The notes beneath the pieces are model-generated. The model had not been told where the DNA came from, did not search any database, and saw nothing but the letters and a program-made list of their open reading frames with translations. DNA of 64,000 bases from Incurvaria masculella (Eukaryota > Arthropoda > Insecta > Lepidoptera > Incurvariidae). The position numbers and the translations under genes were made by a program. Below are positions 1 to 64,000 of the stretch, piece by piece. The stretch's first letter is position 1; every line of letters begins with the position of its first letter. The stretch covers positions 17,750,001-17,814,000 of the forward strand of contig OX335649.1 of assembly GCA_946894095.1 (NCBI GenBank), read 5' to 3'.

Positions 1-784
1 TCTTCTGCTTTCCACATACTAATTCCAGGAGGTTGAATAGTAATTCCAGAGTAGAACGTTTTTTTGCTCATTCAAAATTAACAATGAAACTATGGATCCG
101 AACGAAGACTTTTGCGGAGTACCCGTCATTTCGGAGTGATGACCTCTTTCCAGATTTTTGTGGGTTCTCGACGGGTTCTCTGAGTAACATTGGACCGCAG
201 GTCGTTCCGGGCTTGTGGAGTGGGAATGGGAATGCATTCCTCTTTGGAGCCGGAATGACCAGACCGACGACACACCTCCGCTCGCTAGACCGGAAGAGAG
301 TGTCACAACACGGAGAAAAATAGTCATGTTTCTTTTTTTTTTCGGACACAGGACACAGTGAGTGGGCCGATCCACACTCGGAGGTCGGGAGGGGGGGAGA
401 GGGTGGGCGGGGCGTGCAGAATTTGAATATTTTATCGAGTTCCCGGCGGTTCTGTTTGCTGATTTAAAACTAGCCCCGAGCGTGTCACGGGTTGGCGGGG
501 TCGATTGTGGCTCGCACGTCCGTACATTTACGTTTCGCCCGTTTGTTGTGCCCGATGTGGACGAGCGGGCGAAGATGGAGCGAGAAAGATCTACGACAGT
601 TCGACATTACCCCGCGTGCGAATGTAGACAAATCGTTACTGGGGTACAGCTACCAATACCGCTTTCGTCGGCCAGTACATTGCGAATTTGGGGAATGATT
701 GGGGGAATCTGAAAAAGTGTGTTTTTCAGAATATCCTAGATAAAAAAAATATTTTGGAACGTTGGAACTTGGGAACGTTGTATA
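1..784. other. No gene recognised
   Basis: Moderately GC-rich at 100-700, with overlapping ORFs on both strands but no domain, splice or codon signal I can support. Confidence 0.5.
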
Positions 785-885
785 TAAGCGGACATGGATG
801 GCTAAATATAACACCTGCTGTCATGACATCAGCCTGAAATGCCACGTGGGACCTAGGTTCCATGCCAAGACCTTCCTTACATACG
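785..885 (-). repeat. SINE tail fragment
   Basis: ggacatggatggctaaatat to ccaagaccttccttacatac; minus orientation, 3' part only. Confidence 0.6.
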
Positions 886-1921
886 GTAACATCACCGCGT
901 CAAAATACACTAAGCAAAAACATTATCATCAAACATTTATATATCTGTAACTAGACACTTTATAAGCTATCGAAGTATTTAGAATGTATTTCTAAAGGTC
1001 TTCTAGTTTCCATGTTATCAAAGAGCTTAACAAATAATCCCAGAAATGAACTCCAGCAATGTCAGAATACAGAAAGCATAATAATGGCGTGCAAACTTTT
1101 GCGTATTACTGCCCCGGTGTCGGAAACATTATTGCAAATAGCATTATTGCGTTCGGAATCCAAGCAGCGAGCTGCCGCCGCCGCCGCCGCCCCGGTCCGG
1201 TGGACGAAAACTATGCACAACTCGCTTAATTACTTGAGGCACGCTGAACCCACGACCTGCCTTAAGGCAGTCGTGAAGGCAGCGGAAATCGAAGATTTTC
1301 TAAATTTTAAGAAATTCATGATTTTTCCATTGGCCAAGGCGCAAGTTCGCACGGAGCGAAATCATCTTTCCAACCCCTAAAAGTTGTCAGATTTTAATCA
1401 ATGTTTTTTATCACTTGAGAAAGCTTCATTCTATGTCCGTATATTTTTAATTGTATTATAAATATCTGTATTTTTTAGTACAAAAAAATTGAAAATTCAT
1501 GTAAAAAAGATAACTCTTTTCCAATGTTTATTAGCCAATATTTTCCAATTGCAAGGGTATATTTTAAATTAAAAAAATACAGGCATAGATTTCGACATTA
1601 TATTTTTAAACCAATTTTTTCAAAAACCTAGTGTAACATTGAGAGCATGTAAACTGTTATCGCCCGTAGTGCGAGGAATCCATAGGGTAACGACTTTCTT
1701 AAGGGCGTGTGACGTCAAAGTAGACGTCGTTTGTAGCTTTTTAAACCATTGAAGTCACAAACTATTACTGTAGTGGCCAGAATATTAAGCAGTTGTGTAT
1801 TTAATCTTTTAAAAAAATACAAAAATCAGCTGGAATGTATTGAATAATGGTGTGAAAAAACTGGCCAGTACAAATTTCCAACTTTTTATTTATTTATATT
1901 TATAATAAAGTTTCTCGTCTT
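886..1921. other. No gene recognised
   Basis: AT-rich. Only a (GCC)6 tract at 1174-1191 stands out. Confidence 0.5.
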
Positions 1922-2000
1922 ACTACATGATTGAACTTAAACTGATGTTTAAGTCCATGATTGAACTTAAACTGGTGTTTAAGTTAAATCATGTAGTTTA
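1922..2000. repeat. Direct and inverted repeat cluster
   Basis: catgattgaacttaaactg occurs twice (1928 and 1962 region); ctacatgattgaacttaaac pairs with gtttaagttaaatcatgtag. Confidence 0.75.
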
Positions 2001-2164
2001 AGTTCGCATGGTGTTTACGTTCTCATGTTAAACTGGTAATTTTGCATTATACTTCGTGTGGGGTCGTGAGAAGTCAGACTTACGGGTTTTGATAGTAACT
2101 AGTTCTATTACGAACACGGGACGCGCAACCGACTAGCCGGCGCTGTCGTCAGTGTAATATGTAT

Positions 2165-2483
2165 TTATGTAACTGGACATGGATGATTAATGACAAACTG
2201 AACGTCAGATATTAGCCTAACTCACTACATTGAACTGGATGGAAAACACTGACAATTTCCATTGCCGCTTCGACCATCGTTCATTCAATGCGATGGTACC
2301 AACCCGGGCGGGATCAACCCTACCATCTAGTAAGTAAAGAAGAACCTACAGTTTTACGTGGAAACCGAAGCACGGCCAGCCGCAACGGTTGAAAATGGTC
2401 ACCCATCCAGAACCCAACCGCGCTCAGAGGCGTTAAACCAGCTTATCGAATCGCGAGCCGACAGCACTGGGCTACCGAGGCTG
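2165..2483 (-). repeat. SINE with 5S-type head
   Basis: Minus copy: tail tggacatggatg, body, then gtcacccatccagaacccaa and ctaccgaggctga at the head end. Confidence 0.8.
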
Positions 2484-2993
2484 ATGTATTATCACTGAAA
2501 AATTGCTACGATGCCGCTACACGGATGAGTTTAAGGCGCTAGGACTAGCCAACTACTCGCGCCATACAGATGCACCTTTAAACAAATGTAATAATATGTA
2601 GTGAAACGCCTCAGCAAGTCTCAATAGAACTCCGGACTGTTAACAATCTATTAGGATTGTTAATATTTTTTTATTCATCATTTATTTAAATAGTAATCAT
2701 AATAAAAAAAGTCTATTTTTCACATTAGAAATCTGAAATTAATATGATTTCTAGATATAAGCAAAAATAGCATATATGCATAAAGAAATAATTCCATTTG
2801 CTTTTAGATTTCTAAATTTAGTCAAAAAAGTTCGGAAACGGACACCGTTTCCGCAATGTATTTTGTAAAGAAAAAGGAAACATACATTAACGAAAATAGG
2901 TTGATTCCTAGACAAGAATGACACTTCTAATCGTCAGACTTAATTAGTTAACTTGGGGTGCCTCGTCTAACTTTGCGATTTGGCTAGTACCAG
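2484..2993. other. No gene recognised
   Basis: AT-rich; nothing seen. Confidence 0.5.
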
Positions 2994-3268
2994 GGCCTCA
3001 AGTCGCCACCCCCGCCCTGCTGCGCTCGTCGCACATCCCCGACGGCCGTTTTAAGTTCGTCGGCCTGAAAATTGGGCAGTCCTCGTCGCGGAGTAGACCG
3101 AATTGGGGCACCTTCGGGTCGCCGCGCACGGCCGGGCCTGCCGGTGACGGGCCCGGCGAGGGACTGTCATCGCATGCGAAGGGGCCCGCGACAGGAAAAT
3201 CCTTCGAGGCCTCTCTGAGGAACGACAAGAGGCCTCACACACGCGTCGCGCTCGAGGGGTGGGTTTAG
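2994..3268 (+). CDS. Candidate orphan exon, GC-rich
   Basis: A GC-rich island in AT-rich DNA. After a possible acceptor (ctagtaccag|GG) an open frame of about 85 codons reads PQVATPALLRSSHIPDGRF, KFVGLKIGQSSSRSRPNWGT and so on to HTRVALEGWV, then TAG. A donor GAGG|ggtgggt at about 3255 is possible. There is no Met, no recognised domain and no neighbouring exon, so this could equally be noncoding. Confidence 0.3.
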
Positions 3269-3360
3269 TCTGTCGTATTTTTTCAAGTACTTTAGAATCG
3301 CGGAAAACAGACGAGTTTATGTATCGATCAGCGGAATTGGACGTGGTACGATTAGGTGTT

Positions 3361-3771
3361 GTTTTTTTTTTATGCGACCTGACATGGATGGCTAATACCA
3401 CACAACTACCGTTATGATATTAGCCCAATACACCACATTCCCGAAGGAATTAGGTGCCATGCCAGGACCTTCCCTTTATGAGCACGGCTACATTGAACTG
3501 GATGGAAAACACGGACAATTTTTCATTGCCGCTTCGACCATCTTTTCATCCAATGCGATGGTACCAACCCGGGCGGGCTTAAACCCTACCACCTAGTAGG
3601 GGAAGGGAACCTACAGTTTTACATGGATTCCGAACCATGGAGCAGCTCGTATTCGTGACGAAATGCACTTATCGAACTCTGAAAGAGAAAGAAAGTTGCA
3701 ACAGGTGCAAGTTGGTATTGAACCCGGGCCTCTGGTACGCTAGGCCAGTTCCCGCGCCACTAGGCTACGAG
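3361..3771 (-). repeat. SINE, tRNA-type head, full length
   Basis: Read on the minus strand: head CTCGTAGCCTAGTGGCGCGG (A box) and a B-box-like GGGTTCAATACC, a body with cccgcccgggttggtacc, and a tail ending cataaaaaaaa. One of the best copies of this type, about 410 bp. Confidence 0.85.
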
Positions 3772-4252
3772 TTGTATTACGAGGACGTTATTAGGTCCCA
3801 TGTCAGGCAGGACCCGGCCGGCTGGCATGGTTTTCGCAGGCCCCGTGTAAGTTATAAAGATGTCGGAACCTGGCGTATGGCATAAGCCACGCATGTATGA
3901 GATCGGCTACTTTATACTGTTACAGTTTGCAACTATTTTTTATCTCGTTTAATGGGCACTGAAGTAGCTGGTAGGCACAGCTGCCCCGTCTCTACAGCCC
4001 CTGAACGGTTTTAATTTTAGTTAATATTTACTTCTGACTGGTTCTAAAGGTATATGTTCTTAAAGATTACAATATGTGTTTGTAACTTCATATATTTGAA
4101 GAAATATACAAGAAATATCCACGAAAGACAGACAGTGGCGCCATCCACTTTGACGAGCGCGTTGACATAGTTAATAAGTAACTGTATGTTGCGCAATATC
4201 TGCAAAAGAAAAACCCATACTTTTTTAAAATTATCGTGGCTTTTCTGTTGCA
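3772..4252. other. No gene recognised
   Basis: Only a SINE-like scrap (ttaggtcccatgtcaggcag) near 3790. Confidence 0.5.
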
Positions 4253-4490
4253 GTGACCAGTCAGCACTATACCGCCATGATTAAGAACTTTTTTGTGCCG
4301 GAACTGAGGCAGGGTATCGGTAGATATCTAGATATATGGTTTCACTGCTCACACTGCCAGGGCCTCAATGAGTACAGTCAGAGCACAATATCCCGGAAAA
4401 ATCATCAGGCGATTCGGAGATATGCCCTGGCCCCCATGGTCGCAAGATTTAACCCCAGCTGACTTCTTGCAGCGTATGATAACTGTTCTA
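4253..4490 (+). pseudogene. DDE transposase fragment (Tc/mariner-like), frameshifted
   Basis: One frame reads HYTAMIKNFFVPELRQGIG, a shifted frame reads STVRAQYPGKIIRRFGDMPW and PPWSQDLTPADFLQ. The WPPxSxDLTPxDF motif carries the last catalytic Asp of a DDE transposase widespread in insects. Only the C-terminal third remains. Confidence 0.65.
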
Positions 4491-6295
4491 ATAACCCACG
4501 CGTCCGCCTTTAAGTGTATGTACGGGGAGATGGAAAACATCTTGATGTTATTTTTCATAAATGAATTCCCAATTTTTACAATTTTCTTTTATACTTTAAA
4601 AATTGCTGTAAGTAGAACTGGCATTTTTAAAGTTTAAAATCTGGAGTGAGTCATTCTGTATGTTATGGTTGCTATATTAATAATCAAGTATAAGTTACTG
4701 TGTTAATGTTTGTTTAATGATGTATGTATAGTTTGTATTTATTACGTACTAATTTATATATTTTTCCCATACAATGCCTACAAAATATTCTAGTTTTAAT
4801 TCTTTCCTCATCAACCCAAAGGTTGACTGAAGAAATCACTCCAAGTTATACGTCCGCCTTTGTGCACTTCTTCAATATTTATTATATCTGTATGCTCTTT
4901 ATTATTGTTTAGTTGTGTAAAATTTTGCTATCGAGTATTTACATATTATATCAAGGTGGTTCAATTTCCGTTGGCGTAAACCTCTTTCCTTTTCGTTTCG
5001 AGTTCGATCCCCGCATTATAATACGAACAAAAACGGTGAAGGAAAACATCGCGAGGAAACCCAAAAGCTAGATTGGGGTTGCCAATCAAACACATCTTTG
5101 GCGTAAAGCTAGCTGACCTTGAGGTTTACCACAGAATAACTAATAAATTTGTCGGTGATTTTCAATAATTGCCCTTAGAAAGCTCCGGCCATCGTAAAGC
5201 ACAAAGGATATTTTGGTCCCTCTCCAAACGTTCGGAAAAAAACTAGAAAATAAAGCCACCACCGTCTGGGCATCATTTCATATTTTTCATAACTCCAACA
5301 AAAAGGCAGCATTTTTATATTTCGCTTATTCAGATGGGAGCGTAGTTGAGAGCGGTCCTTTTTTGTACAACTTTCTTTCGGCTCGGTGCAGCTTCAATCC
5401 TTTGTACGTGTAAGGACAAAGATCCTGTGCAGAGTTTGTTCCGAGGGTTTTTTTTTTCGTTCAAGTTCAGGGTTATTCAATCGAAATAAAGGTGGGCATT
5501 GAATATAACCAGTTTTTTTTATCTTAGATCAATACCGTTAATCAGGTTCAAAAAATAATTCAGGTTTATTTTCTTTAATTATGGTTAAGCGAGCAGATCT
5601 ATAAGTTGGTTACTAAAAATATGTGTTTCGCTTTCTATATTCGTTATCGAATAAAATTTTAACATTGCTGCCATAGATGCCAGGCTTACCCTTGAATTGA
5701 TATTATCTTTTTGGACAAGATTGATATTCATTTGCTGTGAGGTAATTTGTATAGTTAGAGTCTTGTTGTAGATATATACGTCAAATTAATTGTAGAATTG
5801 CTTATCTGCGGAATTCTTATAATTGGAATGTTTAGTTGTCTACTTGTGAAAGTATGGTGGTTTGTTGGCTGGTTTGTTCTTATTTCACGCAGTAACGGAT
5901 GGATACAATTTTTTGCATAGAGATATGGGCCGGAGTGACATAATATCGCTTTTCGATACTGTCCCTAGCTGAGCCGGGTACCGCAAACTTATAATATTAT
6001 TATTAAATTACTTCTCTACACACAGAGCATGGTTAAAATGTATGAAACATACCATGCGTTTGTTGTTAACCAGTGTTTTGGTATACCTAGTATAGTTGTG
6101 AAAATTCTAAAAATATCAGAAATGCAGGTTGAAACGTATTATGCAGATACAATATAAATATTGTCACTTTCCAGATACTCACAGCTAGACCACATTATTT
6201 CACCATGTGTTTGATTTCGAGAAGTGTCGGCGATTATATTATATGTACTCGTATTAGCTGCGGCACCCGGAACTGCTTGAAACGATATAGACTTT
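4491..6295. other. No gene recognised
   Basis: AT-rich, no repeat family or exon recognised. Confidence 0.5.
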
Positions 6296-6441
6296 CCTTG
6301 TTACTAATAAACCAAGATCATCATCTGAATTGTTATACAATGTTTTGTCCTTTGCATATAACTGTAGTATCGAATTAGAGAGAAAGGGACAAAACATTGT
6401 ATAACTATTCAGACGATGATCTAGGTTTATTACTAACAGGG
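6296..6441. repeat. Foldback element, ~58-bp arms
   Basis: Left arm 6296-6352 and right arm 6384-6441 pair with about six mismatches around a ~30-nt loop. The arm core is gttatacaatgttttgtcc. Confidence 0.85.
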
Positions 6442-7013
6442 TAATTTTTTCGCGGATAAAGAGCAGCCTACGTGTATGTAAACTACCCACACACAAAAAA
6501 ATCACGTCGATTCGTTGCTCATCTACAAAGGGTCTTCATATCTGTGTGATTTTCCTAAAGTGCCAAGCCATCTAAATATACAGAAAAGAAGAAAATTCTC
6601 AAAAGTAGGTAGCACAACTTAATGAATACCGCATCCATCAGTCGTGGAACTCGGCCCTTAACCCTTTCAAAGGAACGATTATCTACTAGACCCTGCTTTA
6701 AAACATACCTAAAAACACAGGGCCGAGTCGATAATTGATTCCAACACATTCTGAAAGCCTTTTTCACCCCTTCTACCCATCTCATCCCTCGGGCACAAAA
6801 GATTAGGTTAATGCCTTCCCGAACCCACCTCGCGCCCGTATTAATCATTCGATTAGGTGGTAACCCTGCGTCAGGCCCGCGCGCCATTGTTTTGTTGGCA
6901 GCACTGCGGTGTTGCTACTCTTCAAAGAGGACACACCTCGCTATTCAGGGTTTCTGGGACGTGGGATATTATTTTAAACTAAGCACCCACCTTCACTCCA
7001 GCTTTTATTGCTT
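6442..7013. other. No gene recognised
   Basis: A 110-residue minus-strand ORF (6555-6887) has no recognisable domain. Confidence 0.45.
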
Positions 7014-7302
7014 TTTAGGGTTCCGTATCCAAAGGGTGAAAACTGAACCCTTTTACTAAGCCTCCGCTGTCCGTCCGTCAGTCACAGGGCTGTCTCTCAT
7101 GAACCGTAATAGGTAGGCAGCTGAAATGTTCACAGAGTTTGTATTCATTTTGCCGCTATAACAACAAATAGGTGAAATAAAAAATAATAAAAATTAAAGG
7201 GGGTCCCATACAAAAAACGTGATTTGTTTGTGTTAAATCTAGTACGATGGTACGGAACCCTTCGTGTGCGAGTCCGACGTCCGGAAACTTGGGCGGTTTT
7301 TT
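7014..7302 (-). repeat. Lepidopteran CCGGCCAAGTGCGAGTCGG repeat, copy 1
   Basis: tttttagggttccgtatcca at the left, tgccgctataacaacaaata in the middle, a degraded gagtccgacgtccgg at the right end. Confidence 0.8.
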
Positions 7303-7525
7303 ACAAATCCACACCTTTTTGAGATTTTATCGGTCTTATTTTTAAGTAATAAAATCGAATGGAGATGGCTAATGAGATGGCATATCATAAACGATTCATT
7401 ATGTCGTCTGAATATTACCCTTCTCACGGTGACGATACCGTGAGAGGGGAGATTGAGACCCGGTCTGTCAAAAGCATGGACACATTTTAAAAGGCACCCA
7501 AATAAAATGGCAATGAACCTCATAC

Positions 7526-7655
7526 AGCTCTATTCAGAGTGGGCGGACTAACTTTAGTACGCGTTTTAAGGTCGGACTAAACGGGTTTTTGTATGGTTAG
7601 TCCGGTGCTAATCTCGTACTAAGTTTTGACAGAACCTCTCTGAATACGATTAATA
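7526..7655. repeat. Small palindromic element
   Basis: tattcagag...ctctgaata ends with inner actttagtacg/cgtactaagt pairs. Confidence 0.5.
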
Positions 7656-7778
7656 GAGATGAAGCAACGATACTTTTGTGTTTATTCGAACGCTATTCAT
7701 TTAAAATTTCTCACTACCATCTATTTCTAAATATATTATATTTCAAGGGACAGATTGCATTAAGAATGAATTAAATTT

Positions 7779-8073
7779 AAAAAACCGGCCAAGTGCGAGT
7801 CGGATTCGCACACGAAAGGTTCCGTACCATCGTACAAAATTTAACACAAAAAAATCACGTTTATTTTTTATTATTTTGTTATTTTACCTATTTGTTGTTA
7901 CAGCGGCAAAATAAATACATACTCTGTGAAAATTTCAGCTGCCTACCTATTACGGTTCATGAGATACAGCCCTGTGACAGACGGACGGACGGACGGACGG
8001 ACGGATGGACGGACGGACAGCGGAGCCTTAGTAATAGGGTTCCGTTTTCACCCTTTGGATACGGAACCCTAAA
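7779..8073 (+). repeat. Same repeat, copy 2, with (GGAC)n
   Basis: Starts aaaaaccggccaagtgcgag and ends ggatacggaaccctaaaaa. Contains a GGAC microsatellite of about ten units at 7980-8018. Confidence 0.85.
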
Positions 8074-8811
8074 AAGGGACCACTCTGGATTTTTTAAATT
8101 TTAAGAAGGTTAATTTTTTTTAATTTTGTTAAATAAGAGCTTTTATTTCCAAAATATTTGTAAAATCCCATTTCCTTCTACAAAGTCTAAGAATAAGGCT
8201 TACCCAAATATATAGACTACACAGAGTCAAATGACGGATGAGACCAAAATCGTTTCATACAAAGTATACCGTCATTTCTTTTTTGTAAATTTTTTTCAAA
8301 ATCGCCAGGTAGCTTCAAAATAATAGTCCGAAGTAACGTTTTAAATTTTACTTTGAAATAATGATGAAAAGTTCAGAAATATGATCGACAAAGAATCATA
8401 GGGTCTTCTCCCATTTACCAGAAAAAAATGGTATTTGTCCAGATTGCTTATGCCTGTTCACTTAACAATCTTTAAATGCATAGGTCACCATCCATCATCA
8501 TCATTTAAGGACAACTAGAGAAATTAAAAAGATTTCACAAAAAATAACATTTCACATTGCATGAGCATGTACGGATAACGATTTGAAAAGTTGTCTCACC
8601 TGGTAGATATGTTCCATCTCTCTCTAACTCGCGGTAGTGGTACTTGTGTTGACGTCTCACTTCTACTCTCTGTTCGTCTATTATAGTTATATATGTAGAC
8701 CTGCCTATGAGGGCATCACCGTATTAATTAAATATGGTTAAAGTCAATACGAATACGAATATAATTCGTGCCTTTCGTCCTTAGTTCCTGTGGTAAGGTG
8801 TTATCAGTTAC
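8074..8811. other. No gene recognised
   Basis: AT-rich; nothing seen. Confidence 0.5.
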
Positions 8812-8892
8812 CCCAACACCGAATATGGTGTAACCATAGAGGTGTAACCATGGAGGTGAGTTATTTCTTTACCTCCATGGGTGTAACCGATC
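8812..8892. repeat. Hairpin and short direct repeats related to MITE family E
   Basis: ccatggaggt and acctccatgg pair around a 13-nt loop. ggtgtaaccat is repeated nearby. Confidence 0.6.
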
Positions 8893-8967
8893 CGAGTTCA
8901 GTTCGTAACAAACGCGAGTAAGAAGACATTAATAAAACATTATCGTTGCATTTCCAAAATTACCTGA

Positions 8968-9400
8968 TTTTTTTATGCCACCTCCCATGGATGGCTAATA
9001 CCATACAGCTACAGTCGTGATATAAGCCCAATACTCTACATTACGTAGGAATTAGGTGCCATGCCAGTAGCCTAGTGGCGCGGGGACTGGCCTAGCGTAC
9101 CAGAGGTCTGGGTTCAATTCCGACATGCACCACTGTCTTTCTCTTTCCGAGTTCGATGAGTGCATTTCGTCACAAATGCAAGCTGCTCCATGGTTCGGAA
9201 TCCTTTTATCCGGAATCTTTTTATCCAATGCGATGGTACCAACCCGGGCGGGCTTAAACCCTACCACCTAGTGGGGGAAGGCGACCTACAGTCTTACATA
9301 TGCTTCGAACCTTGGGACAGCTCGCATTTGTAACAAAATGCACTTATCCAACTTAGAAAGAAAAATATAGTGTTGCATGACAGGGGTGAGGATACTACCA
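8968..9400. repeat. Rearranged SINE: + head inside a minus-strand copy
   Basis: Minus-strand tail at 8968-9066, then a + strand tRNA-type head (TAGCCTAGTGGCGCGGGGAC) at 9067-9203, then a minus-strand body from about 9213. Confidence 0.75.
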
Positions 9401-9687
9401 GCAGTACAGAATGTAACATGACGAAGTAAATTTTAAAAGTTTCTGACTCAACAATCCCATATGAAAATAGTATGCTGTTTTATTGTTTTTCTATGATTCC
9501 CTAAAAATATGAAGTTACTGACTAAACTTGTAGCGGCGGCGGGCACATTGAGCAGTTGTCACAAAGCACAAAAAATATGCTCGAATTAATTTTATGAATG
9601 TGAGGAGCGGGCAAAAAGTTGCCATTTGCAATCAGCAACTTTTAGCACAATGCCTCATAATAAAATTATCTCACAAATGCCAGTCTT

Positions 9688-9943
9688 TTTAGGTTTCTGT
9701 ACCCAAAGGGTGCCAACGGAAACCTATTACTAAGCCTCCGCTGTTCGTCCGTCCGTCCTTCTGTCACAAGGCTGAAATGTGCACAGAGTGTGTATTTATT
9801 TTGCCGCTATAACAAAAAAATGGGCAAAATAAAAAAAATAAAAATGACCTTACCAAAAACTGGATTTTTTGTGTTATCTATTGTGCAATGGTACGGAACC
9901 CTTTCTGTGCGAGTCCGACTCGCTCTTGGCCGGTTTTTTTTGG
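9688..9943 (-). repeat. Same repeat, copy 3
   Basis: Left tttttaggtttctgtaccca, right cgctcttggccggtttttttt. Confidence 0.8.
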
Positions 9944-10642
9944 AAAATGTTTTTTAAGATCAAATACAAAACTGTTTAGTGTGCTCGCCAATATAGTTAT
10001 TGTTTGTAACTACCCTAATTTTAGGTAGTTATAGCAGAAGTACCGACGAAAATCCCTTAATACACCAACATCCTCTAACGTTGACACGTAACAGGGCTTT
10101 CATTTTCGAGGGCGAGATTGTCCCTTATCGAACAAGCACGTCACAAGCGGAACCTGTTTATCAAGGGCCGACACCGCTTCAAGCGAGCACACCATCCGTG
10201 ATGCGGCAGACGCGAGCTATGTGACATAGAACAAGGAAAAATGCAGAAGCGACTAGCTACCATCCATTCAATAATCGATAAAAACTACAATGCTCTCGGA
10301 CGCAGCTATTCATCTATAATATGTGTAGCGGTAGGCTATTCAAATTTTTTTAAAAAGGTGTAAAAACACAACACTTTTTTTTCATAATTCCGTAAACCCT
10401 CTATTACGGAATTATATTAAAAACTTGCGCTACCTTTTTCACTCATTTCGAAAATCTTATTTATTAAAGAGCGTTTATTTATTTTCTCGTCAGTTTATTA
10501 TAACCTAAATGGGTCTTCCTTTAGGACATTTAGTAGGCTCTAAGGCGATTTATATGTAAACAGAGGACAAATTAATTAAACAAAGAAAGCTACCTATGTA
10601 GTAGAGTACAGGAAGCTGTAAAAATAAGAACGTAGTTTCTTT
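9944..10642. other. No gene recognised
   Basis: A 74-codon + strand ORF at 10000-10224 has somewhat coding-like composition but no known motif. Confidence 0.4.
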
Positions 10643-10866
10643 TTAGGGTTCCGTACCCAAAGGGTGAAAACGGATAGGTAGGTAGCTGTAATTTTCACAG
10701 AGGGTGTATTAATTTTGCCGCTATAACAACAAATAGGTAACATTTTAAAATAATAAGAATTAAAGGGGGTCCCCATACACAAAAAGGTGATTTTTTGTGT
10801 TAAATCTTGTTCGATGGTACGGAACCCTTCGTGTGCGAGCCCGACTCGCACTTGGCCGGTTTTTTA
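10643..10866 (-). repeat. Same repeat, copy 4, microsatellite deleted
   Basis: Left ttttagggttccgtacccaa; the CCGT tract and its flank are missing; right cacttggccggtttttt. Confidence 0.8.
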
Positions 10867-11534
10867 TTTCTTTCTTCAATTAATGTGTCCTAGGTACACG
10901 GTCGATTCTACATCCGTATCACATTCGCCATCCATTCATGTTTTGTACCCTTATTATTTCCTGCATGCATAAATGTTTTCTAATTTTCGATTTACCAGTA
11001 TTATTAATTTGTTAATCGGAGATACAGCACCATGAAACAATCAAATCATGTTAAATATGACAGATGATATAATCGACAAGTAGAGATTCTATATTATTAA
11101 ACGAGCAAAGAGCTTAGCTCGAGTAGAGCCATTTAAAAAAAATGTTTAAAAAATGACAAATGTTCAAATACTCGCGAGGTCTACAGCTAAGAGCCACTGG
11201 TGTTATGATTCTGAAAGATATTTCTGTGGAACGAAAAAACGATTAACCCGACGTTGACCATTTTTTTCAGCTTCATGATAAACTAGGGCCTGGTCATACC
11301 ATTTCAAAAGGGAAGATAACATGTATAATTTGCTACATTGTTTAGGTACACGAAAACCCTTTACAAAGCCCTCGAAGCTTTCGAGAAAAGGCTGTGAACT
11401 GAAATAGCATGTTTAGTTTACTGGAAAGGGGATAATGTGGTTATAAGTAGCCATTCCAGGGGTAAATAGGTGGAGGATCCATGTTTACCCTCGACACTAA
11501 ATGATGGATCTCATGCGAAACGGCTCGAAGCTCA
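10867..11534. other. No gene recognised
   Basis: AT-rich; nothing seen. Confidence 0.5.
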
Positions 11535-11703
11535 GGGACGCTCGGTCTTGCCTTCCATGCCTGAGGTCATGAGTTAAAGTCCCCACCCAGCTCATCTCTT
11601 TTTTCTTTCAGAGTTGGATAAGTGTCACGTCACGAATGCGAGCTGGTTTATGGTTCGGATCCATGTGAAATTGTAGATGGTAGGTTTGAGCCCGTCGTGA
11701 GAT
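11535..11703 (+). repeat. SINE, tRNA-type head, 3'-truncated
   Basis: gctcagggacgctcggtctt head, then the gcgagctggtttatggttcg block, ending where the next SINE begins. Confidence 0.65.
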
Positions 11704-11708
11704 TGTTG

Positions 11709-12097
11709 TCAGCCTCAGTGGCCCAGTGGCGCGACACTTCGGCGATCGCTCTCCGAAGTTAAGCAACGCTGGGTCCGGTCTGGTCTTGGATGGGTGACCA
11801 TTCGACCGTTGAGAGAGGCTGGCCGTGGTTCGGATTCCACGTTAAGCTGTAGGTCCCCTTCCTTACTTACTAGGTGGTAGGGTTTATCCCGCCCGGGTTG
11901 GTACCATCGCATTGGATGAACGATGGTCGAAGCGGCTATGAAAATTGTCTGTGTTTTCCATCCGGTTCAATGTAGCCGTGCAATATAAGGAAGGTCCTGG
12001 CATGGCACCTAGTTCCCATGTGGTGTGTTGGGCTAATACCATGACAGAACGTGTGGTATTAGCCATCCATGTCCAGTCACATAAAAAAAAAAAAAAA
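11709..12097 (+). repeat. SINE with 5S rRNA-derived head, full length
   Basis: The head at about 11739-11800 contains CCGAAGTTAAGCAACGCTGG and CTTGGATGGGTGACC, a close match to the internal control region of 5S rRNA. It is followed by the same body (cccgcccgggttggtaccat) and tail as the tRNA-headed SINEs, ending in A16. Best 5S-headed copy in the window. Confidence 0.88.
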
Positions 12098-12145
12098 AGA
12101 TACAGCCCTGTGACAGACGGATGGACGGACGGACAGAGGAACCAG
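12098..12145 (+). repeat. Same repeat, fragment fused to a SINE A-tail
   Basis: gatacagccctgtgacagac followed by ggatggacggacggacag, directly after the A16 tail of the 5S-headed SINE. Confidence 0.7.
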
Positions 12146-12320
12146 ATTACGGTGTTATCGTATCGGCCGTAAAGTAATATGGGTTGACAGGACAGCAAAA
12201 TTGTAGCTCGGACACTTTTTCCCGGGTAGCTCCCATCCCCCAACCGGGCCATAAGAAACATAGTTCCAATATGTATCGACATTATAGTTTGTGTAAGCTT
12301 TCAGCATTCATTGTACTTAC

Positions 12321-12440
12321 CCCTGTTTTAACCACGTCCAGTTACCTGAAATCCGATAACTTTCGGTTACATTGCATATTTACATGGTGTAACCGAATGA
12401 TAACTTTGGGATCTTTGTAACTGGAGGTGGTGGAAACGGG
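12321..12440. repeat. MITE family E
   Basis: cccctgttttaaccacgtcc and ggaggtggtggaaacgggg, with agttac/gtaact and cggttac/gtaaccg inner pairs. Confidence 0.75.
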
Positions 12441-12525
12441 GATTATTCAGATACGTCTAAAGATGAATATGAATTTTACACTTCTTGACCACGCATTAAT
12501 TTTACTAGGAACTTATTTGAGGTAT

Positions 12526-12570
12526 TTTTTTATAACTGGACATGGATGGCTAGTACCAAACTAACCGTTA
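12526..12570 (-). repeat. SINE tail fragment
   Basis: Poly(T), then aactggacatggatggctag. Confidence 0.55.
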
Positions 12571-13854
12571 GATAACCGAACGATACAGCTATATCGAGCG
12601 ATAAACGTCTATCTTTCTCGTTTTCGCTAGCACGAAAAGCGAAACAAAAACTCATTTATCGAACGATACAGACGTTGCGTTTTTGCTCCCGCTGCAGGAG
12701 CGATTAGGTGGCTGACATTCACATTAGGTGACAATAGGTATTATACACGGTGTTAATTTTTTTCGCGACAATTCTATTTTAATACCGATTATTTAACTAT
12801 TTCATATACTGATCATTTTGTGGTATTTAAAAATTAAATCTAAAATAGAAAAAACAATTGCAGATTTAATCCAAACTTTTACCTCAGCGACAATTTCCCT
12901 TTGGAATGGTGTAAGCACGCCATGTGTACGCGCCACTGCCAAGGTCACGCGTTTGCTGTCTCGATTTGGGTCGATCCGAATGTAAATTTTCACATTTATT
13001 TTTAAAAATGTCCTACTTTAGAACTTTTTGTGAATGCAGTGCGGTTCCTATTACGAAATACTATGTTTTTTAGAAATCGAGAATTTTAAAACAAAAGGTC
13101 AAAACAAAAAAAAGCCTACTTTTTCGGCATCAATATGTGACCCAAAACAACCCCCTTTCGGGAATGTCGCCTACTTGGGCTAACGTATTTAACGTATTTT
13201 TCACACTTCGAATAGAATTCCGATAATTTTACACAGTTTCACATTCAATACCACGACAAATCAAATAATAATTCTACGATATGAATCCGCAAACCGTGGA
13301 AAAATGCAAATCGCTTACATTTTAAAAGTCAATTTGAACTTTACTAATTAGTCCGTAATATCGTTCGGCCGCGGCCACATCCACACATCATGCTCCCTTC
13401 ATTTAGGCTTCCGTGAGCGAAACCGCGCAGTCAGCGCCGACAGCCGCTAATAGTCTGACAACGCACCGTATGTCTGTTCGTTTGCTCCCGCCGGAAATGA
13501 GGATGAAAAGTTTAAAATGGTTCTCCCTTATGTAACCTCGCATGTACTCCTATAAAATATACATTGAAGGTTCGGTTAGGTAATGAACATATCTGACTCC
13601 ACGTTATTTGATAATGGTTTATTTTGAAGCATATGTGATGTGTGCATTTTTAAGTAATTTAAGCCATTTATTAATAATACCAAAAAAAAATCCTTTTTCT
13701 TCTTAATTATTGCTATTAATCCTGGGTCCTAGACTCAGTAATTATTCTAAAGAACAAAAAAGTAATTTAGTTTTGGTCAGTAATTAATAAATAATGCTGT
13801 GGATGTGATTAATGTGATTAACGCTACTATCAACCAATTTAAAAATAGACTGGA
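12571..13854. other. No gene recognised
   Basis: Mostly AT-rich, with a GC-richer patch at 13365-13500 (ttcggccgcggccacatcca) of unknown meaning. Confidence 0.45.
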
Positions 13855-14068
13855 TAACCATTTCAATGCGATGGCACCGACCCGGGCGGAATTAACCTTA
13901 CCACCTAGTACGTAGGGATGGGGACCTACAGTTTTGCGTGGAATCCGAACCACGGCCTGCCTCAACGGTTGAAAATGGTCATCCATCCAAAAACCTAACC
14001 GCGCTCAGAGGTGCTTCACCAGCTTATCGATTAGCACGGCGTCGCACACTGAGCTACCGAGGCTGACA
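13855..14068 (-). repeat. SINE with 5S-type head, tail-truncated
   Basis: Minus copy retaining the head (aaccgcgctcagaggtgctt, ctaccgaggctgaca) and half of the body. Confidence 0.8.
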
Positions 14069-14897
14069 AATTCATGATGAATTGAATTAAATGAATTATT
14101 CAATTTCCATTTTAACATATCTCCCAAAATCATATTTCCGCAAAACATTACTCTGGCTCTTCACATTTTCAGCACAGCGTATCGATAGCCAACTATTTTA
14201 TAACGCAAAAAGTTATTTTTTCCTTTGCGCGCAATCAACCATTTATTTTGCGGTCCACATGCATCCAATATAGTCCAGGAGCAAGGCCTGATCATGTTTA
14301 AAAATGAATAACTTTCATAATTATTTTTTAGAAAAGTTGCATTAGGTACATATAGCATATCTCCGGAATACATTGAATTTTGTATTGTAAGTCCGGAGAT
14401 AGTTCGCGTTTTGAACTTTTAACAGTTCGCTCTGAATACTACATCTAGAATCTTAAATGTATTGTTTTGTTTTTTTCCATGTATTCCCCACGATGTTGCA
14501 TGCACTTGTTCATACGCTCGAACCAAAACAGATTTCGAAGAGCATTCTCCATGGTAAAGACGATATAATACAGCGAGAGACCCTACATCCCTTCGAAGTT
14601 GGAGGGTCTTTAAATTCTACGATGATTATTTGTCTCACAGCAACGTCGTTTCCTTCGATAATGGCCGTTTTTGGACGTCCTTCATAAGATATATCAAGAA
14701 TACTTGTTCGATAAAGGACTCGTTTTATGGTCAAGTCGCTTGCGTACCTGTTACGGAACCTTTGTCAACGAATTATACGAGGGCGTCCTAACAGTGGTCC
14801 AATGTAGCGCCACTGACGCATATGATTTAGCATCACATGTTAGTTTCTAATTATGAAAAACACTAATGTTATTTTATTTAATTGGTAATAAATAAAG
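14069..14897. other. No gene recognised
   Basis: Opposed ORFs at 14457-14734 have no recognisable domain. Confidence 0.4.
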
Positions 14898-15112
14898 GGT
14901 ACAATCAGTGGCGGATTTACCAGCAGGCTGAGTAGGCTGGAGCCTAGGGCGGCAGATTTTAGGGGCGGCAAATTTTGGGCCAACATTTTTCTTTCTTGCT
15001 TCCCAAGTCGAGAGTACCGGCCGGAAAGAGCGAATTTGGTGCCCTGCTAGAGGCATAGGGTGCTTGTGCATAACATCGCACTCAACTAAGTGTATTATTA
15101 TTAAAGTAATTC

Positions 15113-15212
15113 AACATCACCTAATTCCTTCGGGAATGGGGTGTATTGGGCTATTATCATAATGGTATTTGTGTGATATTAGTCATCTATGTCAGGTTGC
15201 ATAAAAAAAATC
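15113..15212 (+). repeat. SINE tail fragment inside the hAT element
   Basis: cacctaattccttcgggaat to gttgcataaaaaaaa; the + orientation 3' end of a tRNA-type SINE, nested in the hAT. Confidence 0.7.
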
Positions 15213-15529
15213 CTACTTGAATACATTGTTCTACAATTTTCATAGATTGACGGCCGACTCGACAATTTACTACATTTCCAGATTGATTAATTTATTGGAT
15301 AATAGTACTGAAAGGGATTGTTGCTGTAGTGAAGCGAATGTGTTCAAGGGGAATAAATGAAAAGTTTGGTTATCCGTATAGTGTTAATAATTGTATTAAG
15401 TATAGTATCTGTTACCTAAGGTCGATCCTTTTTTAGCCAGTCATATTGAACGATTTGGGAATCAAGGATTAGGAAGTACCTGTTACTTATCGAAGATCCT
15501 TTGTGATAAGTTTATTGATTTGAAACAGA

Positions 15530-16930
15530 TGGGAGACGAGATAAGATGGGCCAGATATTGTTCTTAAATAATCTATTCAACACCAGATACAGCGCATGTG
15601 GACCAACCTACCCTCGTCATTAGATACATTTTGGAAACAGGTGAACCGTGTGAAATATTATTCAACTGTTTGCCCTCAGTGGGACATAGAGCTGAATCAA
15701 TGTTTTCTGCCATTATTTAGGAACTCAAAATACTGGGCATAAATATTGAAGACTGTCGTGTGAAGACTGGCGAATGTTAATGTCGCGAAAATGTCTTGTG
15801 TGTACAATGGCTTACAGGCTAAAAAGCAAAAGCCAAGCACCTTTTGCTTTTTTGTTCCTTGCTCTGCCCACTCTTTGAATTTAGAAGTATCTGTGGCCGC
15901 TCAATCATGCAAAGAAGTTTTTTTATTAGTTCGACAAAACGCTGGAAAAGAATATTGATCGAAATTGGGAAACAGAAAACGCTAAATAGAGTAAAACTGA
16001 CACGTTGGATATAAAAAGGACGCATGCAGAATTTTGAGAGATTCTTGGCAGGAAGTCCTTTAATCTGTAGAATCAATCAAGGAAGATTGTCCTAAAAAAA
16101 CCTACAATACGAAATAAAGCGACGTGAATACTTTTAAATTTAGGAAATCTGGAAACGGCGGTAATGGTTATTGTGTGCAATGTTTTTTTTAAACAAAGTA
16201 AATATATGTAAACTCAGGCTTTAACCGTAGATTTTTACTGTTGCCGATCTATATGAATCTCTTTGTTGAGTTTTCGCTGCTGAATCAGAAAATTTCAAGG
16301 ATTTTGAAAAAAAGGCGATGGAAATAAGCGTGTAGAAGTACTATGCAAAAGACGTGGGGAAAAGACAACCGAAAAGGAAAAATATGACCAAACACCCAAT
16401 GAAGAAAATAATGACCACGAGTGATACGTTCAGGGTTAACACACTTCTCGTTCTCATTGATAGACTCGGTATCTGAATTGGAAAAGCGGCAGGAGACCTG
16501 CAACAATTGCAATGAAAAGTTTGAATTTTTTAACCAAATGAGTGAATCGTCATCATCGACCCTTACGGAAAAAGCCCTTTTAATGGAAGAAATGTATGCT
16601 AATGATTAAGAGACCGACTTAGTTCAATAATGCATGCACTTCCAATGATACCTTTTTTCTGTAAGAATGTTGGTGAAACCAGATTGTAGATCATTGAAAA
16701 GTCTATCTTCGTTCCTGTGAAAACAGAATTTGAAAAATGTTTATCCAAACTTAAATATAGCAGGTCGCACGGCTCTGTGTACACCGGCGATAAATTATTC
16801 GCGCAATAGATTTTTTCTTGAAAAGAACGGGTAAAAGCTAAACGCCTTAGCTCTTTTGTGCATACATAGATTCAGAACTAATGAACAACATTTCATACGA
16901 AGATGTAGTTCTGCAATCTTAACTCAATAA
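15530..16930 (+). pseudogene. hAT transposase relic (ZMYM1/DUF4371-like)
   Basis: Scattered frames show MGDEIRWARYCS, HVDQPTLVIRYILETGEPCE, ILGINIEDCR, SSTKRWKRI and, near the end, LNALALLCIH with MNNISYEDVV. These match the order of DUF4371-type hAT transposases, including the C-terminal dimerisation region. Many stops and frameshifts; inactive. Confidence 0.7.
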
Positions 16931-17189
16931 TTGGGTAATAAAAATAATCTAGCAGCAGACACATCGATGTCCTAGTTCACAATCATGCTAATTACGGGAG
17001 AGAGGTTGTGTAATAAAAACGAATCATCACATATCATAAAATTACAAGTTCATTTTCAAATAAATTGTAATTTCTATGATTGTCAACAAGGGACTCTTAC
17101 TAGGGCATCGAATTAAAGAGTTCGGTAGGGGCGGCAAAAAATTATTAGCCTACTGGCGGCAAATGTGTAAGTCCGCCACTGGGTACAAT

Positions 17190-17557
17190 GTAATTATAAC
17201 AACGGTTGTTATTTTCGCGAATGAATAAATAAAAGCGTCGCCAGCTCCCGGTCCATTGCGACGGCACTGGACCCATTCCGAGTCAATGCGCGAACTTTTG
17301 GAAAAAAGCATAACTCAACCCGTGGAAATAAATATTTAAGCACCGACGGTGGCGGTGGCGGAGCGGCCGGCGCTCTCCTCGGCGTCCGATCTTGAAACTT
17401 CCGGGAAATCTGCTTCAGTCGCCAGCCACTCCACCGCTGAAACTACGCAGTAGATTATTATTTATTTTGTCCATGGGTACATGCCTGAAAATTAATTATT
17501 ATTATATTATTGGTGACGCCAGGGCTCTGAGAAATTCTCGTCTCTCGTGAGTGATGC
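17190..17557. other. GC-rich patch, no gene recognised
   Basis: ggtggcggtggcggagcggc near 17350 and a TCAGTC initiator-like site near 17415. No exon. Confidence 0.35.
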
Positions 17558-17826
17558 CGTTTTTAGGGTTCCGTACCCAAAGGAACCCTATTACTAAGCC
17601 TCCGCTGTCCGTCCGTTTGTCTGTCATAGGGCTGTATCTCATTAACCGTAATAGGTAGGCAGCTGAAAATTTCACAGAACAAACAAAAAATTATAATAAT
17701 AAAAATTATAAAAATTAAAGGGAATCAAATGAAAAGGAAAATTTCAAAAAAACATGTTTTGTGTTAAATCTTGTACGATTGTACGGAACCCTTTGTGAGC
17801 GAGTCCGACTCCCACTTGGCCGATAT
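17558..17826 (-). repeat. Same repeat, copy 6
   Basis: Left tttttagggttccgtaccca, right ctcccacttggccg. Confidence 0.8.
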
Positions 17827-17980
17827 TTATTTCGCGTAATGAATCATTTGTGTGGAGTGTGGTAGAGTTCGGTGAGTGGTCATAACATTTTTAGACTAAA
17901 ACTGCGACGTTCATATATATAGAGCCATACAAATCTCATCTCGTGTATCCATCTTTCTACAACAAACCGATGTGTTTTGT

Positions 17981-18053
17981 CATAGCCTGCTGTATTGTTT
18001 TTCGTTTGTGTGCGTTCACACACACAAACACAAAACAATACAGCAGGCTATGG
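17981..18053. repeat. miRNA-precursor-like hairpin, ~33-bp stem
   Basis: catagcctgctgtattgttt pairs with aaacaatacagcaggctatg, and the stem continues through gtttgtgtg/cacacaaac around a short loop. Confidence 0.8.
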
Positions 18054-18474
18054 TTTTGTAGATTTAGTTGCTCCTTTTTGTGGATTTTGGTAGACGTAGA
18101 TAGCCTGAAGACAAATAGATGTAATTATTTATTATCAACAAATTGTAATTTGTTTGGTAGATGCTATCATAAAAACTGGAACATTACTTTAACATTAGGT
18201 TTTAAAGAATGCAATTTTGGTTTGATCAATAATCCCTTGCAACCGTCTTTCACATTTTATAAGAATTATCTGTAATTGTTTATAACATTAACTATGTTTG
18301 CAATTTGTAGGAGACGCCCACTTCTAAGGGCCGATTTTTTAATCGTTAGATAGTATTTATCGGACTGATAGGACATATTCACGTTTGTCAAAAGGCGGAC
18401 ATTTATTTCCGGAGAATTATTTCTTCTATCACAATTATCTGACTATAATTTTACTAACCACCATATGGACAACA
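18054..18474. other. Flank of the truncated LINE
   Basis: AT-rich; nothing else seen. Confidence 0.5.
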
Positions 18475-19853
18475 TATCGGGTTATTTCCCTGACACTTGG
18501 AAGCGTGCTTATATCATACCACTACCAAAAAAAGTTTGTCCCTCTGCGTTTAGTGACTATCGTCCTATTTCTATTTTACCCTTTCTATCTAAAGTTCTTG
18601 AGCGTGTAGCTCATTTCCAACTGTCCAACTACCTCTCTGTAAATTCTCTTCATGACCCCCTTCAATCTGGATTTCGTCTATCTCATAGCACCACCTCTGC
18701 TTTGGTGAAAATTACTGACGATATTCGGCTTGCCATGGATGATCGTAAACTTACTCTTTTAGTATTGTTAGATTTCAGTAGCGCTTTTAATTCCGTCGAT
18801 TTTGACATTCTCTGTGCCATCCTTTTTTCTCTTACTATCTCTCAACCAGTAATAGATTGGTTTTCATCTTATCTTCGTGGTCGCCAGCAATGTGCCCGTT
18901 TAGACAATGTTTACTCACCTTGGTGTGACATAACTTCTGGTGTACCTCAAGGCGGTGTTCTCTCACTCTTACTCTTCTCAATTTTTATTAATAAAATTGT
19001 TTCAATTCTCGTTTCTCACTACCATCTCTACGCCGACGACTTGCAGCTGTATAGACACTTTCGTATTGATGACCTTGCTACTGATATTAGTCTTATGAAT
19101 GTAGATCTCGATTTGGTACTAAATTGGGCTTCGAGGTTTGGCCTTCTAGTCAATCCTTCTAAGTCGCAGGCAATCATAATTGGTACTCCCAAACTTCTAG
19201 CTAAGCTGAATCGAGACGAGCTACCTGATCTTCTATTCAATGGCACTGTCCTTCCTTACGTTAAATGCGTGAACAACCTGGGACTCATGATCAACGAAAC
19301 TCTGTCTTGGCAACCACAAGTTAGTCAAGTAAGCCGCAAAATGTTTGCTAGCATGCATACTCTGAAACTCTTAAAGAACTTTATTCCTTTCGCTACCAAA
19401 ATCACGCTTGCACAATCCTTGCTTCTCCCTTTACTTGATTATGGTGACGTGTGCTATCTTGACCTCAATCAAGAGCTCCTTAACAAACTCGACCGCCTCC
19501 TCAACTTGTGTATCCGCTACGTATTTGGGCTTCGTAAATTTGATCACATCTCTGAATTTCGAACTCGTCTTCAATGGCTCGATATTCGTCACCGAAGAAA
19601 TACTCATGTCCTTTCACTTCTCTACAACATCCTTAATGATCCCAATGCTCCCTCGTACCTTCGAAATCGGTTTTCATATCTTTGCTCACATGGTCTCCCA
19701 CTTAGATCGACCGGCTCTTCGGTACTGGCCATTCCCTCGCACACATCCTCCACGTATTCAGACTCCTTTACAGTGCACGCTGCGAGGCAGTGGAATCAGC
19801 TACCTCCCCATTTACGAAATTCCCCATCTATTAATGTTTTTAAAAAGATCTAA
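18465..19853 (+). CDS. CR1/Jockey-type reverse transcriptase, 5'-truncated
   Basis: 462 residues. It opens inside the RT domain at SGYFPDTWKRAYIIPLPKK. RT motifs follow: DYRPISILPFLSKVLE, LLDFSSAFNSVDFDIL, SGVPQGGVLSLLLF and the catalytic YADDLQLY. The C-terminal end has QWNQLPPHLRNSPSINVFKK, normal for the family. The upstream endonuclease and ORF1 are missing, as in most 5'-truncated LINE copies. The reading frame has no stops, so the insertion is fairly recent. The ATG at 18465 is probably fortuitous. Confidence 0.85.
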   Translation: MDNISGYFPDTWKRAYIIPLPKKVCPSAFSDYRPISILPFLSKVLERVAHFQLSNYLSVNSLHDPLQSGFRLSHSTTSALVKITDDIRLAMDDRKLTLLVLLDFSSAFNSVDFDILCAILFSLTISQPVIDWFSSYLRGRQQCARLDNVYSPWCDITSGVPQGGVLSLLLFSIFINKIVSILVSHYHLYADDLQLYRHFRIDDLATDISLMNVDLDLVLNWASRFGLLVNPSKSQAIIIGTPKLLAKLNRDELPDLLFNGTVLPYVKCVNNLGLMINETLSWQPQVSQVSRKMFASMHTLKLLKNFIPFATKITLAQSLLLPLLDYGDVCYLDLNQELLNKLDRLLNLCIRYVFGLRKFDHISEFRTRLQWLDIRHRRNTHVLSLLYNILNDPNAPSYLRNRFSYLCSHGLPLRSTGSSVLAIPSHTSSTYSDSFTVHAARQWNQLPPHLRNSPSINVFKKI

Positions 19854-19990
19854 AAGCTTATTTTCTGTCTTTATGATTTCTTTAATTTTCTCCCTCATAC
19901 TTCTTTAAGTTTATCAGAATTTATTTTTATTTTTTATTTCTTTCGCCAATATTTTTTTTCCTTTTAATTATATTGTATTAAGTATCATCT
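18475..19990 (+). mobile_element. 5'-truncated CR1-like LINE insertion
   Basis: Homology begins near 18475 and the 3' UTR runs to about 19990. It meets the 3' end of the minus-strand R2/R4-type element, so the two LINEs lie tail to tail. The exact junction between 19980 and 20020 cannot be fixed by eye. Confidence 0.7.
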
Positions 19991-20117
19991 TTTATTTGTA
20001 TATATAATTTTTTTCGTCCTGTTTGATTGGAGTCGTCGGCTCTGATGTTAGGCCGGTATCTTTCTGCTCCCGCCCAGGATCCTCCTAGGAAAAAGAGCAG
20101 AAGAGTCTATTTCTTCC

Positions 20118-22784
20118 TCATCCTTCCTCTTCATTAATCTCTCCTAAATATCCGCACAAAAATTTTGTTGCAATCATTGTACTTTCGATTGCCGCTTGCC
20201 TCTGAAGTATTTCAATTTTGATGTTGGCTTCGAGACTGTCAATGTATATTTGTGCTGTCTTGCAAATAATTCCGGTACTTCCAATGACAACTGGTATAAT
20301 TTTGCTGTTGGTATTCCAAAGTCTTTGTGTTTCGATTTTAAGGGCATTATATTTGGAGAGCTTTTCTATTTCTTTTTTTAGTACATTATAATCAGATGGA
20401 ACCGTTACGTCTATAAGGTACGTCATGTTTTTTATTTTGTCGGTATAAATGAGATCCGGTCTATTATTCGGAAGGGCATAATCTGTAATAACTGGCAATT
20501 CCCACATTATTTTTGCAGTCTCGTTTTCAATTACATGCGGTTGTTGCAACGGACACTTCCACCAGAATTGGGTACATTCGAAATTGTGCTTTTTGCGTAG
20601 GCACCAATAGACATATTTCACAAGTTTGTTATGCCTTTTGAGATACAATGGTTGCACTAGAATTTTGCACCCTGAAATTATATGCATAATGGTTTCATCA
20701 TGTTCTTGACACAGTCGGCATTTCCCATCTACATTCCTTTTTAAAATGTCTCTTTCATGTTGTTTAGTTAGCACTGCTTGGTCTTGAATTGCAAAAATTT
20801 GTGATTCCAATTTTGGTGTAGTAGGTTTCTTCTTTAGCCACGCGAAAGATATTTTGTAGTCAATATTTGGGCTTTCAAGAACTTGTCTTACAAACTGGCC
20901 GTGCAATGGTTTTTCTTTCCATTTTTGTTTCATTTCAGTAATTTGGCTCTTTAAAATTTTGTTATCATCTTCAGTAGAATCTTCCAAATTTAAATCAACT
21001 CTGAACTCTTTGCCCAGTTTTTGGATACTATGCATAGCTTTATTACTGTCGTGTGCTTTTATAGTTTGTATTATACAATCATTGCCATCTTGTAAGTATT
21101 GTTCGAGTTTTATTGTTAGTCGCTTGTATAAATATTCTGTATTTAATAATCCTCTTCCTCCTTCTGATATTGGTAAATATAATCGTTGGACGTCGGCCTT
21201 TTGTTGGTGCATTTTATAAATATTTAATAACTTGCGTGTTTTTATGTCAATTTTTTGTAAATCCCGCACATGAAAATTTATAACGTTGAATGTATATATA
21301 AGAACGGGCACAGCGTAACTGTTTATTGCCCTAACAATGTTACGCGAATTTAATTGTGTTCTAAGTATTTTTCTTAATCTGTTGAAATATTCTTTTGTCT
21401 TATTTGCCTTAATCGTTTGGTGATCTCCGCTTTCATTTATTCCCAGATACTTGTAATTTTGATTTGTCTCAAGAAATTCAAATTTATTTCCATCTAAAAG
21501 AATGTGATTTTCATCATTCATTTGAATCCGTTTGCCACATTTTAATTCAATAACATTACATTTATCTAGTCCGAATTCCATGCCTATGTTTCTTGTAAAT
21601 ATTTCTACCGTGTCGATTAAAGTTGTCATTTCGTATTTATTTTTCGCATATAATTTAATATCATCCATGTACAAGAGATGGTTAAATATATTTCCATTTT
21701 TTAATATGTATCCAGATTTTGAGTGTGAGTTTAACATGGTCGACAAAGGATTTAGGCATAAGCAGAATATAAATGGTGACAAGGAATCTCCCTGGAAAAT
21801 ACCTCGGTTTATTTTGATCGGGTCGGTTGTAGTAACGGAGTCACTACTCGCAGTAGTCAATATTATTTGCCATTGTCTCATCGACTTAGTGATAAAATTT
21901 ATAATTATTTCTGAGCAACCATAAATTTTCAGAATTTTTAAAATCCATTCATGAGGAACTGAGTCGAAGGCTTTTTTATAATCAATCCAGGCCATGTTTA
22001 AATTTTTCTTGTTGTTTTGTGCATCTTCCAAAATAGTTTTATTGAGAATGAGGTGATCCTTACATCCTCTTGTCCGGCGTCTGCAGCCTCTTTGGTGTGG
22101 CGCTAGTAAATTATTGTTTTCACAATGGACGTATAATTCATCATACAAAATAGAAGTAAGTAGTTTGTACATCGTTGGTAAACACGCGATAGGACGCCAA
22201 TTTTTAGCTTCTTGGGTTTCGGGATTCTTTGGTATTAATGTCGACATTCCCGTGGTAAACCATGATTCAATTTCTTCATGTTCATTTAACATGTTATTAA
22301 AACTTTTTAAAATGCTTACATGCATGTTTGTAAAATATTTGAGATAATAATTGTGGACCTTATCCACTCCTGGTGTTTTCCAGTTATTAAGTTTTTTAAC
22401 ACTATCTTTAAATGCTTGTAAATGAATAACTTTGAATTGAGATTCCTCTTTTATGACCACACTTTCTTCAATTTTATTTATCCAATCATTTGGTTTAAGA
22501 ATTTCTCTCGGTTTTGTAAATATGTTACCCCAAAAATTTTCGATATCATTTTTCGTAGGTATCTGTGTTGGTAAGGTACTTTTTTCAAATAGTTTTCTGT
22601 AAAAATTATGTTCGTTGCGTTTAAATGAAACATTCTCATTCTTATTTGCGTTTTCTTTTTCGTATCTCTTTATTCTACCGGCATACATTTTTAGTTTTTG
22701 TTTAATTAGCTCTATATTATTTTGTAAAATTAAATCTGATGTAATTTTATATTTTCTGTACAGTATATGTTTAAGATTAATCAT
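20118..22784 (-). CDS. R2/R4-type retrotransposon: reverse transcriptase and restriction-like endonuclease part
   Basis: Encodes 888 residues from the first Met after an in-frame stop. Reverse transcriptase motifs in order: NWRPIACLPTMYKLL, AWIDYKKAFDSVPHEW, NRGIFQGDSLSPFIF and the catalytic YMDDIKLYAK. Near the C-terminus is a Cys-His knuckle (CRLCQEHDETIMHIISGC), then a restriction-like endonuclease motif: RPDLIYTDK, 10-14 residues on LIDVTVPSD, and a Lys/Glu-rich helix. This arrangement (RT, zinc knuckle, RLE) is known for the R2/R4/Dong group, which nick the target with the RLE and copy their RNA at the break. The frame is open throughout. Codon use is very AT-rich. Confidence 0.9.
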   Translation of the reverse strand: MINLKHILYRKYKITSDLILQNNIELIKQKLKMYAGRIKRYEKENANKNENVSFKRNEHNFYRKLFEKSTLPTQIPTKNDIENFWGNIFTKPREILKPNDWINKIEESVVIKEESQFKVIHLQAFKDSVKKLNNWKTPGVDKVHNYYLKYFTNMHVSILKSFNNMLNEHEEIESWFTTGMSTLIPKNPETQEAKNWRPIACLPTMYKLLTSILYDELYVHCENNNLLAPHQRGCRRRTRGCKDHLILNKTILEDAQNNKKNLNMAWIDYKKAFDSVPHEWILKILKIYGCSEIIINFITKSMRQWQIILTTASSDSVTTTDPIKINRGIFQGDSLSPFIFCLCLNPLSTMLNSHSKSGYILKNGNIFNHLLYMDDIKLYAKNKYEMTTLIDTVEIFTRNIGMEFGLDKCNVIELKCGKRIQMNDENHILLDGNKFEFLETNQNYKYLGINESGDHQTIKANKTKEYFNRLRKILRTQLNSRNIVRAINSYAVPVLIYTFNVINFHVRDLQKIDIKTRKLLNIYKMHQQKADVQRLYLPISEGGRGLLNTEYLYKRLTIKLEQYLQDGNDCIIQTIKAHDSNKAMHSIQKLGKEFRVDLNLEDSTEDDNKILKSQITEMKQKWKEKPLHGQFVRQVLESPNIDYKISFAWLKKKPTTPKLESQIFAIQDQAVLTKQHERDILKRNVDGKCRLCQEHDETIMHIISGCKILVQPLYLKRHNKLVKYVYWCLRKKHNFECTQFWWKCPLQQPHVIENETAKIMWELPVITDYALPNNRPDLIYTDKIKNMTYLIDVTVPSDYNVLKKEIEKLSKYNALKIETQRLWNTNSKIIPVVIGSTGIICKTAQIYIDSLEANIKIEILQRQAAIESTMIATKFLCGYLGEINEEEG

Positions 22785-22811
22785 TCTCCTGCTTGTAGAT
22801 CCTCTTGTAAT

Positions 22812-24020
22812 TTATATAAGTCGTCCTAGATCTTTTCGTAATGTTTCTACTTTTTCTTGTATTCTTACTTTCCATTGTGGTGTTGAATTCGTGATACTTT
22901 TTGTTTTGTTATATAATTGTTGATGATTTGCTTCTAAGAGGGTCATGGCAGCGGCATATAGTATGTAGTTTATTTCAGTAATTTTCATATTGTCTTTAAT
23001 AATTTTCGGTATAAATTGGTTTAACGTGTTTAGGTTAGCTACAAAATGTTTATTGATTAATGCTTTTGGTAGAAATAGTCTTTCTTGCATTTCCTTTTCT
23101 TTGATTTCTTTTAAGTTATTTAGAAAATGTCGTACTAGTGGGTTTATTTCTTGGGCCAATTCATTGTCATAATTATTGTTTTCGCTTTGAACGATTTCAT
23201 ATTGTGTTTCTAGATAGTCAGTTGTATCCGTAATTTCAATAATATTATTTTCGTCAACATGTAGGTCAAGTAGAACATTTTCCATATTATCATTTCTATC
23301 AAAAGAAATGTTCATCATATTTGAATGGCCGGTAATAATATGTTCGGAAATTTCATCAGGTCTATTATCTAAAAATTGTGCAATGTCTTCTGTTGCTTCG
23401 GGCAGATGTTGAATTTGTTCTATCATTTCTGATGGAAGCATGCCATAGGTGATTACCTTTCTGGCCTGATTAGAAAGGGTGTTACCATTACATTTTCTTA
23501 TTTTTGGATTATTTGGATTTCTGGTTTTAAAAAGTTCATTTAATCTCTTCAAGTATCCCCGGCCACCTTCTCTGCTTTTAAAGTAGCAAAACATCAGTTC
23601 ACACATTTCAGCTTTATTCCACTGTCTTCTTGAAGTTGGTGGATATTCTAAATTTGAGTTCAAGGTTAGATTTTCCAGAGAATTATTATCTGGTTCTTGA
23701 ATATTACTGTCGATATTTTGTGCTTTGTATTCAATCTCATTAAGAAGTTGATTTGAGAGCATTTCATAACTAATAACTCTTCTAGCTTGAGTTGATAGAG
23801 TTGTTCCTGTAAAATATGTGCTTTTAGGGTTATCCTTGTTTCGGTCTTTAAACATTTTCTCTAATCTTGCCAGATATCCAATTCCCATTGACTTCGATTT
23901 GTAATAACAGTACATAAGTTCCATTAACTCATCCTTTGACCACATACGTCTTCTATCTTCCATTGTAAATTGATTCGTGGTCCCTCTCGTATCAGATGAA
24001 CCAGCAGCTTCTTCAGACAT
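22812..24020 (-). CDS. R2/R4-type retrotransposon: N-terminal part with duplicated Myb-like domain
   Basis: 402 residues in the same reading frame as the downstream RT part. Two homologous ~70-residue repeats: MWSKDELMELMYCYYKSKS (from about residue 26) with TTLSTQARRVISYEML, and QWNKAEMCELMFCYFKS (from about 132) with NTLSNQARKVITYGML. Trp and helix spacing suggest a pair of Myb/SANT-like DNA-binding folds, as expected for target recognition. The frame ends at TAA 22812-22814 and continues open for nine codons to the Met of the RT part. I therefore read this as one ~1300-residue ORF broken by a single stop. Confidence 0.82.
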   Translation of the reverse strand: MSEEAAGSSDTRGTTNQFTMEDRRRMWSKDELMELMYCYYKSKSMGIGYLARLEKMFKDRNKDNPKSTYFTGTTLSTQARRVISYEMLSNQLLNEIEYKAQNIDSNIQEPDNNSLENLTLNSNLEYPPTSRRQWNKAEMCELMFCYFKSREGGRGYLKRLNELFKTRNPNNPKIRKCNGNTLSNQARKVITYGMLPSEMIEQIQHLPEATEDIAQFLDNRPDEISEHIITGHSNMMNISFDRNDNMENVLLDLHVDENNIIEITDTTDYLETQYEIVQSENNNYDNELAQEINPLVRHFLNNLKEIKEKEMQERLFLPKALINKHFVANLNTLNQFIPKIIKDNMKITEINYILYAAAMTLLEANHQQLYNKTKSITNSTPQWKVRIQEKVETLRKDLGRLI

Positions 24021-24824
24021 GTTTCATTCTAGCTGCAGAGTTTCATCGTTAGTTTGATCCATGTGTTGTGCTCGTTTGGTTAAAAAATAATAATATGGAT
24101 TAACAAAATACTAGCCATTTTCAGAAAAAAATAATATAAATGTCATCATTTTGTAAATACGTCAAATTCACTTCGAGTTTTTGGAGTCTTGTAAATGCTG
24201 AGTTTCTAACGAAAATGTAAAGGGGATTTCAGATTCGTCCAAAGTAGGTTGGCCCCAGCGTCCTTGTGCACATTTTCCTTAATATATCACAGTTATAAAT
24301 ATTGTTTTTTGTTTGTGCCTTGAACTGTCAGATTCCCACCTCAGATTTTCTTTGTCGGTTATTGATTGAAATTCCGGCTCATTTAGTAAATCTTCACTTC
24401 CACAAGCACACAATGTTGTAAAGAATGCGATAAACAAATAATTATATACATCAGAAAGGATTAGTAAAAGATGTTAACTATTTTGTAAAACCACAACACA
24501 CTTCACTTCTGACAGAAATATATATATATATATATAATTTAGTATTTATTTATTGATATCTATGTAGTTATATTTATGTACAGTTATTTAGGTTTAAGTA
24601 TAGTGTGTATTTGTTGTATATTGTGTAGGAATTATGTTTCCTCTAAAGCTATTTCTCCATAGTTACTACTCGCACTACTGCTCACGATACCCAAAGGTAG
24701 ACTGGTAGAAAATGCCTCAGGCATTAAGTTGTACCTTTTGCCCGAGTTTTTTTTTTTTAGTGCAATAAACTTATATAAATAAAATGACTTACTATACCGG
24801 ATGGATAATGGATAATATTTCTCA

Positions 24825-25090
24825 GCTACATTAAACTGGATGGAAAACACGGACAATTTTCATTGCCGCTTCAACCATCGATCATTCAATGCGATGGTAC
24901 CAACCCGGGCGGGATGTACCCTACCACCTAGTAAGTAAGGAATGGGACCTACAGTTTTACGTGGAATACGAACCACGGCCAGCCTCAACGGTTGAAAATG
25001 GTCACCCATCCAGAACCTAACCGCGCTCAGAGGTGCTTCCCCATCTTATCGAATCGCAAGGCGTCGCACTCTGAGCTACCGTGGCTGACA
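24825..25090 (-). repeat. SINE with 5S-type head, tail-truncated
   Basis: Minus copy with the body from gctacattaaactggatgg to the head at ctctgagctaccgtggctga. Confidence 0.8.
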
Positions 25091-25916
25091 ATATTAGTTG
25101 CTTAATACCCTGCCAAACTGACATGGGATTCATTGCCCCCACCCAACGAGAAAAACTGTAATCATTGCCCACACCATAACCAACCACCACAATTCAGTTT
25201 TTCGAAGCCTCACGTTACGAACGTTCGTTAGGGTCGAACTCTTATAGCAGAGGCGAAAATCACAGTACATCTCGAGGGCTTACCTAAGTAATTTTGCTTG
25301 CGTTTTAGAGTGAAGTTTGAGAAATGAAAACACGAGAGCAAAGTGCCGCCACGGCGAGAGATCATTTATTTTGTTTCAACCCCCGCACTTCGCAGTTTCA
25401 AGATCAGAGTGCACACGGACTCTTGCATCGAAACTTTTCCTTCTCAGACGGAAATAAAGAAATAACAGTTCCCTGTTCCGCTTTTCTGGATTCAACTTTT
25501 TATACGACGTTCCAATCGATAGCTGATTGTAAAACAACCTCGTTGAACTGACGTTTCTTACCAATAAAACCGAAAATCCACAACTGCTGCGTTAATTCAC
25601 GCGGAGAACGAAGAACCTCTGCCACGTTCGAGACAAATTTATACCTCGGGTCGTAAACACTCGATTTCGGAGTGTTTGCTCTATCGAAGTGTTTTTACAG
25701 CTTTCTTATTTCTCACAGCGACATACTTCGAGAGATTAGGAAATAGTGAACGCCCTATAAAAGGTAATGAACTAAAATACATAAAAGTCTGAGCACGTGA
25801 TGCGCACCCTACCGACACATCACACACATATTTTAGGCTGCGGACACAGTGGAGCGTGCGAACATGCTGTATTAATATAATGTATGATACTGACAATGAC
25901 TATGGTTATGACAATA
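25091..25916. other. No gene recognised
   Basis: Overlapping short ORFs at 25324-25564 have no known domain. Confidence 0.45.
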
Positions 25917-26747
25917 TCACTACATAGTATAAAACAAAGTCGCTTTCTCTGTCCCTATATCCCTATATCCCCATGTGCGCTTAAATCTTTAAAACTACGC
26001 AACGGATTTTGAAGCGGTATTTTTTAATAGATAGAGTGATTAAAGAGGAAGGTTTATATGTCTAATAACATCCATAAAATGGTGGAGAAATACTGTTATT
26101 TTTCAGGTTTCCAATGTGATGTCGTAAAAATTTTTATTTTTTCCGCTTACTTTGTAAACGCAGGCTGAACCCCACGAGATTTATCAAAATAATGTACTAA
26201 GTATTGTACACATTAAAAAGGTCTACAGAAAACTCCGCGATGGTATATGTCTATCTCTTATGGATATCCCACAATACATTTTTTTTGTCATTAACTTTTT
26301 ACGACAAATAATTGCTAATTTTCGAAGCGATTTTAACCAATATAGCATTAATCCTTATCCAAATAAATACCTTAAATACATTGTTGATTTAATATAGATC
26401 TATATAGCCCTTTACAGCATATGATTTAAATGAATATTTTCGAAGATAGGTATTACAGATTAAAAAATTGCGGGACGTAGCGATTGCGGCGGTACCGGCC
26501 GGCCGGGGCGGCGCGGGAGCGTGCCTATAAATAGTGCGTCGGAGGCCGCGGTTCTCCCTATAGCACTTTGAATTTATTATTTCTCTAATATCTAATAATC
26601 ATCTAATAATAATATCTAAGTTTTTTTTATTTCCAATATTTCAATGTATGAACTCTACGTAAAAAGGGTTTATTTGTGTATCATTGTGTCAAAATAATAT
26701 TTTTTTAAGTGATATTATGCCCGTGCAAAGCCGGGACGGGCTGCTAG
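25917..26747 (+). mobile_element. Non-autonomous Helitron
   Basis: Starts TCACTACATAGTATAAAAC after an A and ends CTAG before a T, so it sits in an AT target as Helitrons do. A GCCCGT...ACGGGC stem-loop lies just before the terminal GCTGCTAG. The start and end closely resemble small Helitrons common in Lepidoptera. No Rep/helicase coding is present. A GC-rich insert with a TATA-like box lies at 26470-26560. Confidence 0.8.
26525..26534 (+). promoter_or_regulatory. TATA-like box in the Helitron's GC-rich insert
   Basis: cctataaata lies between a GC-rich block (gtaccggccggccggggcgg) and gtgcgtcggaggccgcgg. Promoter-like by composition only. Confidence 0.3.
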
Positions 26748-26885
26748 TAATGTATAAAAATAACTGACCGCTTGAAAAACACGCCAGCGAAGGTGTCCGA
26801 TCCAATTGTATGCCTCTAATGTGCTTATTTGGATTTAGTAACATGCAGCAGTAGGGATCCAATGCAAATTCAGTATGGTATTTCG

Positions 26886-27080
26886 TGGCCTAATTATTTG
26901 AGGTCGCTCTTCTCAAACGGATGGCGTGGGTTCGATACCTGGCCGCACAACAAAATGTTATCTAGCTTTTCTTTTCAGAAGGCCAAGTAACACCTGTTTA
27001 GAGTTTGGACCATACGGCCGTTAACAACCGTTACATGTAACACGAATGCTTTACGGCGAAGGAAAAACACCCACCCATTA
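26886..27080 (+). repeat. Different tRNA-derived SINE head
   Basis: tggcctaattatttgaggtc as an A-box region and a strong B box, GGGTTCGATACCTGG, about 40 bp on. The downstream body is unlike the other SINEs (ggaccatacggccgttaaca). Confidence 0.55.
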
Positions 27081-27569
27081 TGTGTGCCTAAAATATCATT
27101 TGGTGGAACCAGCAAAATCAGAAATGGCACTCGTGGTGATGTTTTATCCAATACATATAATTACTTAATTAATACAAAAAAGGATTTATACCTTCTTTGT
27201 CATTTTTGTTGCCGGTTTTATGTTGTTAATGAATACGTCATAATTCTGTTTGCTTGTTTATATGCATTATGTAAAACAAACACCGCACATTTTTTTATGC
27301 ACATTTAATCAACTCACTTTATGAAAACTTCAGTGTTTATTTTTACTGTTTACTACAATTATTTCAAGCTCACTTTAGGTACTGTAGGTACTTGTATTTT
27401 ATGTCACAACAGATATCAAAATATATGGATTTACAGGTTATATGTACTATAAAATACATCGATTATGTCGTATTTACATTGTTCAGTTGTAAAATAAAGG
27501 TATTCCTGGTATTATGTGATTTCATTGTTATTTTTAACTCTTTGAAAACGAATAGAATCATAAGTTGAC
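27081..27569. other. No gene recognised
   Basis: AT-rich; nothing seen. Confidence 0.5.
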
Positions 27570-27802
27570 TAGCAGGTCCATTCCTGCAATTTCTTAATCA
27601 GGAATCAGTAATCCTGTCTCTTGAAAACCCTTTTAAAGTGCGTTTCAAAGCGAATTTTACGACGGAAAACCTTGGTCAATTCATAAAACTATGTTCCGGA
27701 TTGTCTTCGTCAAGAACATCGCTTTGAAAACCGCTATAAAGCGGTTTTCGAGTCTCAGCATTCCTGATTGCTGATTACGGAATGCCAGGAATAGGCCTGC
27801 TG
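27570..27802. repeat. MITE family A, copy 1 (AGCAGG ends)
   Basis: Inverted ends agcaggtccattcctg and ccaggaataggcctgct. Also contains an inner cgctataaagcg palindrome. Confidence 0.75.
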
Positions 27803-28790
27803 CACTCTTTCAATCCCCCTAATTGTTGGTCCTTCGAGCCGGATTATTTTCCCTGCCTATAAATATCATTGATAACTCCGCATACGTTGAATAACAATCG
27901 AAGTTAAACGTAAACATTACCACTAACGAACTTCAGGTCTATTCGGGACCGCGTGTAACCACAGCCTAATCCAACACGCCCCAGACGAAGCGGCGACGAT
28001 GCGAGCACACAGTTTCCTTAGCGGATTATTATTTGATTAATAACAACGCGCCGCCTCACTCAATCCCCAAAGCGGTATAAATGGTGCGCACATTTAAAAC
28101 CACTTTTTTTTCAGCGCACGAAACAAACAAAACAACACCCTCCTCCCCATCTATTAGGACTAGAGTGCCTCGTACACTGTTCTCGTTGTGGTGCTTTTGA
28201 CTAGCTTTTTAAAATGGAAATTGAGGAATTACGCGGGATATATGTGCGGAAGCTGAAACACCAATTAAGACGTTTGACGTTTCACAACTAGAGTATTATT
28301 GTTTCGCTTCTAAACGGTTGACAGCGCGGGACTCGTTATCTATATTTAGGTGACGCTTTCTCTACTGACAGAAAAAGCAAATAATGGACTTTGTTGGTCT
28401 AAATAAACACTTTAGCACGTTCTGCTGAGCCGCCGGGGTTATATTTGGACGCAGCAGCGTTGCGTGCGCTCCGCCACTAGATAATGTTTGAAACGGTTTT
28501 CGTGTCCGCTTTCAAAACAGCGGGAGGCGAAGGGTTAATCGTGTTTGCGGTTGAATTTTGACATATTATTTACATTTGGGGGTGGGCCACGCGGCTATGT
28601 GTATTGTTGGAAAATATTTATTAAATTTTATATCGTTAATTTACGGGGAAACGTGCAGTCTGGCTTGACAAATTGATTGGTTCAAAGCGGTACTTTTGAG
28701 ATACCTGGTTCAATATTTAGAGGTTTTTCAGTAGTTTCCAAAGAACGAAATATATTCCGTTGTTACTGAACGGTATCGTATTAGAATTAT
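27803..28790. other. No gene recognised
   Basis: A TATA-like ggtataaatgg at about 28073 is the only signal; no exon follows. Confidence 0.4.
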
Positions 28791-28886
28791 GGGTGTTTTC
28801 CATCAAGTTTAATGTATCCGCACAATTAAAGAAGGTCCTGGCATATCAATCAGTTGTATTAGTCATTCATATATAATTACTTAAAA
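28791..28886 (+). repeat. SINE tail fragment
   Basis: gggtgttttccatcaagttt to aattacttaaaaaaac. Confidence 0.55.
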
Positions 28887-29236
28887 AAACATCTCGGCTG
28901 GTCGCACTGGCAGTATATACGTCCGGCATATTGCTCGAATGCAATCAGGTTAAAAACTAAAACCGTTTTAAAAAATATTTAAAAGACTTCAATTGATTGA
29001 ATTGAATGATTTATTTTTGCATGAAGAAATTACAGATATTTTCAGGATACTAATTAATAAATTAAATACAGTGTAGAAAAAAAAATTACACTTGTTTTCA
29101 TGAGTGACTTACAGATGGCATGCATGAAATACCATAAATAAATATGTAACATTTATCGGCCACTGTGCATTACACACGCTAGAAGTTCCATAGGTAACTT
29201 AACAATAAGATAAATAAGTACCTTTGGGTGAGCAGG

Positions 29237-29312
29237 GCCACCTAAACTGGCCTAACGGCTGTTAGGCCAGTTACTAAGAGTAGTAATATTCTTTCATAAA
29301 AATATGAAAGAA
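29237..29312. repeat. Two adjacent perfect hairpins
   Basis: aactggcctaac-ggct-gttaggccagtt, then attctttcata-aaaa-tatgaaagaat. Confidence 0.85.
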
Positions 29313-29329
29313 TCACCACTGAGATATAC

Positions 29330-29455
29330 CCTGTTGATGAGAAAAATAATTATTCAAATCGGTTTTCAATTCGCGGATATATCGAGTAACGTACATACAT
29401 AAAAAAAAAAAACAGACGAATGGAGAACCTCCTTTTTTGAAGTCGGTTAAAAATA
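29330..29455 (-). repeat. Copy of the ACCGACTTCAAAAAAGGAGG repeat
   Basis: gacgaatggagaacctcctt then ttttgaagtcggttaaaaa, as inside 32178-32446. Confidence 0.65.
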
Positions 29456-30479
29456 TGTTAACAAATAAGGCAACACAATATAAATGTATAACAAATCTTT
29501 GATTCAGATCAACTTTTTTCAATGTTCCCACATTAGGAGGAATCTTAAAAATGTATAATTAAATCTTCGGTACCCACGGTCCCAAAACTTTACACGAACC
29601 AATAGTTAATAGTGAAGGCATTCATATCAGTTCGTAAAATATATTCACTAAATTCTTGAATATCTCACAACTTTCTTACGTACTAGAGGGTTATCAGTGA
29701 CCTTATGGCCAAGTCGCATTTGTCTGCGTCTGACTTAATGGCGTGCTCGCTGCGGTTGTGCGGCGCGGCGCATGCAGGGATAAGCAATGGCTACCAATTA
29801 CGTAAAGTATAACTTGTACAAATGTACTGGCACGATACTTGAACCACGACTGTTCCATTCGCTACTGGCGGTGTCACGAGCGTACAATACAAATCGTTTA
29901 ATAATTTGTGCTTACATTAGTTAGATGCATGCACGTGTTATTTGGCTGCAAATGCTTTCGCCTCTGAGACTCTTTCCTTTTCTCCGAACACAAAAACAAT
30001 ATCGAATTTGTAATATTCAAGTATTTACTGATACATTCTTTTTGATTTTGTAAATTGTTAATTTTAAACCTGTTTTCGTAAGTTTTTGATGCCTGTATTT
30101 TTTATGTTGTGTTTCTTCGGGAAAATTCAAAATTAATTTTAATTTGAATTATTTCAGAAAACACCTTTACTTTGGAGGTTGTTCGTAGCTTATCAAAATA
30201 ACTCGTCGTCCCTTAGATTTTCCTATAGTAAATATAAAACGAATAAAGCTGGTTATTTTTGCCTATACTACCTGCCAACAATTTTATGCTACTTAAAAGT
30301 TAATAACCACCCGATTTGTATACTCATTAGTTACAAAATTCAGTAGCTATACAATAGTTATCCGCATCGAAATATACCGCGTCGAATATAAATTATTTTC
30401 GTATTGCTTTTTTGCAGGACGACTGTATGGCAGGGTCCTTTGCCTACGCCTTACAAATTCATTAGATCTGACTTGTCTT

Positions 30480-30504
30480 TCGATCTGTCAGTGTGTGACA
30501 GATC
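30480..30504. repeat. Short perfect hairpin
   Basis: cgatctgtca-gtgtg-tgacagatcg, 10-bp stem. Confidence 0.75.
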
Positions 30505-31359
30505 GATTTCGTAATTCGGTTCTAGGCATATGCTAACAGGGGAACGTGTTGCCTTCCGCTAGCTACTATAGGCTGATGTGTATTTAGTGTGGCTTTTGTA
30601 AACCATCGATTTGTGTGAATTGAATTGTCACCAGGTGCCACCAGTAACAGGAGAGTCTGATGACGTCTTATCCCTTTATATTCCCGGAGGTCACGATATT
30701 TTTTGTCGCGATAAGGTAAATGGCTGAATCTGGGTTCACAGGTTAAAGTAACCACTTGGCGCATGCATATAGACACATTTAGCATCAGAGGGTTGGTCTC
30801 TATAGCATGTGAACCATTTACGTTATCGTTACCATTTTTGTCGTGACCTCTTAAACTATTAGATCAGAATACAGGCTAGGGTAGGGCTTTTTCCGACGCA
30901 TCGGTTCCGCCATGGGGCGCCTACCTCGGTCGGATAAGCCATCGCCTGCTTGAACATGAATGTTTCAGATAAAAGCTCAGACCAAACATTTTTCTACTCG
31001 ATTTCCAAAACTGATTACAAATCCTTTAATTTGTCTCAAAGGCTTGCCTTATGCAAAGGCACCTAGAGAATGATAGAAAATCGATAATAGAAACAACACA
31101 GGCACCTGAGTAATTGCAAACAGAACAAGAACCAACAATGCTTAATAGCGACCGCTTCGGACACCATAAAGTGTCCGGCGTCAATCAATCTTAACGGTAA
31201 CCCTAGAGTAGCGACCGGTCGTTTTTACCCCCTGAACAAGATTGTTCGCGCCCCGCTCTTCCCCTAGTTACATCTAATGTACAGCTCCCCGCGGGGCCGG
31301 CTGAAATATCAGCCCTTCGCTTATAAAAAATCGAATACATTAGGTGTTTTAGTGCGATT

Positions 31360-31480
31360 CGTATCTGGGAGCGGCGCGCGGTGAGGTCGATCGACCGGGC
31401 TGGCGATATCTCGGCGGGCTAGGGTCGCGGTCGGCCGATCGCTCAGTTCATTCAAGATCTTCTAACGAAGAGAGACGAAA
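31360..31480 (+). promoter_or_regulatory. GC-rich region with initiator-like TCAGTT
   Basis: A CpG-rich stretch ends in gatcgctcagttca, an arthropod-type initiator, with AGACG about 29 nt downstream where a DPE would lie. No coding exon was found downstream. Confidence 0.22.
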
Positions 31481-31504
31481 GTACTGTTTTAAAAACGAGA
31501 GTTG

Positions 31505-31910
31505 CACAATCGGCTCGTGCCTCAGGGGCGGGTGTACTTGCCTTCTATCCCAGAGGAGTGAGTTCAAATCCCCGCCGCTATCGTGCACCACCTTATTTAT
31601 CTTTTCGAGTTTAATAAGTTTAAGTAATAAATAAATTTCGTTAAGAATGCGAGCTTTTTTCATGGTTTTAAACCATGAAAAAAGCACGTAAAACTGTAGG
31701 TCCCTTTCCCCTACTAGGTGGTAGGCTTAAGCCCGCCTGGGTTTGTACCCCATCGCATTGGATGAAAAGATGGTCGAAGCGGCAATGAGAAATTGTCCGT
31801 GTTTTCCATCCAGTTTTAGGTAGCCATGCTCTGGCATGGCCCCAAATTTTGTTCGGGAATTCGGTGTGTCGGACTAATATCATCGCAATGGGTGTGGCCT
31901 GTCAGGAAAG
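31505..31910 (+). repeat. SINE, tRNA-type head, full length
   Basis: Head GGCTCGTGCCTCAGGGGCGG and a strong B box, GAGTTCAAATCCCCGCC, then the shared body and tail. An 11-bp palindrome (catggttttaaaccatg) sits at the head/body junction. Confidence 0.8.
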
Positions 31911-32177
31911 AAGAAGCAGTGACTGATTGTAATGTGAGTATAAAAAAATAATTCATTCTTAATGGACCTAAACGAGGCCTCACTATTTCCCCGCGCGTCA
32001 AATATCCAACGAGAAAATAACCTCTTTTGAGGTTTTTCTTGTTGACGGTACCCCTCGTTGAGCGAAGATGATTACCCGAGCTGTTAGTGTCGATCCAGCC
32101 ATATCCAGCTGCTTTCGTGGTGACATTGTAGAATACAACGTAAATTATGCCGCATATCTACTCAGAAAAGCGAAAGC

Positions 32178-32446
32178 GCGAAGTTCTCGTGTTCGCTTCT
32201 GTCAAACTCTATGTAGAAAAAAATGGGACCAACTAGAAAGTATACCCTTTCGAACAAAAAAAGAATTTTTCAAATCGGTTCAGGGGTCTTCGAGTAATCG
32301 GTGAACATACATAAAAAAAAAAGAGAAAAAAAAATAAAGATTCCGACGAATTGAGAACCTCCTCCTTTTTTTGAAGTCGGTTAAAAAAGATGCCGCCTTT
32401 TTTTCTATAAAGAGTTTGACAGAAACGAGCACGAGAACTTCTCGTG
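32178..32446. repeat. Palindromic element with a nested repeat
   Basis: agttctcgtgttcgcttctg with tcaaactctatgtagaaaa at the left mirrors ttttctataaagagtttgac and agcacgagaactt at the right. The interior has the lepidopteran cctttttttgaagtcggtta repeat. Confidence 0.7.
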
Positions 32447-32726
32447 TTCGCTTTCATGAGTGGGCAGTAGGGCAGTGAAAACCGACAGAAACCTTCACAG
32501 ATTCATTACAGAAACATGTATGCGAATTTGTGACGAATTTGCTACCTGACGAAAATCTTCCCAACCTCGCGGTGTGACCGCAAATGTTTTATTAACCTTT
32601 CACTCTGTCTACAGCACTTAAAAGAGATGACGCCAATTTATTACGAAGATATCCTATCTCGATCAACCTATATCTTTCCTAAATCTCTTATCTCACATGA
32701 TCTGGTTCCTCCATTGCTTACAATGG

Positions 32727-33023
32727 TTTTTAGGGTTCCTTAACCAAAGGGTGAAAACGGAACCCTATTACTAAGCCTCCGCTGTCCCTCCGTCCGTCCG
32801 TCCGTCCGTCTGTCATAGGGCTGTATCTCATGAACCGTAATAGGTAGGCAGCTGAAAATTTCACAGAGTGTGTATTTATTTTGCCGCTACAACAACAAAT
32901 AGGTAAAATAAAAAAATAATAATAATTAAAGGGGGGTCCCATACAAAAAACGTGTTTTTTTTATTTCTTGTACGATGATACAGAACCCTTCGTGTGCGAG
33001 TCCGACTCGCACTTGGCCGGTTT
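32727..33023 (-). repeat. Same repeat, copy 7
   Basis: Left gtttttagggttccttaacc, right cgcacttggccgg; joined directly to the next copy. Confidence 0.85.
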
Positions 33024-33349
33024 TTAGGGTTCCGTACCCAAAGGGTAAAAACGGAACCCTATTACTAAGCCTCCGCTGTCCGTCCGTCCGTCCGTCCGTC
33101 CGTCCGTCCGTCCGACCGTCCGTCTGTCACAGGGCTGTATCTCGTGAACCGTAATAGGTAGGAAGCTGAAATTTTTACGGAGTGTGTATTTATTTTGCCG
33201 CTATAACAACAAATAGGTAAAATAAAAAAATAATAATAATTAAAGTACAACATAAAAGTACCATACAAAAAATGTGTTAAAATATTTTTTTTGTTAAATC
33301 TTGTACGGAACCCTTCGTGTGCGAATCCGACTCGCACTTGGCCGGTTTT
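33024..33349 (-). repeat. Same repeat, copy 8, head to tail with copy 7
   Basis: Starts tttttagggttccgtaccca immediately after copy 7. Has a long CCGT tract at 33077-33124 and ends cttggccggttttt. Confidence 0.85.
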
Positions 33350-34106
33350 TAAAGGATTACTTTCAACCTGTATTACTACAGGTAACTAAACGTTGAATCG
33401 GTGAAATTCCCTTTCTTGGTTTTATAATTTACTGACAGTGTTCTCTCTTTCTGAACTAATCATACACTGAGAGCAAACGTTGGATAGCCTGGAATGAGAT
33501 CGAAGCCGATTCCTTGAGAAATATTATAGTTTGTAACAATACTCTACGAAATGATGCACTACAGCATAAACACAGAATGCGCTTAACAAAACAAAAAAAA
33601 GACTCGACTTAAAGCCTGATATGGTAGAACAGAGATTTGGGCCCGCGGCGACCATAGACCATAGAATATCCAAATAACACCTTCTCGACGCCACTAAAAT
33701 AGTTGCTTCAGAAAAATACAAAAAAACAAACGAAGCTCGCTATTAATTTAAAATTTCAAATGGAATGAAAGAAAGGATTTTTCGTTCCAGTCATATGTTT
33801 GAAAACCACGCAGTGTTGCCAGTTCCTGATTTATATCCAAATTCTCGGGAGTTAATTATTCAAACTGCGTCATTTGAAGGTGTTTTAAACTTAAATAATA
33901 TCAAGGTCGTTTCATTTCTCTGAGAAACAGTAAAATGATATGAATTTAATTCCGATTTGACGTTCAAGGTCCAAAACGCAAAATACATAAAAAAACGTAA
34001 CTATAACAGCCATTGTTCATACAAATACATATTTGAGTAATAAATTGGTCACTTTTATTTAATATTATCTTAATTGCTTATGAATGAATCAATGAAAAAT
34101 AAACTA
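33350..34106. other. No gene recognised
   Basis: AT-rich; nothing seen. Confidence 0.5.
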
Positions 34107-34410
34107 GCGTAGCGCGCTCTTGTGTCAGAGGCAAGTGGAATTACCCGCCCGGTTCATGCACCACTTTCTTTCTCTTTCTGACTTTCAAAAGTGCATTTCG
34201 TTACGAATGCGAGCTGTTCCATGGTTCGGAATCCATTTAAAACTGAATGTGGTATGGGTTAAGGCCCGTCCGGATTGTTACCATCGCATTGGGCGAAGCG
34301 GCAATGCAAAATGTTTGCGTTTTCCATCCAGTTATATTTAGCCGTGCTCATAAAGGAAGATCCTACCATGGTACGTAATTCTTCCGGGAATGCGATGATG
34401 TATCGTATTA
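34107..34410 (+). repeat. SINE, tRNA-type head, degenerate; minus tail fragment follows
   Basis: Head remnants, then gcatttcgttacgaatgcga, the body and a broken tail. A second, minus-strand tail fragment (tggctggacatgtatggg) follows at 34484-34525. Confidence 0.7.
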
Positions 34411-34525
34411 ACTAGTCGTGGGCGTTTCCCCTGGTCTTCGAAAACGTTTGTAACTGTTATTGCTGATGCCGATAGCCGATACTTTTTTTTTTTTTGGCTG
34501 GACATGTATGGGTATAATGACATCT

Positions 34526-35884
34526 AGCACGGTTCGATCATCTTACATAAATTCTGAATCTCGAGTGCAGTGACCTGTTTTCTCAATAAAAATCAAAATC
34601 AAGAAAGAGGTTTTGTTACTATGTGTTATCGCAAACAATTAAGAAGTCAGACAAAACTTTTTATCCTCCACAAAATAATCCCCAGAAATAATATAACACA
34701 AATGATATTTTAAATAAACATAATTATCATTTATTTTATATGCCTATTAGCATTTAGAAATACTAATCGTTGGACTTTTTCTCCAAGCAAACCACCACGG
34801 CGGTCGTTAACAATATAGCCCCTTTTCGACTACAGTGCGCACTGCGCGCGCGCCTTACAGTTTCGGCGGTAACCGGCGGTAAAGAGTCGGCGGCTACAAG
34901 CCGCAACGAAGTAATTATTAGTATTACTAACTATCACTCGTAACTCCAGTCACGAGAGTCGCCGGCTCCCACCGACACATTACAGTTACTGCCGTCCGCC
35001 ATTGCGCGAGCGAGACAGTCGCGGCTGGCGGGTCGTTGCGTCTAGACGGCTCGCAACCTACGGGCTTTCGTTGGCGCGCCGCGTCCATCCAGTGCGCTAC
35101 AAGAAATTTGTAGCGGCCATGCTGCTCGGCGTAAAATGAATACTTCGTTTTTACTCTAGTAACAGTTATACGAACCCATTTCTCATTTCTCGTCACACGA
35201 CTAATATTAACCAGTCACATAAAAAAACCTAAGTCCACGTGTGACTGTACCGAAATACAAAATGGCTCCCATCCGATTATGACGAGCTCAAAAAATTACA
35301 TTCACTTCACCGGATGAGTCACCGCGAAGCTTTATTTGCACACGTCTCTCGCGAGGAATGAATCAATCTTTTTGTTGGGAGGAACGAGGGTGCGCAGGGG
35401 GGCAGGTGGTAGGGGGCTCCCCTAACGAGAGACGACGAATATCAAGATCAAGATTGCACGCAAAACTCTTGAATTGATGTCTAGGGCATTATTTTTTTTC
35501 GGCGGAAGCGAAAGTATCGGGTTTTGAAATGCAGATTGAACTGGTTTCTTTGTGTTTGTTGTATTAATTTCGTTGGTATTACTTTCTCTTGGATTATCGA
35601 GATGATCCATTTTTTACAATATTAATGTTTTTTTTGTAAGCTAAGAAACACAGCAATATTTAATATTTACTAAAACATCATTTAGGCGCCTTCCAATTTA
35701 AGCAATCTAAGTTTAAACTTTAACTAAATGTATAAATGGTTTCATATAAAAAAACTTCAGATTATTTGAACAATGTATAAAAAACTATTGGATTTATTTA
35801 ATATTGAATATTTTTCATCCTCAATCGATTCAGTTTTAAATACAGATTAATTATTAGAACTTACAGCCATAGCGAGGTATTCAG
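34526..35884. other. No gene recognised; GC-rich island
   Basis: 34830-35190 is CpG-rich with an 89-codon minus ORF of no known domain. It could be a promoter or 5' UTR island. Confidence 0.4.
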
Positions 35885-36247
35885 CCTCGGTAGCGCTCGC
35901 CTTGCGATTCGATAAGCTGGGTGAAGCACGTCTGAGCGCGGTTGGGTTCTGGATCGGTGACCATTTTTAACCGTTGAGGCTGGACGTGGTGCGGATCCAC
36001 GTAGAACTGTAGGTCCCCTTCCTTACTTGCTAGGTGGTAGGGTTAATCCCGCCCGGGTTGGTACCATCCCATTGAATGAACGATGGTCGAAGCGGCAATG
36101 AAAATTGTCGCGTTTTTCATCCAGTTCAATGTTTCCGATCAATATAAGGAAGGTCCTGACATGGCACCTAGTTCCCATGTGGTGTGTTAGGCTAATATCT
36201 GAGGGTCAGTTTGGTATAAGCCATACATGTCCAGTTACATAAAAAAT
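35885..36247 (+). repeat. SINE with 5S-type head, full length
   Basis: Starts agcctcggtagcgctcgcc, then gagcgcggttgggttctgga and tcggtgacc (5S box C region), shared body, and tail ccagttacataaaaaa. Confidence 0.85.
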
Positions 36248-36367
36248 ACTGTTAAGAACCCTGCATATTAAGAATAAACAATAACACATAAATTTAACAG
36301 TATGTAGGTAATATTAAAGTTCACTATATTGTATCGATATCCTACAATCACTAATGCTCCACAGAGT

Positions 36368-36524
36368 AAGGGCTTTTTTCACCATTTGCTCATTAGCTTA
36401 TTCCCCACATAATCAAGGCCTTTCCTAGCAGCTTGCAATCAATACCACTACAACATAATAACCATTTAGGTATTCAGGGATCAAGGAGTCAATGAGTAAA
36501 GGCCCTTTAAGTGTCGATTAAAAT
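36368..36524. repeat. MITE family B, copy 1, right end lost
   Basis: cttttttcaccatttgctca, ending ggccctttaagtgtcgatta. Confidence 0.65.
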
Positions 36525-36988
36525 ACATTTTATTTAAACCTGTACCCAACTTTTAGAGTGAACCGCAAAATATTATGATTCAATCACCAGAAATACTTTC
36601 AGTGCGCCCACTATTTCCAGCTTTGTGCAATCTAAATATCTGATAAACATATTGTATCACTCGGAAATTCAATCATCGCATCGGCGCGCTTGGTACAGTC
36701 TAGAAGTAACCACAGTCAGGTCTATCGATCCCATAGCACTGTGGGACGCTATCGCGGCAACATAATAAATAAATAACACATCAAATTGGTTTTTGTTTGA
36801 GATAAAAACAGGCCCCGGGCGACCCCGCCCGCGTACCATGACGCTCTAGCTCGCTCTTGCCGGGCAACGTCCTTCTATTTCGGCCATTGTCCGTCAGAGA
36901 ATAGCTGCTGTTTTCTGAGAATTTAAATGTTTATGCGGAAAAAGGACTCAAAACGGTGATAGCTCTCGATTATAATAGTCGATTACAG

Positions 36989-37168
36989 GCAGTAGGTGGA
37001 AAGGGCCCCTGAGGGTCTTTATCACCTACTTAGGGGTCCTTAGGGCCTTTTTCACCTACTGCTAATTAGCTTAATCGCCACATAGTAAGGGCCTCTCTTA
37101 GCAGTTTGCAATCAATACTAGTACAAGAAAATCAGCACTTAAGTAATAAACGCCCTTTAAGTGTCGAA
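36989..37168. repeat. MITE family B, copy 2, with internal foldback
   Basis: ccttttt caccta variant followed by cgccctttaagtgtcg. Preceded by a palindrome from gcagtaggtggaaagggccc to ggcctttttcacctactgc (36989-37068). Confidence 0.65.
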
Positions 37169-37845
37169 AAATATCGGCAGTCGTTGAAACCCAGGCTTGG
37201 ACTAAAGTTGGTCCTTGCCATTAAAATTAAAGCCATAAACTGATTTGAAAAACTTTGACAAGCGATAACTCCTAAAACACAAGCGGTATGCAATACCAGT
37301 ATTTTAATTTCATTAAGTTGACTAGTCTATTTTCTAGATTCGCGCTTGGAAATATTTTTGTTAGGCTGTGTACATTAATTACAATCAATTAAAACGTGAG
37401 CCATTCTGGACGAATTCGTCGTCCAAAAATATTTGTAAGCGCGACACTGGAGAATTGATCAGTCAAAGTAAAAAAAAAAAATACCCTCATCTCTAAATAT
37501 TGCAGGACTTAACGCGCGTCAAAGCTTTTCAAATTTTAATAGCAAGGAGCAACTTTTATTAGTTTTAATTACAAAATGGTTCCATGCCCAGATTTTTCGA
37601 TTTCCACATTTGCATAAAAGTGCCTATAAAACGATAGCTAATCGGATTCGGTCGTTCCAGAGCCTTATGTCCCTATGGAATCCTAATAAAATCAACGAAA
37701 ATCCACTTGATCGCCTCTTACGTCGTGCACGTGCAGAAATGCAGTGGGACTACTTGTATTCTTTTCAACTGCCGGAACCACTATTACTTAGTCTGCGCCG
37801 GGTCCCGCACAGCACAAAATTCACACCTTATGATTTTAGGTATAA
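37169..37845. other. No gene recognised
   Basis: An 86-codon + strand ORF at 37610-37870 has no known domain and runs into MITE F. Confidence 0.4.
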
Positions 37846-38034
37846 CCAGGGGGGTTACCATGATAAATGAACTCGCCGGGTGAACAGACAATTGAGTGAT
37901 TGTATCTGACACATATTTGCAGTTCGTACCGTGCTGTCAAACGACGTGTTATACGAAATGCATATAAACGTCGTATTTAATCACTCGCATGCCTGTTCAC
38001 CTGGCGAGTTAACTTACAATGGTAACCCTCCAGG
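37846..38034. repeat. MITE family F
   Basis: ggggttaccatgataaatga with actcgccgggtgaacag at the left; ctgttcacctggcgagtt with acaatggtaaccctcc at the right. Confidence 0.75.
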
Positions 38035-38442
38035 ACATATTCGTGCACCATTTTTCCAGAGTGATAAATAATAACGGCCATTGTCAATGACATATGCTGC
38101 GCCCGGATCCGATTTATCATAATACCGTATTATTTAGTTAATTACCTGCCTTGTTAGTAGTTTGTCTCTTAGATTATTTTATTAAATTTTTGTTATTTTA
38201 AATTTTAGTTATTTTATATAATGCTTTTTTTTTCTTCTCTATTGATGTGTGTTATTTTAAGGTTTACTTGTAGTTGTATTTTTTTATCGTTTTTGTAAAT
38301 AAACCTTATTTCATTTCAAGTCAACCAAAATTCAAACATTCTTATTTTTACATTCACAATATTAAAAAATAATGTAAATGTTATTAAAAATATATTTGAT
38401 AATTTTATGTATTTAATGGATACGACATTACCGTTGTATTAT

Positions 38443-38608
38443 TAATTTTGAGTTTCAGCGACATCTACATTTGAAGCATTGTAATCAGATTTTGAAAATA
38501 ATCTGAAAAAGTATTGGTCGTGACATATCGTGACCAATACTTTTTCAGATTATTTTCAAAATCTGATTACAATGCTTCAAAAGTAGATGTCGCTGAAACT
38601 CAAAATTA
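38443..38608. repeat. Near-perfect foldback element, 78-bp arms
   Basis: Arms 38443-38520 and 38531-38608 are reverse complements with a single mismatch and a 10-nt centre. The ends read TAATTTTGAGTTTCAGCG and its complement, flanked by TA-rich DNA. Confidence 0.92.
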
Positions 38609-38999
38609 AAAAATATATTTCCCTAAATTGCCAATTCTATTGAGGCCACAAAAAGTGCTTATCGGTCACTGCCTCCTTAGTATTCGTGGCTCGCTCCGCA
38701 TCCGAAAAAAGTTTGGATCGAAATTATTTATTTATTTATTACATCCCACGGTCCGCGGCGCGCTTAATATTCAATGTTTTTATAGCTCCATAGATAACTC
38801 CCAATTTCTTTTACTGGTACTTACACAGGGAACGATATTTATTTACGATTAACTTGTGGATCCGAATAACATTTTAGTATTAGCAGTGAGATGTTTACGT
38901 ACATTGGTTGGCAGTAATTATTCTAATTTGTCAATTTCTTGTTTTCACTTTACCAATCGATCATAGGTCAGTGTGTGCAGTAAGGCCTAGTAAACTTTT

Positions 39000-39383
39000 T
39001 TTTTATGCGACCTGGCATGGATGGTTAATACCACACAACTACCGTTATGATATTAGCCCAATACACCACATTCCCGAATTCCAGGACCTTCCCTTTATGA
39101 GCACGGCTACATTGAACTGGATGGAAAACACGGACAATTTTTCACTGCCGCTTCGACCATCTTTTCATCCAATGCGATGGTACCAACCCGGGCGGGCTTA
39201 AACCCTACCACCTAGTAGGGGAAGGGGACCTACAGTTTTACATGGGTTCCGAACCATGGAGCAGCTCGCATTCGTGACGAAATGCACTTATCGAACTCGG
39301 AAAGAGAAAGACAGTGGTGCATGTCGGTATTGAACCCAGGCCTCTGGTACGCTAGGCCAGTCCCCGCGCCACTAGGCTACGAG
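39000..39383 (-). repeat. SINE, tRNA-type head, nearly full length
   Basis: Same structure as the 3361 copy and very similar to it. The head ends actaggctacgag at 39383; the poly(T) start of the tail is at 39000. Confidence 0.85.
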
Positions 39384-39799
39384 CCGCTCAATATAACCTA
39401 AAATACTTGGAAGTCTTGAAACACACTTTTCTCAACAATTGAATCTGTTCATATGCCTATAGGCGACGTCACGTGGTATCGAGATACGTTTTTTCTTTAT
39501 GAAAATTATCAAAATCCCCTAAAAGCCCTAGACGCCGAAAGAGAGAGGGTAAGAAACTCTCCACCCTTGCTCGGATTTCTTAATAATATTAAAGACAACT
39601 TGCAATGAAAAAAAAAACACTTCAGGTAAGACAGCCAAAAATACGTTCAAAGAACTTTGAAATTCGAGTCCACTCGAATTAGCATTCTGTGTTTTACTTA
39701 CTATCTTTGCACATTTAACCGATACGGCAATACCAAAATGGCCACTCGTTCGTTTTACTCGAACTCGACGTTCCGCGTAAAACAGCACGGTACGTTCCC

Positions 39800-40005
39800 T
39801 ATGGGATTACCATGGTAAATAATTTGCAAGGTAAATATCAGGTGAACAGGCAAAAGAGAGGCTGATTTGCATTTCGTGCCATTGATACATTTCAGTTCAC
39901 TTGGCCGAAATACATCGTTTGACAGTTAGCATGAAACAAAATGCAACTAACCGTCAGATCACTCTCTTGCCTGTCACCTGCTACTCACCCAGCGGTCTTT
40001 CAAAT
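39800..40005. repeat. MITE related to family F, diverged
   Basis: gggattaccatggtaaataa and aggtgaacaggcaaaagagag at the left; ctctcttgcctgtcacct at the right. Confidence 0.6.
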
Positions 40006-40150
40006 GATAAGTAAACGCTTGTATGGGGAGCGTAGTTTTCTGATGCTTACAGGCGTACAGTTAATAAAAAGTGCGCTAGTGGCAATAGTTATGCATGTTG
40101 TTGTAGCAAGTTTTATTGAAATTCGTTCAATGAATAATTAGCTAATAGCC

Positions 40151-40245
40151 TGCGCCCCAGGCACCGAGTGTCGGCACCAAGGCACCGAGTAAAACAAAGG
40201 CTGATGTTTGAGGCACCGAGTAAGACAAAGGCTGGTGTCGAGTAA
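40151..40245. repeat. Short tandem repeat
   Basis: aggcaccgagtaa and acaaaggctg repeat about three times. Confidence 0.7.
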
Positions 40246-40656
40246 GGGTTCAATCTATCCTGACAGCAGCCTCACTATCGGCATTTCACAATTACGCAAT
40301 TTCGGTCGTGTTAAATCTTCATTACGCGCGGTAATAAATTTAGCCTCACGCCTTAATTTGGGATTCGAAAATCACCCAAAACCACTGTTATTAACGTACG
40401 GCGGGCTCAAATAAGGGCGTATCCGTTCGCGGCGTCTTAATTATGGAATTATGTTAATAAAATGAGGGGAGCCTTCGGAAAATTAAGTAATTTCCACACC
40501 AGCGCCGGCGTCGTCACACGACATCGCGTTGTCAGGTGTCATTAGTGTGAAGTTGTCGTCGAACCTGTCCCCTGGACCGCGCCGAGCCTGTCCCGTCGTT
40601 GGTAGGTCGGAAGTGGCGACCGAACCACATCCATAAGCGGAAGCGTAGCACGTTTT

Positions 40657-40854
40657 GTAGTTCTTAAACTTAGCTTGATCGCTGCGACAGCTGTCAAAGT
40701 GACACTATTAGAGCTGGGACGATATTGAAAATATACTATCCCATGAAGAACGACGTTACCACAGGTCATTAAATACCCTTAATAAATTTAGAACTTCATG
40801 GGCGAGATTTCGGTGACAGCTGTCACAGCGATCAAGCTAAGTTTTAAGAACTAT
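40657..40854. repeat. MITE family C, copy 1
   Basis: Ends tagttcttaaacttagcttg and caagctaagttttaagaact. The inner cgctgcgacagctgtca pairs with tgacagctgtcacagcg. Confidence 0.8.
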
Positions 40855-41145
40855 AGTGATAAAACATCCACTAACGGTGTGACTTCAAGAGGTGCTTGAC
40901 GACGACCTGTATCCAAAATATTGATGGTTTTTTTCCACCTGAGTAATGTAGACCTATAATTAAGAATAAGATGTCCTTATGGTAGAGATTGGCTCTTTAC
41001 CAATGTATAATAGGTATAATATTCTTTGTGAGCAGTAGTTATCTACCAATGACTGTAAACTAGTTTGTAAGTTTCAATAGAAAAGAAATATAAAATGACA
41101 AACCTGGAGAAGTTTCTTGTCGGTCCTTCTTCGCCAGTAGTATTT

Positions 41146-41317
41146 ATAGTTCTTAAAACTTAGCTTGATCGCTGTGACAGCTTTCATCGAAATCCCGCCC
41201 ATGAAGTTCGATATGTTTAATGGTATCTTTGACCTGTGGCCTCATCTTACTTTATGGAATAGTATATTTTTAACATCAGACACCTGTCGCAGGGATCAAA
41301 CTGTTTTAAGAACTATA
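41146..41317. repeat. MITE family C, copy 2, opposite orientation
   Basis: tatagttcttaaaacttagc to ttttaagaactata. Its interior (gaaatcccgcccatgaagtt) matches the reverse complement of copy 1. Confidence 0.8.
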
Positions 41318-41660
41318 GACGCATTTTCTTTGTCCAACCACAGATTAAGAATTAAGTAATATGGGTACAAATTGTCTTTATACTATTAATATGCTCTGGC
41401 TTAGCTGTCGATTCTCCATAGTCGTTTAAATAAGCGACAAAACGGTTTATCAACTGCTAAAACTTATGTGTACTATGTGAACTATGAGTACTTCGAAACT
41501 CTAAATATGTCCCAAAAAATCTCAAACTCACCGCGTATATTTGAAATAATCAATGAAGGAGACGATGCACTCTGTATGCTCCGGCGTTAGCACCAAGTGA
41601 GCAATAACGAATTGACAACAGGAGCATTGTATTGTAATTGAGTTCTTTTGTATTGTCATC

Positions 41661-41693
41661 GCCGCCGCCACCGCCGCCGCCAACCGCCGCCGT
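41661..41693. repeat. (CCG)n trinucleotide tract
   Basis: gccgccgccaccgccgccgc and on. A similar (GCC)6 lies at 1174-1191. Neither lies in a convincing exon. Confidence 0.85.
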
Positions 41694-41819
41694 CGAGACT
41701 TCTGCGCCGGATGCAACCATTGTTGACTCATCTAATGGGGCATAATATCAATAAAGTCACCTTTCAACACGCTAGCATCAAATATTAACTCTTTAATCAT
41801 TTGAACATTCTCGCTAATA

Positions 41820-41988
41820 CTGAGATTCAAAGACAATTCTGGCGTCTTGAGATGATTCTCAAGTCTTCCGACCACAGATTAAGCTTCCGACTGTCAATGT
41901 TGACATAGAATGTATGGAGTAATGTCAAATTTGACAGTCGGAAGACTTGAGAATCGTTTCAAGACCCAAGAACTGTCTTTGAATCTCA
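41820..41988. repeat. MITE family D
   Basis: ctgagattcaaagacaattc and gaactgtctttgaatctcag are inverted ends. The inner gattctcaagtcttccga pairs with tcggaagacttgagaatc. Confidence 0.8.
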
Positions 41989-42449
41989 GCATAAGGCTCT
42001 CTCCCTCTCCTACGTGGCAGTAAGTAATTCGTCAAGCTCCAATTAAATATATTCGCACCAATTGATATATATATAGCCGTATATTTTCACATTTCATCCA
42101 AATAGTCAGCATAGGTAGTAGAGCTAAAGTTATCGCATAGTGATCGTTATTGTTCGCAACTAATATTGTTGCATTGGAAATTGTTTTTCATTCAATTTAT
42201 CCCGAGTATCGTCTGAAAATGAAGTTATATGTTTTTAATGAAAAGTACGTCAAAATAGAACAGTATTATAATGATTAAATGTACTTTTTTCGTACTAAGC
42301 AGGTTCGTTGTTTATTCCAGTTAATGTCCGCACCGCACATGAAGCGTTCAATAAATATATGTAGGTATAATCCGTAATAATGTGTTAGTAGGAGGCATTG
42401 ATTACGGGAAGAGGGACTGAAGGAAAATTTCAAATTTTGGGTACACAGC
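41989..42449. other. No gene recognised
   Basis: AT-rich upstream flank of the host gene. Confidence 0.5.
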
Positions 42450-42615
42450 AGGTGGCGAAATTGGTAGACGCAATAACCGCGAATCCGCGAATGTTATCTT
42501 TTGCTGGTTCGGTTCTAGCCTTGCAACGTTCGTAAAGTATTTCTTTTTACTGGGCTCTTTCTTTAATGAGTGTGTCCTTGCTTCACGGTCGAATATACAT
42601 ACATACATACAAATC
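42450..42615 (+). repeat. tRNA-like repeat head upstream of exon 1
   Basis: GGTGGCGAAATTGGTAGACG (42455-) matches a tRNA-Leu D-arm of the bacterial/organellar type. Further on, GCTGGTTCGGTTCTAGC folds as a perfect T-arm. The region between them does not form a normal anticodon arm. The tail has an (ATAC)n microsatellite at 42597-42610. Most likely a SINE with a tRNA-like head. Confidence 0.45.
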
Positions 42616-42667
42616 ACATTCCTTAATATTATAATGACTTAACATACATTACTGAAATTGTATTTAC

Positions 42668-42728
42668 ATGGTGCTCTTTCTGTGTTTGACCGTCTATACC
42701 ACCATGGGCGTCGTCTGGCACCTCTTAG
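42668..42728 (+). CDS. Exon 1: start codon and signal peptide
   Basis: ATG at 42668 opens a strongly hydrophobic stretch (MVLFLCLTVYTTMGVVWHLL) and stops at a good donor, TTAG|gtgaga, in phase 1. The split glycine codon G|GT joins it to exon 2, giving LLG-CVFPPRW. The start was chosen because this is the only upstream short exon whose phase and hydrophobicity fit. I see no TATA box just upstream; a SINE-like repeat occupies 42450-42615, so the true promoter or 5' UTR exons may lie further upstream. Confidence 0.75.
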
Positions 42729-45700
42729 GTGAGAGCCTGGCGTACCTACTCCATTTGACGCGCTTTATAAAAAAACATCGGGGTTTTGTAAATGCACTCT
42801 ACTTTAATTGCAAAAGCTTCACTAAAAGTTTCAGCTCCGCCCTGTGTTGGCTGCTTTATCCGCTAGGAATTTCTCTAAACTCCCTATGTAAAGAAGATTC
42901 CGACCGTCGACACGGTCCAACGAGCTGTACAAAGGTTTTAGCCAGTAGGATACTTAGTTCCTCCAACCTTCACGCATTCAGCGCATCCCAAAAGGCACGT
43001 TTCATAAAAAGTTTTGATGAATCAATAACACTTCCAAATTAGCAAATTAGATAATGTATTTTGTGATGCATCAAAACACAGCATGACGCGATGGATGCAA
43101 GCCACTTGTTCAACCCAAGAATGGTATCCTATCCTGGTCTCATCGTCATCTAGGGAAGCCGGATGCCAGCGCGATGTGCTATGCTCTCGTTTGCAGGTTA
43201 AATACTCTCGTAGCATTGGCAGCAACTTATTCTATCCGATGTTATGTCTTCCACCCATCGCCATCGAGGAAAGCCGACTGCCAACGAGCGATGTACTATG
43301 CCTTCCTTGCAGGTTGAGTACCCTCGTGGCATTTGGCAAGACACTCTTTCAATCCTATGTATAGGTTATGACTTCCACCCGTTGCCATCGAAGGAAGCCG
43401 ACTGCCAGCGAGCGCAGCGTGGTGTTCACTTTTGCAGGTTGACTCTGTTGTTGAGTGCTCTTTTAGCATTAGGCAAGCCATTTGTTCAATCCAAATGGAT
43501 AGGTTTTGTCTTCCACTCTTCGCGATCGAGGGAAGCCGACTATCACCGAGCAATGTGCTGTGCTTATGTGTGCTGGTTGCAGGTTCTTTGCAACTACTGC
43601 CAAAGTGCGATGTGCTGGGCTCATGTTTTCAGGTTTCCTACTCTCGTGGCATTGGACCAGACGCTTGTTCAATCCAAATGAATAGAGAATGTCTTCCACT
43701 CGTCGCCATCGAGGAAAAACGACTGCCACCGAGCGATGTGGCAGCTCATGTTTTCAGGTTATCTGCTCTCGTAGCATCGCGCCAGCCGCTTATTCAATCC
43801 AGATGAATAAATTATGTCTTCCACCCGTCGCCATCCATGAAAAACGACTGACACCGAGCGATGTGCTGTGCTCATGTTTTCAGGTTATCTGCTCTCGTAG
43901 CATCGCGCCAGCCGCTTGTTCAATCCAGATGAATAAATTATGTCTTCCATCCGTCACCATCGAGGGAAAAGGACTGCCACCGAGCGATTTGCTGTGCTCG
44001 TGTTTTCATGTTGCCTACTCTCTTCTGCTCCGTAAATTGCTTGGTCGCTCCAGGCGGATTTGGTCATATCTTCCCCCCCCCAGTCGTAAGGAGAATCCTA
44101 TTGCCAACGACCGATGACTTAATACGAAATTTGTTCGCAGGTTGCGTGTTCCCGCCACGATGGGCAGGTCGCTGGTTCCAGTCGGGCGTCCTCCAGCCTA
44201 TCCTTATCGAGGGGGACCGACTGTCGAACAAAGGGAAGTGCCTTTCCTCCGAGGGGGACAAATTTATCATTGTTGACGAGTGAGTATTTTTCCATCGTTT
44301 TCATCGATTTGCATGTCATAGCTTTATCCTGAGCAACATTGAGCTACAAGGGCGGCGCCATCCTATGCCACGCCGCAACGTTAAGGTGATAGTCCACCAG
44401 ATCGTCCCATTAAATTACCCTTTTCTCAATGCATGCCTTAAGAATGGCCCGTAAGATATGTTTTATCCAGACACAGTTATTTGCTGCCTGATATTGGAAA
44501 CCAAATATCAAATAATTTGTAAATGTGATTTTAAAATTATTATATAGTTAACTACATTTGTATGGGGAACATAATGTTCTGATGCCTACTGGCCCACCTA
44601 GACACATCATTCCGTGTATTTTCTTATCCTTATTTAATTATAACAAATGTGATCACAACTAGGAATCTTTCAACTTTAACTTTTTTCCGAATTATTTTCT
44701 TACTTTATTTATTCGGCGATAGCTACATAACCCATCTGTGTTTTTAAAAGCTTTTACGTGTACTAAGGGCACCATTTTTTCAAATAGCGTGTTTTCATGT
44801 ATAGTGTATTTTATCTTCATGTTTTCGTATATTAAACTTCAAACTATTCATTTCAGAAAAGGGTGCCATCGATGTGTCGTGATGCACCAAAAACACATTA
44901 ATGTACTACAGTATAAAGAAAGTGAGTATTGCGCTTACAATTTAATTTACAACTACTTATTTTGTTAGGTTGTTTGTCATATTATCCCAAAATCCGGTGT
45001 GTGTTATGGGAACTAGGTTCCATCCCAGGAAATTCCTTATATTGCACAGCTATATCGAACTGGATGTAAAATACGGACATTTTTGGTGCCGCTTTGACCA
45101 TCGTTCATTCAATACTATCGTTCCGCCCCGGCGGGAGTAACCCTACTAAGTAAGGAACCTACAATTCTAAGTGGACTCCGAAGTTAGGAAATAGGTTAAT
45201 TTAATGTAAACCTACTCTCTATATATTTACTATGTTTACTGTTTTACTTCAAATAAATAAAAAAAACACGAACGACTAGTGCTTTCTTACGACATACACG
45301 GTAAGGAATGCAGTGGATTTACTTTTTTTTTTCAAGCTTCGAAACCCACACAGCGCACGATAGATATAACTATGCTTTTAATATTCGGAAAGACTCCAAA
45401 AACTATTTGTGCACGCGATCGCGATGCGGTGTGTACGAATCACATTAACTAGAACTATGAGTTTTTGTGTTTTCAATTCTAAAATTATAGAGTTTCTTAA
45501 TCTTCGAAATGAAAAGCGCGAAAATATAAATGTGATGTGAGTGTCGAAAGTTGTAATTACGTTGTGAGCAACTTTCGTTCGCTTCAAATTGAAAATAAAT
45601 TTCAACGCACAGCTTTGCCAAAATCCAGTTTTAATTTGTAAAATACAAATATGAAGGCAGACATTGGATTATGAACTATGATAATCTAAATTATTTATTG

Positions 45701-48700
45701 AAACTGGCGTTGGCTTTAATACCGTTCTATAATAAGTACGTTCTTATACCATAATATCCAATGGTAATGGACGTAATTTGTAATGTACAATCGAGGGTGA
45801 TACTAGGACACATTAATTTAAAGACAGCTGTAAAAATAATTTCACTGCAAGGCTAGACCCGATCAGCAAGACATACCTTTCGCGCCATCTGCTGTAAACT
45901 CGTAATTTGAAATTCTCCTACAGTCCCTCCTCCTACTTACTTACCTCGTAAGTAATGAAGGGGGCCTATAGTTTAACATGGAATCCGAACCACGAACGTC
46001 GAATACCTATTTACTCACAACATCAAGGTCTGCCGTGAAGAACGTAGACGTGTATTGTCGCGCAAAAGCAGTGAGAAGAACTATCCACTAGCATCGGCGT
46101 CGTTGATTAAGTTCCATAAAATGGCACGTGCCTGTTTCCTCAGTCAAATTAAGAAATATTATGCGTATAAAATCAATCTACGTTAATATAATATAAAGCT
46201 ACGTTTTAGTTTTTTTGATAAATGAACTTATATCCTCTAAAAATGTGTAACCAATACGAAGAGGCTCACATCGTTATCAAAAAACCGGCTAAGTTCGAGT
46301 TGGACTCTCACACGAAGGGTCTTGTACTATCGTTAAAGATTTACCACAAAAAAAACCGTTTTTTGTATTGGGGGCCCTTTATTTTTTATATTTTTTACCT
46401 ATTTGTTGTTATAGTGACAAAATTAATATGCACTCTGTGAACATTTCAGCTGCCTATCTAATACGGTTCATGAGATACAGCCCTGTGCCAGACGGATGGA
46501 CGGACAGCGGATGTTTATTAATAGGGTTTCATTGGCACCCTTCGGGTACGGAACCCTAAAAAAATAAAACGTACAGAAGTAGCTCTCAGCTGATTTATTT
46601 AATGTGCAAATTATGTTTACATCTTTTAAGAAATTACTCAACACCATCTTGTCACTTACATTAAAGGCTGTTGCTAGTTTGACCTTAGTTATGACGGTTC
46701 CACTACCAATATCGTCCCCGATTCTTCATCATCAATCTTCCAGTCGTCCACGCAGCTGGTAATCGAATTTTCTAGAGCGAAAGCCATCGAACAAGTACTG
46801 CACAGCGTACAATAAACACCCTCTCCGTGGCGTTGCACCGTTCCGCCACCCACGCGAACTTCTCCCGCTGCTGGGCACTGTGATCACAGGCGCAGCAGGC
46901 CTATTCCTGGAATTCCGTAATCAGGAATCAGGAATTCAAATTCGTGATTAAATTTAAATACTATGCTCCGAAATCTTTTCGACAAGAAAATCGCTTTGAA
47001 TACCTCTATAAAAGCGGTTTTCTAGTATCAGGATTCCTGATTACTGGTTACGGAATTCCAGGAATAGACCTGCTGCCCTACTCCATAATTCGGGAGGGCA
47101 CCGCCGCCCACGCCGCGCCCTGCCCGCTCGATGCAACCTTCCGCTTCATATGCATACAATACGGTGTCCGTGCATTGCAGCTTTCTGCCACCCACATGAA
47201 CTTCTTTTTCTCTTAGCATACTATACAATGCGCTCTCCGTTTCTTGTTCGCTCATCTTGACATGCTATAAACTGAGTTATCCGTCTCGTTGCAGCTTTCT
47301 GCCACCCACGTGAACTTCTTTTTCTCTTAGCATACTATACAATGCGCTCTCCGTTTCTTGTTCGCCCATCCTTACATGCTATAAACTGAGTTATCCGTCT
47401 CGTTGCAGCTTTCTGCCACCCACGTGAACTTCTTTTTCTCTTAACATACTATACAATGCGCTCTCCGCTTCTTGTCCTCTCATCTTGACATGCTATAAAC
47501 TGAGTTATCCGTCTCGTTGCAGCTTTCTGCCACCCACGTGAACTTCTTTTTCTCTTAACATACTATACAATGCGCTCTCCGCTTCTTGTTCGCTCATCTT
47601 GACATGCTATAAACTGAGTTATCCGTCTCGTTGCAGCTTTCTGCCACCCACGTGAACTTCTTTTTCTCTTAACATACTATACAATACGCTCTCCGTTTAT
47701 TGTTCGCTCATCTTTACATGCTATAAAATGAGTTGTCCGTCTCGTTGCAGCATTCTGCCACCCACGTGAACTTCTTTTTCTCTTAACATACCATGCGCTC
47801 TCCGCTTCTTGTTCGCTCATCTTGACATGCTATAAACTGAGTTATCCATCTCGTTGCAGCTTTCTGCCACCAACGTGAACTTCTTTTTTTTTAACGTACT
47901 ATGCAATACACTCTCCGTGTCTTGTTCGCTCATCTTGACATGCTATAAAATGAGTTCTCCGTATGGTTGCAGCGTTCTGCCACCCACGTGAACTTCTTTT
48001 TTTTAACATACTATACAATGCGCTCTCCGCTTCTTGTTCGCTCATCTTGACATGCTATAAACTGAGTTATCCGTCTCGTTGCAGCTTTCTGCCACCCACG
48101 TGAACTTCTTTTTCTCTTAACATACTATACCATGCGCTCTCCGCTTCTTGTTCGCTCATCTTGACATGCTATAAACTGAGTTATCCATCTCGTTGCAGCT
48201 TTCTGCCACCCACGTGAACTTCTTTTTTTTTAACGTACTATGCAATACACTCTCCGTGTCTTGTTCGCTCATCTTGACATGCTATAAAATGAGTTATCCG
48301 TATCGTTGCAGCGTTCTGCCACCCACGTGAACTTCTTTTTTTTTAACGTACTATACAATACACTCTCCGTGTCTTGTTCACTCATCTTAACATGCTATAA
48401 AATGAGTTCTCCGTATCGTTGCAGCGTTCTGCCACCCGCGCGAGCTGCTGCCGTTGCTGTGCACGCTCATCACGGGCGACGCGCTGCTCTACTCTATGTT
48501 CCGGGAGAGCGCCGCCGCCGTGCCCTGCCCGCTCAAGGCGCCCTTCTCCTTCACATACAATCGGTAAGTCCTTCGTCATACTTACTCTCTTTGCGACCTA
48601 CTCAGGCTGCGTGCGCAAAATGCGTGTTGCAGCATAAAGCCTCTCCCAAACAGAGATAGTTCCAATCGGAACTTTCGAGCGGCATGATTCTGATCGGAAC

Positions 48701-51700
48701 TTTCGAGCGGAATGATTCTGATCGGAACTTTCGGGCGGCATGATTCTGATCGGAACTTTCGAGCCGAATTATTCCGCTCGGAATATCTCTCGGAACGCAT
48801 TTTCGGAGGGTTCTCGTTCTGATTTCTTGCAAGCTAAGAGTTATGAGTATCCGAGCGCCCGCATCGCGCCGCGCACAGATTACATAAATCTTTTGGCATC
48901 CAAGAAATAAAAGCGACAATCGGCCAAGAGTTCCGAGCAATATTCCCAGCGGAATCTCTGTCTGGGACAGCCTTGATCGCTTTTACCTCTCATCCTTGAC
49001 TGCATATTCTACCTACTCTGTATAGCTAATTATATCCTGTATTTTGTTTCCAGAGGCCACGGTGACTGCAAGAGTCCCGTGTCCTCAATCGAGAGCTGCA
49101 CTGAAGAGTCGCGGCTCCTGCTCAACTACCAGGCCTGTCCCGACGTGCACGGATCCGAGAGTACAGGTCACTTGCTCGTTTCATTCTGGTAGAAAGAGAA
49201 ACCATTTTTAAAGCGCACTGGGAGTGGTGATGTCATTGTGCTAAAATGTATTCACATCAGGCAAAACACGAGCAAAGAAACAATAATATTTTGTCTCATG
49301 TTGCCAGGGATAGAAATAGTTAGGAATAAAAAGTAAAAAAAAACAATATCAGGAAGAGATAAATAATGGGTCGTAAAAGTCTTGTGGCCAGAAGAGTCAA
49401 ACTATAACCTGGGAATAAGGCTGCTATAGAAATAGAAAATGTACTTAGTGATTGGTAATTTTCTTAGAAGAGATTTTATTTTTGCTACAATTTTCGCAAA
49501 AATAAAAGCGTGCAGACACAGATATGTGTTGCTTATTATATCCAATATCAAGTCAGTTCAAACTGTTGTTTTCAAATTATTAGTATAGTACTTTTGTACG
49601 GAGAACGTAATTTTATTATGCTTATGGGATCACCTTAAGTCAGTAATTGAATAGGTTTGTTGAATGTTGAATTGAATATGCTAAAACCATGGAGGTGAAG
49701 CATCCATGGGCTAAAACAGAATACATTTGGAAGAATTGGGACGCTCTAGATGTCTCAAGGTATCGTCACAAGATATTCCTAATTGATGCCTATTTTTAAA
49801 CTGGATGATTCCTTGCTTTTTGCGACGCGTCAAGCGTTAGTCACCGCAATATGTTTCTTGTTTTGTGCTGTTAGGCACGCTAGATAAATTCCGCATTATC
49901 TGGGTTAGGGGGTTAGCATTGTCAACTGGAAGAAGATGTAGTCACGAGTATGTATGTGTATGATATATATATACAATTTACAGTCATGTCTTTGACCATG
50001 ATGAAACAGTCAAAAATACGTCTGACACCGATGAAATGTATTACGCATTTTAATGCCTGTAAAACTATTTAAAACGCATTTAGTGGGTAAGTAATTTTAT
50101 AAATTTCCTTGTTGGCTGAACATGAGAATCATTTTCCGAATTGAATGATATATTTTTATTTCAAAATGTGTAATTTCTTTGGCAACACCACCACCAAGTT
50201 TTCTATCCATGTTTTCCTTCACCATAGATAATTCGTGTAACTTACTAATTCAGAATATTAGATAGATAACAAGAGACTTGGGAACTGTAGTGAAAAATAC
50301 ATATGCTAAATATTGGATCACAGTCACCTTAAAAATAACACACAAGGGTGGCGAATCAAAGGGGAATCGAACTTCAAGGGCGGTTCAAGTTCTGATTATG
50401 GTCTTCGTACCCTTGCAGTGGAGGAACTGGAGTGCCTGGCGACGTGGAAGGAGGGCAGCCTCCGGTTCCTGGTGGGGAAGGTGCACCACAACCACGCCAC
50501 GAGCAACGAAGACCGCTACAGATGCTTCGTCTACGAAAAGACCAACAGCATAGGTTAGATCTGATGGAGTTTTTTATTTTCTATTTTGTTAATGATCGTG
50601 TAGTTATGTGACGTTCCTGGTTTGAAGATATTGAATCAATATTTTCGATGTGAAATTGAACCATCTTCATATTTTTAAATGAGCCAAGCGTCGCCGTTTT
50701 AGCTTGAGCACAAATGCTTTCGTATGTCTGGCAGACCTGTAGACCCGTTGGATTACCATTTTAGAATTCGTTCATCACCCAACCGCTTGGGGCAGCACTA
50801 GTATTTATTTATGGAACTGAACATGGATTGCTAATACCACTACTACTGCCATGTTAGCACAACACACCACATGGCAACTAAGTTACATGAAAGGAATTTC
50901 ATAAAATGCTCGGTTACATTGAGCTGGACAGAAAACATTAACATTTTTCATTGCTACTTCGAAGATTTTTTATTCATTGCGATTGTAACAACCCGGGTGG
51001 GATTAACCTTACCAGCTAGTAAGTATGGAAAAGAATCTAGAGTTTTACATGGAATCCGAACAACAGCCAGTATTAATGGTCGAAAACCTTGCCGAGACTA
51101 TAAAACAAAATGTATATATTCTTTGATCCGGGTGAGGTTCAAAACAAACCGCTGGGGCACGAACTTCTTGAGGTATATAGGTATGAACAAGCTCAAAATA
51201 AAATTAATTTCCGAAGCAAAGAAAACCCGAAGGAATTGTCCACCTTAACCCTTTCACCGCCAAGATTTTTTGGCATAATCCTTCTCAATACGCCACACTA
51301 CAATTATTTCGATAATATGCAGTCCTGAATTGTTGTTTGTTTTGTTGCAAATAGTGTGTTTCCACTGTTGAAACAGTAGACATCGAATGAACGCTAGTAT
51401 GTACTGTGCAATTATGTAAATAAAACACATTATTTCGTAATCAGTAAAGTTTTATTACTGTTTGAAGTGGAGTCGTTTTCTGTCGGATATATCCGACGAT
51501 GGCGCCTGCAAAATGCCTTGCTCTGACGGATATATACGTTCCTGGCGGGGAAAGGGTAAAACAAAGTAATTAGCGAAACTGGTCCCATAATTCACACACG
51601 CACAACATTAATTAAACATTATTGAAGATGATTCAATAACCCCTTGTTCCAGAAAATTTGCTCAAGCAAAATAGGTGTATCCAAATGTAGAAAAGTCATC

Positions 51701-54700
51701 TGTTCATGTATTTCAATACATTCCAACATTGCAACGCAACCAAAACGAAAACAAAATACAGTATCTCCAGGCTCATGCTATACTCAATTTTTAACCTTAT
51801 TAGAATAGATAATGAGGTAAAGCTCACACCATAGACTTGTGTCACTATGTAGTGTCATCAAAATAGCCAAAGTCATACTCGAAGATTATGTTTTATTGTG
51901 TATAAATACGCTCTGGATGACAATCGCAGCGTCACCGGGCGTGGTGAAGGAGCCCGGAGACGGCGTGGAGTACCGCGTGGCGCAGTCCGGGGACGCCACC
52001 TGCAATGGCCTCTTCAGCGCCACGGAGGGCTCCCGGACCATGGCCCTCAAGAGAGGTCAGTCAGTTAGCGCTTTTTCGTCCACTGCTGGACATACGCCTC
52101 TCCAATTTTCCTCCATTCCTCCCCGGCCCTCAGCGGTACGGAACCCTGCTTTCCGCCGACGCACTTAATTTCGTCGTCGCACCTGGCGGCTGGTCTTCCC
52201 ACTCTCGGTTTTCCTGTCCACGGCCGACAGTGTAGGACATGGTTACTCCAACGGTCGTCGTCTCTACGGCTGACGTGACCGGCCCACTGCCACTTGAGCT
52301 TAGCCACCCTCAAGAGAGGTAGGTAACCAATATTCTTCTTGTGAGCACTAATCGCAGGCATGAGACTTGCGCAGATTGTGCACAACACAGTCACAACAAT
52401 AACTCTTCTTCTTTGTAGAGAGGATGGAGGCCTCCCTGTGGCAACTGATCTCATCTGAGGTTCATTCTACCAGAGTCAAGTCTTGACATATACACATTGT
52501 CGATTTTCATTTCATATTTAGTCTCAGGTAAAGCTATGTAGTTTTATGTAAGCTTAAATTTTATTCAAATGCTTCCGCTAATGAAATGATGGATATTTGT
52601 GCCAACATAACATTATTTATTTTTATTCATTCATAGTTTAAATTTATTGGATTTAATAAATGAAGCTATTATTCTTAACAGAGGGATGGGTTAGGTTAGG
52701 TAGCAAGGACAACGTCTGTGAGGTTGATGTTTCCCAGTAGACTTGCGCGTCGTGACATTGACGTTGCAAACGCCACAAGGGGCATTGGCATTTTCAAGGA
52801 AAATTTATGAGGCTCAAAGTCCAATGTGTGGCAGTTACGGTTATGCTGTTTGTACATAACAGATGTTTCAGGATAATGGGCGTGGGATTCCGTTGTAATG
52901 TATCAATTTGTGATTGCAGTGTCGGTGAACTTCAAGTGCCGCTTCCCGTCGTGGATGACGTTCTCGGCGCACTGGCACACGCTGGACTTCTCCAGCAACT
53001 ACTCGTTCCACCAGAAGAACGCGACTCTGCGCATCAGCAACCAGACCGGCGTCGAGGTCAAGGTGCACTGCGTCAACATCAAGGCGAGCTCGCCGAGCGG
53101 CAACTCGGTGGCGCTCGTCGCGCACTGGCAACACCATTGGTTAGTTATTTTTTTCGTATGTAAATCGTTTATGTCAAATGAAACCGATGGACTGTATCGC
53201 TCAATTTGAACAAAGCTTGAAATGGAGAGAGGTCAAATTCAACCTGATTGATAGGAAAAGAGACGGCGAGAGATTCAGCGATGGGAACTTTATTCTGTTA
53301 TTATATTTTTTTATTTAGAGAACCCAACGGTCCCCGGCTAGTTGCATGTTTGCGAATTCATTACTTTTATTAGTTAATACCTAACTGATTTAAATTAAAT
53401 GATTCTTGTTACATCGGTGTGTTTGGTTCTGTGATTGACTGTGATGTAACAACATGTTATAAAAACAGATTTAATGCACTGGGCCTCACTACTCTAGACG
53501 AAAGAAGACACCGGGGTGACTTGATCGAAACTTTTAAAATTCTAAATGGACTTTACGATGTACCCAACCTTCGAACCATATTTACTATGAATACTAATGA
53601 AAGACTTCGTGGACATTCTTTAAAACTTAACCAAAGTAACTTCAACTCTAACGCAAGAAAACATTTCATAACTGAGTGGTGGACTCGTGGAACAAATTGC
53701 CACTAGAATTGATCAGTGCTATAGTTAACAGTGTACGGGTTTAAAAACCAATTGGACAGTTATTTTAAATTAAAGAAAACATACGTTAAGTAACCATATA
53801 GTGCACTCAACCAATGACATACACGCATCAGCTTTAAGCTGCTAGTGTATATAAATAAATAAATAAATGTTTTTAAACATGTTAAAATGTTGACCCAAAA
53901 AAACACATTTTAAAACTAAAACGGTACATACAATTTACTGATGGCGAGACTCGAACCTTCGACACTTTGCCCAAGTGTCATAAACCATAGCGGAGTTGTT
54001 AACTATTGAGCTACCGTGAACATGCAGGATCGTGCGAATACAGGTATATAATCTGCTATGTTGATTATAAAGGTGATCAAAACTATAATGGCGCTTTTAT
54101 CAAGTACTGTGAAGGACAGTGACCAAAATAAAACTGGAGGCGAAGTTGTGAGTAGGAAGTAATAGAAAAATTCAGTTTGTTTTAATTTTAAATTATTATT
54201 ATTTTTTCATCTCCCTTTTATATTACAATCTGTCGCATATTTGGAAATTCAGTAATAGTTATGTGAATTGTTAGTGTTGGCTTTCTAGGAATGCTTTCAG
54301 TGAAGCAACCTAATAGTTTACAAAGGTTTTTAATTTTAAATTAATAATATGCATTTTCGTGTAAGTGGCTAGTTTCAGGAACCGGGATTATTAAAAACGA
54401 ATAAATAGTTAATCTACCATTACTAAAACTTCCCGCTGTGGCACTCACGTGCACCAAAATAACATACCAAATCTTATGAACCACAATCGCAATCATTATT
54501 TTAATCAATTTGTGCCACTTGAGTTCACTATTATATTTGCCCTCATTAGAACTCAGTTCTAATGAAGTCAATTAAAAGAAACTTCATAAATAATGTTCAG
54601 CAAAATAATCGATCTAGTTCAGTAGGTAGGATTTGATTTTCCAGGCCTCTAGCGCCCAAAATGGAGCATTATCCCACACTTTGAGAAAGACTAGTCTAAG

Positions 54701-57700
54701 ATCATAGCATGACATACCATTGTTCACAGCGTGAGCCGTTACGTGTGCGTGGTGATGTACCGTCGCGACGCGTACATCGCGGAGCTGCAGCGCGGCGCGC
54801 CGACCGCGCGCGCCGACGATGCGTGCGCCCCGCACCACTTCAACGCCATGACAGCGCCCTACGTCACGCTCGTAGGTCAGTTGAAGGATATTCTGCCCAA
54901 TTTGCTCAGCAGCAAAAGGGGCATAAGCAAGGATTTCGATGTCATAACTCAACTAGTCTCAAAACAAAAACTACACACTCCTGGATTTGTCATAAGTAGA
55001 CGATCGGAATTCCACAAACAAAGAAGATCCGACAAGAAACTTTACCAGGAGTCGTAATACAAATATATGTTTTTTTTGTTATTTAGGTATTAAAAAAGAC
55101 ATTACATTATACATTTAAGTGCTACTACAGAAACAAAAAGAGGATAGTGATTTAAGAGTGATCGAACAACTCAGTATGGATAACATTTCTGTAGGAGATA
55201 TTGACCAGCAAGAAGGAAAATTTGCTTTACTTACTTGTAACATCTTTCATTTATACAAATTTCATTTCTACAATAAACACAAATTACTTTCTTTTTTCAG
55301 CGAGCAATCCTGAATCCAAGGAGTGTCCATACTCGGGAAAATATGAGATTACCGGCATCAAAAACCATCAGAGGAGCGTCAGATCCATACCCGAACGCCG
55401 CGATTCATGGACACCCAGAGCTCCGAAAAAATCAGCTCAAATGCAACGGCGCAAGCGCAAACACGAGAATGACGAAAGCAAACATAATCGTAGAATAGAC
55501 GTCGAAGGAAGTAGTGTACAATATAGTGAGAGATACAATTTTAATATTAGGAATCACAGCTCAAATCCGTTGCTGAGAAGTAAAAGAGCGGACGGACAGA
55601 CTGAGGCCATACCTTGTCGAAGTGATAATTACAACACGCTCGAGGTTGGATGCAACGCTGTGAAGAACATGGAGTTCCATTCTGCTTGTGATAACAAGGA
55701 TATCGTCACAGGTATGATATGTCTTTGTTGCTTATAAAGGAAAGCCTAGTTCATAATTCGTCGCCCCCGGGACGTACAGGCGTATCTAATTTTTATTAAA
55801 TTTGCAGTAGAGTTGAAAAAGTGATAGTTTCTCTGTTTTCTTTCATATTATACTGAATATAATGCGAATTATGCTGTAAAAATAACCTGGTAAGAAGCTT
55901 TGCTAAGAGTTTAAACATAAATAATAGAGCAAATAAATTAATGAAATGTATTCTGTACATCTATATAAAATCTATAATTGTGAGAAACGCCTGTATGTCC
56001 CGAGTGCGGCGAATTAATCTGGCTGGATTAGCCCTGCCAATTATTAAAAGCGTGGAAGTTTTGTGGTTTTACATGTATTCAGAATCATGAATATCTTGTA
56101 TTCGTAGTGAAATGCCCACAATTATCTCTGAATAAGAAAGTTATAAGTGAACATACTCTGTACAGAATCCTTGATCTTGCTGCAGCACAAGAGAATACAA
56201 GGTTAGGTCCTGAACTGCTACACAAGAGACCACAGGCTGCGGGTTCTGTTTCAGCGTACACGTGCCACGGCGGCTGGTACGAGGACGACACGTCGTTCTT
56301 GGTCACAACGCCGCTCGCGCGGGACAGCACAACGCGCGCCGCTACTGCCTCCTGTACCACGAGAACTGCTACACAAGAAACCACAAGCTGCGGGTTCTGT
56401 TTCAGCGTACACGTGCCACAGCGGCTGGTATGAGGACGGCACGTCGTTCTTGATCAGAACGCCGCTCGCGCGGGACAGCACGAGTGCGCGCCGCTACTCC
56501 CTCTTGTACCACGAGAACTGCTACACAAGAGACCACAGGCTGCGGGTTCTGTTTCAGCGTACACGTGCCAAGGCGGCTGGTACGAGGACGGCACGTCGTT
56601 CTTGGTCACAACGCCGCTCGCGCGGGACAGCACGAGTGCGCGCCGCTACTGCCTCTTGTACCACGAGAACTGCTACACAAGAGACCACAGGCTGCGGGTT
56701 CTGTTTCAGCGTACACGTGCCACAGCGGCTGGTACGAGAACGGTACGTCGTTCTTGATCAGAACGCCGCTCGCGCGGGACAGCAAAACGCGCGCCGCTAC
56801 TGCCTCCTGTACCACGAGAACTGCTACCCAAGAGACTACAGGCTGCGGGTTGTGTTTCAGCGTACACGTGCCACAGCGGCTGGTACGAGGATGGCACGTC
56901 GTTCTTGATCAGAACGCCGCTCGCGCGGGACAGCACGAGCGCGCGCCGCTACTACCTCTTGTACCATGAGAACTGCTACACAAGAGACCACAGGCTGCGG
57001 GTTCTGTTTCAGCGTACACGTGCCACGGCGGCTGGTACGAGGACGGCACGTCGTTCTTGATCACGACGCCGCTCGCGCGGGACAGCACGAGCGCGCGCCG
57101 CTACTGCTTCCTGTACCGCGAGAGCCGCGGCGCGCTGCACTTCGCACGATCGCCGGTCAACTGCGACCGCGCCGCCGCCGTGTTCGTCGCACAGCGGTCT
57201 CCCCTCGCAGATGGGACGTTATTCTTCAACGCCACTAATATTGGTAATTGCAGTCAAATAATATTTTTCGTAAAGCCATCTACCAGCATTTATTTCAAAC
57301 TGACAATTAGAATTTACTATTATTTTCGTAAAATAATATAAATAATAATTTGGCATAATTGCACGAAGGAACATCTTGAAACTAAATGTGTTTTTCTAAA
57401 TCTTCCATTCAAATGTTATAATCTATAAATAGTTATCGCTATGCTGTAATGCCGCTTTGACAGTTGCTTTCCTCATTGACCTTGAAACTGCTGTCTTTTG
57501 TTTCCATGTTGTTTGGTTTCCAATGCATTCGATTTTGGAATGTACAATGCGATTCAAACAAGAATAGGATAGGATCACCGCCATTTTGAATGTCAAACTA
57601 CTAAAACAATTCAACAAATCTCATTTCTCATTCAATCTTAATTTGTAGTTTACCATATTATTTAGTTATCATGCTAGGACTAATACCGAAAATTCTGTCC

Positions 57701-57881
57701 TCGGGAGCCGCAAATGGCACTCGTCAAGACATTTAATTAGTTAAAAACTCATAATTTTGTTTGGTTGTTCGCAGGAGAATGTCAAGATACATCGAATAAC
57801 CAGCCACAAACAAGATTATCCACCCACACGTTGATACTATCTACGATGTTTACATTAAATTACATTTTGATACCGAGATGA
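42668..57881 (+). CDS. Secreted Cys-rich arthropod protein, 12-exon gene (whole span)
   Basis: Twelve coding exons: 42668-42728, 44141-44279, 44857-44921, 48425-48563, 49054-49166, 50419-50553, 51930-52055, 52920-53139, 54730-54875, 55301-55711, 57013-57243, 57775-57881. All have GT donors and AG acceptors, phases agree at every junction, and the total is 1893 nt (630 residues plus TGA). Residues 1-20 form a hydrophobic signal peptide. The mature part starts CVFPPRWAGRWFQSG. Many paired Cys, five N-x-S/T sites, a basic stretch near 431-435 (RRKRK), a furin-type RSKR at 474-477, and a C-terminal hydrophobic tail (THTLILSTMFTLNYILI) suggest an extracellular, possibly proteolytically matured and GPI-anchored protein. 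The motifs CVFPPRW, KGCHRC, TFCHPREL, YRCFVYEK and ECPYSGKYE recall a conserved insect family that I believe Pfam holds as DUF7042-DUF7045; that assignment is from memory and unverified. Function unknown. Three introns carry splice-acceptor arrays. Confidence 0.88.
43090..44140 (+). repeat. Acceptor array 1 in intron 1 (~125-bp units)
   Basis: About eight degenerate tandem units precede exon 2. Each has a pyrimidine-AG-GTT junction followed by a diverged copy of the first ~95 nt of exon 2. Exon-like starts lie at 43197, 43313, 43438, 43583, 43633, 43758, 43884 and 44010 (the last has lost its AG). The shared tail resembles the exon text ending CGAGGGGGACCGACTG. Unit copies carry stops (for example TCG TAG), so they are not alternative coding exons. 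Three neighbouring units are 125-126 bp apart. Confidence 0.8.
44141..44279 (+). CDS. Exon 2: N-terminal module with CVFPPRW and WFQSG motifs
   Basis: Acceptor ttgttcgcag|GTTGCGTG; donor GACGA|gtgagt. It encodes residues 21-67, including CVFPPRWAGRWFQSGV, a GKCLSSEG loop and GDKFIIVDE. The exon is phase 1 in, phase 2 out. The preceding intron contains about eight decayed copies of this acceptor plus roughly the first 95 nt of the exon. Confidence 0.88.
44857..44921 (+). CDS. Exon 3: CHRC motif, VLQYKE
   Basis: Short 65-nt exon. Acceptor catttcag|AAAAGGG, donor GAAA|gtgagt. It reads E-KGCHRCVVMHQKHINVLQYKE. Phase 2 in and phase 1 out fit exons 2 and 4 exactly, and the joined protein reads VVDEKGCHRC and QYKETFCHPREL. 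Confidence 0.85.
44981..45184 (-). repeat. SINE body fragment in intron 3
   Basis: Minus-strand body with gcaagttcca-like decay: gggaactaggttccatccc, gaactggatgtaaaatacgg, gccccggcgggagtaaccc. No head. Confidence 0.65.
45930..45995 (-). repeat. SINE body fragment in intron 3
   Basis: ttacctcgtaagtaatgaag and acatggaatccgaaccacga match the head/body junction of the 5S-headed type. Confidence 0.5.
46280..46562 (+). repeat. Same repeat, copy 9, in intron 3
   Basis: Degraded start aaaaaccggctaagttcgag, end cgggtacggaaccctaaaaa. Confidence 0.75.
46839..47165 (+). pseudogene. Relic duplicate of exon 4, split by a MITE
   Basis: 46839-46892 matches the 5' part of exon 4 (CGTTCCGCCACCCACGCGAA and on to GTGATCACAGGCG). 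47072-47160 matches the 3' part (CTACTCCATAATTCGGGAGG, then GCCCTGCCCGCTCGATG, ending ATACAATACG). The two halves are separated by an inverted-repeat element at 46893-47075. The acceptor has changed from gttgcag to gttgcac, and there are small indels, so it should be dead. Confidence 0.8.
46893..47075. repeat. MITE family A, copy 2, inside the relic exon
   Basis: cagcaggcctattcctggaa at the left, ggaattccaggaatagacct then gctg at the right. Same family as 27570-27802, with shared interior (gaaaatcgctttgaa, aaagcggttttc). Confidence 0.85.
47166..48424 (+). repeat. Acceptor array 2 in intron 3 (~114-bp units)
   Basis: Eleven tandem units each contain gttgcag followed by YKTTCTGCCACC and the first ~30 nt of exon 4, then an AT-rich intronic spacer (CATCTTGACATGCTATAAA and so on). 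Exon-like starts are at 47181, 47295, 47409, 47523, 47637, 47751, 47860, 47973, 48085, 48199 and 48312; the twelfth start, 48425, is the true exon 4. Spacing is 114 bp with a few 109-113 bp units. Each decoy would read FCHPRELLFLLTYYTM and hit a stop about 25 codons in. Confidence 0.92.
48425..48563 (+). CDS. Exon 4: FCHPRELLPLL, ITGDALLYSMF
   Basis: Acceptor cgttgcag|CGTTCTGCC, donor AATCG|gtaagt. It encodes T-FCHPRELLPLLCTLITGD and on through ALLYSMFRESAAAVPCPL to FTYNR (about residues 89-135). The exon is strongly GC-rich in an AT-rich intron. Eleven tandem partial copies of its acceptor and first ~30 nt, and one nearly full relic exon, lie upstream in intron 3. Confidence 0.9.
48665..48776. 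repeat. 28-bp tandem repeat, 4 units, in intron 4
   Basis: Four units of atcggaactttcgagcggca plus tgattctg start at 48665, 48693, 48721 and 48749, about 100 bp after the exon 4 donor. The last unit decays into a TTCCGCTCGGAA palindrome. Confidence 0.85.
49054..49166 (+). CDS. Exon 5: GHGDCKSPVSSIESC
   Basis: Acceptor ttgtttccag|AGGCCACGG, donor TACAG|gtcact. It encodes RGHGDCKSPVSSIESCTEES and a second Cys-containing segment ending HGSEST. Phase 2 in, phase 1 out. Confidence 0.88.
49167..50418 (+). other. Intron 5
   Basis: AT-rich; no repeat or coding signal recognised. Confidence 0.7.
50419..50553 (+). CDS. Exon 6: LECLATWKEG to YRCFVYEK
   Basis: Acceptor cccttgcag|TGGAGG, donor CATAG|gttaga. 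It encodes VEELECLATWKEGSLRFLVG followed by a segment ending DRYRCFVYEKTNSIG. The YRCFVYEK motif is one of the clearest family signatures. Confidence 0.88.
   Translation, partial: WRNWSAWRRGRRAASGSWWGRCTTTTPRATKTATDASSTKRPTA
50554..51929 (+). other. Intron 6
   Basis: Apart from the SINE at 50803-51085 this is AT-rich intronic sequence. The short ORF at 51110-51328 shows no recognisable domain. Confidence 0.7.
50803..51085 (-). repeat. Degenerate SINE body in intron 6
   Basis: Minus-strand copy of the shared SINE body: ggaactgaacatggattgc at the tail, then acccgggtgggattaacctt and the gttttacatggaatccgaac block. The head is lost. Confidence 0.65.
51930..52055 (+). CDS. Exon 7, donor hit by a LINE insertion
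   Basis: Acceptor caatcgcag|CGTCACC; donor AGAGAG|gtcagt. It encodes ASPGVVKEPGDGVEYRVAQS, then GDATCNGLFSATEGSRTMAL and KR. The last exon bases and the donor GT lie inside a 14-bp direct repeat (52044-52057 and 52305-52318) that flanks a retroelement fragment. A second potential donor, GAGAG|gtaggt, follows at 52317. Using it would add 261 nt containing an in-frame stop at 52166-52168. Confidence 0.85.
52058..52304 (-). pseudogene. LINE (RTE-like) reverse transcriptase C-terminal fragment in intron 7
   Basis: On the minus strand this reads LRVAKLKWQWAGHVSRRDDD, then a segment with GRPAARCDDEIK and GEEWRKIGEAYVQQWT. That is the C-terminal tail of a non-LTR endonuclease/reverse transcriptase common in Lepidoptera. 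It is flanked by a 14-bp direct repeat, CCCTCAAGAGAGGT (52044-52057, 52305-52318), which is the target-site duplication. The element 3' end carries a short (TGAC)n-like tail at 52058-52066 next to the exon 7 donor. Confidence 0.8.
52920..53139 (+). CDS. Exon 8: glycosylated segment with three sequons
   Basis: Acceptor tgattgcag|TGTCGG, donor CATTG|gttagt. It encodes VSVNFKCRFPSWMTFSAHWH through HCVNIKASSPSGNS to AHWQHH. Three N-glycosylation sequons (NYS, NAT, NQT) sit within about 20 residues. Phase 1 in, phase 2 out; the split codon TG|C gives Cys. Confidence 0.9.
53440..53868 (+). pseudogene. CR1/Jockey-type reverse transcriptase 3' fragment in intron 8
   Basis: It reads YKNRFNALGLTTLDERRHRG, then DLIETFKILNGLYDVPN, ERLRGHSLKLNQ and ARKHFIT, followed after a frameshift by a WNKLPLELIS-like stretch. 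This is the typical C-terminal end of CR1/Jockey-like reverse transcriptases. It ends in (AAAT)n at about 53850-53868, a plausible element tail. It lies in the sense orientation in the host intron. Confidence 0.7.
53936..54030 (-). repeat. tRNA-like SINE head in intron 8
   Basis: On the minus strand it shows an A-box-like GGTAGCTCAATAGTTAAC and a B-box GGTTCGAGTCTCGCC, about 60 bp apart as in a tRNA. The anticodon arm is not credible, so I call a SINE head rather than a tRNA gene. Confidence 0.5.
54031..54729 (+). other. Distal part of intron 8
   Basis: AT-rich; nothing recognised between the tRNA-like repeat and exon 9. Confidence 0.6.
54730..54875 (+). CDS. Exon 9: VSRYVCVVMYRRD
   Basis: Acceptor gttcacag|CGTGAGCC, donor CGTAG|gtcagt. 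It encodes C-VSRYVCVVMYRRDAYIAEL and a segment ending APYVTLVG, with one more Cys in DDACAPHH. The exon is very GC-rich. Phase 2 in, phase 1 out. Confidence 0.88.
55301..55711 (+). CDS. Exon 10: CPYSGKYE, basic linker, RSKR site
   Basis: Longest coding exon (411 nt). Acceptor ttttttcag|CGAGCA, donor CACAG|gtatga. It starts ASNPESKECPYSGKYEITGI. A long polar, basic linker follows, with RRKRKHENDESKHNRR (about residues 431-446) and a furin-type RSKR at 474-477. The end is again Cys-rich (CRSD, GCNAV, SACDNKDIVTG). AT-richer codon use than its neighbours in the linker suggests weaker constraint there. Confidence 0.88.
56212..57012 (+). repeat. Acceptor array 3 in intron 10 (~152-bp units)
   Basis: Five tandem units precede the real exon 11, each with ctgtttcag|CGTACACGTGCC, about 115 nt of exon-like sequence, then ACAAGAGACCACAGGCTGCG and the next acceptor. 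Starts are 56255, 56406, 56558, 56710 and 56861; the true exon starts at 57013. Units are 151-152 bp and nearly identical, so this array is young. No strong donor ends the partial exons. Read-through from each start is out of frame, or, from 56710, meets a stop at 56967-56969. Confidence 0.92.
57013..57243 (+). CDS. Exon 11: YTCHGGWYEDGTSF; last copy of an acceptor array
   Basis: Acceptor tctgtttcag|CGTACACG, donor AATATTG|gtaatt. It encodes AYTCHGGWYEDGTSFLITTP, then ARRYCFLYRESRGALHF and a region ending FFNATNIG (about residues 519-595). This is the only one of six near-identical acceptor/exon-start copies that runs on into a complete exon. Phase 1 in, phase 1 out. Confidence 0.88.
57775..57881 (+). 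CDS. Exon 12: C-terminal hydrophobic tail and stop
   Basis: Acceptor tgttcgcag|GAGAATG; TGA at 57879-57881. It reads GECQDTSNNQPQTRLS followed by THTLILSTMFTLNYILIPR. A polar spacer followed by a C-terminal hydrophobic run is typical of GPI-anchor signals, though it could also be a short membrane anchor. An AATAAA at 58173 is a candidate poly(A) signal. Confidence 0.8.
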
Positions 57882-58508
57882 TTTTCATACTGAGATTCAT
57901 ATAATATTTTTAATGTTAAAGCAATCGTAATATTATTAGATAATCCAAAGTTAATATTATTTAATATTGTAGTGCTGTTGGCTTTCATAATCGTTAAATC
58001 CAATCCATTAACCGAGCACATACCTATTTCAGATGTCTTTACTTCTTCCGTTTATAGCTAAACATATGTCTTAATTTTCAACATATGTTTTTTCTCTCCC
58101 TCTGAACTATGTAAATTACCCACTTGTATAAGAGTATATTCCTTATTTTTCCACCATCCCTAATCACCTAAAAATAAAATAAGATTATATGTAAATTAAG
58201 TACATACATAATACATTTTGTACCTATAAAATAATGCAAAACAAAACATTCGCGTACCTAAATAGATAGCCCCAATTTACAAGTTTTCTAAGAGCTTAAA
58301 ATATATTATATTTCTTCATTTTACTTACTTAGATTACCTACCTACTCTGTTGATTTGACGTAACGTTTTTTAGGCAGAAACATAAATCATCAAAATTGCC
58401 TGCAATCTTACCCTAGAATTTTTCTGTCGAAGGACACAATATCAAAACCATGTTATGCATTTCTTACTTCATCTGACTATGTTTATAAATGTATGTTTTC
58501 GTTACTTC
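57882..58508 (+). other. 3' UTR and flank of the host gene
   Basis: AT-rich, with AATAAA at 58173-58178 as the candidate poly(A) signal. No further coding signal. Confidence 0.5.
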
Positions 58509-58728
58509 ATGTTTCGGAACCCATGTTGGCACCCTTCTCTGCTTACTAGGTGCTAGGGTTAATCCCGCCCGTGTTGGTACCATCACATTCAACAAAATAT
58601 TGTTTAAATGATTTTATTTCATGGAACGCATGGTATTTCCACCTACTATCATTTTATCCCAACACACCGCATGGGAACTAGGTGCCATGTCAGGACAATC
58701 CTAATACAAATTGAACAGCCACATTGAA
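58508..58728. repeat. Two SINE body fragments in opposite orientation
   Basis: A + piece at 58540-58600 (aggtgctagggttaatcccg) and a minus piece at about 58625-58728 (caacacaccgcatgggaact). Confidence 0.6.
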
Positions 58729-59463
58729 AGGAGCCTTTAAAATTGATTACTGCCTCACAGTACTGTGTGTGGTGTGTGCAGAACCGCGTTTGTTAGTGCT
58801 ACAAAACCACCACATTACCACCAAATTACCACCACGTTTCATGTCAAACCAAGAGTAGTGTTCCCGGTGCATCCCATCTTATCTTAATTATTGAAATCAA
58901 CCATTATTTTAAATGTTTCACAAATACACATAATCCCAATTATTCCAACTAGATATTTGCTCCCACTTGATACAATTTAAGGAATTTAGTTTTAATTGTC
59001 ATAGTAAGAAAGAATAGCTTAGGTAGGGCAGAAAGAAAGAAAATAAGTAAACTGGTTGTGAATTAATTGCTGTTTCTTGTTGAAGAATGCTTGTTTATGT
59101 CGATGGGTGAATTTTAGGTGTATTTATTTATAAATGCAACTTGAAATGTACTTGTATGTAAGTATAGTTGGCACATTTGTTAGCATTACATGTGTAAAAA
59201 ATTACATAATACAATAAGAGCCATTTGAATAGTCGTAGTTACTTTATCAATACTCCCCATTTCGGTAGGAAAATGTTCATGATCTATGAAATAAAACGTC
59301 TTAACCAATTTGTACTGACATTTAAATTCACATCGGTGAATAGAGAGGGCGAGAAATTTTGCAACAAAAACACAAAGATGTTACAATTCTACGACGCATA
59401 ATAGGGTCACCCACAATCAAAGGTTCCAGCTGAAGGATATCTGCAGATGTTTGCAATAATAAT
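58729..59463. other. No gene recognised
   Basis: AT-rich; nothing seen. Confidence 0.5.
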
Positions 59464-59802
59464 ATACAGCGTGTTTCGGGATATGTAGCGGAAACTTCGG
59501 GAATATTAATTTATTGAATGGAAAACTTACAGCTAATTTGAATAAATAAGACAGTGTAAAAGGAAAAAATAAACACAAAAACCGTAATTAAGCATACAAT
59601 TAAGCATTTCTATGCTATTTCATTTTCTATTTATATTTATAAGATAAATCCTTATCACTCATATCGAAATTCCGATGATTTTTTTTGCGGTTCTGTTAAA
59701 CTCACCGGAAATAATTTTTGGGTACAGCGGTTTTTATTCCTTTAATATTGAGTACTTTCTATTCGCGAAATATCTGCTACCTATCTCGAAACACGCTGTT
59801 TA
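59464..59802. repeat. MITE family G (ACAGCGTGTTTCG ends)
   Basis: acagcgtgtttcgggatatg and atctcgaaacacgctgt form inverted ends 339 bp apart. Confidence 0.75.
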
Positions 59803-60081
59803 GGGTTGACTAATCAAAAAACAACTAGCAACATTAATTTGCAATTATTAAAAAACAGACACACACAGTTTTATTTAAGGTGGAAACAAGATTCACGAAT
59901 TGGCCATTTAGGAATCAGAATCGCGTGGCAGATACCGTTGAATGCATGGAAGATACCTCATTACTTTCCGCGCTGTAAAAAACATTAAATATAATACCTA
60001 ACATACCTAATTTTTTAATATTCAAAGAAAAGCTTCATACAGACCAGAAAGGAAATCATAGTACATTTTAGTACCTATGTC

Positions 60082-60205
60082 ACTCAGTCAGCGTGTTTGC
60101 GTCCACTGCTGGACATACGCCTCTCCAATTTTTCTCTAGTCCTCCCGGCCCTCAGCGGGACAGAATCACTACTTTCCACCGACGCACTTGATGTCGTCTT
60201 CTTCC
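60082..60205 (-). pseudogene. RTE-like LINE 3'-terminal fragment
   Basis: Same 3' end as the intron 7 insertion: shares tccactgctggacatacgcc and ctctccaatttttctctag with 52078-52110. Too short to code. Confidence 0.65.
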
Positions 60206-61508
60206 AATAGCTGGTACAATATGAACATTAATGATTAGATTAGGGCCTTGTTAGTAGTTAGTAGGATTGTGTATGTAGATACATGCAAACCAGTTATTTT
60301 GTACATTAAAAATACTTTTTAAAAGTATACCTTTCCATAACTGCTTGTATTCTCTTTTGAAGGCTAACTTTTGGAAGCAATATTGTGTTTCAAGTTTCGG
60401 GATTTATCATTAGTTGCTCGATTGGTACAGGAGTACCAATATCAGAGATCACGACTGTTTTTGAGAGATTGTAAAATAATTGATAATTTCTGTAGATTAT
60501 GTCTGTTTTATTAAATTTAAACTATCATTATTTTGTAATGGTAAGAATTCTGTACATAATTTGCTCATTTGTGCGTATAGGTATTTTTTTTTTTGTTTAA
60601 ACTATTCTGTTTTTGTAATTTCTTTTAGAGTAAATAATTCTACTAAATTCTTTAAGTAAGGGGTTTAGGGTGCCGAGTTTCTCAGGAATCCTTATAATTT
60701 CACCATGCCGGATTTTCAAAATGCTTATTTTATTATTATTGTTATTTATTAATATGATTTTTTGTTTGACTTGATTTAGTCTCATCATTATACATCCGCT
60801 TTTAAAGTAAAAATTGTTCTGCCTCATTTAGTTTTTAATAAAAATACAAATCCCAATTTAAATAAAAAATATTGATATCGAATATCAATAGAAATAAAAC
60901 AAACCAGCTGTTATTATAGGTAACCATGGTTACTTCGTCGATAGTCTTTTGTTTCGAATTAAAGTTTGTAAACCACATCTCAACTTCCGCATTTGACACC
61001 AATCGAAATATACGCAATAATTTACGGGTGTCATTTCTCGGAACCCTTAGTTTATGTGAGTTGAACTCACATAATCGTATGACTTATTATTTTTTATCTT
61101 TAAATTGAGTTTAATCTAGATATTTGTACATCAAGCTGTACATAAATAGACACTTTTTTTTGAGATTTGATTTGAGTTGAAAATTAAAATAGAAATTGTA
61201 TTCTTAAATAAATAAGATGGTGATATTTCTATACCTTTTTCAAAATATATGGCAACTTTTGAATTTTATGGTCACTGGACAAAACATTTTTACATTAAGT
61301 AGGTATCACGGTGAAAGTTTTTACTAAATTCATATCAACTGATTCATCATAATTTTCACTAAGTATCTAATTTCAATTCATATTCGTTTTCTGATGCTTT
61401 AAATGTTTTATTACGAATTGTATGTTATTATGTAACTAGCAATTTATGAACTGCAAAAAAATGGTGTCAATAATTTTTTCTACTTCAGATTGGCAAAATT
61501 TTATAAAT
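60206..61508. other. No gene recognised
   Basis: AT-rich; nothing seen. Confidence 0.5.
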
Positions 61509-62789
61509 ATTGGTTGGGGAAAAAGTTTCTTCGCATTTTTTAAGAAAATTCAAAACATTTTTTAATATGGTTTATTTACATTTAACTAAAGTATGTAGGT
61601 ACCATTTTGTTCGATAACTTTTTGCCATCTTGTAGGTAGGGACATGATCCCATTGCTATAGAAATATTGGGACTTCTGATCAATATACCGCGACAAGTGG
61701 TTTTGGCAGTCCTCTCGTGATGTTAACCTGACACTGCCTAAAGAATTCTGAAGAGACCTAAACAGGTGGAAATCTGAAGGTGCAAGGTCAGGACTATACG
61801 GCGGATGCATTAACACCTCCCAGCCAAACTCTCTTAGTTTTTGCTGAGTGGCTAAAGATGTGTGAGGTCTAGCGTTATCATGATGAAAAACCACACCCCT
61901 TCTGTTGATTAATTCCGGCCGCTTTCTCTCAACTTCTTGCTTTAATCTCATCAGTTGTTTGCAGTAGAGTTCAGAATCGATGGTCCTGCCTGGTGGTAAC
62001 AGCTCATAATGAATAATGCCCTTCCAATCCCACCACACACACAGCATCACCTTGTTGCGAGTTAACCCGGGTTTCGCCACAGTCTGTGAAGCTTGACCGG
62101 CCTTTGACCACGACCTTTATCGCACGTTCTTGTCGTACGTGATCCACTTTTCATCACCAGTTATCAGCTTCTTCAAAAATGGTTCGGTTTCATTACGTCG
62201 TAATAAAGAATCACAAATGAGTACACGGTTCATTAGGTTTCTTTCAGCGAGCTCGTGAGGTACCCAAATATCGAGCTTTTTTGTGTACCCAGTTTTTTTC
62301 AAATGCGCCAAAACAGTTTTGTGGTCAATTCCTAGTTCTTCAGCTGAGTAACTACTGATATGCCGATCTTGCTCCACTTTTTCAAAAATGGCATCCATTT
62401 TATCCGTAATAGGGCGACCAGAGCGACGTGCATCTTTGACATCAAAATTTCCGGATTGAAAACGCTTAAACCAAATTTGTGCTACTCTCACAGACACTGC
62501 ACTAGGTCCATAAACATCGCAAATTTTTTTCGCGGCTTGCGTTGCATTTTTACCTTTTTTGTAGTAAAATTTTAAAATGTATCGAATTTCTTCATTAGAT
62601 TCACTCATTTTGACAGTACGAAAAACAAATGAGAATCACACATTTTCCTAATTTGAATTTGGAATTATGTTCTTTAAAATTTAAACTTTCAATGATACCA
62701 AAACCAGCCAGATACAAATAGTATAGCCAAAGAGATTTTATTACAAGTTCATACATACTATAATGCGAAAAGACTTTTTCCCCGACCTA
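61509..62789 (-). mobile_element. Full-length mariner element
   Basis: Inverted ends GGTTGGGGAAAAAGTTTCTT (left) and, read inward from the right, GGTCGGGGAAAAAGTCTTTT. Length is about 1.28 kb, normal for mariner. It contains one transposase frame on the minus strand. TA-rich flanks fit TA target insertion. Confidence 0.88.
61586..62608 (-). pseudogene. mariner transposase with one nonsense codon
   Basis: From the ATG at 62608 it encodes a helix-turn-helix region (IRYILKFYYKKGKNATQAAK, then RRSGRPITDK), WVPHEL, and the first catalytic Asp in ITGDEKWITYD. An in-frame TAA at 62117-62119 follows YDKNVR, and the same frame continues RSWSKAGQASQTVAKPG. The second and third catalytic Asp are in CVWWDWKGIIHYELL or HHDNARPH, and PPYSPDLAPSDFHLF. 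Total about 340 residues, the usual mariner length. One substitution (an A-to-T change in a Lys codon would do it) appears to have killed it. Confidence 0.88.
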
Positions 62790-63734
62790 TTATATATTTG
62801 CATCAATAGTATTATGTTGTAGAATAAAATAATTTCCGTTTATTGTAGTTCAAAATGAAAGTTTTTCCTACGTTTTTATTACTCTCGAGAGTAAATACTT
62901 TTTGTCCTGATTTTTTTCTGTGCGTAAAGATGCTTTGTGCTAATTTTAAAGTTTGTCTAAGAACTTTATTGTTAAATCAATGGATTAACACATGTAATAA
63001 TTTTATTACTAAATGTTATTATTACGATACATACATTGAGTCATTATAACCCACGTTGAATAAACATTTGGCCGACTGACCGTTACCATATAGACCCTTA
63101 TGCAGATATTTCGAACTACTTTTGGAAGTTTTTTTTAATAGGACATGGATGGCTAATACCAAACCTACTGTCATAATACCCCTGATGATGTCACCCTTAG
63201 ACTATTAATGACTTAAAGAAGATGGAAACACAGGTGAATGTTGCATAAAATCGATTAGTGCCTACGGGGCCACAGTTTTCAGTTTTCCAACATTTAAATA
63301 AATATTTTTAAGAAATTATAAATATTACATGTTCCACTTGCTTAGGTACTATGCAAAATCCAAGTTCTTGTGGAGTCACCGTGAACCATAGTATTAATAC
63401 ATGAATGGCATTGATAGGTTTGTTTACTCTTATAACTGTTAATTTCATGTGTTTATGAAATCCATTTTTTTTTAAATAGTAACCATACTAAGCAAAGACA
63501 TTACTTTTTTCAATGAATGTATATGTAATATATGTACAATCAACCGTGAGGCAACTATACAACTACGATTATAAAGTAGTTCTCTTTTGCAGCTGTGTCC
63601 TTCATCACGGTCGATACATATATTCGTCTTAGTAGCTGACTTGCCTAAGATATGCAAAATCTTCCATGCACATTACAAATTAATTAAACCTGGTTTTTTT
63701 ATGGATTCAATTAGTTTAGTCTAATAATTAGTAT
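62790..63734. other. No gene recognised
   Basis: AT-rich; only the SINE scrap at 63132. Confidence 0.5.
63132..63170 (-). repeat. SINE tail fragment
   Basis: ttttaataggacatggatgg followed by ctaataccaaacc. Confidence 0.5.
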
Positions 63735-63884
63735 CTTTTTCACCATGTGCTGATTAGATTAATCGACACATAAGCAGACTCTCTCTTCCCATCTCGCAAA
63801 CAATACCAGTACAAGATAATCAGCACTATAGTAATAAAGGCCCTTTAAGTGTCGATTAAGATGAATCAGCACTTGGTGAAAAGG
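63735..63884. repeat. MITE family B, copy 3, intact
   Basis: ctttttcaccatgtgctgat and atcagcacttggtgaaaag are inverted ends. An inner pair, ttaatcgacac and gtgtcgattaa, also matches. Confidence 0.8.
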
Positions 63885-64000
63885 AAACTTAGTAAAAAAA
63901 ATGCACATATGTCACAATAATACTGTTATATATATGTCTTCATTATCAGTTTATTGAAAAGATCGTATGAAAGAAAAATTACAGAAACTTCATAAATTCT

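Follow-up and report, generated by a model that had tools for sequence, protein, structure and literature searches.

The closest described systems are the "mirages" of amphioxus, minisatellite-like duplications of intron-exon boundaries that lie at either exon edge and that, in the available parts of the two papers, are reported to leave splicing undisturbed (PMC3087553, PMC3902484). The genes named in those parts are the globins BflGb6/BflGb9, Adh3, PGBD5 and TnC (PMC3087553; PGBD5 and TnC were added by PMC3902484). The BflGb6 unit of 150-160 bp joins the 3' end of an intron to the 5' part of the exon, and two haplotypes carry 6 and 3 units. As far as the accessible text goes, these units are 81-100% identical and evolve in concert, with the boundary copies excluded from the process, and splice signals are present in many of them (PMC3087553).

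We searched the window, that is the whole 64-kb stretch of DNA analysed, with Tandem Repeats Finder (TRF) and found arrays with a period above 100 bp at three places, all inside one insect gene. They lie at 43329-44012 (reported in two rows, with periods of 138 and 126), 47175-48437 (period 114) and 56212-57123 (period 152, also 303 and 455). A second repeat tool reported a two-copy repeat outside the gene (32725-33351, spacing about 294-325 bp) and also a few pairs of 30-42 nt. All three gene arrays are made of tandem, minisatellite-like units that span an intron-exon boundary, as do the amphioxus mirages in the published sections available: at the ends of introns 1, 3 and 10 the units contain the 3' splice site and run on into the following exon for ~111, ~25 and ~109 nt, respectively. 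A first-pass annotation had reported, in each of these introns, an array that crosses the 3' splice site into the exon behind it, and both TRF and the alignments bear this out; the arrays are also, as it had proposed, separate and of different unit and age. Its remark that it knew of no described class that fits does not stand, since the amphioxus mirages, as described in the available text, do fit (PMC3087553, PMC3902484). We conclude that the arrays are a real insect case of that described kind. It is probable that we are dealing with three mirage-like minisatellites whose extra copies likely persist as silent intron, with the exon-proximal acceptor predicted to be the one used.

The host is a DUF7044/7042/7043/7045 protein gene on the + strand. 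Our hand-built model joins 11 exons (exons 2-12) into an open reading frame 609 residues long. All ten internal junctions follow GT-AG, and exon 2 is preceded by an AG; exon 1 and its signal peptide were not located. Pfam recognises DUF7044, DUF7042, DUF7043 and DUF7045 in the 609-residue frame, all four above cut-off. The modelled exons are the following.

44141-44279, + strand: true exon 2, start of DUF7044, CVFPPRWAGRWFQSG (gene model, Pfam, orthologs)
44857-44921, + strand: exon 3 (gene model)
48425-48563, + strand: true exon 4 (gene model, homologs)
49054-49166, + strand: exon 5 (gene model)
50419-50553, + strand: exon 6 (gene model)
51930-52055, + strand: exon 7 (gene model)
52920-53139, + strand: exon 8 (gene model)
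54730-54875, + strand: exon 9 (gene model)
55301-55711, + strand: exon 10 (gene model)
57013-57243, + strand: true exon 11, whose first ~115 nt match the units of array 3 (gene model, blastn)
57775-57881, + strand: exon 12, the last coding exon (gene model)

A protein search returned 564 homologs, of which 120 are listed. The best 36 of the 564 have 63-71% identity over 95-100% of the query, and the named ones among them are Lepidoptera; two beetle records among the 120 listed carry the protein name "aus". The 23 other Lepidoptera cluster (support 100) in a tree of 27 proteins, and the window protein adjoins them, apart from a caddisfly and two beetles; its source is therefore probably a lepidopteran that branched off early. 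Of the Lepidoptera sampled, only Danaus (0.328) and Leptidea (0.261) have longer terminal branches than the window protein (0.245) and the remaining 21 have shorter ones, so that the gene is not visibly decaying. We aligned 26 homologs of 581-681 aa (23 Lepidoptera, a caddisfly and two beetles) and none has extra residues at the exon 3/4 or exon 10/11 junction, so that the most 3' acceptors there give the conserved protein. We infer that the exon-proximal acceptor is used at exons 4 and 11.

A repeated conserved segment occurs in 1 of the 120 listed homologs (of 564), the beetle protein P0042, in the exon-3 region, and three further internal-repeat matches in the same 120 all fall in acidic or charged stretches; a blastp self-comparison of the homologs gave no off-diagonal match, P0042 included. 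At the DNA level, a blastn search with each of the 11 exons plus 200 bp of flank at either end detected no tandem edge copies at the eight modelled exons other than 2, 4 and 11. The donor of exon 7 has a 14-nt second copy that resembles the target-site duplication of an insertion.

The array in intron 1 is the most diverged of the three.

43090-44140, + strand: array 1, about 8 diverged copies of the acceptor and the first ~111 nt of exon 2 (TRF, unit list, acceptor-anchored alignment, frames)

The TRF arrays 2 and 3 extend into exons 4 and 11, whereas TRF array 1 ends 128 bp before exon 2; the last unit of array 1 and its link to exon 2 come from alignments and not from TRF. Successive acceptors are spaced 117, 124, 146, 49, 125, 126, 126 and 131 bp apart, with intact decoy AGs before 43197, 43313, 43438, 43583, 43633, 43758 and 43884 and a CAT before 44010. 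The decoys are 51-92% alike and, in plain alignment, 45-51% like exon 2. Three copies were tried by local alignment to exon 2, and their scores were matched or beaten in 3, 129 and 846 of 1000 shuffles. By the last two of these figures the array looked unrelated to exon 2, and the acceptor-anchored test overturned this. When the 7 decoys are anchored at the acceptor, their consensus scores 15.5 against exon 2 (shuffles -8.6 +/- 4.0; 0 of 2000 reach it) and -6 or less against the other 10 exons, with a match that runs from the acceptor to about +111. For single copies anchored in the same way, 0, 0, 2, 0, 1, 1 and 19 of 500 shuffles reach the score. By itself, a nhmmer profile built from the array 1 decoys failed to pick up exon 2. 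Judged from these alignments, the link between array 1 and exon 2 is old and becomes visible only when the copies are aligned from the acceptor.

The array in intron 3 is accompanied by a whole exon copy, itself interrupted by an insertion.

47175-48424, + strand: array 2, a ~114-bp unit (109-114) repeated 11 times, each copy with the acceptor and ~25 nt of exon 4 (TRF, unit list, second repeat tool)
46839-47165, + strand: dead but complete copy of exon 4, whose acceptor reads AC where AG is expected and whose donor is poor (blastn of exon 4 with flanks, alignments, donor score)
46892-47076, no strand assigned: inverted-repeat (MITE-like) insertion splitting the dead copy, with 44-nt arms that are 93% complementary (inverted-repeat arms)

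The count of 11 includes the copy at 47751. What array 2 has in common with exon 4 is limited to the acceptor region and about 25 nt of exon, and this exon share is short, being reached by 44 of 1000 shuffles in single-copy local alignment. The rest of the unit contains a ~30-nt intron-end segment twice (16 vs 6.8 +/- 1.3; 1 of 2000 shuffles reaches it). For the dead exon-4 copy, 0 of 1000 shuffles reach the alignment score of either half. It is diverged, its donor scores 0.9 and it sits at the 5' end of the array, so the claim that only the last copy is complete needs an exception for array 2.

We considered mutually exclusive exons at exon 4 and rejected them. The whole exon-4 copy is a tandem exon duplication, and in this it resembles the tandem exon duplications and mutually exclusive exons described in the available parts of PMC6071210 and PMC9013439. 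Unlike the exons of such clusters, which are complete copies with both splice sites, the one complete copy seen here has AC for AG, is split by an insertion and lacks a good donor, the array 2 units have no usable donor and there is no sign of an exclusive pair. None of the GTs in 46800-48424 scores as high as the weakest real donor.

The array in intron 10 is the one with the clearest match to its exon.

56212-57012, + strand: array 3, 5 decoy copies of a 151/152-bp unit in which 43 nt from the intron's end are followed by ~109 nt of exon 11 (TRF, unit list, alignments)

Its decoy AGs lie before 56255, 56406, 56558, 56710 and 56861. The decoys are 93-96% identical to the true copy and the match to exon 11 is unambiguous. 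The array has a three-unit higher-order period of 455, and two copies contain one-base indels. It shows concerted evolution with odd boundary copies, as does BflGb6 in the accessible text (PMC3087553). Differences between decoys and exon fall at codon positions 1, 2 and 3 in the numbers 14, 8 and 12, with no third-position excess, and 14 are synonymous and 20 are not (summed over five related decoys, which are not independent).

An assembly artefact, with a wrong copy number or false arrays, is extremely unlikely. Copies differ individually, those of array 1 being just 51-92% alike, array 2 contains the diverged exon copy with its insertion, and array 3 has its one-base indels. Such copy-by-copy differences argue against simple assembly stutter.

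There are 23 intact decoy AG acceptors in total (7 in array 1, 11 in array 2 and 5 in array 3). We scored them with a simple matrix built from 8 acceptors. Decoys of array 1 score 6.2-10.8 compared to 10.2 for the true acceptor, those of array 2 score 7.4-11.5 compared to 10.6, and those of array 3 score 5.0 four times and 2.7 once compared to 5.0. For the 782 AGs of the gene the 95th percentile by this matrix is 6.8, and every array 3 acceptor, true as well as decoy, falls short of it, which indicates that the matrix is crude. Most decoys score close to the true acceptors, so that their silence must stem from position or context.

The first-pass annotation had raised the possibility that decoys tune splicing or produce truncated secreted forms. 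The arrays would then be functional ladders, in which some transcripts splice to decoys and hit a stop, giving rise to degraded or short secreted forms, with array length setting the output. The supply of 23 intact decoys, most of them near the true-acceptor score by the simple matrix, would suit such a role, as would the three arrays in one gene and the stop that each of the 23 runs into at a distance of 3 to 501 nt and short of the true donor (for exon 2, with the entering base assumed). These stops are, however, expected by chance and in neutral sequence over a read-through of 252-1383 nt. The exon-derived start of the array 2 unit is little varied (2 of 28 columns, vs 22 of 80 upstream; 9 of 86 windows are as conserved or more), which could hint at constraint. 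In none of the arrays, on the other hand, is the acceptor stretch the part of the unit that is best conserved: counting the stretch itself, 31 of 138 windows are as conserved or more in array 3 (6 copies, true one included), 39 of 100 in array 2 (11 decoys; 71 of 99 without the odd first copy) and 17 of 139 in array 1 (7 copies, the partial one at 43583 omitted). The AG is moreover absent from one array 1 copy and from the exon-4 copy, and amphioxus mirages are reported, in the parts available, as leaving splicing undisturbed (PMC3087553, PMC3902484). With the acceptor stretch no better conserved than the rest and the 23 stops equally expected of neutral sequence, the proposal finds no support here and we consider it quite improbable; we read the decoys as near-neutral. 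GT sites reaching the strength of the weakest real donor number seven in array 1, eight in array 3 and none in array 2, which leaves room for small extra exons in the first and the third array.

The constant topology, with copies always 5' of the true exon, had been taken to call for a mechanistic or functional cause. Wherever a tandem duplication crosses an acceptor, incomplete copies come to lie 5' of the intact exon, each with its acceptor, and the last copy runs on into the rest of the exon; the topology is thus a matter of geometry without further cause. The fact needing explanation is that all three units cross an acceptor. For random placement of one unit in the gene (11 exons, arbitrary gene start at 42018), an acceptor is crossed with a probability of 0.08-0.09 per array and a donor with 0.07-0.08; all three units would fall over acceptors with a probability of about 6e-4, a figure uncorrected for the window being picked as odd. 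This suggests that something may favour acceptors or exon edges, be it a mutational or a selective filter. A preference for acceptors as such is not borne out, since three out of three at acceptors and none at donors has a probability of 0.14, which is not significant, and amphioxus has both kinds. All three arrays are at phase 1, a shared feature that says little since 8 of the 11 introns entering the modelled exons are phase 1.

It is conceivable that exon starts behind the acceptor are mutational hotspots in this lineage and that duplications begin there more often. The three out of three long-period gene arrays that span an acceptor (the figure of about 6e-4) and the many GC-rich exons beside AT-rich introns (exon 4 at 0.67 vs 0.36 upstream) point in this direction, yet no array accompanies exons 7 and 9, which are at least as rich in GC. 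Selection against within-exon duplications would also leave part of the same pattern. Stem-forming units as a cause of slippage were rejected, as one unit per array folded on both strands showed no unusual DNA fold (6 strands of 3 units; z -1.4 to +1.9). We regard hotspots as unlikely.

We therefore return to mirage-like minisatellites with silent extra copies. Each array would have started as a short tandem duplication across an acceptor and may then have been enlarged by slippage or unequal exchange. Selection would remove duplications inside coding sequence, and those that keep an intact acceptor-exon-donor unit at their 3' end would survive. The spliceosome is predicted to pick the last acceptor because it is nearest to the donor (exon definition). 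A more far-reaching idea, which we hold to be rather improbable, is that exon starts are recurrently duplicated upstream in this lepidopteran and introns lengthen at their 3' ends as they take in copies of the exon that follows. Given decoys about equal in strength to the true acceptor, position alone would then decide the splice, and array length would act as a heritable dial on decoy use.

Compared to the amphioxus mirages, as far as their available description goes, the host here is an insect, and three arrays are found in one gene, all at acceptors, whereas amphioxus also has donor-side cases. The insect arrays reach up to 11 copies and array 2 carries a complete dead exon copy, unlike what the accessible amphioxus text describes. 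Normal splicing is reported there, while we infer it for the insect gene, whose arrays are known from one haplotype. Intron gain by tandem genomic or internal gene duplication was reportedly described by Rogers in 1989, by Zhuo in 2007 and by Gao and Lynch in 2009. In the available parts of PMC4974935 and PMC3443670 such duplications likewise include splice signals and turn extra exon-derived sequence into intron; unlike them, the insect gene has existing introns lengthened and no new intron position. A limited literature search, with most subscription papers outside it, found no earlier mirage case in insects or Lepidoptera, which is weak evidence of absence.

Gene-prediction pipelines should take warning that array copies may be called as exons. 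Since up to 11 decoys of similar strength line up before one exon, the gene also offers a test of acceptor choice in nature. The three arrays take mirages beyond amphioxus, into one conserved insect gene; they differ in age, one of them includes a whole-exon stage, and they suggest that such lengthening of introns is not special to cephalochordates.

Besides its three acceptor-spanning arrays, the gene carries an insertion at the donor of exon 7, listed here with the other repeats and reading frames of the window.

Insertion, repeats and reading frames in the window
18372-24023, long reading frames
32725-33351, direct repeat in two copies, 294-325 bp spacing, outside the gene
48665-48783, minisatellite, 28-bp unit, 4.2 copies (TRF)
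52044-52320, insertion of ~250 bp, immediately 3' of the exon 7 donor
61586-62635, minus strand, two reading frames

The insertion at exon 7 is bordered on both sides by a 14-nt direct repeat, CCCTCAAGAGAGGT, and in a blastn search of the window was found to be similar to 60079-60201 (85% over 124 positions). We take it from its appearance to be a retroelement end, and its target-site duplication seems to have left exon 7 with a duplicate donor. By appearance, the long reading frames resemble retroelement reverse transcriptases, and the minus-strand pair a mariner-type transposase split in two.

The minisatellite starts ~100 bp downstream of the exon 4 donor, and blastn against the gene's 11 exons with flanks found no exon similarity in it. 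The direct repeat outside the gene contains a GTCC microsatellite.

Among the 120 homologs listed, the only case of a duplicated conserved segment is P0042, the ortholog from the beetle Anoplophora glabripennis, in which the annotation places the exon-3 segment twice (residues 77-99 and 111-133).
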